From the NCBI GenBank assembly GCA_021790195.1, contig JAJYIF010000003.1, positions 62,001 through 126,000 of the forward strand: DNA of 64,000 bases, given 5' to 3'. A program made the translations under genes and the position numbers. Shown piece by piece: positions 1-64,000 of this stretch (position 1 is the stretch's first letter; every line of letters begins with the position of its first letter). This stretch comes from Nitrospirota bacterium. GTDB taxonomy: Bacteria > Nitrospirota > Thermodesulfovibrionia > Thermodesulfovibrionales > UBA9159. The notes beneath the pieces were generated by a model. That model did no database searches. It was given only the letters and a program-made list of their open reading frames with translations, and was not told the DNA's origin.

Positions 1-678
1 GGCAGTCCCGCGGATTCGTTTTAGGACGTCGAGGGCGTCCCCGGAAAGACCTCGGCTTACAAGCCACCTCGGACTCTCCGGCATGAAGAGCATGCCGATA
101 CCCAGGGCAGAGGCAGGAAGAACCGCCATTGCAAACATCCACCTCCAACCCCCAACAGCAGAGAACGAGTAGTCAACGATATACGAGAGGACAATCCCTG
201 TGGTAAGCGCAATCTGATTGAGGGCCACCATCCTCCCCCGAGCATTGGAGGGCGACACCTCCGATATATAGAGCGGGGCGGCAAATGAGGCCGACCCAAT
301 CGCGATACCCACTACAATTTGTGCGGCAATGAGTGTCCCCACGGCCGATGCAAAAGCCGAACCTACGGCGCCTGAGGCGAAGAGCAGAGCGGTCGCGATA
401 ATGATCCTGCGCCGTCCGAAGCGGTCGGCGAGAACGCCTCCCGCAGCCGCTCCGAACAATGCGCCCAGAGCGGTCGAACTTATTACGATCTCTTCGATGG
501 TCGCCGAGAGCAGGAAGTCCTGCTTGATGAAGAGAATGGCGCCGGAGATGACGCCCGTGTTGTAGCCAAAGAGCAGGCCGCCAAGGGCCGAGACACCGGC
601 CGCAATCGAAACAAAACGTCCGCTCTTTGCCTCAGGGGCTGGGTTATGTCTCTGCGGAAGGTCCTGTCTTGGGTCCAT
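1..678 (-). CDS. MFS sugar:proton symporter, 3' part cut by window edge
   Basis: This is the N-terminal 226 residues of a major facilitator protein of the sugar-porter type, which imports a hexose or pentose with a proton across the inner membrane. The first membrane segment ends in GGLLFGYNTGVISGAI. The loop 2-3 signature DRFGRR lies near residues 78-83, and PESPRWL, the hallmark after TM6, lies near residue 199. The ATG at 678 follows the glucose dehydrogenase stop by 16 bp on the same strand, so the two are probably one operon and glucose is a reasonable substrate. The gene runs off the left edge. The family is clear; the substrate is inferred from the neighbour only. Confidence 0.9.
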   Translation of the reverse strand, partial: MDPRQDLPQRHNPAPEAKSGRFVSIAAGVSALGGLLFGYNTGVISGAILFIKQDFLLSATIEEIVISSTALGALFGAAAGGVLADRFGRRRIIIATALLFASGAVGSAFASAVGTLIAAQIVVGIAIGSASFAAPLYISEVSPSNARGRMVALNQIALTTGIVLSYIVDYSFSAVGGWRWMFAMAVLPASALGIGMLFMPESPRWLVSRGLSGDALDVLKRIRGTA

Positions 679-694
679 GAAGAGGGTCAGGCAA

Positions 695-1801
695 TCACGA
701 TGCCCATTCGATTACGACTTTGATATCGTCCGCGCCGTGATGTTTGAAGGCCTCCTCGAAATCCGGATAATGAAAGCGCTGCGTGATCAGCTTCTGAACA
801 TGGTCTCCCCACCGTTGCGTCGCTTCCCGGAGATCGTTTACCGCCGCCTGAAAATGGTCGCGCGAGGCATTGACGCTTCCCGTCATTACCTGATTGCCGA
901 GCACAAGTCTGCGAATCAGCTCCGCGCCCTGGATCTGCAGAGGCCGGTCCCCGCCCGGTATTCCCGTGAGCACATAGACGCCGTTAAGCGCAAGGGCGTC
1001 AAGAAGGTTGAATTCAAGGGACGCAACGCCGGTTGCCTCGAAGATCAGGTCCGCGGGACCCAACTCATTCCGCACGAGGTCCGGCGTCACAGCCCTGCCG
1101 TCCACGTACTTCCCTCCTATGAACTCGAGCCACCTGGGCCTGTCCGTCGCCCTGTCCACGATGTCGGTTCCGTAAACTTCTGCGCCCCGCAACCGCAGGG
1201 CCATCGCGGCGAGCATGCCGACCGGTCCGAGTCCGGCAACGAGACAACGCTTTCCTTGGAGCCAATGAGGGCCGTCAGAAGCACCGGGCAGGCGTGAGAG
1301 CTGGATTCTCAGCGCCTCATCGATCGCCTTCTCCGCAACTGAAAGGGGCTCTGTCAGGACGCCGACGCCTTCGAGCTCCCCAGGCACCGGCACGGCATGG
1401 ATTTCGCTGTCTACGACAAATTCGGTCTCGTATCCGTCCAGCCCCTTGATGCCACGTTCCATGTAGTCCCCGGTCTCGCACATGTCCGACCGCTCCATCA
1501 AACAGGCCCGGCATTTGCCGCATCCCCGCCTCACTGTTAAGACACAGCAGTCTCTCTCCTTAACGCGTGTGACCGCGTTTCCGGTTTCGACGACCTGCCC
1601 CAACATCTCGTGGCCGATCACTAATTCACTACTGCCTTTCGGGGACGCGGCACGTCCGCCAGAGGCCTCCTCGCGGTCCGTGCCGCAGATACCTACGCGT
1701 AACACCTTGACCTTCACGTCATGCGGATGTGTAATATGAGGTTCCGCCCTATCGACCAACCTCAGCCCTGAAGTTCCCGGAACGACTGCAATAGCCTTCA
1801 T
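695..1801 (-). CDS. gdh: Glucose 1-dehydrogenase, zinc-dependent (archaeal-type MDR family)
   Basis: This 368-aa medium-chain dehydrogenase should oxidise glucose (or a related aldose) to the lactone with NAD(P), the first step of a non-phosphorylating Entner-Doudoroff-like route. Catalytic zinc ligands are visible as Cys39 (GICGTD), His64-Glu65 (GHE) and Glu151. The structural zinc lobe has Cys94, Cys97, Cys100 and Cys108. The Rossmann loop GLGPVG is at residues 190-195. Length and spacing match the Sulfolobus/haloarchaeal glucose dehydrogenase subfamily better than ordinary alcohol dehydrogenases. It is first in an apparent operon with the sugar porter. Transfer from archaea or thermophiles is possible but untested. 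Confidence 0.87.
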   Translation of the reverse strand: MKAIAVVPGTSGLRLVDRAEPHITHPHDVKVKVLRVGICGTDREEASGGRAASPKGSSELVIGHEMLGQVVETGNAVTRVKERDCCVLTVRRGCGKCRACLMERSDMCETGDYMERGIKGLDGYETEFVVDSEIHAVPVPGELEGVGVLTEPLSVAEKAIDEALRIQLSRLPGASDGPHWLQGKRCLVAGLGPVGMLAAMALRLRGAEVYGTDIVDRATDRPRWLEFIGGKYVDGRAVTPDLVRNELGPADLIFEATGVASLEFNLLDALALNGVYVLTGIPGGDRPLQIQGAELIRRLVLGNQVMTGSVNASRDHFQAAVNDLREATQRWGDHVQKLITQRFHYPDFEEAFKHHGADDIKVVIEWAS

Positions 1802-1940
1802 AACACCATCTCCCTTTTCCAGTTCGGAACAATACTCTAACCCGCATCATTCATAAAATATGGGCAAGTGCGGCGCAAAACCTAATACCATCATAGCAGC
1901 AGTTCGACTAACGTCAATATTAGTCTTCTGTCCCTTGGTA

Positions 1941-2075
1941 GTCATTCCGGGCTTGACGCGCCGTGCCTGTCGGCAGGCAGGGAATCCAGTGACTGTTTCC
2001 TTTTATATACAAGTAGCCGCGAATTGCCGACTTGCAATAGTGAAAGTCGCTGGATACCGGCTTTCGCCGGTATGA
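1941..2075. repeat. MITE-like palindromic repeat with imperfect terminal inverted repeats
   Basis: The left end begins GTCATTCCGG and continues to GGAATCCAGTGACT. The right end, read on the other strand, begins TCATACCGGC and continues to TATCCAGCGACTT. The element is therefore bounded by imperfect inverted repeats of about 35 bp. The right arm contains its own hairpin (ACCGG/CCGGT, 2056-2071). It lies between the glucose dehydrogenase promoter region and a degenerate regulator gene. A shorter relative is at 9220-9287. No ORF or transposase is inside. The rest of the 1802-2092 gap shows no gene. Confidence 0.6.
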
Positions 2076-2092
2076 AAAACCAGAGACAGGCT

Positions 2093-2428
2093 CTAATGTC
2101 CGCCGGATGAAACGACGCGATTGCGACCAGCTGACTTTGCCGCGTAGAGGGCATCATCCGCCCCCTTAAGGACAGTTCCCCACTTGCTGTCAATGCAGTC
2201 CTTATCGAAGGCCGAAACGCCGCAGCTGACGGTAATGATCCCCCTGTCGGAACCTGCGTTTTCGATAGACATGGTCTCGATGTCTTTTCTTAACCTCTCG
2301 GCGACAACAGCGGTAGTCCTGGTGTTCTGTTCGGGAAGAACTATCACATTTCTTCGGCTAAGAATGTCCTTGAGCAGCTCCCGGGTTACAGGATCGTCCT
2401 CTACTACCAATATCAGTCCCTTGGTCAC
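2093..2428 (-). pseudogene. Internally deleted receiver-GGDEF response regulator remnant
   Basis: The 111-residue frame opens like a CheY receiver (LILVVEDDPVTRELLKDIL, residues 5-23). After SRR it jumps straight into the middle of a diguanylate cyclase domain (NVIVLPEQNTRTTAVVAERLR) and ends with the usual GGDEF tail (GADDALYAAKSAGRNRV). Missing are the phospho-acceptor Asp, the rest of the receiver and the GGDEF active-site loop, about 200 residues, yet the join is in frame. It cannot make c-di-GMP and probably cannot be phosphorylated. It starts at a GTG and lies 42 bp downstream of the radical SAM gene. I read it as a deletion remnant, though a translated short protein is possible. Confidence 0.7.
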
Positions 2429-2470
2429 GGAGAACTCTTTCCTTCTCCGTTTTATGTTCCCGCACTGAAC

Positions 2471-3523
2471 CTACTTGCAATCGCCGGAGAGAAAACACTG
2501 CGGATCGTCCCCGAGAAAGTCGCTGCCCCCTTTTGACTGGGAATATGCGTATGCGATGGCGCGGCATCCCCTGCAACCGGACCATCTCCCGCAATCTCCG
2601 CACCTGCCCCTGTAGCCGCTCTTGTCCCTCAGCGAGAGCAGCACGGGCGACGAGGCCCACAGCTCCCTAAGGTCGTCCTTCTTCACATTCCCGAGCCGCA
2701 CAGGCAGCCTCCTGCAAGGAGTGACCGTGCCGTCCGGGAGGATAGTAAAGCCTGAAACGCCTGCGGCACATCCTCCGGTGGCTACCGATCCTCCGGCGGA
2801 TCTTCCATTTACAGACATCTGGGAAGCGACAGGATCTCCGGTGACGAGATCGAGTCCCTCTATCTTCAGGGAGACTATATTCTTATAGAGCGATTCCACC
2901 CTCTCCCGGCTAAGCATCTTCCTGAGAAGACCCGCCCCCCTGCCTGAAGGCACAAGCCTCGAAAAACCAAGTCTCTGGACGCCGGCCGAGGCTGCAAGCT
3001 CGACGATGTCCATGAAATAGTCAGCATTCACCTCAGAAAGAGTGGCATTAAGTGTCACTTTTATCCCTTCCTCCAGAAGACAGCCGACACCTTTAAGCGA
3101 GGCCTGGAAACTGCCCTTGCCCCTGATCATCTCATGGATCTTTTCCGGCCCTTCGATGCTTACCTGCACGCCCCTCACGCCGAGCCAGGAAAGCAGTCTC
3201 GCCTTTGCCCTGTTGATGAGAATGCCGTTGGAAAGCAGATAAACGTCAAAACCCCTTCTCCTGACGTCCTCTAGGATCTCGAAGATGTCTTCATGCAGGA
3301 AAGGCTCGCCTCCGGTGATATTGAAGCTGCGGGAAAAACCGATCTCGTAGCTTTCAGACCAGGCATTCAGCATGTCCTGGATCTCGCCGATCGTCTCCCT
3401 TATCTCCTGAAGCGACATCTCGTCGGTCTTCCCGTTATTCTGGTAGCAGTGCCTGCACCTCAGATTGCACCTTTCGGTGAGATGCCACTGTATAAAAAAG
3501 TCTGTGTTGTCGCTTATGGACAT
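2471..3523 (-). CDS. Radical SAM/SPASM peptide maturase
   Basis: This 350-aa protein has the radical SAM cluster motif CNLRCRHC (Cys19, Cys23, Cys26), the GGEP SAM-binding motif (NITGGEPF) and a C-terminal SPASM region with cysteines in CRRLPVRLGN, CGDCGRWSGCRGC and DPQCF that should bind auxiliary Fe-S clusters. Such enzymes usually install thioether or other radical-generated links in ribosomal peptides. It starts at the ATG at 3523 after a GAGG site, 67 bp after a tiny Cys/UGA-rich ORF, which is the natural candidate substrate. I recall a predicted class called selenobiotic or thio(seleno)oxazole maturases (SbtM) with similar partners. Membership is not verified here. Enzyme class is near certain; substrate is inference. 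Confidence 0.85.
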   Translation of the reverse strand: MSISDNTDFFIQWHLTERCNLRCRHCYQNNGKTDEMSLQEIRETIGEIQDMLNAWSESYEIGFSRSFNITGGEPFLHEDIFEILEDVRRRGFDVYLLSNGILINRAKARLLSWLGVRGVQVSIEGPEKIHEMIRGKGSFQASLKGVGCLLEEGIKVTLNATLSEVNADYFMDIVELAASAGVQRLGFSRLVPSGRGAGLLRKMLSRERVESLYKNIVSLKIEGLDLVTGDPVASQMSVNGRSAGGSVATGGCAAGVSGFTILPDGTVTPCRRLPVRLGNVKKDDLRELWASSPVLLSLRDKSGYRGRCGDCGRWSGCRGCRAIAYAYSQSKGGSDFLGDDPQCFLSGDCK

Positions 3524-3568
3524 GAATGCACCTCTCGGATTTGGCGGCAGCAGAAGGAAGACATAAAT

Positions 3569-3622
3569 AGGCGGACAGTCAATATGTCTTTCATATGTCT
3601 CTTACACACTGCCTGTCCGCCT
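3569..3622 (-). promoter_or_regulatory. Attenuator-like stem between precursor ORF and maturase gene
   Basis: Two perfectly complementary 10-base arms, AGGCGGACAG (3622-3613) and CTGTCCGCCT (3578-3569), enclose a 34-base loop that contains the fourth UGA of the small ORF. No long U run follows, so it is not a classic terminator. In RiPP operons a hairpin after the precursor often lowers expression of the enzyme gene relative to the peptide, and that is the likely role. Confidence 0.45.
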
Positions 3623-3767
3623 TCCTGTTGCCAGACCGGCAACTTCAGCTCTTTCAGCTCTTTCACTTGTGGCATACCTTGCCAGGATTTTCCTTCACCG
3701 CCTTCCTGAAATCGCTCCAGAAAGCTGCCTCCTTGACAAGAGCCTCTTTGCTCAATGCCTTCTTCAT
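3591..3767 (-). CDS. Candidate selenocysteine-containing RiPP precursor (three in-frame UGA)
   Basis: A tiny ORF starts at the ATG at 3767, 8 nt after a strong GGAGGT ribosome site. It gives 34 clean residues (MKKALSKEALVKEAAFW then a charged stretch, ending GKVCHK) before UGA at 3663-3665. Two more UGA codons follow at nine-base intervals (3654-3656, 3645-3647). Reading them as selenocysteine (U) gives CHKUKSUKSUSC, with a Cys/Sec at almost every third position, and the frame runs to 58 residues at the fourth UGA (3591-3593). A SECIS-like hairpin lies just after the third UGA. The leader-like N-terminus, the Cys/Sec tail and the radical SAM gene downstream fit a RiPP precursor. If UGA is only a stop, the product is 34 aa (3663-3767). 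No selA/B/C gene is visible in the window. Confidence 0.55.
3627..3643 (-). promoter_or_regulatory. SECIS-like hairpin with GGUCU apical loop
   Basis: On the minus strand a perfect 6-bp stem GUUGCC/GGCAAC closes a 5-nt loop GGUCU. The E. coli fdhF SECIS, as I remember it, has the same GGUCU in its apical loop on a 17-nt upper helix, 11 nt after its UGA. Here the helix is also 17 nt. It starts 1, 10 and 19 nt after the third, second and first UGA of the small ORF, so the middle UGA has near-canonical spacing. Confidence 0.5.
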
Positions 3768-3852
3768 CCTGCTCCACCTCCTTTCTTCCCTGCTGATGAG
3801 GGATTCATGGAATAAAGCGATGCCGTATGGGAAAGGCATTGCTTCTTCCTAT

Positions 3853-3880
3853 ATGCTAGCATGCGTCCTATACCTGTCAA
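3853..3880 (-). promoter_or_regulatory. Sigma-70-type promoter for the precursor/maturase unit
   Basis: A TTGACA box (3880-3875) is followed after 16 nt by TAGCAT (3858-3853), about 90 bp upstream of the small-ORF start on the minus strand. It would transcribe the candidate precursor and the radical SAM gene independently of the glucoamylase gene upstream. Confidence 0.5.
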
Positions 3881-3990
3881 CTTTCCTAACCTCCCGCATG
3901 GATCGGCCCCGATGGCGCACGGCTCCGGCCCGGCGCAGCCATGGGTACACCTGCAGACAAAGGTGTCATATGCATTCCGGCAATCAGGTC

Positions 3991-6012
3991 TCACTCCCGT
4001 CCGTCTCCCACGATGGACGCCCCGCAGTGAGGACAAACCTTTACTTTCCGAAACTTGTCGAGATACTCGCGCACCGTGGCCACGACCGCCGCATGACTCC
4101 ATGTCAGCGGCGATACCGAGAGGGGCTGGTTGGTAAAGGGATTCACCTGCTCGGCAAGGACACCGGAAGGCAATCCCCTCTCGCAGACCCACTCTATGAG
4201 GGAAAGGGCCTCTTTCAGCTCTTCTTCATTGCGGGCCCTAGCAACATGCCACTGGGCAAGCCAAAGGGTGCATATGAACCAGGGGTTCCCCGGGACGTCA
4301 ATGATATTGTCGGATACCTTATGGTAGCCGTCACCTTCATATCTGGCTATGCCGCCGACATCGGTCTTTACCCACAAGCGATCTCTTACGGCCCTCATGG
4401 TATTCTCGACCCGCTCGTCCCGCGGTCCAAAAGCACCGAAGTAGAAAGGAGCATAGACGCTCGCGTCGATTGTCGGGTCGATTTCGAATGAGCCGTTTCC
4501 ACGGAAGATGACCGTCTTGAGGAACCTGCCGAGTTCCCGGCTGTAGAGAAACCTGTCCATCGAATCCCTCACCTCTTCCGCGGCCATTTCGTACTTCCGC
4601 GCCCTCTCCGTCTCTCCGAAGAAAGCTGCGAATTTCTCCGCGGACTTCAGTCCGGCGAAGACAGCCGATACGGTGAAGGTGTGGACTCCCCTCTTCTCTT
4701 CCCATAGATCGTAAGACGGCAGGGGAAGCCCGGTCGCGCCGTCCCTGTACGATACGAGAAAATCCGCGCACCTGACCACGAGGTTCTCATACATCCTGAC
4801 GGCGAACTCGATATCTCTGTACCGCTCGAAGTGTGACCACATGGCCCAAAGCACGAGACCGGTGCCGTCTTCCTGAATAGGGAGATGCTTTTCGCCGCCG
4901 CTGATCCATGGGTGCCACGAACTGCCGAGGCAGCCGTCCGGGTTATATTTATGCAGAAAGAAGCCTTCCGACTCCTTGCCCTCGCTGACTATGTCGAGGC
5001 AGAATTCGAAGAATCTCCTCGTGACCCCGAGATGACCGGCCAGGTCGAGGGCATAGGCGGTAAAGGCGCCGTCCCTCGGCCACATGTAGCTGTAGGTGTC
5101 TCTGGCAAAATGCTGTATGTCCGAATCATTGGCCGCGATGACCGCGCCGTGGCTGTCTATGTTTGTCCTGAGTATAAGAAGACTGAGCTTATACATTTCC
5201 CTTATGCGCAGAGGAAGGGTCGAAAGAGAGAGGTCCTCCTTGCCCGTCCATGCCTTCCAGTAATTTGCGGTCCGCTGCAGGAAATAGTCGGGGCCGCGCT
5301 TCAGTAGCATGCCGTTCAGTCCGCTCACCTCCGCATAATTCTTTCCGGCTGCTATCCAGTAATAAAGCGTTTCCTCTTCACCGGGACCCACCTTTATCCC
5401 GAAAGAAAGCGCGGAATCTACGGAGCCCTGCGATATCGGGTTCCCCTCAAGAAGGCCGTCTTCAGCGTCCTTCCACGTCCCCTCCATCCCGCGGAATTCC
5501 TTGACGCCGGTGGCATACTGGTCCACTCCGTAGAAGCCGTTGCGCAGGCCGCTCATGAGGAAATAGCGGTTTCCCTTGTAATGGATAACAGCCTTCTCGT
5601 CGGGATCGTAATACGCAGTGTCGCCTGTCGGGGACCCGAGGATATGATAGTCATGGTGGAAAAAGATCCTGAATTCCCTTTCAGCGCCGGAAAGGTTTTT
5701 CAAAGATATTCGCTTTATGTAGATGTTTTCCTTATAATCGACGCTGTCGCTGCAGCGGAGATGTATTCGCAATGACCTGCTTTCTGCTGTGACGCGGGTC
5801 ACAAGGGTGTCCTCTTCATAGGCGAGAGTCAGGTCCCAGTCGCTGCTCCGCACCCATGAAAGTCTGCCGTCGACCCAGACGCCGAAGCGGAATCTGTGCC
5901 CGTCTGTGTGGTTCTCCTGTCCGACATAAGGATAATACAGGTCTCTCAGACAATAGTCGCCGTCGAAGGCGATAAGAAGATTCCCGTTTCCGACGGGTAT
6001 GTCCCTCGGCAT
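3991..6012 (-). CDS. Glycoside hydrolase family 15 glucoamylase-like enzyme
   Basis: This 673-aa protein has an N-terminal beta-sandwich (about 1-260) and an (alpha/alpha)6 barrel (about 270-650), as in prokaryotic glucoamylases and glucodextranases, which release glucose from alpha-glucan ends. The barrel has the YMWPRDGAF entry motif, LPIQEDGTG with the likely general acid Glu, and LAEQVNP with the likely base Glu. There is no signal peptide, so it probably acts in the cytoplasm on glycogen-like glucans or oligosaccharides. A short tail carries CPHC, possibly half of a zinc site. GGAGG precedes the ATG. The glucose dehydrogenase and sugar porter nearby fit a glucan-to-glucose role. Trehalose or another glucan as substrate cannot be excluded. 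Confidence 0.88.
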   Translation of the reverse strand: MPRDIPVGNGNLLIAFDGDYCLRDLYYPYVGQENHTDGHRFRFGVWVDGRLSWVRSSDWDLTLAYEEDTLVTRVTAESRSLRIHLRCSDSVDYKENIYIKRISLKNLSGAEREFRIFFHHDYHILGSPTGDTAYYDPDEKAVIHYKGNRYFLMSGLRNGFYGVDQYATGVKEFRGMEGTWKDAEDGLLEGNPISQGSVDSALSFGIKVGPGEEETLYYWIAAGKNYAEVSGLNGMLLKRGPDYFLQRTANYWKAWTGKEDLSLSTLPLRIREMYKLSLLILRTNIDSHGAVIAANDSDIQHFARDTYSYMWPRDGAFTAYALDLAGHLGVTRRFFEFCLDIVSEGKESEGFFLHKYNPDGCLGSSWHPWISGGEKHLPIQEDGTGLVLWAMWSHFERYRDIEFAVRMYENLVVRCADFLVSYRDGATGLPLPSYDLWEEKRGVHTFTVSAVFAGLKSAEKFAAFFGETERARKYEMAAEEVRDSMDRFLYSRELGRFLKTVIFRGNGSFEIDPTIDASVYAPFYFGAFGPRDERVENTMRAVRDRLWVKTDVGGIARYEGDGYHKVSDNIIDVPGNPWFICTLWLAQWHVARARNEEELKEALSLIEWVCERGLPSGVLAEQVNPFTNQPLSVSPLTWSHAAVVATVREYLDKFRKVKVCPHCGASIVGDGRE

Positions 6013-6100
6013 GGCAAATGACCTCCCCGAAAAAAATCGAAAAATGACGGTCGTTTCACCGGGAAGGAAACAGTCGGCCTGACAGTCCTTCCCGATGAAG

Positions 6101-6448
6101 TTACTTTTTTTTCTTCTTACCCAGCGACTTTATATAAGCCACGATGTCAGCCATCTGAGCGGACTTAACGTCGAGCGCCTTGCCCCTGTTGGCGTTTACG
6201 ATGCATAGGTTTATCGCTTCCTCCAGTGTCCTTGTCTTTCCGGCAGGAGTGCTCCATTCCTTCTGCATGCCGGCATCCTCCAGTCCCTTTCCGCCGGGAT
6301 GACAGAAATTGCAGGAAGTCGATCCGCCGAACGCCTTCGGGTTATTAAACAGCGCCTTTCCTTTTGCGGCATTACCCGCAGCAAAGGAAGCCGGCGCCAT
6401 TAAACCTAACGCAAGAAATGACATCAATAATGTCCTGAGCAGCTTCAT
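6101..6448 (-). CDS. Small periplasmic c-type cytochrome
   Basis: This 115-aa monohaem cytochrome c has a signal peptide cleaved near ASFA-AGN (residue 24), a haem-binding CNFCH motif (Cys46, Cys49, His50) and a likely axial Met99 in QMADIVAYIKSLG, the usual C-terminal helix. It ends in a run of lysines. It would carry electrons in the periplasm. The ATG at 6448 is preferred because AGGAGG lies 8 nt upstream; a GTG three codons earlier is less likely. Its partner is unknown. Confidence 0.88.
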   Translation of the reverse strand: MKLLRTLLMSFLALGLMAPASFAAGNAAKGKALFNNPKAFGGSTSCNFCHPGGKGLEDAGMQKEWSTPAGKTRTLEEAINLCIVNANRGKALDVKSAQMADIVAYIKSLGKKKKK

Positions 6449-6612
6449 ATCATTCACCTCCTCTCTCTTAGCCCATTCTACTAAAAGGCAGACCGCTCCG
6501 CAACGCGCAGGACCTTAAAGATTTCTTCGGGCTTCATGACCAACGGGATACAACATTAGGGTTATTCTTCTTGAAATAATGGCTTTTCTGAAGATATAGT
6601 AGAGCATCCAAT

Positions 6613-7686
6613 ATGACTGAATGCGCCCACAGAGAAAGCGGCAGGAATTGTCCCATAAGCAAGACCCCCTGCCTCGGCGAATGCATCTACGCCAACATCC
6701 TTGACGATATAAACCTGGGGATCATAGGCATGGACCTGTCAAACAAGGAGGTCTTCTTTCAGAATAAGCTGGCAGTCGACATATTCAAAGGCACGATAAA
6801 GCCGAAGGACTATAACGCGCTCGCCTCGCTGCTTCTGCCTGAGAGCCCGCTCACCTCCAAAGACCATAATGTCTCGAGGACCCTGCGGTACGGAAATAAA
6901 TTTATCGGATGCACTATTTACAACATTTCGGAGAGGTATCTCTGGATATATATCTCTGACGTTACTGAGAAGGTCAGGCTCGATTCCATCGCAGAGGCCG
7001 TAAATACGATGAACAACCTCGGATATATCTTTTCGGGGATCAGACACGAACTGGGCAATCCGATAAATTCCATAAAGACGACCGTTACCGTGCTCGGCAA
7101 CAATATCAACACATACTCCAAGGAGACCGTCCTCGAATACATCAACCGCGCATTGCTCGACATTAACCGTGTCGAGTACCTCCTGAACGACCTGAGGACC
7201 TTCAGCATGTACGAAAACCCGGAGCTGAAGGATGTGCATATGCCTTCGTTTATGTCCAACCTCTTGTCCATGATCGACAGGGACTTCAACAGAAACGGCA
7301 TAAAGATCAGGACCATTTTCCGCCCTGACGCCGAGGTTGGATATCTCGATCCAAGGGCCCTTCACCAGGTCATGCTGAATATATTGACGAACGCCTCGGA
7401 CGCCCTTCGTTCAAAGGAGTCTGCCGAGATCGCCATCAGCATGTTCAGGATAGACGGCCGGATCATAATAAAGGTCAAGGACAACGGCTGCGGCATACCG
7501 GAAGAGCACATGAAACATCTTTTCAAACCATTTTCGACCACGAAGACGAAGGGGACCGGGCTCGGTCTCGTAATAGTCAGAAAGATGCTGTCCAAGATGG
7601 ACGGGACCGTGGAGATCGAAAGCGAAGAAGGAAGGGGGACGGTCGTGACCCTGAACCTGCCGGAGGGACACAATAGCATTTCCTGA
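6613..7686 (+). CDS. PAS-containing sensor histidine kinase with N-terminal cysteine cluster
   Basis: The order in this 357-aa protein is a short Cys-rich leader (Cys4, Cys13, Cys20, Cys24), a PAS-like sensory domain (about 28-118), a HisKA helix pair with phospho-acceptor His145 (IRHELGNP) and a HATPase_c domain with N, G1 (DNGCGIPEEH), F (FKPFSTTK) and G2 (GTGLGLVIVRKM) boxes. There is no membrane segment, so it senses a cytoplasmic signal. The four-Cys leader could bind metal or an Fe-S cluster and act as a redox sensor, but this is inference. It overlaps and surely phosphorylates the downstream sigma-54 activator. Confidence 0.92.
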   Translation: MTECAHRESGRNCPISKTPCLGECIYANILDDINLGIIGMDLSNKEVFFQNKLAVDIFKGTIKPKDYNALASLLLPESPLTSKDHNVSRTLRYGNKFIGCTIYNISERYLWIYISDVTEKVRLDSIAEAVNTMNNLGYIFSGIRHELGNPINSIKTTVTVLGNNINTYSKETVLEYINRALLDINRVEYLLNDLRTFSMYENPELKDVHMPSFMSNLLSMIDRDFNRNGIKIRTIFRPDAEVGYLDPRALHQVMLNILTNASDALRSKESAEIAISMFRIDGRIIIKVKDNGCGIPEEHMKHLFKPFSTTKTKGTGLGLVIVRKMLSKMDGTVEIESEEGRGTVVTLNLPEGHNSIS

Positions 7687-9043
7687 TCGCAGGAAGACAA
7701 TCCTGATCGTCGACGACGACAGGATGTTCTGCCAAACCCTCAGAGACTATCTGAGCGGGGAGACAGTCGACGTGCTGACAGCCCACACCGCCGCCGAGTG
7801 TCTCGCCATCTGCTCTCGCACAAGAGTGGATGTGGCCTTGCTTGACCAGAAGCTTCCCGACAGAGAGGGCCATACCCTCTGTTCCCCCATCCTCGAATGC
7901 AACGACCAGACAAAGATAATCTTCAGCACCGCCTACCCAAGCTTTGAAAACGCCGTCAAGGCCATCAGGGCCGGCGCATACGACTATCTTTCGAAGCCCT
8001 TCGAGCTCGAGGAATTGCGACTCGCAATCGGCCATGCGTTCAGGACCCTCGATTTGGAGCGCGTGGAGCAGATAGAGAACTACCGGATCGACAAGGAGAT
8101 GGAAGAGACCGTCCTTGTCGGGGGCCGCGGGGGCCTTTCAGAAGTGCAGGAATTAGTGGACGCCGCCTCCCGCGCTGATGCGCCCGTGCTGATTACCGGG
8201 GAGACCGGCACAGGCAAGAATGTCGTGGCGAAGGCGATCCACTTCAGCGGTCCCCTGAGGAAGGCGCCTTTCATAAGCATAAACTGCGCCGCCATTCCCG
8301 AAAACCTTATGGAGGCGGAACTTTTCGGATATGAAAAAGGGGCCTTTACAGGAGCGGCAGCCGCCAGAAAAGGCATCTTCGAAATGGCGGAGGGAGGCAC
8401 GCTCTTTCTTGACGAGATCGGCGAGATGCCTCTTAATCTTCAGTCGAAATTGCTCGGAGTGCTCGACGATAAAAGGATCAGAAGGATCGGGGGAGAATCG
8501 ATCAGGTTCGTAGATGTGCGGATAATTGCCGCGACAAGCACGGATGTGGAGACTGCGGCAAAGCAAAAGAGATTCAGGGAGGACCTCTATTACCGTCTCG
8601 GCGTCATCAAGATACATGTCCCTCCCCTGAGAGACAGACTGGAGGACATCCCTGACCTCTGCGGCCACTTCCTGGGCAAGAGCCGCAGGGGCCGTGACAT
8701 CATGTTGGCGGATTCCGAGGTCGAGAAGCTGAAGATGTATGATTGGTCGGGAAACGTGAGAGAGCTGAGGAATATCCTTGAAAGGGCGGTTGCACTCCGG
8801 AAAGGACCGTACATTACGCCATCCGATTTTATCGGTAACAGCCGGAGCTGCCCGGAACCGCAATCCGATCTCAGCGCTTCAGGGGCTACGCAGGGCGACT
8901 CAACCCTTGAGGCAATGGAAAAGAACCATATCAGCACTGCCCTCCGGCAGTTTTCGGGAAACTATACCAGGACCGCAAAGGCGATGGGGATATCCCTTTC
9001 CACGCTTAAGAGGAAGATCAAGAAGTACGGTATCGTTTCGTAA
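7673..9043 (+). CDS. Sigma-54-dependent response regulator (NtrC family), non-AUG start
   Basis: The order is a receiver domain with acidic residues in ILIVDDD and phospho-acceptor Asp58, an AAA+ domain with Walker A GETGTGKN (176-183) and the sigma-54-contacting GAFTGA loop (223-228), and a Fis-type HTH at the end (TAKAMGISLSTLKRKI). The first ATG (7724) would remove beta-strand 1 and the acidic pocket. No ATG, GTG or TTG exists between it and the upstream in-frame stop at 7652. The best-placed start is ATA at 7673, 6 nt after GGAGG; ATC at 7700 after AGGAA is the alternative. Starting at 7673 it overlaps the kinase gene by 14 bp and makes 456 aa. The function is firm; the start is inference. 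Confidence 0.88.
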   Translation: MAFPDRRKTILIVDDDRMFCQTLRDYLSGETVDVLTAHTAAECLAICSRTRVDVALLDQKLPDREGHTLCSPILECNDQTKIIFSTAYPSFENAVKAIRAGAYDYLSKPFELEELRLAIGHAFRTLDLERVEQIENYRIDKEMEETVLVGGRGGLSEVQELVDAASRADAPVLITGETGTGKNVVAKAIHFSGPLRKAPFISINCAAIPENLMEAELFGYEKGAFTGAAAARKGIFEMAEGGTLFLDEIGEMPLNLQSKLLGVLDDKRIRRIGGESIRFVDVRIIAATSTDVETAAKQKRFREDLYYRLGVIKIHVPPLRDRLEDIPDLCGHFLGKSRRGRDIMLADSEVEKLKMYDWSGNVRELRNILERAVALRKGPYITPSDFIGNSRSCPEPQSDLSASGATQGDSTLEAMEKNHISTALRQFSGNYTRTAKAMGISLSTLKRKIKKYGIVS

Positions 9044-9367
9044 ACTTCTCAAAGCGGCTGACTCACAGGGAACTGAGAGCTTCGGGAGTCCTAAAACAAA
9101 TGAAGGTCAGGAGCGGTTTCGTTCTGCGCACAGAAGTTAAAACTGTGCAGCATCCTAATAATTGTGCGGAGTGCCAAGGGAAATATTAACTGTCTCATAA
9201 TAGTCTGTACTTCATAGTCGTCATTCCCGCGAAGGCGGGAATCCAGGTTGAGAAGCATGGATGCTCGACTAAGGACCTCGGGCATGACGGACGAAAGCCA
9301 AAAGTCTGTAAATATTATTTTGCGACTGTTAATAATTCTCCTTTATTCGAAAACGGATCAACGATAA
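9044..9367. other. Intergenic region without a gene
   Basis: These 324 bp lie between convergent genes, the sigma-54 activator and the ImmA-like peptidase. I see no ORF with coding character and no clear terminator. The only recognisable structure is the short palindromic repeat at 9220-9287. Confidence 0.6.
9220..9287. repeat. Short palindromic repeat, relative of the 1941-2075 element
   Basis: The element begins GTCATTCCCG with an internal hairpin (TTCCCGC gaa GGCGGGAA) and ATCCAG, and ends CGGGCATGAC, the inverse of its start with one mismatch in ten. The same start and the ATCCAG box occur at 1941. It has no coding capacity. Confidence 0.6.
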
Positions 9368-9979
9368 TCATTTCATGTACCTCTTCATAACGCTATCTTT
9401 CTCCATTCTCTTCGCAACCACATCCGGCGAAACCAGAAAAGCCTTCGCCACGTGCTCAGTGATCAGGTCCCAAGCGAAGTCCCAGTTCTTCTCCATCGAA
9501 ATCCCTTTTTCTTTGATCTTCTTGGTCCATTCGGCGGCGCATTTGATCAGTTTTTCTCTTGGCACAAGGATCAGACCGGCAAAGGCGTATCCCTGATATT
9601 CTAGCCAGCTATGCTCTTCTTCGGTCAAAGAGTTGATAAATTCTTTCCATCCGGCAGTGGACTTAAATTTATGCCTGTCGTATAGATGGCGGTGCAGGAC
9701 TATGTGGCCTATTTCATGCGCCAGCGTGAAACGATAGCGCGTGATGCGGTCGGTATAGACATACTCGTCTACATAGATGTTTTTCAGGTCGCCGGAGGTA
9801 AACCCTTCCACCTCAAACTCTCTTTGAAGGCCAAGAACCGGTACTATGTTGATGTCGAACTCGAATTCAACTATCTCCTCAATGGGGATGGGAATGTTGC
9901 CAGAAGGATGATACTTCCTCAGAAAGGCGTCCGCCTTCTTACGCAAGTCCTCGTAACTGTAAATAGGGATAACAGGCAT
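9368..9979 (-). CDS. ImmA/IrrE-family zinc metallopeptidase
   Basis: This 203-aa cytoplasmic protein has a gluzincin HEIGHIVLH motif near residue 90. In the ImmA/IrrE family this motif cleaves or inactivates a cognate repressor (ImmR in ICEBs1, DdrO in Deinococcus). It lies 3 bp downstream of an XRE regulator on the same strand, the usual pairing, so that regulator is the probable substrate. The setting of toxin-antitoxin genes suggests an accessory or stress module. No mobile-element genes remain next to it. Confidence 0.88.
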   Translation of the reverse strand: MPVIPIYSYEDLRKKADAFLRKYHPSGNIPIPIEEIVEFEFDINIVPVLGLQREFEVEGFTSGDLKNIYVDEYVYTDRITRYRFTLAHEIGHIVLHRHLYDRHKFKSTAGWKEFINSLTEEEHSWLEYQGYAFAGLILVPREKLIKCAAEWTKKIKEKGISMEKNWDFAWDLITEHVAKAFLVSPDVVAKRMEKDSVMKRYMK

Positions 9980-9982
9980 GAG

Positions 9983-10357
9983 CTACGCTTTCTTAATCAA
10001 CTCAACCAATTTCTCAAGCTTCTTCTCCGAAATCTTCTGACCCCGAAGCGTCCGGAACAGGATCGGCAGGCTCGCCAAGACTGCCTCGTCTTTGAGAAGC
10101 TCATCAGGAATACGGCCCGCCTCAATTCTTGCAAGATCGAAAAACTTATACCAGTCGTCCGAACCCTTCTTAATCTGAAGAAGACGGGCATATTCATCAA
10201 GTTTATCGCTCCCTTGCGGCGGCGGTATAAGTCCCCGTTCAAGCCTACTGATGTTGCCTGGATCGAGACCGTATTCAGCACAAAATCCGCGCAAAGTCTT
10301 CTTAAGGGAAATTCGCTTCGATTTGAAGAATTCACCAAAGGTTAATTTGAACGCCAT
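9983..10357 (-). CDS. XRE-family helix-turn-helix regulator paired with ImmA
   Basis: This 124-aa protein has an N-terminal HTH (about residues 9-62, with CAEYGLDPGNISRLERG as turn and recognition helix) and a C-terminal Lys-rich helix (KISEKKLEKLVELIKKA) of unknown role. The ATG at 10357 follows a GGGGTG ribosome site. It probably represses its own promoter through the GTTGT/ACAAC repeats just upstream, and the downstream ImmA-like peptidase could relieve that. An antitoxin role is the alternative. Confidence 0.85.
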   Translation of the reverse strand: MAFKLTFGEFFKSKRISLKKTLRGFCAEYGLDPGNISRLERGLIPPPQGSDKLDEYARLLQIKKGSDDWYKFFDLARIEAGRIPDELLKDEAVLASLPILFRTLRGQKISEKKLEKLVELIKKA

Positions 10358-10380
10358 CAAATTTCACCCCTTTCTGTTTT

Positions 10381-10428
10381 GTTGTACTAATACTACAACG
10401 GATGACGCGTTGTTGTCAAGATACAACG
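10381..10428 (-). promoter_or_regulatory. Promoter with two GTTGT-ACAAC operators for the XRE/ImmA pair
   Basis: On the minus strand TTGACA (10419-10414) and TAGTAT (10395-10390) are 18 nt apart. An inverted repeat GTTGTA-N7-TACAAC (10381-10399) covers the -10 box, and a second, CGTTGT-N9-ACAACG (10408-10428), covers the -35 box. This is the arrangement expected for autorepression by the XRE protein. Confidence 0.65.
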
Positions 10429-10621
10429 GTTTTAAGAAGGACCAGGGGGCACCCATTAAAGGCCACCATGTCAAGAGCCCGTAGTGATCCGTTCGTAAAA
10501 GGAGTCTTTTAACGTTTCCCTTATTAGCTACCATCTCTTCGCCACCCTGGGTGGGAGAAGCCCCAACTCCACTTCCCATATTATTTTCTTCGACCTGTCA
10601 GAAATCGCAGTGCTTGCTTCA

Positions 10622-10824
10622 GTGGTACATTGTACTCCAATTGCACCACATGACAGGCGTATTCTAAAAAGCCTTTCGGCAATTTCGACGTTAAGGTCTT
10701 AAAGGGCAAATACGGAGATCTGAAAAGACTGCGCGCGGGAAACTATCGGGTAATATTTGATGAGGAGGGCGATATTATGTCAATCTATGAAGTAAGACAT
10801 AGACAGGAGGCATATCATGATTAA
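10622..10824 (+). pseudogene. Frameshifted RelE/ParE-family toxin
   Basis: The first part reads CTPIAPHDRRILKSL in one frame. The rest, beginning FDVKVLKGKYGDLKRLRAG and ending with YRVIFDEEGDIMSIYEVRHR, is in another frame. Together they cover a short RelE-like toxin, but about 20 residues around the helix 2 linker are missing and the frame is broken. The toxin stop overlaps the ATG of the Phd-like antitoxin. The toxin should be inactive while its antitoxin remains intact. Confidence 0.75.
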
Positions 10825-11002
10825 GACACAAATTATCAAGGAAAACAATAGGCCGGTTGCAGTGATTCTTGATTACAATGAATACCGGAGATTGAAAGAA
10901 ATCGAGCAGGACAAGGCTGATTATCGATCTGCGATTGCAGTCAAGATGAAGGCTAAGAAGTGGACAACTCATGCAGCTCTGAAAAAACAACTCGGCATTT
11001 AG
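10817..11002 (+). CDS. Phd/YefM-type antitoxin, partner of the broken RelE
   Basis: This 61-aa protein has the Phd-fold N-terminus (KTQIIKENNRPVAVILDYNEYRRLKEIE), which binds operator DNA, and a basic C-terminus that would wrap a RelE toxin. AGGAGG lies 6 nt before the ATG. Toxin-first order with overlap is less common for this family. With the toxin frameshifted it is an orphan antitoxin that may neutralise related toxins elsewhere. Confidence 0.75.
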   Translation: MIKTQIIKENNRPVAVILDYNEYRRLKEIEQDKADYRSAIAVKMKAKKWTTHAALKKQLGI

Positions 11003-11373
11003 CGTAATGACAGGAAAGGACTTGGAAACCGTAAAAACAAAGAAATTATAAAGACCCCCCCTGAACACTTCCTACATTATTTTCGGTCCTTAAGAAACCA
11101 AGCTGCAAAGTCTTGACGCCCCAGACCTCTTCAAGGGAGCGGGAAAAGGATCCTCTTGTTGGGGTAATGGCTCCTGTTCTTTGTAGCGATCTTATGACCG
11201 TTTAAAGCGGCAGTCGCATTGATTAGACAGTCTATCGGCGTAAGGGTCAGCCCTCTTCCTCTGAAACCCGGGGAAAAGTCTTTATTCTTATCTTCCTGCA
11301 AACGAAGCGCGTCTGCCTGCCGTCAGGCAGGCGTTAGGTAGGTTCGTTAAGCCGATTCAAGCGGCTTGCAAGA
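11003..11373. other. Intergenic region without a gene
   Basis: No convincing ORF or RNA gene is visible in this stretch of about 370 bp. It holds a palindrome GCCTG-CCGT-CAGGC near 11315-11330, of the CCTGCCTG type also found at 34480-34530, and a 6-bp inverted repeat AAGCCG/CGGCTT at 11349-11367 just before the VapBC operator. Confidence 0.5.
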
Positions 11374-11392
11374 TATATATCATTAATATATA
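11374..11392. promoter_or_regulatory. Palindromic operator upstream of vapBC
   Basis: A perfect inverted repeat TATATAT-CATTA-ATATATA ends 20 bp before the vapB start. AT-rich palindromes at this position are typical binding sites of VapB/VapBC autorepressors and would overlap the promoter. Confidence 0.5.
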
Positions 11393-11412
11393 CTTATTGC
11401 AGGAGGTGTTTC

Positions 11413-11640
11413 ATGAAAACGGCAAAGCTGTTTCAGAACGGTCAAAGCCAGGCGGTCCGACTGCCAAAGGAATTCAGGTTTGAGGATGACCATGTGTACG
11501 TCAAAAAGTCCGGCAATGTTGTCATGTTGATCCCTGCAAAAGAGTCGTGGGATACGTTACTGAAGAGTCTGGATAAGTTCTCGTCGGATTTTATGGCGCA
11601 ACGGAAACAGGCGAAGGCGCAGAAACGGGAGTCTTTTTGA
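11413..11640 (+). CDS. vapB: VapB antitoxin (AbrB/SpoVT fold)
   Basis: This 75-aa protein has an AbrB-type DNA-binding half (TAKLFQNGQSQAVRLPKEFRF, the signature of VapB antitoxins) and a C-terminal tail with a Phe that would occlude the VapC active site. AGGAGG precedes the ATG. It is translationally coupled to vapC: its TGA shares a base with the toxin ATG. It represses its own operon and neutralises VapC. Confidence 0.93.
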   Translation: MKTAKLFQNGQSQAVRLPKEFRFEDDHVYVKKSGNVVMLIPAKESWDTLLKSLDKFSSDFMAQRKQAKAQKRESF

Positions 11641-12041
11641 TGAAATACATGCTTGATACAAACATATGCATCTATCTCATTAAGCAAAAGCCTGAGAAGG
11701 TACTTAGGCATTTCACGACCCATTCTGTAGGCGATATCGGCATTTCTTCTATCACGCTTGCGGAGCTAAGATTTGGTGTAGAAAAGAGCCGGCAAGTGGA
11801 AAATAATCGTCAGGCCCTGGATGAATTCATGCTGCCGCTTGAAATTGCAGATTTCGACGAGAAGGCGGCAGAAAGTTATGGAAAGGTGCGGGCCTCACTC
11901 GAAAAGGAGGGCAAGCCCATCGGTTCCATGGATATGCTAATAGGTGCACATGCCCTGAGTCTTAGCGTTACCCTGGTCACAAATAACACCGGCGAATTTA
12001 AGCAAATCAAGCATCTCAAGATTGCGGATTGGAGCAGATAG
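11640..12041 (+). CDS. vapC: VapC PIN-domain ribonuclease toxin
   Basis: This 133-aa PIN nuclease has acidic Mg-binding residues Asp6 (LDTNI), Glu42, Asp98 (SMDMLIGAHAL) and the TNNTGEF end motif. VapC toxins cut tRNA or rRNA when the antitoxin is degraded. The ATG at 11640 overlapping the vapB stop is preferred over a TTG one codon earlier. All catalytic residues are present, so the pair should be active. Confidence 0.93.
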   Translation: MKYMLDTNICIYLIKQKPEKVLRHFTTHSVGDIGISSITLAELRFGVEKSRQVENNRQALDEFMLPLEIADFDEKAAESYGKVRASLEKEGKPIGSMDMLIGAHALSLSVTLVTNNTGEFKQIKHLKIADWSR

Positions 12042-12205
12042 GAGCGTCAGGAGTAATATCATTTAGACCCGCCGGTCCAAAATGAACAACTCATAATGGA
12101 CCATCCTTTTCCCTTATTCAGCGCCCTCACCTATTTCCGGGCCTTTCTTCTGCATATCCACCCTATTTTTTGATGGCACGGACATTGCTTTAATTGAGGA
12201 ACACG

Positions 12206-13381
12206 ATGCAAAAAGATCTCAAAATGAGAAACGTCCTGATCGTAGATGACGAGAAGTCATTTCTTCTCAGTCTTGTTGAAGGTCTCAGCATCTATGCGGC
12301 CGACTTCAACACCCTGACCGCGGTCAACGGCAGGGAGGCGATAGACGTCCTCGGCTCCAAGAACATCGACCTCGTGGTGACCGATCTCAAGATGCCCGAG
12401 CTGGACGGCTTTCAGCTCCTCGCCTTTATGAGCAAAAAATATCCGCATATCCCCGTGATCGTCATGACCGCCTATTGCACGCCGGAGATAAAACATAGGC
12501 TCGATTCCCTCGGTTCTTTTCAGCTCCTCGAAAAACCCCTCAATTTCAAGGACCTCGTAGACGGCATCTTCGCGGAGCTCGTCAAGAAATCCAAGGGGTA
12601 CATCCGCGGCATTACAATGCCGACGTTCCTTCAGCTCGTGGAGATGGAAAAGAAGACATGCACTCTCAAGGTCACGTCGGCTGGAAGGACCGGATTTCTT
12701 TATTTCATCGAAGGTGTCCTTATGGACGCGGGAAATGGAGTCAATACCGGGGAAAAGGCGGCATATGATATCGTCAGCTGGACCGAGCCGGAGATAGAGA
12801 TAGAGAATGTCTGCAGGGTAAAGACGAGGAATATAGAAAGTTCCCTGATTTATATACTTATGGAGTCATGCCGCATAAAAGACGAAAGCGACAAGCGAGA
12901 CAGGAGCGCAGCTGGCGACGTGCCAGGCGTTGGCGAAGAGGCAACGGGCACGGTTGATATGAATTTGACGACCGGTGATAGGGAAAGTCTGATTTCAGCA
13001 GCCCCAACAAAGGAGGAGAAGATGGACAGTCTGAAGGAAATCCTTAACGAATTCGCAAAACTGCAGGGCGTCAACGCAGTCTGTCTTGTGGGCCGGGACG
13101 GCTTTCTATTAGACAGCATTGCCAGGACCGGCATAGAGACGGAAATGGTAGGGGCCATCGCGTCAAGCGGCTTCGGCTCGGCGGAGTCGATGGGCAGACA
13201 GCTCGGAAAGGGCGAGCTTTCGATGAGCATGCTCGAGTTCGAAAGCGGTCCGGTCATGTTCTCTCCTGTAGGAGAAGACGCCTTTCTCGTGGTCGTGGCG
13301 GACAGGGACGCCAACCTCGGCATGGTGAGACTTAAGCTCAAGAAGTATTGCCATCAGCTTGCAGTTGTTGCGGCATTATGA
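12206..13381 (+). CDS. Response regulator with receiver, PATAN (DUF4388) and roadblock/LC7 domains
   Basis: The order in about 391 residues is a CheY-like receiver (LIVDDE, phospho-Asp in VVTDLKMPELDGF, Lys in LLEKPL), a DUF4388/PATAN-like segment (about 130-230, ITMPTFLQLVEMEKKTCTL), a linker, and a roadblock/LC7 domain (about 275-391) of the type that regulates small GTPases. The ATG at 12206 is 5 nt after GAGGA. Such regulators link phosphorelay signals to Ras-like GTPase or motility/polarity modules. No GTPase is next to it here. The downstream gene is probably co-transcribed. Confidence 0.85.
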   Translation: MQKDLKMRNVLIVDDEKSFLLSLVEGLSIYAADFNTLTAVNGREAIDVLGSKNIDLVVTDLKMPELDGFQLLAFMSKKYPHIPVIVMTAYCTPEIKHRLDSLGSFQLLEKPLNFKDLVDGIFAELVKKSKGYIRGITMPTFLQLVEMEKKTCTLKVTSAGRTGFLYFIEGVLMDAGNGVNTGEKAAYDIVSWTEPEIEIENVCRVKTRNIESSLIYILMESCRIKDESDKRDRSAAGDVPGVGEEATGTVDMNLTTGDRESLISAAPTKEEKMDSLKEILNEFAKLQGVNAVCLVGRDGFLLDSIARTGIETEMVGAIASSGFGSAESMGRQLGKGELSMSMLEFESGPVMFSPVGEDAFLVVVADRDANLGMVRLKLKKYCHQLAVVAAL

Positions 13382-13408
13382 ACGAACTGAACACCCGGAG
13401 GTCGATAC

Positions 13409-14032
13409 ATGAATGAGGGCAAGATTCTAGATATTGCGCACATTAGCTTCCTGGACATGATAAAGATAATGATCACGCTGAGCGGCGCGGCGAGCGCCAA
13501 GGGCGCTCTCATCAGAAACGCCCTGAAGACCGCGGAGCGCATACCCGAAACCAATTACGCGTCCTTCTATGACTACCTGAGCGCCATTGAGAATGCAACC
13601 AACCCGATCACCATGATCGAGGGACGCTCCTCTCACCACGGAGAATTCGTCTTCGGTCTCAAGTCCTGCCCATTCGGCCCCTCGATAAAAAATTATATGG
13701 AGGTCTTCGAGAAGCTCCCGGACGGTTTTGCCGATTATACGGCCGAGTTCAACAAGCCCAGCAATATCACGGACCAATATCGCGTAGGGGAAGGGGCCGG
13801 CGTGAGCCCGTTCTGCTCGGTTCATCAGCCGATGAGGAGTGCGTTTGCCGACAAGATAACCATCGGGGGAAAGAAGATCAGAATCTACCAGCTGGGCTGC
13901 AAGTCGGGCTCCGGGAAGAAGGGTTTTGCGATGAAATGGGTAGAGCAAAGCGGGGTCCCGAAAGAAGTCGTGGACAGGGTCCTCGACAACCACATGTGCT
14001 GTTACTATCTCAAGATACTCGATCAGTCTTAA
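13409..14032 (+). CDS. Uncharacterised cysteine-containing protein downstream of the PATAN/roadblock regulator
   Basis: I do not recognise this 207-aa family. It lacks signal peptide and membrane segments. Cysteines and histidines cluster in SCPFGPS (about 90), PFCSVHQP (about 133), LGCKSGSGKKGFA (about 160) and a terminal MCCYYL, suggesting metal or haem binding or a redox sensor, which is inference. It starts 28 bp after the regulator with a GGAGG-like site and is likely in its operon. Confidence 0.6.
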   Translation: MNEGKILDIAHISFLDMIKIMITLSGAASAKGALIRNALKTAERIPETNYASFYDYLSAIENATNPITMIEGRSSHHGEFVFGLKSCPFGPSIKNYMEVFEKLPDGFADYTAEFNKPSNITDQYRVGEGAGVSPFCSVHQPMRSAFADKITIGGKKIRIYQLGCKSGSGKKGFAMKWVEQSGVPKEVVDRVLDNHMCCYYLKILDQS

Positions 14033-14093
14033 GAAGGAAGGACTGCGGGAGCCGAAGATTTCCATTCCTCCGGCGCCCATAGTCCTTCTCCTC

Positions 14094-14510
14094 TCATTCG
14101 AGGAAGAAGCCGAGTCTCTCCATAGTCGTCAGTGCCCATTCGTCTTCAAGAAGCTCGTCCCCGGCAAGTTTCGCATTGCTCCTTGCGTATTCCTTCAGCA
14201 GGCAATAGGCGAGCCTCTTCTTCACGCTGTTGAGACGTCTTGATGGGTCTGCCGCGTTGTCTTTGAGAGACCACCTTACGCTCAAGGCAGTGATGACGTT
14301 GTCTAGCATGTCCTCCGGCACATCAGACTGAAGGAAGAGGACGAGTCTCCCCCCTTCGGTGATGAGCTTCATCGGCTGGGAAGGCTCGCTCAGATCCATC
14401 GCTCTTTCCTTCGACCACGCAGGAAGGTCGCTGACGTATCTCAAATCATTGACGAAGAATTCTCTCCCGACTCCTCTTAAGGTCTCCTCAAAATCCTGGG
14501 TATAGATCAT
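14094..14510 (-). CDS. Hypothetical protein downstream of HtrA
   Basis: This 138-aa soluble protein is of no family I recognise. It is acidic, without signal peptide, with a mixed alpha/beta start (GREFFVNDLRYVSDLPAWSKERA) and a helical C-terminal half. It begins 16 bp after the HtrA gene on the same strand and is probably co-transcribed with it. Codon use matches its neighbours. Confidence 0.6.
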   Translation of the reverse strand: MIYTQDFEETLRGVGREFFVNDLRYVSDLPAWSKERAMDLSEPSQPMKLITEGGRLVLFLQSDVPEDMLDNVITALSVRWSLKDNAADPSRRLNSVKKRLAYCLLKEYARSNAKLAGDELLEDEWALTTMERLGFFLE

Positions 14511-14526
14511 ATCGCCGCTCCGGACC

Positions 14527-15990
14527 TCAACCCTCAGGCGCGCTCTTTACCGACAGGTAGAGCGTCGAGCCGTTCCGGTAGATCAGGAAGAGCATAGATT
14601 TCCCGGCCTTTCTTAAGGTCTCTGTAAAGTCTTTCACGGAGCTTATCGTCTTACGGTCCACTTCGAGGATAACGTCCCCTCTCTGAAGGCCCGCCTCGCT
14701 CGCGGAACTGTTTGCCTCCACATTAGTGACGACTACTCCTTCCGCCTTCTTCATCCCCAATTCGGCCGCTATCTCGGGACTCACCGGCTGCAGAGAGATG
14801 CCCAGCTGCTTTTCCATCTCCTCGGCAGGCTTTACAGCCTCTTCTTCTTTCAGCTCGCCTACGGTCACCGGGATATCCCGTTCCTTGCCGTCCCTGAGCA
14901 CCTTGAGGGTGGCCTTTTCACCTGGGGGCAAGACCGCAACCATACGGGGAAGTTCGTTGTATTCATTGATCGTCTTGCCGTTGAATTCCAGTATAATGTC
15001 CCCCCTCTTAAGTCCGGCCTTCTCCGCCGGGCCTCCGGCCACGACATCGGAGACAAGTGCGCCCTTTTCCCCATTCATTCCAAAAGACTTTGCAAGCTCC
15101 GGCGTAACCTCCTGTATGGAAACGCCCAGCCAGCCCCTGATTACCTTGCCTTTCTCCTTCAGCTGGACAAGGATTTCCTTCACCATGTTTATCGGGACCG
15201 CGAAGCCGATGCCCTGGCCCGAGGAAACTATGGCCGTATTTATTCCCACGACCTCGCCGTAATAATTTATCAGCGGGCCCCCGCTGTTTCCGGGATTGAT
15301 GGACGCATCGGTCTGGATGAAGTCGTCATAGGGGCCTGCGCCTATCACGCGCCCCTTTGCGCTCACAATGCCGGCCGTGACCGTTTCGGAGAGACCGAAG
15401 GGGTCTCCGATGGCGATGACCGACTCTCCCTGGCGCAGTTTATCGGAATCGCCGAGAGGGATGACCGGAAGTTCTCCCTTCGCCTCTATCTTTATCAGCG
15501 CTATATCGGTCTTTGGGTCAGTGCCTACGACCTTGGCCGGATACTGCTCCTTATTGAAAAGTATCACCGTTATGTCCTTGGCCTTCTGCACCACGTGGTT
15601 ATTGGTTACAATGTAGCCGTCCTTATTTATAATGAACCCCGATCCGAGGCCCTTTCTCTTAAACTCCTTCGGCTCCTGACTGCCGAAGAACCTCTTCCAG
15701 AATTCCTTGAAGGGATCTTCATTCCCGGGCTGTGTATTGAACTCCTGTGGGACCTCGGCCTTAACGACCTGCGTAACGCTGATATTTACGACCGCAGGTT
15801 TGAGACGCTCCGTGAGCTTCGACACGGTCTCGTTGGTAATCTGAATTTCCCCCCTCGGACCCGCCTTTTCCAATGTGCTCCAGAAATTTGCCGCATTAGC
15901 CGACCCCTGGAGGATGACCGCAAGTGAGAGAGCGACAAGCAGCTTCGGGCACAATCCCGTTAAAAATGAATTCCTTATTTTCTTAAGCAT
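14527..15990 (-). CDS. degP: Periplasmic serine protease/chaperone of the Do (DegP/HtrA) family
   Basis: This 487-aa protein degrades or refolds misfolded envelope proteins. Its signal peptide ends near QGSANA-ANF (residue 33). A trypsin-like domain has the triad His132 (TNNHVV), Asp162 (KTDIALIK) and Ser236 (NPGNSGGPL), and two PDZ domains lie at about 280-370 and 395-485. AGGAGG lies 4 nt before the ATG at 15990; an ORF extension upstream lacks such a site. It is transcribed divergently from the DksA-like gene and is probably envelope-stress regulated. Confidence 0.95.
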   Translation of the reverse strand: MLKKIRNSFLTGLCPKLLVALSLAVILQGSANAANFWSTLEKAGPRGEIQITNETVSKLTERLKPAVVNISVTQVVKAEVPQEFNTQPGNEDPFKEFWKRFFGSQEPKEFKRKGLGSGFIINKDGYIVTNNHVVQKAKDITVILFNKEQYPAKVVGTDPKTDIALIKIEAKGELPVIPLGDSDKLRQGESVIAIGDPFGLSETVTAGIVSAKGRVIGAGPYDDFIQTDASINPGNSGGPLINYYGEVVGINTAIVSSGQGIGFAVPINMVKEILVQLKEKGKVIRGWLGVSIQEVTPELAKSFGMNGEKGALVSDVVAGGPAEKAGLKRGDIILEFNGKTINEYNELPRMVAVLPPGEKATLKVLRDGKERDIPVTVGELKEEEAVKPAEEMEKQLGISLQPVSPEIAAELGMKKAEGVVVTNVEANSSASEAGLQRGDVILEVDRKTISSVKDFTETLRKAGKSMLFLIYRNGSTLYLSVKSAPEG

Positions 15991-16147
15991 TAGGCCTCCT
16001 GATATGGACTTTCTTCTATTATAGCTTACCGGCTCCAAAGGTGCAAAAGGCGCGACTTCTGCGGGCGTCAGATGCGGCGGCTTCCGGGAAGTTGACTAAG
16101 ATTTTCCTTTTATGGTATTTTTTGAGAACACCTTTTCAGGAGAACGT

Positions 16148-16759
16148 ATGCCAAGCAAGAAACTGAAGACGCCGAAAAAAAAGTCTGTGAAGAAGACGAG
16201 GGGCGAGAAACGCGGGTCGCGAAAGACCTCGGTGAAGACCTCCGTGAAGACTTCCGCAAAGAAAGTCTCTGCTGCTTCCCGTAAGACCTCTGCGACCAGG
16301 AAGACGGCACCTGAGAGGAAGGTGCTTGTCAAACACCCGTCACGCAAGGCTGTAAGGCCGGGAAAGGACATTCCCCCGAAGGACAAGAAGAAGCTTTCCC
16401 CGAGAGAAAAGGCGATCCTCGAGATAAAACGTAACCTCGCGTCGCAGCGGGATGTGCTTTTGAACGAGGCCGAGGAGGCGCTCAACATGCTGCCGGGCCA
16501 GACCATATTCCCGGACCTCGGAGACCAGGCCAGCGCCGAGATAGACCGGAACTTCATGCTGCGTCTCAGGGGCAGGGAGCAAAGGCTCCTGAAGAAGATA
16601 GAGGAGGCTATCGAAAAGATAGACAGCGGCTCTTTCGGAGTATGCGAAGTCTGCGGCGAGGATATCGATGTAAAAAGGCTTGAGGCGAGGCCGGTCACGA
16701 CCATGTGCATATTCTGCAAGACGGAACAAGAGGAAGAAGAGAAACTCAGGGGCGCATAA
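16148..16759 (+). CDS. DksA/TraR-type zinc-finger protein with a lysine-rich N-terminal tail
   Basis: This 203-aa protein has a long basic N-terminus (about 1-85, rich in Lys, Ser and Thr, resembling histone H1-like tails), a DksA coiled coil (about 90-160) and a C4 zinc finger (CEVCGE and CIFCK, about 165-190). DksA-family proteins enter the RNA polymerase secondary channel and tune transcription with ppGpp. The basic tail may bind nucleic acid or may be a lineage extension. AGGAG precedes the ATG at 16148. It is convergent with the permease genes. Confidence 0.85.
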   Translation: MPSKKLKTPKKKSVKKTRGEKRGSRKTSVKTSVKTSAKKVSAASRKTSATRKTAPERKVLVKHPSRKAVRPGKDIPPKDKKKLSPREKAILEIKRNLASQRDVLLNEAEEALNMLPGQTIFPDLGDQASAEIDRNFMLRLRGREQRLLKKIEEAIEKIDSGSFGVCEVCGEDIDVKRLEARPVTTMCIFCKTEQEEEEKLRGA

Positions 16760-16765
16760 AACCCT

Positions 16766-17560
16766 CTAACCCGTCAGTTTCAGTCCGTATTTGTCCCTCA
16801 GCGCATCCCCCAGCATATTGAAACAGAGCGACGTTACCGCTATGGCGAGGCCGGGGAATATCACCATCCAGGGGGCCGACATGATGAAAATTCGGTTTGC
16901 GCTGATCATAGAGCCCCAGCTAGGGGTCGGCGGCTGCGCCCCGAGGCCGAGAAAACTCAGGGAAGCCTCGGTAAGTATATAGCCCGCCAGCTTCAATCCC
17001 CCCATAACAAGAGTCAAAGGCATGCATTGGGGCAGAAGATGGACAAAGAGTATCCTGATGTTTCCGCAGCCGATGACCCTCGCGGCCTCGATGAAAGGCG
17101 CCTCCCTGCACTGCAGGACATAACCTCTTATCAACCTCGCAAAGGACGCCCAGCCCACGGACGCTATCGCAATCATGACCGTGTAGATGCCGGGAGGCAG
17201 GATCACCGATATGCCTATCGCAAGAAGAAGCGAAGGAAAGGCGAGGACCAGATCGACTACTAGCATTATTGCCGTGTCCATTTTTCCGCCTGCGTATCCT
17301 GACACCAGGCCCACGATCAGGCCGATACCCATGGAGATAACGGCCGCTACGACAGCTACCGACAGGGAAATCCTCCCGCCGTAAAGGACGCGAGAGAGAA
17401 TGTCCCTGCCTTTGTTGTCGGTCCCAAGGGGATGATGCATGTCAGGAGAATGCCTCAGTTGATCGAGGTTTATATCATCAGGGCCGTAGGGTGTCAGAAT
17501 AGGCGCGAAGATCGAGGCCAGAAAGATTACGACAAGGACTGAAAGAGTGACTTTAATCAT
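16766..17560 (-). CDS. ABC transporter permease, DppC/OppC family
   Basis: This 264-aa inner-membrane protein has an N-terminal anchor (LSVLVVIFLASIFAPILTPYGPDD), the family motif DNKGRDILSRVLYGGRISL and five further segments. The EAA loop (EAARVIGCGNIRILFVHLLPQ) contacts the ATPase. It forms the channel for dipeptides, oligopeptides or nickel with the overlapping DppB-like gene. ATPase and binding-protein genes are not adjacent, so the substrate stays open. Confidence 0.92.
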   Translation of the reverse strand: MIKVTLSVLVVIFLASIFAPILTPYGPDDINLDQLRHSPDMHHPLGTDNKGRDILSRVLYGGRISLSVAVVAAVISMGIGLIVGLVSGYAGGKMDTAIMLVVDLVLAFPSLLLAIGISVILPPGIYTVMIAIASVGWASFARLIRGYVLQCREAPFIEAARVIGCGNIRILFVHLLPQCMPLTLVMGGLKLAGYILTEASLSFLGLGAQPPTPSWGSMISANRIFIMSAPWMVIFPGLAIAVTSLCFNMLGDALRDKYGLKLTG

Positions 17561-18485
17561 GGCTTGAGTATAGCCTCACCCTCGGATCGAGGTAATGGTA
17601 AAGGATGTCGACCAACAGGTTTATCAGGACATAGACGACCGTGCCGACTATAATGCAGCCCATGATCACCGGGTAATCGCGTTTGATTATGCCTTCCATG
17701 GCGAACCTTCCGATGCCGTCCCATCCAAATATTGTCTCGGTGAGCACCGCCCCGTTCAGATAGCTGCCGAAATCCAAACCGACTACGGTGACAAGCGGTA
17801 TCAGGGCGTTCCTGAGGACATGGTTCAGTCTCACCTTCCATTCCGCAACTCCCTTGGCCCTCGCCGTTCTGACGTAGGGCATCCCGAAAAGATCGACGAG
17901 CGTTGTCCTCGAAACCCGTGCGAGCGTGGCGATTGCGGGAAGAGACAGGGTCAGAGCGGGCATGACCAGAAACCTGACATCCCCTGTTCCAGAGGGCGGG
18001 AGCATCTTCAGCTTCAGGCTGAAGAAAAGCATAATCAAGAGGCCCGACCAAAAGACAGGAAGGCTAAGCCCCACGACCGAAAGCGAAGATATACTCCTGT
18101 CGATTGCGCTTCCCCTTCTGATGGATGAGATGAAGCCTAAGGCAATACCGGCCGGCACAGATATAAGCATCGCGCTGACGGCCAGCAGGAGGGTATGAGG
18201 GAACTTGCTCATAAGATCATCGAGCACCTTCCTGTTCGTATAGTAAGACCTTCCGAATTCGCCCCTGAGAAGCAACATCACATAACCTCTATATTGAGCA
18301 AAGATGCCTTCGTCAGCGTTCAGCTCTTTGCGTATGTTTGCGATCGCCTCGGGGCTGGCCCGCTCGCCCACAAGACTCAGGGCCGGGTCGCCGGGGAGTG
18401 CCCTTGTCAGAGAAAAAGTCAGGATGGTGATACCCAGAAGAAGAGGTACGAGAAGGACCAGTCGTTTGACTATGTATAGCTTGAT
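17553..18485 (-). CDS. ABC transporter permease, DppB/OppB family, non-AUG start
   Basis: This is the partner channel subunit, with GERASPEAIANIRKELNADE and the EAA loop (RTARAKGVAEWKVRLNHVLRNA). The usual DppB N-terminus (KLYIVKRLVLLVPLLLGITI then FSLTRALPGDP) is encoded upstream of the first GTG/ATG, but that stretch has no ATG, GTG or TTG. An in-frame TAA lies at 18495-18497, and ATC at 18485 follows AAGGAG by 8 nt. I infer an AUC start giving 310 aa, the normal family length. Its 3' end overlaps the DppC-like gene by 8 bp. Confidence 0.85.
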   Translation of the reverse strand: MKLYIVKRLVLLVPLLLGITILTFSLTRALPGDPALSLVGERASPEAIANIRKELNADEGIFAQYRGYVMLLLRGEFGRSYYTNRKVLDDLMSKFPHTLLLAVSAMLISVPAGIALGFISSIRRGSAIDRSISSLSVVGLSLPVFWSGLLIMLFFSLKLKMLPPSGTGDVRFLVMPALTLSLPAIATLARVSRTTLVDLFGMPYVRTARAKGVAEWKVRLNHVLRNALIPLVTVVGLDFGSYLNGAVLTETIFGWDGIGRFAMEGIIKRDYPVIMGCIIVGTVVYVLINLLVDILYHYLDPRVRLYSSHD

Positions 18486-18558
18486 AGCGTTCGCTCCTTA
18501 ATCGACTATCAATTCTAAACAAACGGGAGCCTTTACGGCAAGCGGACAGTGCTGCAAC

Positions 18559-18610
18559 GAATCGGATAGCAAGCGTATTCTTCGCAGCTTTGCTGCGGGG
18601 TTCTTCATTC
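18559..18610. repeat. Short dispersed repeat, copy 1 (related to 34469-34568)
   Basis: The unit runs GAATCGGATAGC, a short spacer, TTCTTCG, a hairpin CGCAGC-TTT-GCTGCG, then GGGGTTCTTCA. The same ordered blocks recur at 34469-34568, where an extra palindrome is inserted after GATAGC. It lies in the divergent promoter region before the methyltransferase gene. Confidence 0.6.
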
Positions 18611-18630
18611 GGGTATGATTAGAGAAGAAC

Positions 18631-19290
18631 ATGAATTCGAGAAAACTTGCCGAAAGGTCGATCATAAAGGGGGCGGTCCAAAAGATATCGGAGTTGTCCC
18701 ATCTGATCAGTCTTCTCAAAAAGAGGAGATTACATACGATCGTCGAGATCGGAACGGCAAAAGGCGGGACGTTTTATGCCTGGTGCAGAATAGCCGAGCC
18801 GGATGCGACTGTGATCAGCATCGATCTGCCCAACGGACCCTTCGGAGGCGGCTACTCAATAAAGGAAATGCAGCTCTTCAGGAGATACGGTAAGAAGGAC
18901 CAGAGGCTGCATTTTCTGAGAAGGGATTCGCAGAAGAAAAAGTCAAAGGACCGCCTTGTGAAGATCCTGAGAGGGAAGAAGATCGACTTTCTCTTTATAG
19001 ATGGAGATCACCGGTATTCGGGCGTAAAGAGGGATTGGACTCTGTATTCGCCGCTTGTGAAAAGAAACGGCCTCATCGCATTTCACGACATACTCTTTCA
19101 TCCGAAGGTCCGCTCGTGCAAGGTCGACAGGCTCTGGGAAGAGATCAAGATGAATTATAAGCACACGGAATTCCTTGATAAGGACGACGACAGGGGCTGG
19201 GGCCAATGGGGCGGCATAGGCGTTGTCTATTTTCAGGGCCGGCAAAGGGTCGATCTCAGAAGGCACGGCCGCTTTCCCTTTGTACCCTAA
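18631..19290 (+). CDS. Class I SAM-dependent methyltransferase, CmcI/cephalosporin-hydroxylase-like
   Basis: This 219-aa protein has a methyltransferase core: motif I VEIGTAKGGTFYAW (about 41-54), ISIDLPNG (about 70) and LFIDGDHRYSGVKRDWTLYSPLVKRNGLIAFHDI cut into the acidic motif IDGDH (about 120-124) and AFHDI. The VEIG-T-KGG and IDGDH motifs place it with CmcI-like and class-24-type O-methyltransferases that act on sugars or natural products. The exact substrate is unknown. The stop codon lies inside a short repeat shared with the region after the C1 peptidase. Confidence 0.75.
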   Translation: MNSRKLAERSIIKGAVQKISELSHLISLLKKRRLHTIVEIGTAKGGTFYAWCRIAEPDATVISIDLPNGPFGGGYSIKEMQLFRRYGKKDQRLHFLRRDSQKKKSKDRLVKILRGKKIDFLFIDGDHRYSGVKRDWTLYSPLVKRNGLIAFHDILFHPKVRSCKVDRLWEEIKMNYKHTEFLDKDDDRGWGQWGGIGVVYFQGRQRVDLRRHGRFPFVP

Positions 19291-19312
19291 AAATACCCGG
19301 GCATGGTGATTT
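19276..19312. repeat. Direct repeat A flanking the C1 peptidase region
   Basis: The block reads CCCTTTGTACCCTAAAAATA and continues CCCGGGCATGGTGATT. A very similar block in the same orientation is at 20559-20593, beyond the C1 peptidase gene. Copy A includes the methyltransferase stop codon. Confidence 0.55.
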
Positions 19313-19482
19313 ACATTGCCATCGTCATCCGCTAATCTCATAGGCGGAGGGGGCGCTTTTAGTGACAATCCATTCAAAAATCTGATCTCTCCTCTGCATC
19401 TTTTGCGTCACATTCAGGTCCATATAACGAGGCCGAAAGGGGGTGACGAAACACAAAACAGGCCCGTAATAAGGAGGGGGCT

Positions 19483-19510
19483 TGCCGTTCGACAATATTA
19501 ACGAACGGCA
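19483..19510 (+). promoter_or_regulatory. Perfect hairpin in the leader of the C1 peptidase gene
   Basis: TGCCGTTCG and CGAACGGCA form a 9-bp perfect stem with a 10-nt AU-rich loop, about 43 nt before the peptidase ATG. No U run follows, so it is more likely an mRNA-stability or regulatory structure than a terminator. The upstream leader (19313-19482) shows no ORF and I recognise no riboswitch class in it. Confidence 0.45.
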
Positions 19511-19553
19511 GGGAGTCGATGTTAACGCTCAAAAAAGTATCAAGGAGGGGATA

Positions 19554-20477
19554 ATGTTTACGCCGTTTAACGAAGTGGAACTTCAGGGAACAAAGGAAAT
19601 CGTAGGGACAGGATGGCTGCCGCCCCAGCCGGACCTGCGGGACTACACGGAAGAACATGCCGACATTGCGGAACTCGCGAGGGCGCTGGGTATAACTCCA
19701 CGCAAGATGCCGAAGGCGCTGCCCACCAAGGTTGACTTAAGGCAATGGTGCTCCACAGTCGAAAACCAGGGCAACTTAGGCTCCTGCACCGCAAACGCCG
19801 GCATGGGCATTGTCGAGTATTTCGAGCGCCGGGCTTTCGGAAATTATATAGACGGTTCACGTCTGTTCTTGTATAAAACAACTCGCAACCTCATGGGCGT
19901 TACAGGGGACACCGGCGCATGGCTCAGGAATGTCATGGGGGCTTTGGTCCTCTGCGGAGTGCCGGCCGAGAAGTTTTGGCCCTATACGGACAAGTCTCCG
20001 GATTTCGACAAGGAGCCGTCCTCTTTTGTTTATGCGATTGCGGATGATTATGCGGCGCTCAGATATTTTTGCCATGACCCGCTCGGCATGAGTGTGGCAC
20101 CGGCGACCGTACTTGACAGCGTAAAAAAATATCTCGCCGCCGGCATACCTTCCATGTTCGGGTTCTGGGGTTTCCTTTCTTTCGGACAGTCTGATGTAAA
20201 GGGCGGCATCCCTTATCCCTGCAAGGGCGAACAGGCCCAGTGGGGACATGCCATCGTTGCGGCAGGTTACGACGACAACATCAAGATCAAGAACCTGAAG
20301 TGCAACAAGGTGACTACGGGTGCATTACTGATCCGCAACTCATGGGGAAACGCCTGGGGAGATAACGGATACGGATGGCTGCCGTACGATTATGTCCTTA
20401 ACAAGCTGGCTCTGGATTTCTGGTCCCTCCTCTCGATGAAGTGGGTGGCCACAAAGCAATTCGGGCTTAACCTGTAG
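19554..20477 (+). CDS. Papain-like cysteine protease (C1 family)
   Basis: This 307-aa protein has the papain catalytic set: Gln72 and Cys78 in NQGNLGSCTANA, His232 in WGHAIVAAGYD and Asn262 in RNSWGNAWGDNGYGWLPY. A segment of about 60 residues before the domain (WLPPQPDLRDYTEE) resembles the short propeptide of bacterial C1 enzymes. No signal peptide is seen, so it acts in the cytoplasm or leaves by an unknown route. AGGAGGGG lies 3 nt before the ATG at 19554. A hairpin leader and flanking repeats set it apart. The substrate is unknown. Confidence 0.9.
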   Translation: MFTPFNEVELQGTKEIVGTGWLPPQPDLRDYTEEHADIAELARALGITPRKMPKALPTKVDLRQWCSTVENQGNLGSCTANAGMGIVEYFERRAFGNYIDGSRLFLYKTTRNLMGVTGDTGAWLRNVMGALVLCGVPAEKFWPYTDKSPDFDKEPSSFVYAIADDYAALRYFCHDPLGMSVAPATVLDSVKKYLAAGIPSMFGFWGFLSFGQSDVKGGIPYPCKGEQAQWGHAIVAAGYDDNIKIKNLKCNKVTTGALLIRNSWGNAWGDNGYGWLPYDYVLNKLALDFWSLLSMKWVATKQFGLNL

Positions 20478-20558
20478 GGTTTCACAGGGCGACAGCCCGA
20501 ACGGCTGAAATCCAACCGCATGCTTTCCGACAGGAGGGGGTCTGCCCGCCCTCTCCTG

Positions 20559-20593
20559 CCCTTGTACCCCAAAAATACCCCGCTATGGCGATT
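20559..20593. repeat. Direct repeat B flanking the C1 peptidase region
   Basis: The block reads CCCTTGTACCCCAAAAATAC and continues CCCGCTATGGCGATT, matching repeat A at 19276-19312 with about seven differences and in the same orientation. Confidence 0.55.
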
Positions 20594-20660
20594 CCAATTC
20601 AATATAGCGGCGCGCTAATCTATATACACATAATACACATAATAGAGTACTGAGATAGCG

Positions 20661-20777
20661 ATGAAGGATTATAAAAAGAAGAAGTCGCCGATCGGTGGAG
20701 GTTATATGCTCTCTTATGTCATCCCTATGATCGCCGCGATAATAGTCGGCTTCTGCCTCTGGCTGCTGAGAATCTGA
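20661..20777 (+). CDS. Candidate 38-aa single-pass membrane protein
   Basis: This short ORF encodes MKDYKKKKSPIGGGY followed by one hydrophobic helix (MLSYVIPMIAAIIVGFCLWL) and a terminal LRI. The basic N-terminus and single helix fit a small inner-membrane protein. The ribosome site is weak (GAG 6 nt upstream), and no family is recognised. It stands alone between the C1 peptidase and purC. Confidence 0.45.
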   Translation: MKDYKKKKSPIGGGYMLSYVIPMIAAIIVGFCLWLLRI

Positions 20778-20916
20778 GCGTAGACCAAAACAAGAAAGAA
20801 GGTATTTCCTTTATTTTCTTCTTGACAGGGAGACAAGCGTCCCCCTCCCCTCCCGTTAAGACATCTGAGTGACGATAACGTTCAAGTGAACCCCGTTGCA
20901 GAGCTGCCGCAAAACG

Positions 20917-21801
20917 TTACTTCGTCAGTATCTCCATGATTTCTTTGTATCGGGCGACCGTCTTCGCCACGATCTCGTCCGGGAGGACAGGTCCGGGCGA
21001 TGTCTTGTCCCATTTAAGAGTTAGGAGATAGTCGCGGACGATCTGCTTGTCGAAGCTGTCCTGACTCTTTCCGGGCCTGTAGTCTTTAACGGACCAGAAG
21101 CGCGAAGAATCCGGAGTAAGGATCTCATCGATAAGGATCAATTCATCGTTGTCGAGGCCGAACTCGAATTTTGTATCGGCGATAATGATGCCTTTTATTT
21201 CCGCAACGTCCCTTGCCTTTGAATAAATCCTGAGGCTTGTCTCTCTGAGCTTCTCGGCAACGTGCCTGCCGACAGTCGCGACTACCTCTTCAAAGGAAAC
21301 GTTTATGTCATGCCCCTCTTCCGCCTTTGTGGAAGGGGTGAAGACAGGCCGCTCCAGCCGTGAGGACTCCACAAGACCGTCAGGCAATCTTATTCCGCAG
21401 ATGACGCCGCTCTGCCTGTATTCGCTCCATCCGCTGCCTGAAAGATAGCCTCTTACGATGCACTCCACAGGCAGTTGTCTCGCCTTTCTCACGAGCATAC
21501 TTCTGCCCTCAAGTATGTCTCTGTATTTTTTGAGCGCCGGGGGAAAGTCGTCCACGTCGGTCGCCACAATGTGATTATGGATGACGTCCTCCATCTGTCT
21601 GAACCAGAAGATCGAGATCTGTGTAAGCACCCTTCCCTTTCCGGGGATCCCATTGGGGAGGACCACGTCGAAGGCGGAAATCCTGTCGGTAGCGACAAGG
21701 AGCAGATGCTCGCCCAGGTCATAAATGTCCCTGACCTTTCCGCGCCTCGGGGCGCCGGCCTCCGGCATCTCGGTTCTCAAAACAACGGTTTCGTTACTCA
21801 T
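20917..21801 (-). CDS. purC: SAICAR synthetase (purine biosynthesis)
   Basis: This 294-aa enzyme joins CAIR and aspartate with ATP to give SAICAR in de novo purine synthesis. The glycine-rich [43 protein letters not shown] and DTKFEFGLD motifs are all present. The length fits the longer, yeast-like SAICAR synthetases rather than the 240-aa E. coli form. It is monocistronic and divergent from def. Confidence 0.96.
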
Positions 21802-21907
21802 CGGACCTCCGCTTCATGAAATTATATTGCATGTTACTCACCATGAGCCGCCGCAGAAAGGCAGTCTGTCGGCCGTTCCATGGCCGGAAATTATGATATA
21901 ATACCCT

Positions 21908-22417
21908 ATGGCGATTCTTGAAATCAAAAGATATCCTGAAAGCGTCCTGAGAGAGAAATGTCTGCCCGTGGAGAACATTGATGGAAAACTCCAGAGGCTT
22001 ATAGACAACATGCTTGAGACAATGTATGCCGCGCCGGGCGTGGGTCTTGCGGCCCCCCAGGTGGGGATATCAAGGAGACTGGTAGTTATAGATGTCAGTT
22101 TGCGGGAGGAGGAAAAAACTCCCCTTATCGTGCTCATTAATCCCGAGATAGTGGACGCCGAGGGAGAGGTCGAAGGCGAGGAGGGATGTCTCAGCTTCCC
22201 CGGATATACAACCACCGTGAAAAGATCGGAAAGGGTCGTTGTCAGAGGTCTCGACAGGAAGGGGAGACCTCTGGAGGTGGAGGGCACGTCTCTTCTTTCC
22301 AGGGCCTTGCAGCACGAAATCGACCATCTCAACGGCACGCTGCTGATCGACCGCATAAGCCGTATAAAGAGAGAGTTCTTCAAGAAACGTTTTCAAAAGG
22401 CCCTGGCAAAGGTTTAG
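21908..22417 (+). CDS. def: Peptide deformylase
   Basis: This 169-aa metalloenzyme removes the formyl group from nascent N-terminal Met. The motifs GVGLAAPQVG (44-53), EGCLSFPG with metal ligand Cys94, and HEIDHLNG with His136, Glu137 and His140 are intact. It is the first gene of a long plus-strand run and is paired with fmt, which makes the formylated initiator its pathway needs. Confidence 0.97.
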   Translation: MAILEIKRYPESVLREKCLPVENIDGKLQRLIDNMLETMYAAPGVGLAAPQVGISRRLVVIDVSLREEEKTPLIVLINPEIVDAEGEVEGEEGCLSFPGYTTTVKRSERVVVRGLDRKGRPLEVEGTSLLSRALQHEIDHLNGTLLIDRISRIKREFFKKRFQKALAKV

Positions 22418-22437
22418 CCTCGCAATGGGGTCATAAA

Positions 22438-23358
22438 GTGTCCATCGTTTTCTTCGGCACTCCTGAATTCGCGGTCCCCTCACTTACAGGCCTGATCGCT
22501 TCAGGCGAGGATCTGCGGCTTGTCGTAACTCAAACGGACAAGCTCAAAGGCAGGGGGCATGCCCTGTCCACGCCGCCAGTAAAGATTGCAGCGTTAGAGG
22601 CGGGGCTGAAGGTGACGCAGCCTGAGCGTCTGAGAGGCGGCGTTTTTCTCGGAGAACTCACTTCTCTGGCGCCTGAATTTATCGTGGTCGTCGCTTACGG
22701 GAAGATCCTTCCAAAAGATGTTCTCGCCATACCGGCGAGAGGCTGCATAAACGTTCATGCCTCCCTCCTGCCAAAATACAGGGGCGCCGCGCCGATAACC
22801 TGGGCCATAATGAGAGGAGAAAGAAAGACCGGCGTGACAACGATGCTCATGGATGAGGGGCTCGACACCGGCCCTGTCCTCCTGCAGCGAGAGATTCGCA
22901 TAGATGAAGACGATACTTCCGGCAGCCTCGGCAGGAAACTCGCGACGGAAGGGGCTTCCTTGCTGGGAGATACATTGAAGGGCTTGCGCCGGGGAACTGT
23001 TAAGCCGCGGCCCCAGACAGGAGAGGCAAGTTATGCTCCGCCCCTCAATAAAGAAGACGGTTTGATAGATTGGTCGAAGAGCGCTATTGAGATCTCCGCC
23101 TTCATTCGGGCAATGCAGCCCTGGCCCGGCGCACACTGTTATGTAAACGGCGAAAGGATTGTTCTTTTGGAAGCAAAGGCAATAGATGGCGGCGGGGAGT
23201 CCGGAGCCATAGTGAAGGCCGATAAGGGAGGATTCGTTATAGGCGCCGGAGAGGGTTTGCTCTCGGTCCTTAAGGTCCAGCCTTCAGGCAAGAAACCTAT
23301 GCCTGCCTCGGCCTTTGTTATCGGAAGGAAGCTCGCAGGAGGCTTGTCGGCAGGATGA
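22438..23358 (+). CDS. fmt: Methionyl-tRNA formyltransferase
   Basis: This 306-aa enzyme formylates initiator Met-tRNA using 10-formyl-THF. It has FFGTPEFAVPSL at the start, the folate-site motif HASLLPKYRGAAPI (Asn-His-x-Asp equivalent) and the C-terminal tRNA-binding domain. Start is the GTG at 22438, immediately giving SIVFFGTPEF; longer ORF extensions overlap def and are not needed. It overlaps the DUF116 gene by 4 bp. Confidence 0.96.
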   Translation: MSIVFFGTPEFAVPSLTGLIASGEDLRLVVTQTDKLKGRGHALSTPPVKIAALEAGLKVTQPERLRGGVFLGELTSLAPEFIVVVAYGKILPKDVLAIPARGCINVHASLLPKYRGAAPITWAIMRGERKTGVTTMLMDEGLDTGPVLLQREIRIDEDDTSGSLGRKLATEGASLLGDTLKGLRRGTVKPRPQTGEASYAPPLNKEDGLIDWSKSAIEISAFIRAMQPWPGAHCYVNGERIVLLEAKAIDGGGESGAIVKADKGGFVIGAGEGLLSVLKVQPSGKKPMPASAFVIGRKLAGGLSAG

Positions 23359-23879
23359 GACTCGGCTGGCTGAGAGGCATTACGCTCAAGATACTTTATC
23401 CTCTGTTCATGCTCCTTGGGGCGTTTTCACCGTCGAGAAAGGAAAGGCTCCAGCGGCAGATTATAAACCTGAACAACAAGCTTTTGAGAGCGGAGAGACC
23501 CCGGGCCACGCGCATACTACTGCTGCTTCCTCATTGCCTCCAGACTAATGAGTGTGAAATCAGGCTTACCTACAACATCTATAACTGCAAGCGCTGCGGC
23601 AAGTGCGAGATCAGGGACCTGATTAGCATATCCGACGAACACAATCTCAGCCTCTTTGTCGCTACAGGCGGGAACCTCGCGAGGAAGATCGTAAAGGATG
23701 TGCGCCCCGAGGCGATCATAGCGGTTGCGTGTGAAAGGGACCTGAGCAGCGGCATAGCCGATTCCTATCCTCTCCCGGTCCTCGGAATTCCAAATGAGCG
23801 CCCCTTCGGACCTTGTTTCAACACCCGCGTTGATCTGAACAGGGTCAGGGAGGCCATAGAGTTCTTCTGTAAGAAGTAG
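23355..23879 (+). CDS. DUF116 family protein
   Basis: This 174-aa protein of unknown biochemical role has an N-terminal hydrophobic helix (ITLKILYPLFMLLGAF) and a conserved cysteine set including PHCLQTNEC, CKRCGKC and VACERDL, probably binding metal or Fe-S. DUF116 genes commonly sit between fmt and rsmB in anaerobes, as here. It begins inside the fmt stop codon and is co-translated. Confidence 0.85.
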   Translation: MRLGWLRGITLKILYPLFMLLGAFSPSRKERLQRQIINLNNKLLRAERPRATRILLLLPHCLQTNECEIRLTYNIYNCKRCGKCEIRDLISISDEHNLSLFVATGGNLARKIVKDVRPEAIIAVACERDLSSGIADSYPLPVLGIPNERPFGPCFNTRVDLNRVREAIEFFCKK

Positions 23880-23885
23880 CATTCC

Positions 23886-25208
23886 ATGCCCACCGCAAGG
23901 GAACTCGCCCTGATCGCCTTATATGAGATACTGGAAAACGGCAAAAAACCCAAGGATGCGGTCGATGAAGTTTCAGATTCCCTCGATGACAGGGAAAGGT
24001 CTTTTCTTATGGAACTCGTTTACGGCGTCCTGAGACACAGGGACACCCTCGATTGGTGCCTCAGGGACTTTCTGAGAAAACCCGCTAAGCTGTCTGTTGA
24101 CTCGCGGAACAACCTGAGGCTTGCCTCATACCAGATCCTCTTCACGCGAGTGCCCGAATGGGCCGCTGTAAATGAGGCGGTCGAGATGGAAAAAAAGAGA
24201 AGGGGAAGACCCGGGGTGATAAATGCGGTCCTGAGAAACCTCCTTCGCAGACCGGGGTCCGAAAGGATAAATCTCGAGACGTTGAAGAAAGGGAGCCGGG
24301 CCCTTTATATGTCCGTCCTCACCTCTCATCCCGAATGGCTTATAAAGAAATGGCTGAAGCGCTTTGGTGAGGAGGAAACGCTCCAACTGGCCGGGGCAAA
24401 CAACACTATCCCGCCACTCACCGTCAGGGTGAATTCTCTCAGGTCGTCGCGGGAAGATGCACTTAGTGAACTCAGCAAACTCGGAATTCGCGGTGAGCCG
24501 ACACCTGTTTCACCCGAGGGGATAAAACTCAAGGACTTTCAGCTCCTGAAAGAGCTCGCGAACCTGAGGGGCTCTCTCGTGGTTCAGGATGAGGCGGCCC
24601 AGCTGATCACCTATCTCCTGGACCCTCAGCCCGGCGAGAGGGTGCTGGATGCCTGCGCCGCACCGGGCGGAAAGACGACGCACATCGCCCAGTTGATGCA
24701 GGACAAGGGAGAGATAGTCGCCGTTGACAGCGACGAAAGAAGAATAACGAGGCTAAAGGAAAATGTTGCCGGTTTAGCCTTAAAGAGCGTAACGATTGTA
24801 GAGGCTGATGTCTACGGCATTGGGAAAGCTGGTGGACCGGGCTTTGACAGGATACTCGTGGATGCGCCCTGCTCGGCAATAGGGGTAATCAGGAGAAACC
24901 CCGATATCAAATATAAACATACGCGCAAAGACATCCTGAGATTCAGGTCGGGGCAGATTGAGATGCTCCGTTCGGTGTCCCGGCTACTGAGGCCCGGCGG
25001 GGTTCTCGTATACTCGGTCTGCTCGACAGAGCCTGAAGAGGGAGAAGAGGTCGTAGAAAGATTCTTGAATGATTCGGGAGATTTCTATATTATAAATGCT
25101 GTTCATCCATTCCTTGGGCCTTTTATGAAGGATGGGTTTTTCAGGACCTATCCGCATATCAGCGACATGGATGGGTTCTTTGGAGCAAGGCTTTGCAGGA
25201 AGGTTTGA
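23886..25208 (+). CDS. rsmB: 16S rRNA m5C967 methyltransferase
   Basis: This 440-aa protein has an N-terminal NusB-like domain (about 1-145), an RNA-binding ferredoxin-like segment and a Rossmann methyltransferase domain. It has SAM motif DACAAPGGKTTHIA (about 256-269), the PCSAIGV Cys loop that carries the release cysteine, and the catalytic Cys in SVCSTEPEE. It modifies C967 of 16S rRNA. It is co-transcribed with fmt and DUF116. Confidence 0.95.
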   Translation: MPTARELALIALYEILENGKKPKDAVDEVSDSLDDRERSFLMELVYGVLRHRDTLDWCLRDFLRKPAKLSVDSRNNLRLASYQILFTRVPEWAAVNEAVEMEKKRRGRPGVINAVLRNLLRRPGSERINLETLKKGSRALYMSVLTSHPEWLIKKWLKRFGEEETLQLAGANNTIPPLTVRVNSLRSSREDALSELSKLGIRGEPTPVSPEGIKLKDFQLLKELANLRGSLVVQDEAAQLITYLLDPQPGERVLDACAAPGGKTTHIAQLMQDKGEIVAVDSDERRITRLKENVAGLALKSVTIVEADVYGIGKAGGPGFDRILVDAPCSAIGVIRRNPDIKYKHTRKDILRFRSGQIEMLRSVSRLLRPGGVLVYSVCSTEPEEGEEVVERFLNDSGDFYIINAVHPFLGPFMKDGFFRTYPHISDMDGFFGARLCRKV

Positions 25209-25945
25209 AAAAAGCATTAACGGTTCCTTTATATATCCTCGGTTTCGTCCTGATGGGGCTCTTGTCCGGATACGCGGCCTTCAAGATCATGAGCTTCAGC
25301 AAGACGGTCGAGGTCCCTGACCTGAAGGGAAGGAGCGTGGTGGAGGCAAACGATCTCCTAACCAGGAAGGGCCTTTACCTGAAGGTCGAAGGCGAGGACT
25401 ACGATCCCGACATCGCCCCCGGACAGGTGATGAGACAGGATGTGCCCGCAGGCAATAAGGTCAAGGAACAAAGAAGCATAAAGGTCTTTCTGAGCAGGGG
25501 TCCGAAGATCTGGTCAATTCCTGACGTCACCGGAATGAACCTCGAAGAGGCTGAGCAGGCTGTCACCGGCAGCGGGCTCAGGATCGAAAAGATCATAAAG
25601 GTCCATTCCGACGCAGTGGAAAAAGACATGGTGATTGCGCAGAGACCTAATCCGGACGAGAACCTCGGGGCCGGAGCGCCGCGCAGTCCGCAGGACCTGC
25701 TGGGACAGCGCCGGGGTCTCACTATCGTCGTGAGTTCAGGTCCCTATGATGTTATTTACAGATGTCCCGAGTTTCTGGGCAAGAGCAAGGAAGAGGCCCT
25801 TGCCCTCATCCAGAAACTCAACCTGACGGCCGACGTGAGCGGATCGGGGGACATTGTAAGATCGCAGAGGCCAAGGCCGAATTCCATAGTAAAGACCGGG
25901 GAGACAATACATCTTCAGTTAGGAGGAGAACAGACACTGCCATGA
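25193..25945 (+). CDS. Membrane-anchored PASTA-domain protein
   Basis: This 250-aa protein has one N-terminal membrane helix (VPLYILGFVLMGLLSGYAAF) and three PASTA repeats (about 38-105, 106-180, 181-248), the first two beginning VPDLKGRSV and IPDVTGMNL. PASTA domains bind peptidoglycan fragments or act as spacers in Ser/Thr kinases and PBPs; neither domain is fused here. The start is a TTG at 25193 after GGAG, or TTG 25205. It overlaps rsmB and rpe and is common at this locus in related genomes. Confidence 0.85.
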   Translation: MQEGLKKALTVPLYILGFVLMGLLSGYAAFKIMSFSKTVEVPDLKGRSVVEANDLLTRKGLYLKVEGEDYDPDIAPGQVMRQDVPAGNKVKEQRSIKVFLSRGPKIWSIPDVTGMNLEEAEQAVTGSGLRIEKIIKVHSDAVEKDMVIAQRPNPDENLGAGAPRSPQDLLGQRRGLTIVVSSGPYDVIYRCPEFLGKSKEEALALIQKLNLTADVSGSGDIVRSQRPRPNSIVKTGETIHLQLGGEQTLP

Positions 25946-26601
25946 CAAGACTGGCGCCATCGATTCTATCCGCGGACTTTATGAGACTCGGGGACGAGAT
26001 AAGGGCCGCAGAGGCAGCGGGTGTGGACATGCTCCATATAGACATAATGGACGGTCATTTCGTTCCCAACATAACGATAGGTCCCTTTGTCGTAGAGGCC
26101 ATCAAGAAAACCACGAGGCTTCCCCTTGACGTGCATCTCATGATAGAGGAGCCCGACAGATATATCGCAGATTTCATCAAGGCGGGCGCTGATTTTCTCA
26201 CTGTGCATCTGGAGGCATCGGTGCATCTGCACAGGACTGTGCACTGGATAAAAGACAGCGGGGTCAAGGCCGGGGTCTCCCTTAACCCTGCAACGCCCGT
26301 CTGGAGTCTCGATCATATTATTCAGGATGTAGACGTTGTCCTTGTGATGTCGGTAAACCCCGGTTTCGGCGGCCAGGGCTTCATACCGCAGGTACTCTCA
26401 AAGATCAAGACCTGCAGAGAGATTATCCAGGAAAGGGGCCTGCCTGCCCTCATCGAGGTAGACGGCGGCGTCAAGTACGACAACGCCAAGACTGTGGCGG
26501 ATGCCGGAGCGGACATACTCGTCATGGGGTCTGCGTTCTTCAATTCCGAGGATTACGGCTCTCTGACTTCAGGGCTGAGGAAACTATTGAATGGCGCATA
26601 A
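25942..26601 (+). CDS. rpe: Ribulose-phosphate 3-epimerase
   Basis: This 219-aa TIM barrel interconverts ribulose-5-P and xylulose-5-P in the pentose phosphate and Calvin pathways. The signature LAPSILSADFMRLGDEI, metal-site HIDIMDGHFVPN, DVHLMIEEPD, MSVNPGFGGQGF and EVDGGV motifs are complete. The ATG overlaps the PASTA gene stop by 4 bp; a longer upstream frame is a shadow. Confidence 0.96.
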   Translation: MTRLAPSILSADFMRLGDEIRAAEAAGVDMLHIDIMDGHFVPNITIGPFVVEAIKKTTRLPLDVHLMIEEPDRYIADFIKAGADFLTVHLEASVHLHRTVHWIKDSGVKAGVSLNPATPVWSLDHIIQDVDVVLVMSVNPGFGGQGFIPQVLSKIKTCREIIQERGLPALIEVDGGVKYDNAKTVADAGADILVMGSAFFNSEDYGSLTSGLRKLLNGA

Positions 26602-27712
26602 GATCTTTTCGGACGCCGAGAGACTGAGGGAGCGCTCCAGGTACGCGGAGGCGCTGTTACTATATAAAAAGGCGCTTGCGGTCTTCAGGAGAGCTTGCGA
26701 CAGTGAAGGGGTTATCGACTCTCTTCTTTCCATAGGCGACACCTCCCGTATGGTAGGCGATTTCCTTCAGGCAAAAAAGGCATACGGCGAGGCAATCTCA
26801 TTGAGCGCAGCCCTTCGAGACAGACTTAAGCGCGCAGACGCCATGGTCGGCAGCGGTCTCTCTCTGAGGGCGCTGGGAGAATGGAAGAGGGCCCTTGATC
26901 TTTTCTCAAAGGCAAGAAATATTTATAAGAAGGAAACCGACAAGTTCGGCATCGCCTTCACGCTTTGGGCCGAGGGAGGCGCCTTCAGGGTCGGCGGAGA
27001 CTTGCGGAGTGCTATAAGTTCCTTCAGGAAAGCAAAGAAGATATACGAATCGTTTTTGCCGGCGAAGATAGTCTCCGGCAGCGCTTCCTGCGAGGTGAGC
27101 GACGCTCAAAGGGCAATCGGCTATTGTCTATGCGGTCTGGGCGGCGTCTCCAGGGTTTCAGGCAAGTTCGATGACTCCCTGGGATACTATGAAGAGGCGA
27201 ACAGATTGTTCTCCTCGATAAGAGACGCTTTCGGGTCAGCCTATTCTCATTGCGGCATCGGCAACGCCTTGAGGATGAAGTCAGAATATACGAAGGGGAT
27301 GAGGCATCTGAGAAGGGCGGAAACCATTTACAGAAGCATAGGAGACATTGTCAGTTATTCCTATACCATTTGGAGCATGGGAATGATTTGCGCGATGACC
27401 GGGAAGTTGCGGGCCGCTGAGGACTGCTTCGAGAAAGCAGCGGGGAATTTTAGGAAGACAAGGGATGTAAGGGGACTCATCTATTGCCGGCTTGGCCTGA
27501 GCGAACTCGATATGTTGAGGGGCGATCGAGCCCGTGCGAAGAAGAGACTCGGGGCGGCCCTGAGGGGCTCGACCCAAATGCGCTTCGCCCTTGAGGGCTG
27601 TCACTCCAGGCAACTCCTGAATCACCTGGGAGACAAGGGAGCCGATGACAAATGTTACAGGGCCCTTGGATCAAGGCTGAGATTCGGCGCCTTCCCTTTC
27701 AATATCCCATAA
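26591..27712 (+). CDS. TPR-repeat protein
   Basis: This 373-aa protein is built almost wholly of TPR-like helix pairs of about 40 residues (for example SRYAEALLLYKKALAVF, GEWKRALDLFSKARNIY, GKFDDSLGYYEEANRLF), typical of Rap/LGN-like scaffolds. There is no signal peptide. It begins inside rpe and belongs to the same operon. It should mediate protein binding; the partner is unknown. Confidence 0.85.
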   Translation: MAHKIFSDAERLRERSRYAEALLLYKKALAVFRRACDSEGVIDSLLSIGDTSRMVGDFLQAKKAYGEAISLSAALRDRLKRADAMVGSGLSLRALGEWKRALDLFSKARNIYKKETDKFGIAFTLWAEGGAFRVGGDLRSAISSFRKAKKIYESFLPAKIVSGSASCEVSDAQRAIGYCLCGLGGVSRVSGKFDDSLGYYEEANRLFSSIRDAFGSAYSHCGIGNALRMKSEYTKGMRHLRRAETIYRSIGDIVSYSYTIWSMGMICAMTGKLRAAEDCFEKAAGNFRKTRDVRGLIYCRLGLSELDMLRGDRARAKKRLGAALRGSTQMRFALEGCHSRQLLNHLGDKGADDKCYRALGSRLRFGAFPFNIP

Positions 27713-27807
27713 GAGAATATAGAACTGCGGGGGACCAAACGTGGCAATACTGCGCTGTATAGTTCGACTTGCTCCCCGGAATCTCTGATCCGGTCTACGG
27801 TCACTGA

Positions 27808-28362
27808 ATGCATATACTGAACCTTCCAAACATACTGACGATGATGCGGATAATCCTGATCCCCGTATTCGTCACCAGCATTGTATATATGAGATATGAC
27901 TACGCCCTCGCACTCTTTGCGGTCGCCGCTCTTACGGACCTTTTCGACGGGCTCATCGCGCGCATGAAGAGCCAGAAGACCGTTCTGGGAAGCTTCCTCG
28001 ATCCCCTTGCCGACAAATTCCTGCTCATGACGTCCTTTATCCTGTTTTCAGTTTACAAGCTCGTGCCTACGTGGCTGACAATAACAATCATCAGCAGGGA
28101 CGTAATAGTCATAACAGGCTGGATCATCATCTATCTCGTGACCCATTCTGCAAAGGTAGAACCAACCTTTACCGGAAAAGCGGCAATAGCCTCTCAGCTT
28201 GTTCTAATATGCTACATCCTCTTTGACGTCAACGTGCCGGGAGTGCCGTCGTACCTGCGAGGATATCTGATCTGGATCACCGCCGTATTTACAATAATCT
28301 CGGCGCTGCATTATATTTATAGGGGGCTAAAGCAAGCCAATGTACAAGAACCGCGGCGCTGA
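27808..28362 (+). CDS. pgsA: CDP-diacylglycerol-glycerol-3-phosphate 3-phosphatidyltransferase
   Basis: This 184-aa integral membrane enzyme makes phosphatidylglycerol phosphate. The CDP-alcohol phosphotransferase motif D-x2-D-G-x2-A-R-x8-G-x3-D-x3-D is visible from DLFDGLIAR to GSFLDPLADK, with at least five hydrophobic segments. It overlaps the DUF512 gene by 23 bp. Confidence 0.95.
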   Translation: MHILNLPNILTMMRIILIPVFVTSIVYMRYDYALALFAVAALTDLFDGLIARMKSQKTVLGSFLDPLADKFLLMTSFILFSVYKLVPTWLTITIISRDVIVITGWIIIYLVTHSAKVEPTFTGKAAIASQLVLICYILFDVNVPGVPSYLRGYLIWITAVFTIISALHYIYRGLKQANVQEPRR

Positions 28363-29647
28363 GATAGAAACTGTGCTTCCGGGCAGTCCGGCCCATGCCG
28401 CCGGCATGTCGGTGGGGGACGTTATTTCCTCGATAAACGGCAATGCAGTGGCCGACGTGATCGATTACTTCTTCCACTGCAGCGAAGAAGAATTGAATTT
28501 CGTGGTGAGGAGAAAAGACAAGAGGTTGTCCTTCAGACTCACTGTCACGGAAGGCGGCAAGGCCGGCATTGAAGTGAAACCCTTCAAGGTGAGGACCTGT
28601 GTCAACCGCTGCCTCTTCTGCTTCGTGTCCCAGTTGCCGAAAGGACTGAGAAAGACGCTGTACGTGAAGGACGAGGATTACAGGATGTCGTTCCTTTACG
28701 GTAATTACGTGACGCTCACGAACCTGTCGTCCCAGGATAGAAAGAGGATCGCCCAGCAGAGACTGAGCCCCCTTTATCTCTCGGTCCATTCCACAGACAC
28801 GGCGGTCCGAAATGCCATGTTGGGAAACGCTAGGGCCCAGGACATACTAAAGGAAATCACTTTCTTCAAAGAAAACAGAATAAGGATGCACTGCCAGATA
28901 GTCCTCTGTCCGGGTTTCAACGACGGCGGGCAACTCCAGAAGACTATAAGGGATCTATATCGCTTTTATCCATATGTCTCATCGATAGCTGTTGTCCCGG
29001 TGGGACTCACTGCCCACAGAAAGTCGGCGGTGAAACTTGACCGGGTGGAAAAGGAGGACGCCGTGAGGGCCATCGAGATGATAGACGCCTTCCAGCGGAG
29101 GTTTAGGAAGAAACACGGGGATTCTATAGTCTATGCGGCGGATGAGCTTTATATAACGGCCGGCGTGGACTTCAGGTCAATCAATGAATATGGCGATCTC
29201 CCCCAGGTGGAGAACGGGGTCGGCATGACGCCGCTTTTTATGCACCAGGCAAGAAGGGAGAAGATACCCCAGGTGAAGATAAACAAAAGGTTCGTTGTCT
29301 TTACCGGCGTCTCCTTCTATCCCTATCTGTCAAAGTTCATCGACAGATTCAGGAAGACCGGCATCGAAATAGAGGCCGTGCCGGTTGAAAATACCTATTT
29401 CGGCAAGAGCGTAACAGTAACCGGACTATTGACGGGAAGGGACGTCATGAAGACCCTTTCCGAGGTGGTGAAGAAAGACGACATACTGCTTGTACCGGAC
29501 GTCGTTATGAGGGAGGGAGACCACGTATTCCTCGATGATATTTCGGTCGGCGATCTTGAGGAACTGCTGGGTATCCGTGCCGTCGTCGTCAAATCTACCC
29601 CGAGGGGACTCGCAGATGCAGTCGCCGACATATCGAGAGGTCGATAG
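28340..29647 (+). CDS. DUF512 protein with PDZ-like and radical SAM-type domains
   Basis: This 435-aa protein has an N-terminal PDZ-like domain (about 5-65, VLPGSPAHAAGMSVGDVISSIN), a radical-SAM-like core with CVNRCLFCF (about 88-96) and FLYGNYVTLTNL, and a C-terminal DUF512 domain. The family is widespread in anaerobes and cyanobacteria, and its reaction is unknown. The family is certain from these motifs; function is not. Confidence 0.88.
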   Translation: MYKNRGAEIETVLPGSPAHAAGMSVGDVISSINGNAVADVIDYFFHCSEEELNFVVRRKDKRLSFRLTVTEGGKAGIEVKPFKVRTCVNRCLFCFVSQLPKGLRKTLYVKDEDYRMSFLYGNYVTLTNLSSQDRKRIAQQRLSPLYLSVHSTDTAVRNAMLGNARAQDILKEITFFKENRIRMHCQIVLCPGFNDGGQLQKTIRDLYRFYPYVSSIAVVPVGLTAHRKSAVKLDRVEKEDAVRAIEMIDAFQRRFRKKHGDSIVYAADELYITAGVDFRSINEYGDLPQVENGVGMTPLFMHQARREKIPQVKINKRFVVFTGVSFYPYLSKFIDRFRKTGIEIEAVPVENTYFGKSVTVTGLLTGRDVMKTLSEVVKKDDILLVPDVVMREGDHVFLDDISVGDLEELLGIRAVVVKSTPRGLADAVADISRGR

Positions 29648-29656
29648 GAGAGGATT

Positions 29657-30478
29657 ATGAGGATCACAGGCAAGACAAAAGTGGTCGCCCTGCTCGGGTT
29701 TCCGGTAGAGCACAGCCTGTCGCCGGCCATGCATAATGCGGCCTTTGAACATCTCGGTCTCGATTACTGCTATGTCACTTTCGCTGTGGCGCCGAGATTT
29801 GTCCACGAAGCCGTAAGCGCGGTAAGGGCCCTCGACCTGCGCGGCGTCAATGTCACTGTCCCGCACAAGGAGAAGGTAATAACCTTTCTCGACGAAGTGA
29901 GTGAAGAGGCGTCCTTTATCGGCGCCGTCAACACAATCCTGAATTCGGATGGCGTCCTCAAGGGATACAATACGGACGGCAGGGGCTTCATGGAATCCCT
30001 GTCCGAAGCGCAGATCTCCGTAGAAGGCAGGAATGTGCTCATAATTGGCGCGGGCGGCGCTTGCAGGGCCATAAGTTACTATCTCAGCCAAACGGCTTCC
30101 TCCTTACAGATATATGATATTGACAGCGGCAGGGTCGATGCACTTGTACGTGACCTGTCAGCGATCCGCTCGAACGTAAGCCGTGCAGGATCGCTCGGCT
30201 CCCTGCGCGGCGCCGACATACTGATTAATGCCACACCGCTTGGCTTGAAAGATACGGATCCGTCGCCGGTGGACACTTCGCTTATCAGGCGCGAGATGAT
30301 TGTTTGCGACCTCATCTACAAAGAGACCCGCCTTCTCAGGACCGCTTCAGACATCGGATGCAGGACCCTCAACGGTCTCGGCATGCTCCTGCATCAGGGG
30401 GTCCTCGCCTTCGAGATATGGACCGGGATCAGGCCGCCGGCGGATATAATGCGCAAGGCCATCAGCGGCACTCGATAG
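29657..30478 (+). CDS. aroE: Shikimate dehydrogenase
   Basis: This 273-aa enzyme reduces 3-dehydroshikimate with NADPH in aromatic amino-acid synthesis. Substrate-site GFPVEHSLSPAMHNAAF, catalytic Lys in NVTVPHKEKVI, GAVNTI, the Rossmann GAGGACRAI and the C-terminal GMLLHQG are present. AGGAGAGG precedes the ATG. It ends the def operon before a 138-bp gap. Confidence 0.96.
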   Translation: MRITGKTKVVALLGFPVEHSLSPAMHNAAFEHLGLDYCYVTFAVAPRFVHEAVSAVRALDLRGVNVTVPHKEKVITFLDEVSEEASFIGAVNTILNSDGVLKGYNTDGRGFMESLSEAQISVEGRNVLIIGAGGACRAISYYLSQTASSLQIYDIDSGRVDALVRDLSAIRSNVSRAGSLGSLRGADILINATPLGLKDTDPSPVDTSLIRREMIVCDLIYKETRLLRTASDIGCRTLNGLGMLLHQGVLAFEIWTGIRPPADIMRKAISGTR

Positions 30479-30616
30479 ACTGCGAAGGGACTGAATAGCG
30501 GAGACAGGTCAGATCTTTTTGGTCAGAATGGTTACGCTTCTGCGCTCTTCACACTATTTGTTTTAGTAATCGGCTGTTACATGGTACATTTTTTGCTTTA
30601 CTAAGCCTTTTTTTGT

Positions 30617-31180
30617 GTGATACAATTCAACGTGAAGTCGCTCTATGAGCTTGCAGACGTCTTTTCGGTGGGCAAGACCGCAGTGTGGGTTATTATTTGT
30701 CTCCTTGTCCTTTTGATGTTTCTCGTTGTCTTCTACGGAGGTCGCGACCGCGCAAGAGATTTCTCCATCACCAGGGGAAACTCCTATATCGAGGGTCTGA
30801 GAATCGTCAATAAGAAAGACGGAGCTGATTTATGGACGATCACTGCGCGGAGGGCCGATTTTTCTAAAGATGAAACTGTCGCGCAGTTGTCCGGCGTTAC
30901 AATAGACCTGAAGAAGGAAGGGGCAGTGTTGAATGCCGACGACGGGACATACAATATGAACAGCCGCGATTTGATCCTCGAAAATAATATCACGATCCGG
31001 CAGAAGGACTCGGTGGTATCGGCGGCGAAATTGTCGTGGAATTCCGCGAACGGCATTCTTTCATCTGAAGGCAAGGTCCTGATGCAAGGGGACAAGTTTA
31101 AGATAGAGGGCGAGGGGCTTGCGGTAACGCAGAATAACAAGGTTACAGTGACGAAAAATGTTAAGGCGACATTCTATTAA
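30617..31180 (+). CDS. lptC: LPS transport periplasmic bitopic protein LptC
   Basis: This 187-aa protein has one N-terminal membrane helix (VWVIICLLVLLMFLVVFYGG) and a beta-jellyroll OstA-like periplasmic domain (GLRIVNKKDGADLWTITARRADF). LptC takes LPS from the LptBFG ABC transporter to LptA. The start is a GTG at 30617, or GTG 30632; neither has a good ribosome site. It overlaps lptA by 23 bp. LptF and LptG are not in this window. Confidence 0.9.
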   Translation: MIQFNVKSLYELADVFSVGKTAVWVIICLLVLLMFLVVFYGGRDRARDFSITRGNSYIEGLRIVNKKDGADLWTITARRADFSKDETVAQLSGVTIDLKKEGAVLNADDGTYNMNSRDLILENNITIRQKDSVVSAAKLSWNSANGILSSEGKVLMQGDKFKIEGEGLAVTQNNKVTVTKNVKATFY

Positions 31181-31679
31181 AATCAGGGGCTTGCTTTTTT
31201 GCGGCCTTTTTTTCCCGGTCTTTCTGTCTCTCTGCGCGTCTTCCTACGGGGAAGAAAAGCTCTTCGAGAGCAAGGGGCCGATCACCATTACCTCGGAGAA
31301 ATTGACCGCCGATAATAAGGCTCGCACCGCCCTCTTCGAAGGATCTGTAGTTGCAAAGACCGAGACGACTACCATCTATTCCGACAGTATGCTAGTTTAT
31401 TACGCCGAGTCCGGAAAGGTGACTAAGATCGAAGCGAACGGACATGTAAAGCTCGTCAAGGGCGACAGGATAATCACCTCGGACGCAGCGACTTACTATG
31501 CCGAAGATCCGGAAAGGGTCATATTCACGGGAAGTCCGAGGGCAGTGGAAGATAAGAACGTCATAACCGGCTCGAAGATGACTTACTTCATGAAAGATGA
31601 CCGCTCTATCGTGGAAAATAGCAAGGTCTTCATGGAGAAGGGATCTACCGGCCGGCAGGGAGCTGCATCTCAGCACTGA
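31158..31679 (+). CDS. lptA: LPS transport periplasmic bridge protein LptA
   Basis: This 173-aa OstA/LptA-family protein has a signal peptide ending near SYG-EEK (residue 31) and a jellyroll with ITITSEKLTADNKARTALFEGSVVAK and repeated strand pairs. It forms the LPS bridge across the periplasm. Its stop shares a base with the lptB ATG, so the three Lpt genes are coupled. Confidence 0.92.
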   Translation: MLRRHSIKIRGLLFCGLFFPVFLSLCASSYGEEKLFESKGPITITSEKLTADNKARTALFEGSVVAKTETTTIYSDSMLVYYAESGKVTKIEANGHVKLVKGDRIITSDAATYYAEDPERVIFTGSPRAVEDKNVITGSKMTYFMKDDRSIVENSKVFMEKGSTGRQGAASQH

Positions 31680-32419
31680 TGAATCCCCAAAAGGCGACCC
31701 ATATCCTTCTGGCAAAGGGGCTTTCCAAGAGCTACAGAGGCAAAAGGGCCGTTGAAGACCTGAGTCTATATGTTACGACCGGCGAGATAGTCGGTCTCTT
31801 AGGTCCCAACGGCGCGGGGAAGACCACCACATTTTATATGCTCGTGGGTATGATAGGCCCGGACAAGGGCGATATCCTGCTTGATGAGGAAAACATCGGA
31901 AGGCTCCCGATGTACAAGAGGGCGCTGAAAGGCATCAGCTATCTTCCTCAGGAGCCTTCCATATTCCGGAGACTGACCGTCAGGGACAACCTCAGGGCGA
32001 TCCTCGAGATCAAGGGCTATTCCAGGTCCGAGATTGATGAGCGGGTGGAGACCCTTCTGGACGAGTTCGGACTCGCGGGTTTTGCCGAAAGACATTCTTA
32101 CAAGCTATCGGGCGGCGAGCGGCGCAGGACTGAGATCGCCAGGGCGATCGCGACAAATCCGACGTTCATACTTTTCGACGAGCCGTTTGCCGGGATCGAT
32201 CCCATAGCTATAATAGAATTAAAGAAGATGCTTCAGTATCTTAAGGAAAAAGGGTTGGGTATTCTGCTCACGGACCACAATGTGAGGGAGACCCTCTCCA
32301 TAACGGACAGGGCTTATATAATAAGCAACGGGGGCATACTGGACGAAGGGATGCCGGACAAACTCGTTGCCAACCCCAAGGTCAAGGAGACCTATCTCGG
32401 GGAGGATTTCAGGCTCTGA
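31679..32419 (+). CDS. lptB: LPS export ABC transporter ATPase LptB
   Basis: This 246-aa ATPase has Walker A GPNGAGKTT, Q-loop LPQEPSIFRRLTV, signature LSGGERRR, Walker B FILFDEPFAGIDP and switch His in LLTDHNVRET. The LPQEPSIF and GIDPIAI sequences are typical of LptB. It powers LPS extraction from the inner membrane. rpoN follows directly, the common lptB-rpoN-hpf-rapZ order. Confidence 0.97.
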   Translation: MNPQKATHILLAKGLSKSYRGKRAVEDLSLYVTTGEIVGLLGPNGAGKTTTFYMLVGMIGPDKGDILLDEENIGRLPMYKRALKGISYLPQEPSIFRRLTVRDNLRAILEIKGYSRSEIDERVETLLDEFGLAGFAERHSYKLSGGERRRTEIARAIATNPTFILFDEPFAGIDPIAIIELKKMLQYLKEKGLGILLTDHNVRETLSITDRAYIISNGGILDEGMPDKLVANPKVKETYLGEDFRL

Positions 32420-32420
32420 A

Positions 32421-33869
32421 ATGGCGCTCGAAAGCAAGTTAGAACTCAGACTTTCGCAGAAGCTTATACTCACTCCGCAGTTGCAGCTCGCCATAAAGCT
32501 CCTCCAGATGCCGCAGCTGGAGTTGTCGGAGGCCCTTACGCAAGAGTTGACCGAAAACCCCTTTCTCGAGGAGGTGGTTGAGGACAAGAGAGAAGAGCTG
32601 ACAAGGGAAGAGATAGAGAATATCGAGACAGTCGAAGAGCCGGATGATACGGAAGCGCCTCTTGAAAAACTGATATCCAATCTCGGCAGTTTCGGCGTGG
32701 AAGACTACTTCGATGAGCGCGGCAGTGACGGGAGAGACCTCGGCTACTTCACACCGGGAACCGTTGAGCAGCCGACATTCGAGCAGTTCGTCAGCAAAGA
32801 AGCCGATCTTTCAGACCATCTGCTCTGGCAGCTGAGGCTTTCCAATGCCCCGGAGGAGATAAAAGAGATAGCCGAGATGATTATTGGGAATATCGACGAA
32901 AACGGCTATCTCAGGGCGACGGACGAGGAGATAGCAGAAGCCGCGGGCACCGATATTAAGAAGGTCAGGTCCGCCGTCGCGGTCGTACAGGGCTTCGACC
33001 CGCCGGGAATTGCGGCAAGGGATCTTCAGGAATGTCTTCTCCTTCAGTTGCGGTCGATTGACCTTAAGGGAAGCCCGGTCGAGCAGATTATAAAGAACAA
33101 CATGGCGGACATCGAGAAGAAGAGGTATCAGCAGATAGGGAGACAGTACGAATTGACCCTCGATCAGGTCTTGGTCGCAGTCAAGATCATAGAAGGTCTT
33201 GATCCCAAACCCGCAAGGAATTTTTCGAGTCCGGCCCCTACATACATAGTCCCCGACGTTACGGTCGTCAAGACCGACGAAGGATATCAGATCATTCTGA
33301 ATGATGATGGACTTCCTCGCCTCAGGCTGAACAGTTACTACAGGAAGCTCTTTCGCTCAAAAAACACGTTGTCAAAGGAAGAGAAGACGTTCATCGAAGA
33401 GAAGCTCCGGTCTGCCGTCTGGCTGCTGAAGAGCCTCGATCAGAGGAACAGGACGATCTACAGGGTCACTGCAAGTATTCTCGATTTTCAGAGGGATTTT
33501 TTCGAGAAGGGCACGCCGCACCTCAAACCCCTGAATCTGAGAGACGTGGCGGTGAGCCTCGGCATGCACGAAAGCACGATCAGCAGAGTGACTTCGAACA
33601 AGTACCTTTCCTGCAGTCACGGGCTGTTCAGTTTCAGGTACTTCTTTAGCAGCGCGCTCCAGAGCGCGTCCGGGGCCGTATCTTCCACGTCCGTCAAAGA
33701 CCTTATCAAGAAGATCATCCTGGAGGAAAACAGCGCGAAGCCGCTCAGCGACCAGAGGATCGCCGAGCTCCTAAAGACCAAGAGCATCCTCATCGCCAGA
33801 AGGACAGTGGCCAAATACAGGGAGGAACTCAGGATACCGCCGCAAGGCCAGCGGAGGAGCCACGGCTGA
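32421..33869 (+). CDS. rpoN: RNA polymerase sigma-54 factor
   Basis: This 482-aa protein has the Gln/Leu-rich activator-binding region I (KLILTPQLQLAIKLLQMPQLEL), an acidic region II, a core-binding domain, the HTH (VAVSLGMHESTISRVTSNK) and the RpoN box ARRTVAKYRE near the end. It recognises -24/-12 promoters and needs NtrC-type activators such as the one at 7673-9043. The ATG at 32421 follows lptB by one base. Confidence 0.97.
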   Translation: MALESKLELRLSQKLILTPQLQLAIKLLQMPQLELSEALTQELTENPFLEEVVEDKREELTREEIENIETVEEPDDTEAPLEKLISNLGSFGVEDYFDERGSDGRDLGYFTPGTVEQPTFEQFVSKEADLSDHLLWQLRLSNAPEEIKEIAEMIIGNIDENGYLRATDEEIAEAAGTDIKKVRSAVAVVQGFDPPGIAARDLQECLLLQLRSIDLKGSPVEQIIKNNMADIEKKRYQQIGRQYELTLDQVLVAVKIIEGLDPKPARNFSSPAPTYIVPDVTVVKTDEGYQIILNDDGLPRLRLNSYYRKLFRSKNTLSKEEKTFIEEKLRSAVWLLKSLDQRNRTIYRVTASILDFQRDFFEKGTPHLKPLNLRDVAVSLGMHESTISRVTSNKYLSCSHGLFSFRYFFSSALQSASGAVSSTSVKDLIKKIILEENSAKPLSDQRIAELLKTKSILIARRTVAKYREELRIPPQGQRRSHG

Positions 33870-33897
33870 ACCGCCGACACTACACAAAGGAGGAATT

Positions 33898-34416
33898 ATG
33901 AAGATCATTGTAAACGGAAGGCACCTTGAGATTACGCCCGCTCTGAAGAGTTATGCAGAGGACAAATTGAGCAAGTTTGACCGTTATCTCTCTCAGATCA
34001 CGGAGGCGACCGTTACCCTTTCCGTAGAGAAGTACCGTCATAAGGCCGAGGTCTTAATGAAGGCTAACGGGGTCATGATACAGGCGGAGGGGGTAACTGG
34101 AGAGATATACTCCTCGATAGACCAGGTGGTCGAAAAACTCGAAAAGCAGGTCAAGAAATATAAGGAAAAGATGTGCTCTCATAGAAAAGGCGAAGGGAAA
34201 GGCGCTGCGGCACCGTCGAGGCCCGAGCCGGAGCTGGGCAAGATCATTAAGAAGAAGCGCTTCGATATGAAGCCCATGAGTCCCGACGAGGCGGCGATGC
34301 AGATGGAGCTCCTGGACAAGGACTTCTTCGTTTTTACTAACCAGTTGTCTGGTGAAATAAACGTTATCTATAAGAGAAACGACGGGAATTTCGGCCTCAT
34401 AGAGCCGGCGAAATAA
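33898..34416 (+). CDS. hpf: Long-form ribosome hibernation promoting factor
   Basis: This 172-aa protein has an N-terminal beta-alpha-beta-beta-beta-alpha HPF/RaiA domain (IIVNGRHLEITPALKSYAEDKL), a linker and a C-terminal dimerisation domain (KPMSPDEAAMQMELLDKDFFVF). The long form makes 100S ribosome dimers in stationary phase. AGGAGG lies 4 nt before the ATG. The rpoN-hpf pairing is conserved. Confidence 0.95.
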   Translation: MKIIVNGRHLEITPALKSYAEDKLSKFDRYLSQITEATVTLSVEKYRHKAEVLMKANGVMIQAEGVTGEIYSSIDQVVEKLEKQVKKYKEKMCSHRKGEGKGAAAPSRPEPELGKIIKKKRFDMKPMSPDEAAMQMELLDKDFFVFTNQLSGEINVIYKRNDGNFGLIEPAK

Positions 34417-34468
34417 TACAAGAAGATGCACCATTCACGATACAAGATGATACAGGATTTCCTTTTAT

Positions 34469-34568
34469 GAATCGGATAGCGCGCCTGCCTGCCGCTTGCC
34501 TGACGGTAGGCAAGGCAGACAGGCGCGTTCTTCGATGCTTGCGGGGCTTTGCTTCGGGGTTCTTCAAT
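34469..34568. repeat. Short dispersed repeat, copy 2, with inserted palindrome
   Basis: It has the same ordered blocks as at 18559-18610 (GAATCGGATAGC, GTTCTTCG, GCGGGGCTTTGCTTCG, GGGGTTCTTCAAT). Between GATAGC and GTTCTTCG an imperfect 24-bp-arm palindrome of CGCGCCTGCCTG type is inserted (about 34479-34527). It lies between hpf and rapZ. Confidence 0.6.
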
Positions 34569-34599
34569 CCTGAACCTTGTGTCATGTATCCATAAAGAA

Positions 34600-35457
34600 T
34601 TGAAACCCTCTGTCGTTATCATAAGCGGTCTCTCCGGGTCAGGCAAGTCGGTCGCTCTCCGGGCACTGGAGGACGAGGGTTTCTTTTGCGTAGACAACCT
34701 CCCGGTGACACTCATGGAATCGTTTGTCTCTATTATTACCGGCAACAGCCAAAACACAAAGATAGGGATCGGGGTGGACATCCGCGAAAAAGAGTTTCTG
34801 CCGGAATTCGGCACGGTTCTAAAGATGCTGAGAGAGAAATATGCCGTTGAGATCGTTTTTTTAGATGCAGAAAAGGATGCCCTTATAAGAAGGTTCAAGG
34901 AGACGAGACGGCCCCACCCCCTTGTGTCGGAGGAGATGCGGATCGAAGATGCCATAGACACCGAAAACCTCATGCTTCTTCCTGTGAAGAGGGAGGCCGA
35001 CAGGGTCATAGACACTTCATCTTACACTCCGCACCAGCTTAGACATGCGATAGCCTCGCTCTTCAGGACTGCGTCCTCCAACGATGCGATAACGATCAGC
35101 CTTATATCCTTCGGCTACAAGTTCGGAATACCGCAGAATGTAGACCTTCTCCTCGACGTGAGGTTCATTCCAAATCCGTATTTTGTGCCCTCCCTCAGGG
35201 ACCATAAGGGAACCGATGAAGACGTCAGGGCCTTCGTGCTCCGGCAGCCTCCGGCAAACGAATTCCTTGGGAAGGCGGAGGCGCTCCTTGACTTTCTTGT
35301 GCCCCAATACCTCCGCGAAGGAAAGGCCTATCTCACTATCGGGGTCGGATGCACCGGAGGCAGGCATCGCTCGCCGGTTATCGTAGAAGAAGTGGCCGAT
35401 CATATCAGGAAGAGGCACGGGATAGGACCGATCGTAATCCACCGGGATATGGAATGA
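34600..35457 (+). CDS. rapZ: RNase adapter/nucleotide-binding protein RapZ
   Basis: This P-loop protein begins KPSVVIISGLSGSGKSVALR (Walker A), has VDIRE and LLDVRFIPNPYF, and ends with the conserved IGVGCTGGRHRSPVIVE region. In enterobacteria RapZ guides RNase E to the GlmZ sRNA and senses glucosamine-6-P; here the role may differ. The TTG at 34600 gives 285 aa, the normal length; GTG at 34579 is an alternative, and neither has a clear ribosome site. Its 3' end overlaps the desulfurase gene. Confidence 0.92.
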   Translation: MKPSVVIISGLSGSGKSVALRALEDEGFFCVDNLPVTLMESFVSIITGNSQNTKIGIGVDIREKEFLPEFGTVLKMLREKYAVEIVFLDAEKDALIRRFKETRRPHPLVSEEMRIEDAIDTENLMLLPVKREADRVIDTSSYTPHQLRHAIASLFRTASSNDAITISLISFGYKFGIPQNVDLLLDVRFIPNPYFVPSLRDHKGTDEDVRAFVLRQPPANEFLGKAEALLDFLVPQYLREGKAYLTIGVGCTGGRHRSPVIVEEVADHIRKRHGIGPIVIHRDME

Positions 35458-36578
35458 TCTATCTTGACCATAACGCGTCGACTCCCGTCGATCCGGAAGT
35501 CGCCGATTACATGCATTCCCTCCTTAAGACGGACTTTGGGAACCCTTCGAGCAGCCACGGAGCGGGTTTGAGGGCCAGGAAGTCCATAGACGCAGCCAGG
35601 ACTCAGGTGGCAGACCTTATCGGCGCATCGCCTGATGAAATAATCTTCACTTCTGGCGGTACCGAGTCCAACAACCTCGCCATAATCGGATCAGTGCGGC
35701 AGAGGAAGAAGGGTCACATAGTCACGTCGGTAATCGAGCATCCTTCAGTAATGAATCCGTGCGCACACCTTGAGGATATCGGGTTCGATTGCACTTATGT
35801 CGGGGTGGACAATCAGGGCAGAGTGGACCCGGAAAGAATAAGAAAGGCATTGAGAAAGGATACCCTTCTTATTTCGATAATGCAGGCCAACAACGAGACA
35901 GGCGTTATCCAGCCTATAGAGGAGATAGGCGCGCTTGCCTGCGAAAAGGGGATTCTCTTCCACACGGACGCGGCTCAGACCATTGGAAAGATCGCCGTTA
36001 ATGCCGTTCAATTAAGGGTCGATATGCTGACAATCGTCTCTCATAAATTCTGCGGACCAAAAGGCATCGGCGCGCTTTATGTAAAGCGGGGTATCGAGCT
36101 CAGTCCGATCTTATTCGGCGCGGGACACGAGAGAGGACTAAGACCGGGCACTGAAAATGTCCCCGGGATCGGCGGACTTGGAAAGGCATGCGAGATAGCG
36201 GGCCTTCATGTTCAGGAGAGGTCGCACCTGAAGAGGGTGACAGACCTTCTTTATAATGACCTGAAGACAAACCTCCCTGCTCTCAGACTCAACGGACATG
36301 AAACAGAACGCTTGCCTAACACTCTGAACGTTTGTATACCCGGCATCGATGCATTATCATTGTTGGAAATTATAAAAGACAGGGTAGCGGTCTCGGCCGG
36401 ATCAGCCTGCCATGCCGGTCAGAAGAAGCCTTCTTCTGTTCTCACCGCGATGGGACTTTCGGATGCGGATGCCATGTCGTCAATAAGGCTTAGCGCCGGC
36501 AGGAATACAGGCGAGGATGAGATCAGAAAGGCAGCAGGGATAATCGCGGCGGCTGTACGGGACCTAATAAAGAGCTAA
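35453..36578 (+). CDS. Cysteine desulfurase (NifS/IscS-like)
   Basis: This 374-aa PLP enzyme moves sulfur from cysteine to Fe-S cluster or tRNA-thiolation acceptors. The start YLDHNASTPVDPEV, PLP lysine Lys198 in SHKFCGPKG, HTDAAQ and the catalytic Cys319 in SAGSACHAGQ with the following KPSSVL are typical. The ATG overlaps the rapZ stop by 4 bp. No scaffold (IscU/NifU) gene follows, so the acceptor is open; a tRNA-thiolation role is possible. Confidence 0.93.
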
Positions 36579-36613
36579 AGGATATAGGGATATCGATAGG
36601 TTGTCATTCTTAG

Positions 36614-37861
36614 TTAAAGTATTCCATTAGCTATGTTCAGGTCCTTGACCGGGCCGAGAACTGTAAGGGCTATCGATCCGTCTCCCACTAATCTTGCCGA
36701 AATATCCTTCACTTCCCTGAGCGACACTGCGTCTATCTCTCTCATGAGCTCCTCAGGTGAGAAGTATCTCTCATGATAAATCTCCTGACGAGCTATGCTC
36801 TGCATCCTGCTGTTCGTAGACTCAAGCCCCAGTATCAAGTTGCCCTTCAACTGATCCTTCGCCCGCCTCAGCTCATCAGCGCTAATAGTGTCTTTCAGCC
36901 CCTTCAATTCACCCGCCACGATCTCAACGACCTCGGCTACCTTCTTGCGGCCCATGCCCGCATATACACACCACAAGCCTGTATCCACATAAGACGCAAT
37001 GAAGGAATAGATGGAATAGGCCAGTCCTCTTTCCTCGCGGACCTTCTGAAAGAGCCTAGAACTCACGCCTGCGCCCAGAACTGCATTCAGGAGATAGAGA
37101 GAATATCTCTCGGGACTTCCCTGCGGCAGACCCACAATTCCCATGCAAACATGCGCCTCCGACAGGTCCTTTCTGTGCACACTTGTAGAAGGGTTGAAAA
37201 CGGCCACTCTTACAGGTTTAGGTTCGGACCCTCTCCGCATGCCGCCGAGCGCATGGTTAAGCTCCTTCAGCAGTCTTTCCGGGTCGACATTCCCTGCGCA
37301 GGCAACGACGGTGTCCCTTGTCCCGTAATACTTCTTCACATAGGAGGAGAGGTCCTCAAAGGTGAAGCTCTTTATTGTCTCCCTCTTTCCGAGAACGGGT
37401 TGCCCTATTCCCTCGGGTCCCCACACCGATTGAGAAAAAAGGTCATGGATATAGTCGTCCGGTGTGTCCTCCACCATCTTAATTTCTTCCTTCACGATGC
37501 TTTTTTCCTTTTCCATATCCCCTTCCGGAAAGGTGGAATGAAGGAAGATGTCGGTGAGCAGATCGATTCCCCTGTCGAGATGTTCATCCAGGACCTTAAC
37601 GTAGAAAGTGGTCGTCTCCCTCGATGTAAAGGCGTTGAGGTCTCCTCCGACCGAATCGATGTCGATGGCGATGTCCCTGGCCGAGCGCCTGCCGGTGCCC
37701 TTGAAGAACATGTGCTCAAGGAAATGAGATATGCCGTTCTTCTCGGCCGGCTCATACCGGGAGCCGACCTTGACCCATATGCCGAGGGCCACGGAGCGTA
37801 CGCTGTCTATCCTCTCAATGACAAGAGGGATGCCGTTTTCAAGATAGAATTTGGTGAACAT
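36614..37861 (-). CDS. M16-family zinc peptidase (processing-peptidase-like)
   Basis: This 415-aa protein has the inverted zinc motif HFLEH (His46, Glu49, His50), the distal Glu in SIVKEEIKM and the C-terminal M16 homology domain with GSRLFQ-like VSSRLFQKVREERGLAYSI. Bacterial members degrade peptides. It lies downstream of rpsO-pnp, the conserved order in many phyla. GGAGGG is 5 nt before the ATG at 37861, preferred over a start six codons upstream. Confidence 0.94.
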   Translation of the reverse strand: MFTKFYLENGIPLVIERIDSVRSVALGIWVKVGSRYEPAEKNGISHFLEHMFFKGTGRRSARDIAIDIDSVGGDLNAFTSRETTTFYVKVLDEHLDRGIDLLTDIFLHSTFPEGDMEKEKSIVKEEIKMVEDTPDDYIHDLFSQSVWGPEGIGQPVLGKRETIKSFTFEDLSSYVKKYYGTRDTVVACAGNVDPERLLKELNHALGGMRRGSEPKPVRVAVFNPSTSVHRKDLSEAHVCMGIVGLPQGSPERYSLYLLNAVLGAGVSSRLFQKVREERGLAYSIYSFIASYVDTGLWCVYAGMGRKKVAEVVEIVAGELKGLKDTISADELRRAKDQLKGNLILGLESTNSRMQSIARQEIYHERYFSPEELMREIDAVSLREVKDISARLVGDGSIALTVLGPVKDLNIANGIL

Positions 37862-37960
37862 ATCGGCCCTCCGGAACATAAAAAGGTTAAGGCAAAGGTC
37901 AAGTGCAAGAAAAATCTCAACCTTAACCTCCGGCTTAACCTTCTATTAAAGACTATATTA

Positions 37961-40051
37961 TTATTGATCGGCGGTCTTTTCCCTCAATGCCTCTTTTCTG
38001 CTCAGGCGAATCCTTCCCGTCTTGTCGATCTCTATGACCTTGACGGGAACCTCATCACCCTCCCGGAGTTCGTCCGTCACCTTCGCGATCCTCTTCTCGG
38101 ATATCTGTGATATGTGCAGCAGACCCTCGGTCCCAGGCAGTATCTCTACAAAGGCCCCGAAGTCCATAATCCTCTTCACCTTACCCATATATATCCTGCC
38201 AAGCTCGGCCTCGGCAACTATGCCCTTCACTATTTCTATGGCCTTCTGCGCAGAGGCTTCGTCAGAGGACGCGATGTTTATCAAGCCTGAATCGTCAATG
38301 TCGATCTTAACGCCGGTCTGCTCGATGATCCCGCGGATAACCTTGCCGCCGGTCCCGATCACGTCTCGTATCTTTTCCTGTTTTATCTGCATCGTGTAGA
38401 TGCGTGGAGCATGCGGCGCCAGACTTTCTCTCGGGGCCGCCAGGGCTTCCTTCAGCTTACCGATAATGAAGAGTCTTCCCTGCCGGGCCTGCTCGAGGGC
38501 TTTCTCCATGACGTCCTTGCTGACGCCCCCCGTCTTCAAATCCATCTGAAAAGCGGTTATGCCTTCCGCCGTCCCGGTTACTTTGAAGTCCATGTCTCCC
38601 AGATGGTCTTCCAGTCCCAGGATATCGGTCAGGACCACGGTCTTGTCCCCTTCCTGGATCATGCCCATGGCTATGCCGGCCACCGGGGCCTTGATGGGTA
38701 CGCCGCCATCCATCAGTGCAAGCGTAGCGCCGCACACAGTGGCCATCGACGAAGAGCCGTTCGACTCAAGGATATCGGACACGATCCTGATAGTATAAGG
38801 GAACACCTCCTTGGACGGAATTACAGCTTTAACAGCCCTTTCGGCAAGGGCACCGTGCCCTATCTCCCTTCTTCCGGGAGAGCGCAGCGGCTTCACCTCG
38901 CCCACGCTGAACGGCGGAAAATTATAATGCAGCATAAACGCCTTGTATGTCTCACCTTCGAGCGCGTCTATTTTTTGCTCGTCGTCGGCGGTGCCGAGCG
39001 TTACGGCTACAAGGGCTTGTGTCTCTCCCCGGACAAAAAGGGCCGAACCATGGGCTCTCGGAAGAAACCCGACCTTGGAACTTATCTGTCTTATCTCATC
39101 AGGTCTCCTGCCGTCGGCCCTGATACCCTCTTCTATGATCATCCTTCTGACAAGGTCTTTTTCTATGTCAAAGAAAACATCGGCGATTTCCTTGGTTAGA
39201 TTCTTTTCCTCCGCATTGAAGTTCTTAAGCGTCTCCTCCAGAAGCAGATCCAAGGCCTCCTGCCTCTTCAGTTTCCCCGGGATCGCAATATATTCCTTAA
39301 TGCGGTCGATCACATACGCCTTAACATTAGCCTGCAATTCCGCATCAACTGTCTTCTCTGAGAGAAGCCTTTTCGTCTTTCCCACGCGAGAAGCCAGCTC
39401 ATGCTGCAGGGACACAATTTTCTTAATCTCCGCGTGCCCGTATTCGATGGCGTCAAGAAGTACTCTCTCCGATATCTCGGACGCGCCGCCTTCTACCATA
39501 ATAACCGCGTGTTCAGTCCCCGCAATAACTATATTCAGCTCAAGCTTATCACTTTCCGACAGGTCAGGGTTGACTACAAGCTCTCCATTCAGTAATCCAA
39601 CCCTCACCGCGCCGACGGGTCCGCTGAACGGAATATCCGAAATCGTCAGGGCCGCAGACATCCCCGTAATTCCAAGCACGTCGGACACGTTCTCGTCGCC
39701 GAAAGAAAGCACCGAAACTATACCCTGTGTCTCCGAACGGAACTCTTTCGGAAAGAGCGGCCTGACAGGCCTGTCAATGAGCCGCGAAGTGAGGACTTCC
39801 TTTTCCGTCGGCTTTCCCTCTCTCTTAAAATACCCGCCCGGTATCTTCCCCGCGGCAAACGCCTTTTCCTGGTAGTCCATGGTCAGGGGAAAGAAATCTA
39901 TCCCTTCCTTCACATTCTTGTTCGCAACCGCGGTAGCAAGCAGAACAGTATCTCCATATCTCACGACAACAGCGCCGTCAGACTGTTTGGCAATCTCGCC
40001 GGTTTCAATGGTCAGCGTCTTGCCCCTCAATTCAAGCTCAACTTTTGTCAT
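37961..40051 (-). CDS. pnp: Polyribonucleotide nucleotidyltransferase (PNPase)
   Basis: This 696-aa phosphorolytic 3'-5' exoribonuclease has two RNase PH domains (first FAAGKIPGGYFKREGKPTE; second with the RSPGRREIGHGALAERA active site), a KH domain (IRDVIGTGGKVIRGIIEQTG) and an S1 domain (GRIYMGKVKRIMDFGAFVEI). It degrades mRNA with other degradosome parts. It follows rpsO by 13 bp. Confidence 0.97.
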   Translation of the reverse strand: MTKVELELRGKTLTIETGEIAKQSDGAVVVRYGDTVLLATAVANKNVKEGIDFFPLTMDYQEKAFAAGKIPGGYFKREGKPTEKEVLTSRLIDRPVRPLFPKEFRSETQGIVSVLSFGDENVSDVLGITGMSAALTISDIPFSGPVGAVRVGLLNGELVVNPDLSESDKLELNIVIAGTEHAVIMVEGGASEISERVLLDAIEYGHAEIKKIVSLQHELASRVGKTKRLLSEKTVDAELQANVKAYVIDRIKEYIAIPGKLKRQEALDLLLEETLKNFNAEEKNLTKEIADVFFDIEKDLVRRMIIEEGIRADGRRPDEIRQISSKVGFLPRAHGSALFVRGETQALVAVTLGTADDEQKIDALEGETYKAFMLHYNFPPFSVGEVKPLRSPGRREIGHGALAERAVKAVIPSKEVFPYTIRIVSDILESNGSSSMATVCGATLALMDGGVPIKAPVAGIAMGMIQEGDKTVVLTDILGLEDHLGDMDFKVTGTAEGITAFQMDLKTGGVSKDVMEKALEQARQGRLFIIGKLKEALAAPRESLAPHAPRIYTMQIKQEKIRDVIGTGGKVIRGIIEQTGVKIDIDDSGLINIASSDEASAQKAIEIVKGIVAEAELGRIYMGKVKRIMDFGAFVEILPGTEGLLHISQISEKRIAKVTDELREGDEVPVKVIEIDKTGRIRLSRKEALREKTADQ

Positions 40052-40064
40052 CTACTCGATTCTC

Positions 40065-40334
40065 CTATCTTCTCAGTCCTAAGCGTTCAACGACCTTCTC
40101 GTACCTCTCTTTGCTGTTATCCTTGAGATAATCCAGAAGTCTTCTCCTCTGACTCACGAGTTTCAAGAGTCCGCGCCTCGAATGGTGATCATTCTTATGC
40201 GTCTTGAAATGTTCCGTCAGATAGCCGATCCTCTCGCTCAGGATCGCTATCTGCACCTCGGGAGAGCCCGTGTCCTTCTCATGAATCTTATAAGACCCTA
40301 TAAGCGACTGTTTCTGCTCCTTTTCGAGCGACAT
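40065..40334 (-). CDS. rpsO: 30S ribosomal protein S15
   Basis: This 89-aa protein has the S15 signature ([35 protein letters not shown] and RRRLLDYLK). It binds 16S rRNA early in 30S assembly. The ATG at 40334 follows GGTGG; the in-frame start six codons upstream is not needed. It is the first gene of the rpsO-pnp-M16 operon. Confidence 0.97.
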
Positions 40335-40484
40335 CAAATCACCACCTTTCAAAAAATTTGTTCATTTACTATAACATATCCACGTCTTTTTATGTCCGAT
40401 TTAAATAAGAAAACTGTCTATAGAAACACCGGGACAGGACTAGATAGGTCTTCAGCTCTGTCTTCCCGCCCCGCCGAAATCGCT

Positions 40485-40517
40485 CCGGCTCCCGTCGTAC
40501 TTGAGGATGGGAGCCGG
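40485..40517 (-). terminator. Strong hairpin just downstream of ppdK
   Basis: CCGGCTCCC and GGGAGCCGG form a perfect 9-bp stem with a 15-nt loop, beginning 4 nt after the ppdK stop on the minus strand. The U tract is missing, so it may be a weak terminator or a 3' mRNA-stabilising stem rather than an intrinsic terminator. Confidence 0.5.
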
Positions 40518-40521
40518 GAGG

Positions 40522-43245
40522 TTATCTCTTCTTATCTTTGAGTGCGGCCTGCGCCGCGGCAAATCTCGCAATCGGCACCCTGAACGGAGAACAGCTTACG
40601 TAATCAAGGCCGATCTTATGACAGAACTCCACGGACTTAGGCTCTCCGCCGTGTTCGCCGCAAATTCCCATTTTGAGGTCCTTCTTGACTTTTCTGCCTT
40701 TTTCCACAGCCATACGCATCAGAGCGCCGACACCCGTGACATCTACTGAGATAAACGGATCGTCCTTCAACACTCCGCTTTCGACGTAATACGGCAGGAA
40801 CCTTCCGGCGTCATCTCTCGATAGACCGTACACAGTCTGGGTAAGGTCATTCGTGCCGAAGGAATAGAAATCGGCAACTGCGGCTATCTCATCAGAAGTT
40901 ATGCAGGCCCTGGGCAGCTCGATCATCGTCCCTACCGTGTACGGGACTTTCACACCGTATCTCTTTTGAACTTCTGAGGCAGCCGAGACAGCGAGACTCC
41001 TCATTTTGTTCAGCTCATTGACGTGACCGACAAGGGGTATCATTATCTCCGGCATGACCTTAACCTTCTGCTTCGCAAGCTCGCACGCCGCCTCCATGAT
41101 CGCCTGGACCTGCATCTCGTATATCTCGGGGAAGGTCACGCCGAGCCGGCAGCCACGATGTCCAAGCATTGGATTATATTCGTGCAGGGACTTGTTCTTT
41201 GCATTCAACTCCTCAAAGGAAACTCCCATCTCCCCCGCAAGCTCAACAAGCTCTCTGTCGGTGTGAGGGAGAAATTCATGAAGCGGCGGGTCCAGCAGCC
41301 TGACCGTTACCGGCAACCCCTCCATCGCCCTGAAGATCCCGATGAAATCACCCTTCTGCATCGGAAGGAGTTTCGCCAGCGCCTTCTTCCTGCCTTCGGC
41401 AGTGTCGGAAAGAATCATCTCCCTGACGGCCTTTATCCGGTCGCTCTCGAAGAACATGTGTTCGGTCCTGCAAAGGCCTATGCCCTGAGCGCCGAAGTTC
41501 CTCGCAATAGCGGCATCATTCGGGGTATCGGCATTTGTTCTGACCTTAAGGACCCTGAACTGATCGGCCCACTTCATCAACTCTTTATAGAAGATATTAT
41601 GTTCCGGGTCCGCGGGCAGGAGATTAAGCTTGCCCTCATAGACGCGTCCCTTCGTTCCATTGAGGGTAATCCAGTCACCTTCCCTCACTACTCTTCCGTT
41701 GACATTCACTTCTTTCCTTGCAACGTTTATATTCAGATCGGAACACCCCACGATACAACACTTGCCCCACCCTCTTGCAACGAGAGCGGCATGGCTTGTC
41801 ATGCCGCCTTTCGCGGTGAGGATTGCCTGCGCGGCATGCATCCCGTGGACATCCTCAGGGGAGGTCTCGTTCCTCACGAGGATGACCTTCTCGCCTCTCT
41901 TCGCCCATTCTTCAGCTTCATCCGCAGTGAAGACGACCCTTCCTACTGCGCCGCCAGGACCCGCCGGCAGCCCCTTGGCCAGCTGCGGAGCGCTCTTCTC
42001 GGCGGAAGGATCGACGCTCGGATGCAGAAGCTCGTCGATCTGCTCCGGTTTAACTCGCAGCACGGCCGTCTCTCTCACAATCAGCCTTTCCTTTGCCATC
42101 TCCACCGCCATGCGTATAGCGGCCTGTCCGTTGCGCTTGCCGACCCTGGTCTGAAGCATCCAGAGCCTGCCGTCCTCGATCGTGAATTCTATGTCCTGCA
42201 TGTCCTTGTAGTGTTTTTCGAGCTTCTTCTGAATAGCAAACAGCTGCTTGTATACCGCCGGCATTGCCTCTTCAAGGGAAGGAAGGTGACTCGTGTACTC
42301 GGTCTTTCCGGCCTTATTGACGGGGTTAGGCGTTCTTATTCCTGCAACTACGTCCTCACCCTGCGCGTTAGGCAGCCACTCTCCGAAGAAGATGTTTTCT
42401 CCTGTGGCCGGGTTACGTGTAAAGGCCACGCCTGTGGCGGAATTGTCCCCGGTGTTGCCGAAGACCATAGACTGCACGTTTACCGCGGTCCCCCAATCTT
42501 CCGGGATCTTCTCGATCTTGCGGTACGAGACGGCGCGTTTCCCCATCCACGACTGGAAAACCGCCCCTATCCCGCCCCACAACTGCTCTATAGGATCATC
42601 CGGAAATTCCTTCTTCAGCGTCTCTCTGATGATTATCTTGAATTCGTCGCAAAGTTTCTTCAGGTCCTCTATGGTCAATTCGGTGTCACTCTTGTAACCC
42701 CTGGCGCTCTTTACCTTCTCCATCGCATGTTCGAGCTTCTGTCTTATGGCCTCGCCCTCCGCAGGCTCTACCCCCCCAGCCTTCTCCATCACAACATCGG
42801 AATACATCATCATAAGTCTCCGGTAAGCATCATAGACAAAACGATCGTTGCCGGTCCTTTTTATGAGCCCGGGGATCGTCTTCGTTGTGAGACCCACATT
42901 CAAAACTGTCTCCATCATCCCCGGCATGGAGCTGCGCGCGCCGGAGCGCACCGAGACCAGAAGAGGATCTGCCGGATCTCCAAACCCTCTCCCCATGATC
43001 TTCTCTACTCTCGCGAGGGAGGTGTCCACCTGCTTCCTTAGCTCCTTGGGATACTTGCGGCTATTCTCATAGTAAAGAGTGCAGACCTCAGTCGTTATCG
43101 TAAAGCCGGGAGGGACTGGAATTCCGAGGTTGGTCATCTCCGCCAGGTTCGCGCCTTTACCTCCAAGGAGATTTTTCATTTCGGCCTTTCCGTCGGCCTT
43201 GCCAGCACCAAAAAAATAGACGTATTTCTTTGTCCTCGTTGCCAT
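40522..43245 (-). CDS. ppdK: Pyruvate, phosphate dikinase
   Basis: This 907-aa enzyme reversibly converts pyruvate, ATP and phosphate to PEP, AMP and PPi. It has the N-terminal ATP-grasp domain (KNLLGGKGANLAEM), the swivelling domain with the phospho-histidine in GGMTSHAALVARGWGK (about residue 480) and the TIM-barrel domain with the active-site Cys in GICGEHGGEP (about 860). In anaerobes and thermophiles it can serve gluconeogenesis or PPi-linked glycolysis. It is monocistronic. Confidence 0.97.
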   Translation of the reverse strand: MATRTKKYVYFFGAGKADGKAEMKNLLGGKGANLAEMTNLGIPVPPGFTITTEVCTLYYENSRKYPKELRKQVDTSLARVEKIMGRGFGDPADPLLVSVRSGARSSMPGMMETVLNVGLTTKTIPGLIKRTGNDRFVYDAYRRLMMMYSDVVMEKAGGVEPAEGEAIRQKLEHAMEKVKSARGYKSDTELTIEDLKKLCDEFKIIIRETLKKEFPDDPIEQLWGGIGAVFQSWMGKRAVSYRKIEKIPEDWGTAVNVQSMVFGNTGDNSATGVAFTRNPATGENIFFGEWLPNAQGEDVVAGIRTPNPVNKAGKTEYTSHLPSLEEAMPAVYKQLFAIQKKLEKHYKDMQDIEFTIEDGRLWMLQTRVGKRNGQAAIRMAVEMAKERLIVRETAVLRVKPEQIDELLHPSVDPSAEKSAPQLAKGLPAGPGGAVGRVVFTADEAEEWAKRGEKVILVRNETSPEDVHGMHAAQAILTAKGGMTSHAALVARGWGKCCIVGCSDLNINVARKEVNVNGRVVREGDWITLNGTKGRVYEGKLNLLPADPEHNIFYKELMKWADQFRVLKVRTNADTPNDAAIARNFGAQGIGLCRTEHMFFESDRIKAVREMILSDTAEGRKKALAKLLPMQKGDFIGIFRAMEGLPVTVRLLDPPLHEFLPHTDRELVELAGEMGVSFEELNAKNKSLHEYNPMLGHRGCRLGVTFPEIYEMQVQAIMEAACELAKQKVKVMPEIMIPLVGHVNELNKMRSLAVSAASEVQKRYGVKVPYTVGTMIELPRACITSDEIAAVADFYSFGTNDLTQTVYGLSRDDAGRFLPYYVESGVLKDDPFISVDVTGVGALMRMAVEKGRKVKKDLKMGICGEHGGEPKSVEFCHKIGLDYVSCSPFRVPIARFAAAQAALKDKKR

Positions 43246-43311
43246 AAGAAACCTCCAGAAAAGAATTGTTAAAGTTTAGCAGGTTAGAATAACTCAGACG
43301 GCGGAGAAACT

Positions 43312-43866
43312 TCAACTCTGTTTTGTCTGATTTGCACCGCAAGGCTTACAGCGACGGAGCAGGGCCACGGAAGAACGAAGGGCAAGATAGACCCTCGATC
43401 TGAGCAGGCTAACTGCCGCCAACAGATAATTTACCGCTCTCCATGCAGCCGCATTCATATCGAAAGTGCGCGTCGCCTCAATTCTGCTTACCTTGCCCAG
43501 GATATCGCTTCCGTCCACAGGTCCGTCAGTGGTCAGAAGGGCATCACCCTTTGTCTCAAAGGTTACCGCACCGTCATCGCGCATCGTCATTCTGACTATG
43601 CGGTGAACAACGGGAAGACCTTGGCGGTTCTTGAAAAGAACAAGGTCTCCTCTCCTCAGGGAGGAGTGCGGCGTCCTCCTTATGGTCAGGGTCTCTCCTC
43701 CTCTCAGAAAAGGCCTCATGCTCCTGCCGGTTACCTTCACGCGGAGAAGAGAGTCATCGCCCAGTATCTCTTCAAAGAGACCTGCAACCTCGATGCCTGT
43801 TCCACGAGACGGAGCGGAATCCCGGATGGACAATTTACTGTGCCGGCAGGAATTTCTCAAGGACAC
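43312..43866 (-). CDS. S26-family signal-peptidase-like protein in the RiPP-like locus
   Basis: This 184-aa protein has the signal peptidase fold, with nucleophile Ser in VTGRSMRPFLRGG (near 49), RRGDLVLFKNRQ and a His in VVHRIVR (near 88) where bacterial enzymes have Lys. The Ser-His pair is the SipW/ER type. Hydrophobic stretches near the C-terminus (VNYLLAAVSLL, RSSVALL) could attach it to the membrane. GAGG precedes the GTG at 43866, and it overlaps the HprK-like gene by 32 bp. In this locus it could cleave the precursor leader or process an exported product; that is inference. Confidence 0.75.
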   Translation of the reverse strand: MSLRNSCRHSKLSIRDSAPSRGTGIEVAGLFEEILGDDSLLRVKVTGRSMRPFLRGGETLTIRRTPHSSLRRGDLVLFKNRQGLPVVHRIVRMTMRDDGAVTFETKGDALLTTDGPVDGSDILGKVSRIEATRTFDMNAAAWRAVNYLLAAVSLLRSRVYLALRSSVALLRRCKPCGANQTKQS

Positions 43867-44734
43867 CAATCACCTCGTCGGAAGGAACAAAGTCAAGTTC
43901 ATAGGCCGGGACCCTCGAAAGCATTCCATCGCAAAAAAGAAGTATATCCCACATAATCCTTTCGTCGAACCATGGCACGGACGTCACGGAAAGGAGCCTT
44001 TCGAGTGCGCTTCTCCTGTCGATCTCTTTTATCTCATTTCCCTTGCCGTGACCGATGAAGAAGACGGCCGCAAGGTCTACGCCCTTATTCACGGCAATGC
44101 CGGCATCGCCGGGCCAGGGCGTCCCATATGCGCGAAAACCGGCGTCATTTCCCCTGACAATCATCCGGTCATCGCTCAGGATCTCTGCGACTTTCGATTT
44201 GGAGAACAGACGAGAAAGAGTGCTCTTTCCGGCACCTGAGCGGCCCAAGAGAATAAATCCCTTACCCCCGATGCTCATGCCCGCACCATGAAAGATCGCT
44301 CCGCCACGCTGCGCTAAGAAAAACATCAGGAGGATCTGGTCTAGCGGATAAAAGAAAGGGCTTAAGACCTTGCCCACATCCTCTCTTCCTGCGATAAACT
44401 CATCGCTGCAATACACGGTCACTTCCCGGAACTCCAAATTAAAGCGGGCCGCCCAAATAACCCGCCTATTCAAGAGGGGAGGATCAAGGACCATCAGGTA
44501 ATCCTTCCCGTCTGCAAACATTGACCAGGACTCACCCGTATCGAAGACTTTCCGCATCCTTTCCAAATCCGGAATGTGGTCCATCTCAAAAACTATAGGG
44601 ACATCTGATGACAGGCCGGCAATACCCGTTTTCTTCAGGAAGGATCCATATACGGAGGGAATTTCCCCGCTTATGTCGGGACCGCGGGAGGTTATACCGA
44701 AACTTACCTCGGCAATATCCAGATGAAGCGACAT
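43835..44734 (-). CDS. HPr-kinase-like P-loop protein, possible RiPP kinase
   Basis: This roughly 299-aa protein has a C-terminal HprK-like kinase domain: HGAG, Walker A GRSGAGKSTLSRLF (about 163-176), LSDDRMIV and the AYGTPWPGDAG loop. The N-terminal half is an unassigned alpha/beta domain. In paeninodin-type lasso peptide clusters HprK homologues phosphorylate the precursor's C-terminal Ser; both precursors here end in SSLGS. An ATG at 44734 after AAAGG is preferred. A GTG at 44791 would overlap precursor 1 by 23 bp. Kinase fold is clear; substrate is inference. Confidence 0.78.
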   Translation of the reverse strand: MSLHLDIAEVSFGITSRGPDISGEIPSVYGSFLKKTGIAGLSSDVPIVFEMDHIPDLERMRKVFDTGESWSMFADGKDYLMVLDPPLLNRRVIWAARFNLEFREVTVYCSDEFIAGREDVGKVLSPFFYPLDQILLMFFLAQRGGAIFHGAGMSIGGKGFILLGRSGAGKSTLSRLFSKSKVAEILSDDRMIVRGNDAGFRAYGTPWPGDAGIAVNKGVDLAAVFFIGHGKGNEIKEIDRRSALERLLSVTSVPWFDERIMWDILLFCDGMLSRVPAYELDFVPSDEVIGVLEKFLPAQ

Positions 44735-44768
44735 CAGCCTTTCGACAATACCATCCCTGGGCAGATTC

Positions 44769-44948
44769 CTACGAACCCAGACTCGATACACATACTCCCG
44801 TCAGACATCCCTGGCCTGCAACACCTCTCGGATCGCTGAAACCGGTCTTGCAGCCAACGCTCAGCACCTCCTCTGCCGCAAGCTCGATCAGTCTTAGCAC
44901 AGGCTTCTCATACTTCCGCTTCTGCCCTTCTTCCTCTTTACGCCGCAC
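44769..44948 (-). CDS. RiPP-like precursor peptide 1
   Basis: This 59-aa ORF starts at the GTG at 44948, 9 nt after GGAG and overlapping the radical SAM stop by 11 bp. The leader has YEKPVLRLIELAAEEVLSVG, the tail begins CKTGFSDPRG and has cysteines in GQGC and GVC, ending SSLGS. The leader-core shape resembles peptides bound by PqqD-type recognition elements. The last 38 residues differ from precursor 2 at 55281 in one position only (Leu for Arg in the leader). Three Cys and several Ser/Thr are candidate modification sites. No family member is confirmed. Confidence 0.8.
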   Translation of the reverse strand: MRRKEEEGQKRKYEKPVLRLIELAAEEVLSVGCKTGFSDPRGVAGQGCLTGVCVSSLGS

Positions 44949-46029
44949 TTCGGTCTTCTCCGATAAGCCGCTTCAGGATCAACTCATAACGGCGGCTGCC
45001 TATAGAGCACAGATACTCGGACCTGACATATTCAGATCCCGTCTCCATTTGAAAGAATGCCGGACAGGAACCGCAAAGGTATCTCTTTTCGCACTGGTTA
45101 CAGCGATCTTCAGCTCCAGCCTTCTTCCGGCGTATCTCTGCTATTACGCTATGCCACCCAGCAAGGAATCCCCCCTGAGACAGATCGAAACTCACGTCCT
45201 CCAACATAACGCAGGGTTTAAGCCTGCCGAACGCATCAATATGGAAACCCGTGAGGCCCGCACCGCAGTTATAGAGCTTGTCCGAGGTCTCCTCGCCCTG
45301 GCAGTCTCGGAAATACTTTTCCCAGCTCACAACCCTTTCGGGATCCGAGAACTCTTTTTCTACGGCCTGATCTGCGGAAACCCTGAGAGATAAGGGGGAC
45401 TTGTCTCCGCTCAAGCAAGGGAATATTGCGGCATCGAACCGGAATTTTACTCCCAGTCTTGCTGCAAAGGCCTCGATATCGGAAAACTCATGAACGTTCA
45501 GGCTCATCAAAATCGTCTTCAGTCTCACGCTTATTTCCCGCCCGATAAGGCTTCTGATTCCGCTGAGACATCTTTCATAGGAACCGGCAACTCCTGTGAT
45601 CCTTTCGTAAGTCGCCGGCGTCGATCCATAAAGGCTTATCTCAACGCAGCGCGGCGGCAAATCCTCAAAAAGGTCTAATATTTCATCAGAAAGCAACGTA
45701 CCGTTACTGAAGATAGTTATTACAAGGCCCCGCTTCTTTGCATGCCTGTAGATCTCCGGAAAGTCCTTCCTCAGAAGAGGCTCGCCCCCGGTAATAAGCA
45801 AGAACAGGCATCCGGCTTCTGTGATCTCATCGATAACCGACAGGACGCGTCCTGTATCCATCTCATTAAGCTCATTAGTTTGAGGCGGGACTCTGAGATA
45901 GCAATGGACGCACTTCAAATTGCATCGGCGGGTCAAATCGATCCCCCCTGATACGGGAATCCGATGCAGGGATGTCCTGGCGTTGAACTGCCGGATAAAT
46001 TCCCGGTTGCTTACGCAGGCCGTTGTCAT
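44938..46029 (-). CDS. Radical SAM/SPASM enzyme of the RiPP-like locus
   Basis: This 363-aa enzyme has the radical SAM motif CNLKCVHC (Cys36, Cys40, Cys43), ITGGEP for SAM binding and a SPASM domain with cysteines in YNCGAG, LKPCVM, RCNQCEKRYLCGSCP and SEYLC for auxiliary clusters. It belongs with peptide-modifying maturases. A PqqD-like gene lies 39 bp upstream and a precursor peptide overlaps its 3' end, so it probably modifies that peptide, for instance by a thioether or C-C link. Class is firm; chemistry is unknown. Confidence 0.88.
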   Translation of the reverse strand: MTTACVSNREFIRQFNARTSLHRIPVSGGIDLTRRCNLKCVHCYLRVPPQTNELNEMDTGRVLSVIDEITEAGCLFLLITGGEPLLRKDFPEIYRHAKKRGLVITIFSNGTLLSDEILDLFEDLPPRCVEISLYGSTPATYERITGVAGSYERCLSGIRSLIGREISVRLKTILMSLNVHEFSDIEAFAARLGVKFRFDAAIFPCLSGDKSPLSLRVSADQAVEKEFSDPERVVSWEKYFRDCQGEETSDKLYNCGAGLTGFHIDAFGRLKPCVMLEDVSFDLSQGGFLAGWHSVIAEIRRKKAGAEDRCNQCEKRYLCGSCPAFFQMETGSEYVRSEYLCSIGSRRYELILKRLIGEDRSAA

Positions 46030-46068
46030 AGTTCCCTATTGACTTTTTCTTCCCCGACGACCTTCTTC

Positions 46069-46374
46069 TCAAGGTGCGATCAAGTTCTCTCGCAAAAGCT
46101 CGTCTATGAAATCCCTGATATCGGCCTCTGCCTGCTCCTTCTCCACTTCGAAGTTTGCCATTACCCCGTTCCTAATGTCATTGAGACTTTTCTCTCCAAG
46201 CTCCTGCCAGATATATTCAGCAACCGCGTTCAATGCAAATATATGCTGCATGTCCGCCAGATTGCCTCTGATCGGGACAAGGAACAACTCGCCCGCGATA
46301 TTGCGGGATACCACATTCGCGCTCTTCCTGAACACCTTCTCCCAGATATCTTCGCCCGCACTCGCCGATCTCAT
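46069..46374 (-). CDS. PqqD-family peptide chaperone (RiPP recognition element)
   Basis: This 101-aa protein has the PqqD fold signature: VVSRNIAGELFLVPIRG, then HIFALNAVAEYIWQELGEKS and a final helical part (QAEADIRDFIDELLRENLI). PqqD-like proteins bind the leader peptide and present it to the radical SAM enzyme. It lies directly upstream of the radical SAM gene and 14 bp after the giant C25 gene. Confidence 0.85.
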   Translation of the reverse strand: MRSASAGEDIWEKVFRKSANVVSRNIAGELFLVPIRGNLADMQHIFALNAVAEYIWQELGEKSLNDIRNGVMANFEVEKEQAEADIRDFIDELLRENLIAP

Positions 46375-46388
46375 CTGATACCATTATT

Positions 46389-49300
46389 TTACCATAGCTT
46401 AAGCGCGGGGTCGCCGAGGAGGTTATATATGTCCAGGATATAAGAAGCTCCACCTGTGCTGCTATAATCTTTCTCCGCCTTCAATATCGCATCTCCCAAC
46501 ACTGCGCCTTTGACAAAGGCCCTCTTGAAAAAGTCCTTGTCAAGCACGACCGCAAAGGCATCAAGGGACAATCCGCTCGGCGCCCATACGGCCGCGGCCC
46601 CGCTTGCCTTCTTCACCACAAGGGACTCACCGAAAGAATCGTATCCGGGTATGGCAAACTGCCCGGCGCTGCAGGTCATGGCCGTAAGCACCGGGAGTTC
46701 CTGATTGGTCATGGATGCGACATCGGCAGAGGTCAGAAGCCCCTCGCCGGCCAGACGGTCCACCCCGCCGTGTCCTATGTAATTCATGAAACGCACCCCG
46801 CTGTTTAAGTCGCTAAAGAGCATCCTTCGCGCATCGACAATCCCATAAACGGACAGGTATATCTTGTCCACTACCGGATATTTAAACGGCACAAGGAGTG
46901 CAACATTGTCGCTGTCCAGGGGGAAATCGCCCCCCGAGTCTGCATTGTCGGCCATCATTACTACCCTGTTGTCCCTGACGCTCTCAAAGGCCTTGATCTT
47001 GTCCGTTACATCTTTAAGCTCCTGAGAGGTAAGGACAGGAAGCCTCCCTATCGCTATCTCCGGGACATGATCTCCGTTGACATCCACAAAAAGGTTGTCC
47101 GAAGGGAAAAGCCCCGAGGGTGTCTTGCTTATCAGGGGCGGCAGCAGGTCGTCGCCATGCCCAAGGTTGTCTTTGTAATCATATGTGCCCTCACCCGCAA
47201 GCACTACATACCTGGGAGGTTTGCTCCAATTCTTGTATGCGTACCAGATAAAGTCCCTTATGGCTACAGGACTCGATATCCCATAGTTGAATTCGTCCAT
47301 GATGTTTTCGAGACTCACTACCATGACTTTGAGTCCCTGCCCGCTACGGTACTTCGCAAGCCCCTGCGCAGCACTTACAAGACTGTCCGGGGTGATTACG
47401 ATATAGTCGGCCTTGTTGCCCCTTGAAGTGAGTCTTACCATGGCTGCCGTCTGAAGACTGCCGCAATTGTATTGCGTAAGACATCTCTGCCATGAGGTGG
47501 CCACGGCACCGGCTGCGTCGGCTGTCAGGGCTATATACCTCGCCCCGGGCACTGCGCCCATGAACCTGACGCTGTAGCCGCCTGAGGTATTGCTTATTGC
47601 CGTCTGCGTTACAAGCCTCGGGTTATAACCGTCCGTGACGTCCAATACCAGGATGCCGGGGTTCGTGAATCCGTCGATGGTAAAGACCTGCGCTGTATCA
47701 GATGTAAAGGCCAGGATGTTGCCTGCCGCCTTAAACTGCCTCTGATAGCTCAGGTCAAAGGAGTCTACATAGAAGATGCTGTAAGGCACCCCTGTGTCAA
47801 GCAGCCCGTCTACTTCAACTGTGTTGCCGCCTTCCTTCAGAAGACTTTGGTCAAAATTGAAAACGAGTGTATCCGCTCCGGTGCCCTTCCACCTGCCCTC
47901 CCCTATGACTGTGCCGTTAAGCTTTACCCTTGCATGATGGTCAAGGGCAACTCCTGCATCTGTAAAGCCCTGAAGCCTTACCGTCAGTGTCGCTGTGGAT
48001 GAGGCGTTTGATACTCCCGCTGCGTTTATGGTAAAGGTCTTTGCCCCCAGCGACGGGTCACCAGCCACTACGTAGTCCCAGAACCAATAGTCGCCCTCAG
48101 GATCAAGAAAGGCCGCAGGTACTAAAATATTGTCCTGCTCGGCATGCACTGTCTCGGTAAAGGTGCTGTATCCGCCCGATATATTGCCTCCGCCGTTTTC
48201 GCCGGCCATCCGATTGCCGCTTCCGGCATAAAGCCAGTATATGTTGTCCTTTGTGTATATGCTGTCTATGCCGCTTCCGTAAAAGTACAGCCCTGTATTG
48301 TCGCTCGCCGGCAGATACGCCACTATCTTCCCCTGACTGCTCAGCACTATGCGGCCGTCCCTTATGAACTGCTGCGCTACTGCCTGAGATACTCCCAACA
48401 GGCCCGCTATATGCCCTGAATCGATATAATAAATGCCTTCGCCCTCTATCGCTATCTTCGCTATCTTCCCGGATAAGGCTCCGGCTGCCTGGGCCCCACG
48501 CACTGCGCTGCTTTGCGCTTTCATAGAGGTTGCCATCATTGCCTTCACCATGGAGCCCATATGCGCCTTCCTCGTATACCCGGATATGCTGTCTCCTCCC
48601 CTCACTAACCCCGATTGGCTTACTATCTTTACCAGGGTCGCGCCGTCTTTGGCTTGAAGCTTCGTTATCTTCTCTATATGTTTATCAGGACTTCCATCAG
48701 ACAATAACCCTGCGTTTATCGCGTTTACGGTAAGCTTCCCCTGGACCTCCAATGTGTCCGCAATTACGGTGAAAGGTCCATATACGTTCTTCGTGCCCGT
48801 ACTCTCCACTTCCACAAGCAGATAAGTGTTGTCCCTGCGAATAGAGGCGCTTCCGTCTATAAGACTGTATGTCCCGCCCTGAGGTGAGGTCAATAGGGCA
48901 GGCAGCAATCTGCTGTTGATCCTCTTGTACTGCCCCGACCCTTCATCAAGCCTCATTAAATAAAAACCGGCCGTCTCATTCTCAAGCGCCGTCTCCCAAC
49001 TAAGCCTCAAACTCCCATTGTCATCAGAGGCGCTGAAACCGGAAAGTATTACACGCGTAGGTGTGATGCTTACGCAACTGCTGTTGTTGCTTGCGTTCGT
49101 ATCCGCAGGCGTCGATGACGTCAGAGATGCACAGTTCTGAACGGTCTGAGACAACCCGAGGGTCGTCGTTAACGTAAGTGTGGCGTTTCCCGCGGCCGTA
49201 TAGGATGCCCCGGACACCCACGCCGGAGCTGACTGCGCCGATGTCTGTACCCAATAGGTGGACCAACCCGACCCGGTTATGGGTCGATTGGCCGCAGAAG

Positions 49301-52300
49301 CCACATGATTAAGAATGCACTTGTATATGTTTCCGTCCGATCCGGTAACGAGTGAGGCGGCGGCCAAATTCCCCACGCTCCATACGCCCGTGCCGCTCGT
49401 ATATGTGCCCTGACTCGGGTTACTGGATACATAGGTCAAACCCGCAGGAAGCAGGTCGGTAACACTCACGGCGGTTTCATTAGCGGTCCCCACGTTTGTC
49501 GCAATGATAAGGAATTGTGCTTGGCATGAGCCGGCATAACAGGGAGAAGAGAGGCCCTGGAGACTCTTCGTTACGGCAAGATCGTTGGTGACACTGACGG
49601 TTACGTCTTCGGCAGTCGTGGCAGTTTCATCAAAAGGAAGGACCGTAAGAGCAGGGCTCGTGGCCGAAACAGCATTATTATAGGTCCCGGACGGCACTGT
49701 CGATGCAATGTTTGCAACAAACGTAATCGCAAGTGTATTATTGGGCGAAGTGCCGATGCTGCAGTTTGTCCATACAGGCTGGGCACTGCCGACAGAGGGG
49801 TATGATTGACATGTGGCGCCAGTCGGAGTGGTAGTGCTCGCATACGTAAATCCGGCCGGCAGATAATCCGTAACGGTCACTGTGCTCGCGGTAGATGTCT
49901 CATTTGTGAGCGTGATAGTATATGTGGCGCTCGTGCCGCCCGATGTGTTTATCACATATGGCGTGGAAGTTCTCTTGGTCAACTCGACTCCTCCGACAAC
50001 GGTCGTCGTAGTATTGGAGTTGAAGGTCGGAATTTCCGATGAACCCATTGTTGCGTAATTCGTATAGGTGCCTGTTGCAGAAGGCCGCACGCGAACTCTG
50101 AGAATTCCTGATGCGCCTGCAGGCACTGTTCCGAGGTTCCATGTGACTGTGCCGTTCGTATTGACTGGCGGGGCTGAAGCCGGGGCAGGAGAGGCAGAGA
50201 CATACAACATATTTGCCGGCAAAACATCGGACACCGTAACACTTGTAGCGTCAGCATTCCCGGTATTCTGGTAGGCCAGGTCATAGTTGAAAGTCCCGTA
50301 GATAGGCGTATTACTTTGCGGCGATACAGTCTGGTTAACCGTAACCGTATTGGCGTTCTTGTCCACCGCCGTCACGGTAACGGTAGCGGAGTTGTTATTG
50401 ATATAGATAACATCGCCCACATTGATATATTGTGCGCTGATCACACTGAATGTCGTCACATTATTTTGGTTACCATTCACTCCAGTCGCGACAGGATACG
50501 CAATTGCCGTAAGGCCATTCTTCTGGATACTCAAAACCGGAGCAGATGAGGCGTTAATTGCCGCAGTCGCATTTTTTGTGGCAGCGTTTGAGGCTGAGGC
50601 AGTCGCCGTGTTCGTGAGCGTCGTTGTCCCATTGAGAAGTTTAGAAGCTACTGTCACCCTGAACTTCATCGTCACCGAAGCCCCTTTGGCAAGTGTTCCT
50701 CCAGTAGATCCGTTAGCGCCCGTGCCGACAGCGAAGACAACCCTATTGTTTGCTGCATCAAAATAAGCGTTGTCGCTATCAAAAACGTCGCTCTGTGAGA
50801 GACCCTGATAAACGAGAGAGCCGCTCGTATAGGCCGTGTTCGAAGGAATTGGATCGGTAACAAGGACGCTTGAAGCATCGTTTCCTCCGATATTGGTCAA
50901 GTTAATCGTATATTCGAGCGTATCTCCCGGAGCCGGGGGGGCATATTGCTGGCCAGAGGCCCACGCACTCCCCCTGCATGAAGGGCATAGTTGCCAATAA
51001 TTTGACCAACTTGCGCCACTTACAGGCGCGTTAGCAGAACCCGATGTGTGCTTCGCAATACACTGGTAATAATTTCCGTCACTGCCCTGAACAACTGTAT
51101 TAGGATTTGTAATATCTGATACAGTTTTCGTCATCTGCAGGTCAGGATTCGGAGTAATTGAAACAGTTACAGTATTGCTCGTGACTGATCCGGAAGTGGC
51201 GGTATTGTCAACCGCTGTTACGCCCGCGGGCACGCCGGACGAAGCGACAGCCATCTGCAAGGTCACCGTTGCCGATGCCCCGGGGGTGAGAGTCCCTATA
51301 TTTAGATTTAGAATATTTCCAGAAACAGGGTCAGGGCTCACCGTCACATTGTTCAATTTTGTGCTGTTAGGCACATATGAGAAGAAGCTTGTGATCGAAT
51401 TATTATTCTCATCCTTTACCGGCAGCGCATCGGACACTGTAACTCCGCTCGCAGTCCCCAGGCCGCTGTTTAAGACATTGAACGTAAAGGTAACGGTGTC
51501 ACCCGGGAAGAGCTTTGTCTTATCAGCAGACTTGATTATCGAAATGATCGGACCGGTTATTACCTTTGTCATAACAGATGCCGGTAAGGGCTGTAGCTCG
51601 CTTGAGCTGATCTGTGCGTTGTTTAAAAGCTGGAAAATATTGGGAGGAAGGGGATTAGCTATGCCGGCATTTATCACCAGCGTCCCAGTGCCGCCGGCAG
51701 CCACAACTCCCGATGCCGCGCCCGATGAATGGACTTCAAAAGTTATCGTCTGGCTGCTTATGCAATATTGATTCAGTCCCACAATCGGACAAGTGCCGGA
51801 AGCCGTCATTGAGGTTCCGTTCATTGTCGCACTTACGAAGTTGACGCCTGTCGGAAGAGTATCGACAATCTGTGAGTTCGAGGTATTTGCCAGTCCGGAA
51901 TTGCTGAAGGTCATCGTGTATGTGATAGTGCCGCCTGCAGAAACCGTCAGGTTATTCTCGTCTTTTTGCAGCACAAGTTCGAGCGGCACAAGACACTGCC
52001 CCGAGCTGCTTGGATAGGTACTTCCATCATAATATAAGGTAATCCGGGTTCCATTTCCCGTATCAGAGAATATCCAGAGCAAACGATGGCCCTGGGCCAA
52101 TCTGAACCCTGCTGCCGGCGTAATCGTATCAGTATAGTTCTTTATGGACCCGGATAGACTGTCTCCCGGAGTCGAACCGATAAGTGCCTTTGTGCCGGTC
52201 ACGGGATCATAGTCATAGACATCTACATAAACATTTGCGTTTCCACCCTGAGTTGTTTTGGTAGCCCAGTAATTAATGGTAATGTTTCCGGCAAAGCTGA

Positions 52301-55037
52301 AAGCCGGGTTTAAAGCAGGGTCGGAATAGAATCGCATGAATTCGGTCTTTATCGTCCCGACCTGGGGTGTCATGAAAGACTGGTCGGTGCCCGACTGGGT
52401 CGTGTTTGCAATTAGCTGGCTGCCGTCGAAACCAACGTTAGTGGATTGGTTGTGGAAATAGTAATAGGATGAAGGTGTCGCACAGGTCTGAGAAGCCGAA
52501 TTTTCCCAGACTTGCGCGCTGCTTGAAATAGGGGAAATCTGATCCGAAACAATAGTTGCAGTATTTGTTGCAGGGCTGCCTCCAGTGAACGGGCTAGAGG
52601 CCTGTAGCGTAAGGTTGCATGAACCGGAAGTGTTGGCAGCCACAGTCCCTAAATTCCAGGTGACCACACCGCCGCTGCTTGACCCCGCAACAGGACAGCC
52701 CGGGCCTGATGGTGCGGAAACAAAGCTCCACCCTGTTGGAATCGGGTCGGTAATAACGACATTGGTGTTCGGAGACGTCCCGCTATTGATATATTTGATC
52801 GTAAAGGTCACCGGATTCCCCGGACTGAAGATTAAGGAGTTCGCCTCTTTAAGGATAGAGAGCGGCGTATTTATATATACCGTAACCGGAACGCTTGTGC
52901 AGGCGGTTGTCGGCCCTGTTATCGAGTTTATACAAACTGAATTTTGCAAGTCGGCCGGAGGTTTGTTGGAAGTGACATTACCGGCAATAGTAAGGGTGTA
53001 AGGACCTTCCAGGGAACCGAGGTAGCCGATATTCCAGGTTACCGTACCGGCAGAGGCATTATAAGTGCCGCCATTGGAGACACTGCCGACGATAAAACCA
53101 TTCGGAATGGTATCGGTAATCGTAACTCCATAGACATCGACAGGTGAATCGTTTGAGTAAGTGATTGTATATGTCAGGGCATCTCCGGGGTTTGCAAAAA
53201 ATTTATTAACAGTCTTCTGGATCGTCAGCCTCGGCGCGCCGACCCCTACATCAACCGGCTGGCTCGTGAGCATGCCCTTCTCGACGGTTAATGCGGTTGA
53301 TACATTCGAATATGTGCCTGTAACGCCTCCGACATTCGCAGTAAATATAAGTGTCCCGTTGCCTCCTGCGGGAATAGAAGCAGGAGCAAAATTCCAGGTT
53401 ACCGTGCCGCCTGAGCCTCCAGTCGGATATGAGGCAGGGGTAAGTGTGCCGCCGGTGGTGCTTACATAAGTAAATCCTACCGGTAGGATATCGCTTATAC
53501 TGTTTACCGTAAGAGGAATCGTATCATAATTGTTTATCGTAATCGTAAATATGATATTTTGACTTGCAAGCACATAAGCCGGAGATACGCTCTTGGTTAC
53601 AGTTGCGCTGACTCCGCAACCATTATTGAATGTCCCGTACACAACTCCCGGTTTGGGAGATGGATTTACGTAGTTAGGTGGAGTAGGATTCGGTGGAGAA
53701 GATAGATAACTGAAGGTTGTATGTCCGCTTCCGTCGGTAGCCTGGACTCCTATGAGATATTGCCCCTTAGGAAGAGAAGTTGAATCCCATGTATATGTCC
53801 ACAGCTGGGGAGATGTAATTGAATTTGTTCCAGACCCAATCAGCGTCCAACTGCTCCCCGTGTCGTTCGGAAGACCGTCATTGTTCTTGTCATAATAGTA
53901 ATAGAACTGAACACTCGTGAGTGTGGTTGCGCATGGCGGCTGAAGAGCTGATCTTACAGACGCGGTGAGCGTTGTCGGTCCGCATCCTTGGGCCGTCACC
54001 CAGTCCACGATAGGCTGTGGAACTATCTGGGGCGGCCCGCCACCCGCCGGGCATAATATGACCTGGTCTCCGAAAGGGGCGCATTGGTCCGGCGAGGCCA
54101 CGAAATTGATATTGCCCAGCGCAAGGTCTTTCTGAAACGGGTCGGTAATGCTGTTTGCCGTCGCAAACAATAATGCGCTCGGCTCGGAACAGTCGAAGGG
54201 AACCGGGCCGCCGCTCAGCATTGCCAGGGGAATCTGATAATCCACGAAAAACTCGTTGACGCCGAAATTGCTGCAAGGCGACGGGCTGTCGGTATTCGTG
54301 ATGTTAATTGACCTGGTCGTCCCATAGTCCCAAACCGTCTCCGCCGACCCGTTCGGCCAGATCGTATCGGGCGCTGCGCTGTTATGAAAGTTCAGGATAA
54401 TATTTGTTGCCTGATCAACAAAGGCCGTGGGGTTGGTAGCAAGCGGTGTTATCCCGACCGTATGGGGATCGATATACTGATTCAGCGTATTGCTGTAGAT
54501 TGTCCTCAATATGTCTATCGGAGCGCCCGGGCTTCCGGAAGATCCGTCCAGGAGCATTCCGAAGTCGCGGTAGCCGTCGCCGTTTGTATCCAGCAGAACC
54601 GTCCATAAGCCCGACCACCAAGGGTTGACGTTGCTATATGCGCCCGCGCTGGGGCCTGTTGCATAGTTGACCGGTATTTGTTCAACTCTCCACCTGAAAA
54701 AGAGTGTCTGAGAAGACGAGTCGTAATAAATGTAAACGCTCGGCTTTGTCATATCAGGACAGCCTGAACTCACATTCACGTAATTCTGAGGTCTCGCTCC
54801 GCCGTTTGAAGGATCGTTTGTTCTGGGATCGTAGATTGTCTGCCCCTGACTGGTATAAGGAATCCAGGCCGAATCTGCGGGCCATTTGACGGGCCCGAAA
54901 TTCACGCTGCAGGGCCAATAAGGCGACACACAGACGGGATATGCAGTTGCCGAACAAAAAAATGCAAGGCAAAGAAAGGCTACAGAAAACGACAGGACAA
55001 CAATATTTCTTCTATGCAGATAGGCGGATTCTTTCAT
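46389..55037 (-). CDS. Giant exported DUF11-repeat protein with C-terminal gingipain-type (C25) protease
   Basis: This protein has about 2882 residues and a signal peptide cleaved near CSATA-YPV. Its N-terminal beta-rich part (about 40-350) is unassigned. An array of DUF11 repeats (about 480-2050) shows the YTITYSN, LPAGFTYVS and VTWNLG blocks. Two carbohydrate-binding-like GSDGNxYxC modules are inserted (near 1318 and 1908). An FN3-like segment follows, then a C25 domain (about 2540-2882) with the catalytic His in NYIGHGG (about 2758) and Cys in TAMTCSAGQF (about 2794), ending NLLGDPALKLW. No sorting tail follows the protease. It lies inside the RiPP-like cluster, so it may process or display the peptide. 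The ATG at 55037 is preferred over 55055/55052. Confidence 0.85.
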   Translation of the reverse strand: MKESAYLHRRNIVVLSFSVAFLCLAFFCSATAYPVCVSPYWPCSVNFGPVKWPADSAWIPYTSQGQTIYDPRTNDPSNGGARPQNYVNVSSGCPDMTKPSVYIYYDSSSQTLFFRWRVEQIPVNYATGPSAGAYSNVNPWWSGLWTVLLDTNGDGYRDFGMLLDGSSGSPGAPIDILRTIYSNTLNQYIDPHTVGITPLATNPTAFVDQATNIILNFHNSAAPDTIWPNGSAETVWDYGTTRSINITNTDSPSPCSNFGVNEFFVDYQIPLAMLSGGPVPFDCSEPSALLFATANSITDPFQKDLALGNINFVASPDQCAPFGDQVILCPAGGGPPQIVPQPIVDWVTAQGCGPTTLTASVRSALQPPCATTLTSVQFYYYYDKNNDGLPNDTGSSWTLIGSGTNSITSPQLWTYTWDSTSLPKGQYLIGVQATDGSGHTTFSYLSSPPNPTPPNYVNPSPKPGVVYGTFNNGCGVSATVTKSVSPAYVLASQNIIFTITINNYDTIPLTVNSISDILPVGFTYVSTTGGTLTPASYPTGGSGGTVTWNFAPASIPAGGNGTLIFTANVGGVTGTYSNVSTALTVEKGMLTSQPVDVGVGAPRLTIQKTVNKFFANPGDALTYTITYSNDSPVDVYGVTITDTIPNGFIVGSVSNGGTYNASAGTVTWNIGYLGSLEGPYTLTIAGNVTSNKPPADLQNSVCINSITGPTTACTSVPVTVYINTPLSILKEANSLIFSPGNPVTFTIKYINSGTSPNTNVVITDPIPTGWSFVSAPSGPGCPVAGSSSGGVVTWNLGTVAANTSGSCNLTLQASSPFTGGSPATNTATIVSDQISPISSSAQVWENSASQTCATPSSYYYFHNQSTNVGFDGSQLIANTTQSGTDQSFMTPQVGTIKTEFMRFYSDPALNPAFSFAGNITINYWATKTTQGGNANVYVDVYDYDPVTGTKALIGSTPGDSLSGSIKNYTDTITPAAGFRLAQGHRLLWIFSDTGNGTRITLYYDGSTYPSSSGQCLVPLELVLQKDENNLTVSAGGTITYTMTFSNSGLANTSNSQIVDTLPTGVNFVSATMNGTSMTASGTCPIVGLNQYCISSQTITFEVHSSGAASGVVAAGGTGTLVINAGIANPLPPNIFQLLNNAQISSSELQPLPASVMTKVITGPIISIIKSADKTKLFPGDTVTFTFNVLNSGLGTASGVTVSDALPVKDENNNSITSFFSYVPNSTKLNNVTVSPDPVSGNILNLNIGTLTPGASATVTLQMAVASSGVPAGVTAVDNTATSGSVTSNTVTVSITPNPDLQMTKTVSDITNPNTVVQGSDGNYYQCIAKHTSGSANAPVSGASWSNYWQLCPSCRGSAWASGQQYAPPAPGDTLEYTINLTNIGGNDASSVLVTDPIPSNTAYTSGSLVYQGLSQSDVFDSDNAYFDAANNRVVFAVGTGANGSTGGTLAKGASVTMKFRVTVASKLLNGTTTLTNTATASASNAATKNATAAINASSAPVLSIQKNGLTAIAYPVATGVNGNQNNVTTFSVISAQYINVGDVIYINNNSATVTVTAVDKNANTVTVNQTVSPQSNTPIYGTFNYDLAYQNTGNADATSVTVSDVLPANMLYVSASPAPASAPPVNTNGTVTWNLGTVPAGASGILRVRVRPSATGTYTNYATMGSSEIPTFNSNTTTTVVGGVELTKRTSTPYVINTSGGTSATYTITLTNETSTASTVTVTDYLPAGFTYASTTTPTGATCQSYPSVGSAQPVWTNCSIGTSPNNTLAITFVANIASTVPSGTYNNAVSATSPALTVLPFDETATTAEDVTVSVTNDLAVTKSLQGLSSPCYAGSCQAQFLIIATNVGTANETAVSVTDLLPAGLTYVSSNPSQGTYTSGTGVWSVGNLAAASLVTGSDGNIYKCILNHVASAANRPITGSGWSTYWVQTSAQSAPAWVSGASYTAAGNATLTLTTTLGLSQTVQNCASLTSSTPADTNASNNSSCVSITPTRVILSGFSASDDNGSLRLSWETALENETAGFYLMRLDEGSGQYKRINSRLLPALLTSPQGGTYSLIDGSASIRRDNTYLLVEVESTGTKNVYGPFTVIADTLEVQGKLTVNAINAGLLSDGSPDKHIEKITKLQAKDGATLVKIVSQSGLVRGGDSISGYTRKAHMGSMVKAMMATSMKAQSSAVRGAQAAGALSGKIAKIAIEGEGIYYIDSGHIAGLLGVSQAVAQQFIRDGRIVLSSQGKIVAYLPASDNTGLYFYGSGIDSIYTKDNIYWLYAGSGNRMAGENGGGNISGGYSTFTETVHAEQDNILVPAAFLDPEGDYWFWDYVVAGDPSLGAKTFTINAAGVSNASSTATLTVRLQGFTDAGVALDHHARVKLNGTVIGEGRWKGTGADTLVFNFDQSLLKEGGNTVEVDGLLDTGVPYSIFYVDSFDLSYQRQFKAAGNILAFTSDTAQVFTIDGFTNPGILVLDVTDGYNPRLVTQTAISNTSGGYSVRFMGAVPGARYIALTADAAGAVATSWQRCLTQYNCGSLQTAAMVRLTSRGNKADYIVITPDSLVSAAQGLAKYRSGQGLKVMVVSLENIMDEFNYGISSPVAIRDFIWYAYKNWSKPPRYVVLAGEGTYDYKDNLGHGDDLLPPLISKTPSGLFPSDNLFVDVNGDHVPEIAIGRLPVLTSQELKDVTDKIKAFESVRDNRVVMMADNADSGGDFPLDSDNVALLVPFKYPVVDKIYLSVYGIVDARRMLFSDLNSGVRFMNYIGHGGVDRLAGEGLLTSADVASMTNQELPVLTAMTCSAGQFAIPGYDSFGESLVVKKASGAAAVWAPSGLSLDAFAVVLDKDFFKRAFVKGAVLGDAILKAEKDYSSTGGASYILDIYNLLGDPALKLW

Positions 55038-55196
55038 GAAGCTCGCTTCCATCACTAAGGTACTGCGAAAAAAATCGCGAAAAACAACGCCAGACTATTC
55101 TCGTATGCGCGGTCTGCCGAGGATTTGAAAGCCTTAACGGCATATAATCATTATTAAGGTTTTTTAATAAAAAGGCAAGATAAATATTATCTGAAT

Positions 55197-55225
55197 TGTA
55201 TAAAAAAGGCCGCATAACCTGACAA
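55197..55225 (-). promoter_or_regulatory. Promoter-like element ahead of the giant C25 gene
   Basis: TTGTCA (55225-55220) and TATACA (55202-55197) are separated by 17 nt on the minus strand, between precursor 2 and the giant gene. The gap also holds CCTTAA/TTAAGG arms near 55133-55160. The large gene may have its own promoter besides read-through from precursor 2. Confidence 0.45.
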
Positions 55226-55280
55226 TAAATCACTATCCTTACAAACTTGAACTGCAAGTATGCGCTTTTGTAGCCCATTC

Positions 55281-55457
55281 CTACGAACCCAGGCTCGATA
55301 CGCAGACACCTGTCAGACATCCCTGGCCCGCAACACCTCTTGGATCGCTGAAACCGGTCTTGCACCCTACGCTCAACACCTCTTCTGCCGCAAGCTCGAT
55401 CCGTCTTAGCACAGGCTTCTCGTACTCACGCTTCTGCCCTTCTTCCATATTATCCAT
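55281..55457 (-). CDS. RiPP-like precursor peptide 2
   Basis: This 58-aa ORF starts at the ATG at 55457, 6 nt after AGGAG. It begins MDNMEEGQKREYEKPVL, continues RRIELAAEEVLSVG, and has the same tail as precursor 1: CKTGFSDPRG, GQGC, GVC, ending SSLGS. The 27-residue tail is identical in both copies. It opens the minus-strand cluster and is 226 bp upstream of the giant gene, so it is the likely first cistron. Recent duplication or gene conversion explains the identity. Family unknown. Confidence 0.8.
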   Translation of the reverse strand: MDNMEEGQKREYEKPVLRRIELAAEEVLSVGCKTGFSDPRGVAGQGCLTGVCVSSLGS

Positions 55458-55544
55458 CTCGAACTCCTAACTAAAAAACTCCTCTTAATAATTTCATGCA
55501 AATTATGTGCCTAACCCAACGTAGATTAGAGAGAAATTGCCGTA

Positions 55545-55724
55545 TTACTGCCGGCCTTTGCCGGGCTCTTTCCGCTTTTTCCTGCGAAACCGCTGAATGG
55601 CAATTCCAAAGGCCGACAGAAACACCCAGGAACAGAGAGGCAATCTGCCCGTCACGAGGGGCATATTGCCCGATGTGCCAATCAACGTGCCCTCATAGAA
55701 GAAAAACTTCTTCGCTGCTTCCAT
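55545..55724 (-). CDS. Candidate 59-aa membrane peptide upstream of precursor 2
   Basis: The ORF begins MEAAKKFFFYEGTLIGTSGN and has one hydrophobic segment (LCSWVFLSAFGIAI) followed by a strongly basic tail (RFRRKKRKEPGKGRQ). That helix-plus-basic-end layout resembles a C-terminal sorting signal or a small membrane peptide, but the ribosome site is weak. It lies 88 bp ahead of precursor 2 on the same strand and may be noise. The rest of 55458-55806 shows no gene. Confidence 0.3.
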   Translation of the reverse strand: MEAAKKFFFYEGTLIGTSGNMPLVTGRLPLCSWVFLSAFGIAIQRFRRKKRKEPGKGRQ

Positions 55725-55806
55725 AGGCCCCGCTGATCGCTTGTGGTCTATATTGAAAGAGTATCCTCTCTTGCAAATAAAATAGATTAATGTTTAGAAT
55801 TTCAAT

Positions 55807-56805
55807 ATGAAAGACCTTGCCGGACGGTTGCTTATTGCATTGTTCTTGGTGTCGCTTGCTTCCTGCGCTTCAACCGATTCCGGCCATACCGTCATCAATT
55901 CCCCAGATAATCCAGGAATGGTGGTTGTTCCCAGGGGCTGGTTCTATATGGGCGTAAATACCGCTGACGTCTCCGACAGGCCGGAACACCGAGTTTATGT
56001 GGGGACCTTCCTGATGGACAAGTATGAGGTCTCTGCAAGAGATTTTGCGGATTTTTTGAACGCCGAGGGCAACCCCGACGACAAGTACTTCTCCGTTGAC
56101 AAATATTCAACGATTATAGGCGTCTCTTTGGTAAACGGGAACATGGCAGAGACACAGCATAATCCTGAGAAATATGTCCCTCGCGCCGGGCTGGAGGACT
56201 ACCCTGCCAACAATGTATCCTGGTTCGGGGCCGATGCCTACTGTCAGTGGAAAGGTAAGCACCTCCCCACTGAAGCCGAATGGGAAAAGGCTGCGAGGGG
56301 TAAAGACAAGAGGGCATATCCCTGGGGCAACAGCGCCCCCGACAGCACAAAGGCCGTCTATGACCAGAAATGGGAAGAGAAGGGCTTCAATGTTATGGCC
56401 CCGGTTGAGTCTCACCCTGCCGGCGCTTCTTATTACGGCGTTCTCAACATGGCTGGAAACGTATGGGAATGGGTCAGCGACTGGTATAAACAGAGTTATT
56501 GTGATTACTGTAACCCCGATATCGACCCTGGCTGCGTGAATTGCTATCCCGATATTCAGTATGGCGTTTGCGTAACTGCCAAAGGTCAGACAACCGCACA
56601 AGCGTCCGAATTTGTCGGGAACGTGGAGATGCCGAACCTGCTTCCTGTGAATAATCCGTCAGGGCCTTCCTACGGAAACTTCAAAGTCCTTCGCGGCGGC
56701 TCATGGTATGACAAATACGGCGACCAGACCATAAGAAGCACGTACCGTTACTGGTTCGACCCATCGGACAGGTACTTCAACACCGGGTTCCGCTGCGCCA
56801 AGTAG
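55807..56805 (+). CDS. Lipoprotein with FGE/SUMF1 (sulfatase-modifying factor) fold
   Basis: This 332-aa protein has a lipoprotein signal with lipobox LASC (Cys20). Its FGE-sulfatase domain (about 35-330) includes FLMDKYEVSARDFADFLN, VSWFGADAYCQWKGKHLPTEAEWEKAARG, GNVWEWVSDWY and VLRGGSWYDKYGDQTIRSTYR. True formylglycine-generating enzymes carry two cysteines around that RGGSW segment; both are absent, so it is probably a non-catalytic or different enzyme. A five-Cys insert (YCDYC to GVC, about 236-258) is unusual. It is divergent from the RiPP-like cluster. Confidence 0.85.
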   Translation: MKDLAGRLLIALFLVSLASCASTDSGHTVINSPDNPGMVVVPRGWFYMGVNTADVSDRPEHRVYVGTFLMDKYEVSARDFADFLNAEGNPDDKYFSVDKYSTIIGVSLVNGNMAETQHNPEKYVPRAGLEDYPANNVSWFGADAYCQWKGKHLPTEAEWEKAARGKDKRAYPWGNSAPDSTKAVYDQKWEEKGFNVMAPVESHPAGASYYGVLNMAGNVWEWVSDWYKQSYCDYCNPDIDPGCVNCYPDIQYGVCVTAKGQTTAQASEFVGNVEMPNLLPVNNPSGPSYGNFKVLRGGSWYDKYGDQTIRSTYRYWFDPSDRYFNTGFRCAK

Positions 56806-56843
56806 TTCTCCAACACAGACAAGACCTCTCACGCAGGGTCGCA

Positions 56844-56899
56844 AGGCGCACAAAAAAACAAGGTCATTTATTCGAAAAGCATTTTGTTTCTTTGCGCCT
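56844..56899. terminator. Bidirectional terminator-like inverted repeat
   Basis: Arms beginning AGGCGCACAAAAAAACAA (56844) and ending TTTGTTTCTTTGCGCCT (56899) pair with about three mismatches. The A/T runs on both sides suit termination of the FGE-fold gene on the plus strand and the FN3 gene on the minus strand, which converge here. Confidence 0.65.
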
Positions 56900-56934
56900 C
56901 TAAGCGGAAAGTCTTCTCCTAGTTCCTTAAAGTT

Positions 56935-57357
56935 TCACGGGGCCTTTGCAGGCGGCGGTGGGACAACAACGAAAGTCAGGGCCTCCGAAAAGGGCCCCTC
57001 GCTGCCGTCAGCTGCTACCGAACTGATTTTAAAGAAATATGTTCCATAATCGAGGTTGTCGACAGTGCAGGACGTACCGGGGGTGCGCCGGTCCTCATAA
57101 ACGATCTTCTTAAATCTGCGGTCCCTCGCGAGGACAAAGTGGTAGCCTTCCGCCCCGCTGGCTTCTTTCCAGGAGAACAACACTTTAAACACGCCTATGA
57201 TTTCCGCCCTGTCTGCCGGGGACAGGACTGAGGGCGGCTGTATCAGGGACGTCTGAGCCGGGTCCCCTCTTTCAGAAGCGAGCGCCGGTGATGAAGCGTA
57301 CAGCCACATTATCATGCCTGCCAACCCCGGCAGTAACCATGCGTACCGCAGTTTCAT
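56935..57357 (-). CDS. Secreted protein with one FN3-like domain, end of the exopolysaccharide locus
   Basis: This 140-aa protein has a signal peptide (about 1-27, ending ALA-SERG) and a fibronectin-III-like domain (about 45-135: FSWKEASGAEGYHFVLARDRRF, TVDNLDYGTYFFKISSVAADGSEGPFS), closing with PPPPAKAP. Such domains bind protein or polysaccharide at the cell surface. It starts 86 bp after the Wzy-TPR gene. No catalytic motif is visible. Confidence 0.75.
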   Translation of the reverse strand: MKLRYAWLLPGLAGMIMWLYASSPALASERGDPAQTSLIQPPSVLSPADRAEIIGVFKVLFSWKEASGAEGYHFVLARDRRFKKIVYEDRRTPGTSCTVDNLDYGTYFFKISSVAADGSEGPFSEALTFVVVPPPPAKAP

Positions 57358-57443
57358 ATCACACCTCCTGACGACCCTTCATTATACCTCAAGCCGGCGT
57401 AGCCGGAACAACAAATCTCACAGAAAGAGAGACAAGGCACGCT

Positions 57444-59801
57444 TCACTCCGCATGCCCGCCCTTTATCTCCTTCAATCTGTTCTCTGCATACTGATCCGA
57501 AGGGCGGAGTCTTAAAGCGTATTCATACTGAGCCATTGCTTTTTCCGTGACGCCGGTCTTCTCATATAGCTTCGCAAGTCCGATTCTCATTTCATAATCG
57601 GATGGAATTTCCCTTACCCCTTCCTCAAGCTTTGCGATGCCCTGCAAAGGCAGACCCATCTTATCGTACAAGGCCGCGATTCTCTGATAAATGTCCGGAC
57701 CTGCCATACCCGTTTTCTTCATTACGGACAGTGCGTCGAGGTAGGCCTGCACAGCGCCTTCCGGGTCCTCTATCCCCTCCTTATAGTTTCCGTACAGAAT
57801 AAGGCTCTCCGGATCCTCAGGTATGACGCTTCTCATCTCGGTCTGACTAAGCCCGCTTAAAACCATGGCAGTGATGAATTTCCTCGTATCCGAGGGATCG
57901 AGGGAGATCGCCGCCCTCATCTCCGCCTTTCCCTCATCCCTCCTGCCCTTTGAAAGAAGCCAGAGCGCGAAGTTCTTGTGTCTCCAGGCAGATGTCTGGT
58001 CATACTCGACTCCAAGTCTCATATACCTGTCCGCCAGGACGGACTTACCCGCACCTTCGAGACTCACGCCGAGCATCTGCAAGTACTCACCATTAACCGG
58101 GTTGAGTGAGACCGCCCTGCTATAATCTCTGACCGCCTCTTCCCTCTTTCCGAGAGCAAGATCGATATTGCCCAGGGCAAAGTTATACTTACCATCCAAA
58201 GGACTCAAGGCCGATGCCTTCTCCAATATCCGGGCCTTTGCCTTGAGAAGGTCCCTTCCTTCATTTGTCTGTCCGTTGGCCATCCGGAAGAGAATGTCGG
58301 CCCCTGCATTCAGAATAGGGAAGACCGAGACAAGTGTGAGTATTACAGCAACAGCCGCAAAAAAGAATGTGCGCCTTTCCCCGGGACGGATCACCTGCCC
58401 GACCTTCAGTGATGTCCCGTCTCCCTCGCCACCCGGCCTCATGTGGGACGCCGCTATGGAGAAGGCGAAAATCACTGTAAAGAATAGACCGTTGGCCCCT
58501 ATGTGGAGATTGAAATCCGTAAGACTGTGAATCAGCATCGCCGTAACACCCGACATGCCGCCGATGCCGAGGAGTCTCGGGCCGAGGGACTTTCTGCGCC
58601 CAAGCGACCTGAACATCAGCAGATAGAAAGAGACTATGACATAGACAGCCAGCGCCATCCCGGCGAGTCCGAGCTCGACCGCCCCCTCCACGTAATCGTT
58701 ATGCGCGTGTTCCCACCTTTCCGGAGCAAGGATTGTCTTATATCGCGGATAGACGTACTCATAAGTCCCAAGGCCCGTACCGAAGATTGGAAATGCCGCC
58801 ACTATCTTCAGGCAGTCCCTCCAGTTGTTCACCCTGAAATCGCTTGACACTTCCCTGATTCTCGTGCTCTCGAATTTCTGGACGATGGGTCGCCATCCGA
58901 ACCAGCCCACACTAAAAAGGACTACGAGAAATATGCTCACAATAACCCAACCCTTCTTCCTTGTGGAACTCTTGAGAGAAAGCATCATGCCGAAAAAAGC
59001 CATGGAAGCAGTCAGCCCTATAACTCCTCCCCTTGAAAGACTCAGGAAAAGAGACGTAGTCATAATTATCACGGCCATGCTTACAAGAATCAATCTGTTG
59101 GCATTTTCATGAGTTAGAAGATCGGACGCCAAAGCCCGGACCCCCTCCCCTCTTCTCACCGGGGGAAGAAGATAAAGACCAACTCCCACAGACACAGGAA
59201 TGACCATTTCCATGAGTCCCGCGAAATGGTTCTTGTTCAGATAGGGACCGAAGGCTGCGCCAATGTCAATATGACGCAACCAGAGCAGTTTCCCATTCCA
59301 TGAAATGACCTGAAAGATTCCCGTAACGGCCACAAGGCATCCGGAAGCGAGAATGGCCGCAGCCATCCCGAATACATGTTCGCCGTCACGCATGACCTGC
59401 ATCACCAGGAAATATGCGCACAGATAGGCGGCAAGCCTTATAACTTCCAGGAGAGTAGCCTGCGGATAGAGAGAGAGGGTGAGCCACGGCAGATTATCCG
59501 GGTTGGAGGCCACATCATGATAAATCTTATATGTCTCCGGTGATATTGTCTTGACGAGCATGGGCGGCAGAGGGATGAGCTGGAATATGGCCAGTGCCAG
59601 CAGCATGGCAAAGGGGATCAGAAAGGGAGGTTTTATAACATATGCAGGCAGATGATTGTCTTTCACGACTCCGAGCATCCAGAGAAGAAAAAGCACGAAG
59701 CAGGTGATCTCCATCACCGCAAGGGACCACGGCTCTACGGTGCCGAACATGAGGGGCGTGAGAAAAAGAAGAAGGACAAGTCCGCGTCGGACGGAATTCA
59801 C
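57444..59801 (-). CDS. O-antigen ligase/Wzy-type polymerase fused to TPR repeats
   Basis: This 785-aa inner-membrane protein has about ten membrane segments (1-500), with the Wzy_C domain and periplasmic motif EHAHNDYVEGAVELG near residue 360, and SLSRGGVIGL. The C-terminal third (about 520-785) is TPR repeats (LALGKREEAVRDYSRAVSLNP, EKAMAQYEYALRLRP). It would polymerise or transfer the exopolysaccharide repeat unit. It is downstream of Wzc and Wza homologues in one operon. Confidence 0.9.
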   Translation of the reverse strand: MNSVRRGLVLLLFLTPLMFGTVEPWSLAVMEITCFVLFLLWMLGVVKDNHLPAYVIKPPFLIPFAMLLALAIFQLIPLPPMLVKTISPETYKIYHDVASNPDNLPWLTLSLYPQATLLEVIRLAAYLCAYFLVMQVMRDGEHVFGMAAAILASGCLVAVTGIFQVISWNGKLLWLRHIDIGAAFGPYLNKNHFAGLMEMVIPVSVGVGLYLLPPVRRGEGVRALASDLLTHENANRLILVSMAVIIMTTSLFLSLSRGGVIGLTASMAFFGMMLSLKSSTRKKGWVIVSIFLVVLFSVGWFGWRPIVQKFESTRIREVSSDFRVNNWRDCLKIVAAFPIFGTGLGTYEYVYPRYKTILAPERWEHAHNDYVEGAVELGLAGMALAVYVIVSFYLLMFRSLGRRKSLGPRLLGIGGMSGVTAMLIHSLTDFNLHIGANGLFFTVIFAFSIAASHMRPGGEGDGTSLKVGQVIRPGERRTFFFAAVAVILTLVSVFPILNAGADILFRMANGQTNEGRDLLKAKARILEKASALSPLDGKYNFALGNIDLALGKREEAVRDYSRAVSLNPVNGEYLQMLGVSLEGAGKSVLADRYMRLGVEYDQTSAWRHKNFALWLLSKGRRDEGKAEMRAAISLDPSDTRKFITAMVLSGLSQTEMRSVIPEDPESLILYGNYKEGIEDPEGAVQAYLDALSVMKKTGMAGPDIYQRIAALYDKMGLPLQGIAKLEEGVREIPSDYEMRIGLAKLYEKTGVTEKAMAQYEYALRLRPSDQYAENRLKEIKGGHAE

Positions 59802-59847
59802 CGATTACTCTCCTTTGATCAAGGGGAAAAGCCCCGGCCGGGCTCAA

Positions 59848-62007
59848 TCAAGAAGTCTTTTCTTTCTCTTGCCTGTAGTCGTAATAATAGGGATACAGAT
59901 ACCTGTATCCCTCCTTCTTTGTATCCATGCCGTTAAGCACAGCGCCAAGTATCCTCGAGTTGGTATCACTCAGAAGCTTCATCCCGCGCTTCGCTATGTC
60001 GAAGGTCGTCTTTCCGCTCCTGATCACAAGGATGGTGCCGTTCACCACGGCCGAGAGTATCGTCGTATCGGTGACGGTGATCAGAGGCGCCGCGTCGAAT
60101 ATCACGACATCAAACCTCTCCATGACGAGATCGACGAAATCCTTCATCCTCTTCGAGCTCAGCAACTCTGAAGGGTTGGGGGGCAGCGGGCCGGACGGAA
60201 CAACGCTCAGATAGGGTATGTCGGTGGTCTTTATGACATCCTCGATCACGTGACGCGTCAGATAGCTGCTCAGGCCGACAGAGTTCTCCATGCCGAGCAC
60301 GCTATGGACCTTCGGCTTTCTCAGGTCGGCGTCCACGAGAAGAACACTCTTCTCGAGCTGCGCAAAGGCTATCGCAAGATTGACTGCCGTCGTCGTCTTG
60401 CCCTCGTTCTCGATAGAGCTCGTGATCACAAAACTCTTTACCGGATCGGCGGAAGAAAGAAGGATGCTTGTACGAAGTCCCTTATATGTCTCGGAGATGC
60501 TCGAAGTCTGGCTCGAATGCGCAACGAGCTCTATGGCCCCGTCGCGCAACTCTCCCTTCCTGACCGCGGGGATCACCCCGAGGAGTGGCAGGGAAAGCTT
60601 GCCTTCCACATCTTCCGGCGTCTTGAAGGTATTGTCGATATATTCCAGGAAAAAAGCTATGCCCACGCCGCCGAATGTGCCGGTTATGAGTGCAAGCAGG
60701 ATATTGAAGAACTTTTTCGGCTTGATCGGTCCTTTCGGAACTTCGGCCTTGTCGATAATATAGATGTTGAAAGACTTGACTTCCTCGGTCAGGCTCGTCT
60801 CCTTGATCCTCTTAAGAAGAGCGTCGTAGATCTGCTGGTTGGTGTCCACGTCGCGCTTAAGAACCCCGAAGTCTATCGATTTCTCGGACAGAGACATGGC
60901 CTCGCCCTTGCCCTGATTGAACAAACTCCTCAGACTCGCCTCCCTTGCAACCGAAAGCTCATACTCGTTCTTGATGGAAGCAATGACCCTCTTTGTCTCA
61001 TTGGCCAGCTTGTCCTTCAGCGCCTTGAGGTCTTCCTTAAGCCGGATCATCTGAGGATGTTTGTCACCGTACTTCTTCGACGTCTCCAGTATGCTTTTCT
61101 CCAGGCTTATCTCTTCAGCCCTCAGCGACTGGACAACCGAATCCCCGGCTATAGCAGGAACCGCCAGCGCGGCGGAAAGCTTGTTGGAAAGACCCTTCAC
61201 CTGATTGTACAGGTCCTCGGTCTCTCTCCTCTTCGTCTCCGCTACTATGAGCTGGGAACTCAAGGTCTGCAACTTTTGCGGCGTAACGGCCTCTTTATTT
61301 TCGAGCGCGACGATGTCCTTGTCCTTCATATATTCCTGAAGCGCCCTCTGCGATTGCTCCAGCTTCGACTTCTGCTCGTCGATCTTCTTGGTCATCCATT
61401 CCACCGCCTGTTTGGCGGAGCCCATCCTTATATCGAGAACCTGCTCCACGTAAGCGCTTGCAACGCCGTTGGCGATTTCGGCAGAGAGCCCGGCGTTCGG
61501 GCACTGGTAACTGATGTTTACGATGCGGCTGTTCTTGACGGGCTCTACAGAAAGACCGGCCTGCACCTTCCGCGCAAGAGCCAGGTCAAGAGAATCGTCG
61601 GCGGCAGCCGGCGCAGGCGCGCTCTTCGGTCGCGACAGGCCTATCCAACTCAAGATGCCGCCGATAATTCCTTCCCCGCTTTCTCCCGCAGCGGGATTGA
61701 ATTCCGGCCGTTTGGCGAGGTTAAGGTTCTTGACCACCTTCAGCGCTACGGCGGTGCTCTTTATCAATTCGTACTGCGTCTGATAATAGTCTTCTGAATA
61801 AAACGACTCATAATAAACGCCCCTCAGGTCCACAAGGTTCTGGTTCTCCTTGTCGATGAGTACCCTCGTGCTTGCCATATATATCGGCGTAGTCGTGAAG
61901 GTCCCCACAGCCACTATAAAGACGAGCACAACGAAAAAGGTGAGAGCGCTGTGTCTCCTTTTTAAAATGACCTTCCAGTAGTCCCTTAGATGAATCTCTT
62001 CCTGCAT
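59848..62007 (-). CDS. Wzc-like polysaccharide co-polymerase and BY-kinase
   Basis: This 719-aa protein has an N-terminal Wzz domain with two membrane helices (about 20-45 and 425-448), a long coiled-coil periplasmic part and a cytoplasmic bacterial tyrosine kinase domain. It has Walker A ENEGKTTT (about 530), A' VLLVDADLRKPK and B VIFDAAPL, and a tyrosine-rich tail (YRYLYPYYYDY) for autophosphorylation. It controls polysaccharide chain length and export with the Wza-like protein. Confidence 0.95.
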   Translation of the reverse strand: MQEEIHLRDYWKVILKRRHSALTFFVVLVFIVAVGTFTTTPIYMASTRVLIDKENQNLVDLRGVYYESFYSEDYYQTQYELIKSTAVALKVVKNLNLAKRPEFNPAAGESGEGIIGGILSWIGLSRPKSAPAPAAADDSLDLALARKVQAGLSVEPVKNSRIVNISYQCPNAGLSAEIANGVASAYVEQVLDIRMGSAKQAVEWMTKKIDEQKSKLEQSQRALQEYMKDKDIVALENKEAVTPQKLQTLSSQLIVAETKRRETEDLYNQVKGLSNKLSAALAVPAIAGDSVVQSLRAEEISLEKSILETSKKYGDKHPQMIRLKEDLKALKDKLANETKRVIASIKNEYELSVAREASLRSLFNQGKGEAMSLSEKSIDFGVLKRDVDTNQQIYDALLKRIKETSLTEEVKSFNIYIIDKAEVPKGPIKPKKFFNILLALITGTFGGVGIAFFLEYIDNTFKTPEDVEGKLSLPLLGVIPAVRKGELRDGAIELVAHSSQTSSISETYKGLRTSILLSSADPVKSFVITSSIENEGKTTTAVNLAIAFAQLEKSVLLVDADLRKPKVHSVLGMENSVGLSSYLTRHVIEDVIKTTDIPYLSVVPSGPLPPNPSELLSSKRMKDFVDLVMERFDVVIFDAAPLITVTDTTILSAVVNGTILVIRSGKTTFDIAKRGMKLLSDTNSRILGAVLNGMDTKKEGYRYLYPYYYDYRQEKEKTS

Positions 62008-62024
62008 GTCTTACCTCTAAGCCG

Positions 62025-62894
62025 TCAGAATATGCTTTCCGGCACCATAATGACGTCATCGGGTTTAATAAGCTGGTCAAGTCCCACCTTTTCGAGGGTC
62101 TTCTCCTGACCGTTCTCTTTTCTCTTGATCTTTATTCTCCCTTCAGCCGCTTTATCCGTAAAGCCGCCCGCCATGGTAATGGCCTGAATTACGGTAGTGC
62201 CTTCCTCAAACTTGTACACATTGGGGTTCTTCACTTCTCCCGTCACGTAGAAAAAACCGGCCTTCGGAATATATATGCTGTCACCGTCTTGAAGGGCGAC
62301 ATCGAGACTCGTATCTCCCTTCTCTATGAGCTTCCTGAGGTCCACCGTAATAGAGCGCTCGCCCTGAAGCGACTTCCTCTTCACGATGGCCTTGTCGCCG
62401 GCGTCCTTTGTGATGCCTCCAGCCTTCGAAAGGAGCTCGAGCAGCGTGGTCGGTCCCGGCAGCTCGTAAAGTCCCGGCTTGACAATCTCTCCTATCACCG
62501 TCACTTTCTTGCTTCTGTATTCCTCGACGAAGACCATGACCTGCGGGTTGACAATATAGCCCTCGGAGAGCAGACCGCTGATCCTTTTCGCGATCTGCTG
62601 CATAGTAAGACCCGCCACTTTCACCTCTCCTATGAGAGGGAAGGTTATGGTCCCTTCGCCGCTTACCCTCGCAACAGTCGTGAGGTCGGGGTTGTCGTAG
62701 ACGGTTATCCTAAGGACGTCTCTTTCGCCGACGAGATAATCCTGAGAGAAAACAACGGAGGGAAGAATCATTAACATTAACACCGCCGCTATCTCGATAT
62801 AGGACACGAACCGGCGGCGAGTAATCCGAACCGCTCTTCTATAGTGTTCCGACGATCCTGAAGAACACTGTGTCATTCCTGTAAGTGAATTCAT
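62025..62894 (-). CDS. Wza-like polysaccharide export outer-membrane protein
   Basis: This 289-aa protein has a long basic N-region then a hydrophobic signal (IEIAAVLMLMILPSVVFS), a Poly_export domain (DYLVGERDVLRITVYDNPDL, VSGEGTITFPLIGEVKVAGLT) and two SLBB domains (VTVIGEIVKPGLYEL, FYVTGEVKNPNVYKF). It forms the export channel with the downstream Wzc homologue. The start is uncertain: ATG 62894 (used) overlaps the barrel gene; 62876 or 62930 are possible. Confidence 0.92.
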   Translation of the reverse strand: MNSLTGMTQCSSGSSEHYRRAVRITRRRFVSYIEIAAVLMLMILPSVVFSQDYLVGERDVLRITVYDNPDLTTVARVSGEGTITFPLIGEVKVAGLTMQQIAKRISGLLSEGYIVNPQVMVFVEEYRSKKVTVIGEIVKPGLYELPGPTTLLELLSKAGGITKDAGDKAIVKRKSLQGERSITVDLRKLIEKGDTSLDVALQDGDSIYIPKAGFFYVTGEVKNPNVYKFEEGTTVIQAITMAGGFTDKAAEGRIKIKRKENGQEKTLEKVGLDQLIKPDDVIMVPESIF

Positions 62895-63993
62895 CAAAGG
62901 TCGAATTTCTGTTAGTATAACTGTAACCAACCTCTGTTAGCAACCATCGCTTAAACTGGTAAGACAGGCCTGCGCCCGCAGTCCAGGTGTCGTCGTCCCT
63001 CGAAACGCCGCGATAGCTGTCTCTTTCGTAACCCAAACTTGCGTTCGCTGTGATCTTGCCCGTAAGCCTGTGAAAATATTCCGCGGAGAGGAAGGTCGTT
63101 ACAAAATAGTCCGCGCCGAGCAGGTTCGTCTCGTTCGTCGCCCTCGAGCCCGACAGCTTCAGGGAATCCCTCGAAGAGAACTTGTGGTCGATAGAGATCT
63201 CCATTATATAGCCTCTGTATCCTTTTTTGGACGGATCGTCGAAGCTCTGTGTTCCGTATCCGGCCTTCACGGTCCCTTTGGTCTTCCCGGTCACATCCCA
63301 CGTTATGCCTCCGAACAGGTGGTGCTCCCTATTGTCGAGATTGTCGAGGGTCCCGGACTTTTTGAAATCCACGACCACATATTCATACTCTACAAATGCC
63401 GAAGTCTTCGGCATGAAACGGTAAAAGAGATATCCGTCAAACGAGTTGTCCGTCCTGTTTCTGAAGCTGTTCCTTTGGGCATCATAATTCAGAACATAGT
63501 TGGAATAGTCGACCTGGGCCGTGAACCTGTCGGTCAGAGAGTATGCCGCACCCGCAGAAAAAAGATTGTCGGAATAGAAATCAAGCTCCGGACTGAGACT
63601 GACTCCCCTCGGGTCGTGCGTTCTTCTGAAACCGTCACTTACGTGCAAATCGAGACCAACCGGAAGGCTCAAATCAAATTTCGCATTTGCCTTATGGTTG
63701 TCCGCATCGTTCTGGGATGAGAACCTGTTGAACCTTTCGAAATCCGCCTGATAGAGCAGTTCGAGCCGGTATCTCCGTTTGAACCTTGGAAAGACCAATT
63801 GAATGCCCGGACTGATCACCGTGGAAAAATCGCTTTTGGTATCGTCCTTAGTATTGAAAACATTGTCGGTGTATCGCTCGGTGACCGCAAGAAAGGGACT
63901 GACATCGAAAGAGCCCAGCCTCATCGCTTCCGCCTCTCCTGCAAGCGCTAAAATAGCGCACAAAAGAAAGAGAGCGGAAAGATATTTCTTCAT
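62839..63993 (-). CDS. Outer-membrane beta-barrel protein of the exopolysaccharide locus
   Basis: This 384-aa protein has a signal peptide ending near AEA-MRL (residue 23) and alternating amphipathic strands (YRLELLYQADFERF, SAFVEYEYVVVDF, LLTEVGYSYTNRNSTF), ending in aromatic-containing FFRIVGTL as expected for BAM recognition. It resembles EpsL or PEP-CTERM-associated outer-membrane proteins that accompany Wza-type export. It is the first gene seen of the operon, which may extend past the right edge. The final 7 bp of the window hold nothing else. Confidence 0.85.
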   Translation of the reverse strand: MKKYLSALFLLCAILALAGEAEAMRLGSFDVSPFLAVTERYTDNVFNTKDDTKSDFSTVISPGIQLVFPRFKRRYRLELLYQADFERFNRFSSQNDADNHKANAKFDLSLPVGLDLHVSDGFRRTHDPRGVSLSPELDFYSDNLFSAGAAYSLTDRFTAQVDYSNYVLNYDAQRNSFRNRTDNSFDGYLFYRFMPKTSAFVEYEYVVVDFKKSGTLDNLDNREHHLFGGITWDVTGKTKGTVKAGYGTQSFDDPSKKGYRGYIMEISIDHKFSSRDSLKLSGSRATNETNLLGADYFVTTFLSAEYFHRLTGKITANASLGYERDSYRGVSRDDDTWTAGAGLSYQFKRWLLTEVGYSYTNRNSTFDEFTYRNDTVFFRIVGTL

Positions 63994-64000
63994 CAGGCGG

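Follow-up and report, generated by a model that had tools for sequence, protein, structure and literature searches.

The locus described here raises the question of why a giant exported protein that ends in a gingipain-type (C25) protease is encoded among the genes of a RiPP-like cluster. The window, i.e., the whole 64,000-nucleotide stretch of Nitrospirota DNA that was analysed, is part of a 3.3 Mb genome. The preliminary description had placed seven genes on one strand, in the transcription order precursor 2, DUF11-C25 giant, PqqD, radical SAM/SPASM, precursor 1, HprK-like kinase and S26 peptidase, and all seven were recovered on the minus strand at unchanged positions (Table 1). Precursor 2 lies 225 bp upstream of the protease reading frame, and a scan of this interval for promoters and terminators found none above chance. 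The GTG start of precursor 1 overlaps the stop codon of the radical SAM gene. For the kinase, the ATG is the more likely start; the GTG would overlap the precursor. The cassette in the window contains no transporter gene, and its precursors carry no signal peptide. The genes that follow downstream resemble PPDK, rpsO and pnp; on the upstream side are an SUMF1-like lipoprotein gene and an exopolysaccharide cluster.

Table 1. Genes of the cassette, in order of transcription (positions in the window)
Feature	Position	Strand	Remarks
Precursor peptide 2 (58 aa)	55281..55457	-	leader YEKPVLRRIELAAEEVLSVGCK, core ...GCLTGVCVSSLGS
Exported giant protein (2888 aa)	46389..55055	-	signal sequence, ~10 DUF11, PorU-like region, C-terminal Peptidase_C25
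PqqD-family RiPP recognition element (RRE; 101 aa)	46069..46374	-	PF05402
Radical SAM protein, SPASM-type C-terminal cysteine cluster (363 aa)	44938..46029	-	PF04055
Precursor peptide 1 (59 aa)	44769..44948	-	between radical SAM and kinase
HprK-like kinase	43835..44734	-	start ATG 44734; longest ORF from GTG 44791
S26 signal-peptidase-like protease, predicted leader peptidase	43312..43869	-	conserved Ser and His

Loci for comparison were taken from a radical SAM (rSAM) scan of GTDB contigs, from 396 genomes of the window's phylum and from 289–350 genomes around three other centres; further loci were read as 20-kb stretches where contigs allowed. The 86 loci compared were picked by rSAM score, and the fractions given below describe this rSAM family, not bacteria generally.

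We assessed whether the small genes have the properties of RiPP precursors. Precursors 1 and 2, the only copies in the genome, are 95% identical across their aligned part. Over their whole length the two genes show 13 synonymous and 6 non-synonymous codon changes, whereas the part from IELAAEEVL through the terminal GS has 11 synonymous differences and none that is non-synonymous, indicating that both precursors are protein-coding and that their cores are under purifying selection. The position of precursor 1 between the rSAM and kinase genes is kept in most relatives, and none of the relatives examined showed an extra precursor ahead of the protease gene. Across 90 precursors, a conserved YxxP...CK leader was followed by variable cores; the leader carries [Y/W]xxP, the motif to which lasso-type RREs bind. 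The C-terminal residue was Ser in 79 and Thr in 6 of the 89 complete precursors (Ser/Thr in 85/89), which are related sequences rather than 89 independent events and whose cores vary widely near the terminus. The terminal Ser/Thr is mostly missing in an Anaerolineaceae-type group (L014, L121, L122 and L124). A CX4C motif was found in 30 of the 38 precursors of the window's rSAM clade.

The enzymes encoded beside the precursors are consistent with a modification pathway. PqqD scored 55.1 bits with PF05402 (cut-off 23.4), its sole solved-structure match was the lasso RRE TbiB1, and it adjoins the rSAM gene in nearly all loci, i.e., a recognition element, whose binding is predicted, is paired with a modifying enzyme. 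The rSAM protein scored 84 bits with PF04055 (cut-off 29.5), and its CxxxCxxC triad and C-terminal cysteines are invariant in the alignment of relatives. Its closest solved relative is SkfB and the core contains cysteines; thioether formation on core Cys is a candidate chemistry. The HprK-like gene lies under every curated sequence cut-off (Hpr_kinase_C 15.7 versus 33.3); its predicted fold (pLDDT 82) matches PEPCK/HprK structures, and H168, the P-loop K189 and the DD at 207–208 are kept in most relatives. PadeK, which has a His-Lys-Asp-Asp motif, phosphorylates lasso precursors on their C-terminal Ser (PMC9266682). Matching H, K and DD residues are conserved here, and by analogy the HprK-like kinase probably phosphorylates the terminal Ser here. 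The S26 protein scored 56.7 bits with TIGR02228, the archaeal signal peptidase I model (cut-off 51.85), and its SM and HR motifs are kept in relatives. LppS, an archaeal-type SpI, cleaves the LPP leader, as shown by deletion (PMC13381572, Popov et al. 2026). The model match and this precedent suggest that S26, not C25, is the likely leader peptidase, an assignment by analogy in which we have slightly more confidence than in that of the kinase. The product appears to be a small modified, probably phosphorylated, peptide. The RiPP-like character proposed in the preliminary description was therefore borne out by the conserved leader, the variable cores, and the RRE with its modifying enzyme.

The rSAM tree of 86 rows places the window in a 39-row clade (support 100/99) that spans at least five phyla. 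The preliminary description had proposed a search for co-occurrence of the peptide with C25-DUF11 genes. Of the 36 decidable loci of this clade, 35 carry a C25 gene, which is adjacent upstream in most. L133 is the sole decidable member without C25; L009, L067 and L135, cut by contig ends, are not among the 36. C25 lies further out than the first stretch in L108 and, in L105, on the opposite strand at a distance of about 11 kb, and L139 has an open giant reading frame cut by the contig end. Loci from the GTDB contig scan belonged to Auribacterota, Chloroflexota, Acidobacteriota and Lentisphaerota, and in most cases C25 stood beside the cassette. Several separate clades outside that of the window also have C25, there downstream of HprK/S26. 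Peptide, rSAM, PqqD and kinase sets without C25 were found in about 12–15 sister-clade loci; a group of the window's phylum (L068–L071 and L073–L079) has no C25, and neither has any of five multi-rSAM outgroup loci (L082–L085 and L087). These cassettes indicate that the wider family can do without C25. Nothing uniform takes its place in the C25-less loci; some have an ABC exporter. Recurrent neighbours of the cassette were Wzc-like genes (13 loci), Wza-like genes (10 loci) and ABC exporters (10 other loci).

Among the 396 genomes of the phylum, both genes were present in 19, rSAM only in 11, C25 only in 13 and neither in 353 (Fisher p 1e-16, relatedness ignored); as the genomes are related, this p value is not a clean probability, and more weight falls on the linkage. 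Over 52 loci, the distances in C25 and in rSAM are correlated (Mantel r 0.82, permutation p 0.0001); shared species history adds to this correlation, and nearest neighbours agree in only 20 of the 52 loci. Moreover, L081, and L080 with L142 (window's phylum), nest among Acidobacteriota-type cassettes in both the C25 and the rSAM tree, indicating that C25 moved jointly with the cassette, which we read as horizontally spread. Only 3 rows of the 43-row clade (100/99) to which the window's C25 belongs are not linked to a cassette, and two of these 3 sit on very short contigs. We conclude that C25 is almost certainly a functional member of the cassette. The dependence looks one-sided; this lineage of C25 is seldom found away from the cassette, and the cassette is often found without C25.

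The giant protein is encoded by the only C25 gene of the genome. Its C25 domain (residues 2551–2887) scored 266 bits with the Pfam model against a cut-off of 23, and every one of the 80 C25 domains that align over the catalytic region has the catalytic His and Cys; five partial matches that do not reach this region were left out of the set. An N-terminal signal sequence was recognized by eye, and DUF11 matches in 10 stretches. In relatives, the stalk consists of SdrD_B, GEVED, LTD or Ig-like domains; this swapping indicates that conservation lies in the protease domain and not in the stalk. The DUF11 stalk was accordingly rejected as the key feature, and the DUF11 scaffold of the preliminary description gave way to the C25 domain as the part that is conserved. 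The closest solved relative of C25 is PorU (6za2), with gingipains next. S1-pocket residues were viewed through the solved-structure alignment, and the alignment with gingipain R does not fix the specificity. The C25 region was modelled with low confidence (pLDDT 60), and the likeness of the jelly-roll adjoining C25 to CBM36/BcsB domains is therefore only a hint.

What, then, does C25 do in the cassette? An operon bystander would, according to the preliminary description, be revealed by relatives that regularly carry the peptide, radical SAM, PqqD and kinase genes without C25. Such cassettes do occur in sister clades, but this is not the pattern of the window's own lineage; the 35/36 decidable loci in at least five phyla, the two gene orders, the joint transfer and the correlated distances led us to reject this reading, which we regard as very improbable. 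C25 had also been suggested as the leader protease that frees the core. Several protease families remove RiPP leaders, and Lys or Arg directly follows the conserved Cys in most precursors. However, an S26 of the LppS type is present in the cassette with or without C25 (PMC13381572), and C25 is exported and about 2900 aa long, whereas the precursors have no export signal. The Lys/Arg after Cys is kept equally in C25-less loci and is missing in the C25-bearing L014, L121, L122 and L124, so that it lends no support to a gingipain-type cut after the conserved CK. Leader removal by C25 is thus decidedly improbable. A somewhat better, although still poor, chance is given to C25 as a target or display scaffold that bears the peptide, e.g., through a covalent or polysaccharide-linked bond. 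The stalk is large and exported, exopolysaccharide genes are often nearby in the form of the Wzc-like and Wza-like neighbours, and the jelly-roll of the low-confidence model resembles CBM36/BcsB domains; however, the stalk domains are unconserved, and the invariant catalytic residues point to enzymatic activity, not display alone.

Two readings were ranked above these. In the one ranked second, the modified peptide is an inhibitor, activator or ligand of C25, and C25 is its client. For some secreted cysteine proteases, a small inhibitor is encoded alongside. The cassette exists without C25 while the C25 lineage is rarely off the cassette (3/43 rows unlinked), and the catalytic domain is kept while the stalk is swapped, both of which fit such control. 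On the other hand, C25-less clades keep the leader, kinase, S26 and terminal Ser, so that the peptide must serve another purpose there, and the cores vary greatly among loci with similar C25 domains. We therefore consider control of C25 by the peptide unlikely, yet the best of the alternatives. The reading ranked first is that C25 processes or attaches the peptide, to which we assign a little less than an even chance. Similar peptides without a nearby C25 in sister clades mean that such processing cannot be general. Conserved catalysis, a swapped stalk and one-sided dependence fit peptide processing and a peptide-controlled protease alike.

On the reading ranked first, the cassette would work as follows. 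PqqD would bind the YEKPxL leader and present the precursor; the radical SAM/SPASM protein would cross-link the cysteine-containing core, possibly by a thioether or similar bond; the HprK-like kinase would phosphorylate the C-terminal Ser; and the S26 peptidase would cut off the leader. The C25 protein would leave separately via Sec, on its long variable stalk, and may act outside the cytoplasm on the exported peptide, either by trimming it or by a PorU-like attachment to a surface component. The gene set, conservation, linkage, catalytic residues and terminal Ser/Thr are the sequence basis of this scheme, and we infer from them every chemical step and the contact between C25 and the peptide. 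Taken as a whole, this scheme, in which the RiPP cassette has a C25 protease of its own acting outside the cytoplasm, is about as probable as not. A bolder version would be a widespread RiPP class whose cross-linked peptide, phosphorylated at its terminus, is attached or processed at the surface by a dedicated PorU-like C25 transpeptidase, in a sortase-like system that takes a RiPP as substrate outside type IX secretion; this version is speculative and seems unlikely to us.

The enzymology looks like paeninodin/LPP logic in which an rSAM protein replaces the lasso cyclase. LPP clusters share with the loci here the YxxP leader, a separate RRE, an HprK-like kinase, an archaeal-type SpI-like leader peptidase and the adjacent polysaccharide loci (PMC13381572); paeninodin clusters likewise adjoin polysaccharide loci, as do many loci here. 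However, only YxxP of the LPP leader consensus YxxPxVLxHQxIxFETxxS is common to our precursors, the NTP transferase and MsbA-like exporter of LPP are not among the window's cluster genes, and LPP, described from Bacillota, is phosphorylated on Ser3 and not on the terminal Ser; radical SAM and C25 are unmentioned in the LPP paper (PMC13381572). Paeninodin-type systems (PadeK/ThcoK) have in common the [Y/W]xxP leader, the RRE, the HprK-like kinase with His-Lys-Asp-Asp and the C-terminal Ser, but use a lasso cyclase C and a B2 leader peptidase, neither of which is found here, where a radical SAM protein is present instead; a C25 protease is undescribed in paeninodin clusters (PMC9266682).

SynChlorMet (ScmC/ScmD/ScmE/ScmF) also combines PqqD, an HprK-like protein, radical SAM and similar small peptides. 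Membership was rejected, as the ScmC, ScmD, ScmE and ScmF models gave 24.4/125, 27.3/100, 94.7/400 and 68.4/400 bits (score/cut-off), respectively; the SynChlorMet look-alikes are the outgroup loci with several rSAM genes and without C25. SkfB/AlbA sactipeptide maturases share the radical SAM/SPASM architecture and a cysteine-containing core, whereas the rSAM protein here falls below curated cut-offs, and we know of no kinase or C25 in those systems. With PorU and gingipains, the giant protein shares the C25 catalytic domain, the PorU-like preceding region and the catalytic His/Cys, but it reached 239.9 bits with the PorU model NF033707 against a cut-off of 420. The T9SS C-terminal signal model had no match on the giant protein, and a search of its own genome for SprA was silent, as were control genomes in the same search. 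To our knowledge, PorU/gingipain C25 is not part of any RiPP cassette.

The preliminary description knew of no described system with this gene set, and our literature search for C25 with a modified-peptide cassette, mostly without subscription papers and preprints, gave no relevant match. The set itself thus appears undescribed in the literature searched, although its enzyme logic is nearer to paeninodin lasso peptides and LPPs than had been recognized. Judged from sequence, RiPP logic of the paeninodin/LPP type is combined here with a radical SAM enzyme, and the part for which no precedent was found is the C25 protease partner. The recurrent gene set, spread over at least five phyla, joins radical SAM/phosphopeptide RiPPs to gingipain/PorU-type proteases, two fields that are unconnected in the literature searched. 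The role of phosphorylated RiPPs near polysaccharide loci becomes directly testable, as the peptide is accompanied here by a specific enzyme that is extracytoplasmic.

The precursors varied at the conserved Cys-Lys boundary and in copy number. At four loci on the Chloroflexota side (L014, L121, L122 and L124), no Lys follows the precursors' conserved Cys, and the terminal Ser/Thr was mostly absent from these precursors; the kinase and C25 protease genes were nonetheless present at these four loci. At five loci (L072, L074, L075, L119 and L138), precursor copies were tandem or multiple, often with differing cores.

C25 genes were also observed in partial or separate settings, listed below with other genes in the window. 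Genome G399, which hosts the C25 protein of locus L147, carries a full cassette at another place. Two additional PqqD genes were found in the window's own genome, at L001 (G000:C33) and L002 (G000:C8); a radical SAM gene neighbours one, and a weakly HprK-like gene the other. Exopolysaccharide genes of the kinds adjoining the cassette were found again near many of its relatives.

Further genes in the window and C25 settings at other loci
Feature	Location	Strand	Remarks
Exopolysaccharide genes (ligase-like, Wzc-like, Wza-like, outer-membrane protein)	window 57444-63993		adjoining cassette
SUMF1/formylglycine-enzyme-like lipoprotein	window 55807-56805	+	divergent from cassette
Another radical SAM/SPASM protein	window 2471-3523	-	separate from the cassette's and far from cassette
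PqqD, HprK-like, C25 (803 aa) and S26 genes	L156 (G157) 8893-14457	all same	contig end; no radical SAM gene within the visible stretch
C25 protein, 3192 aa	L147 (G399:C29) 1464-12130		adjoining HprK-like gene
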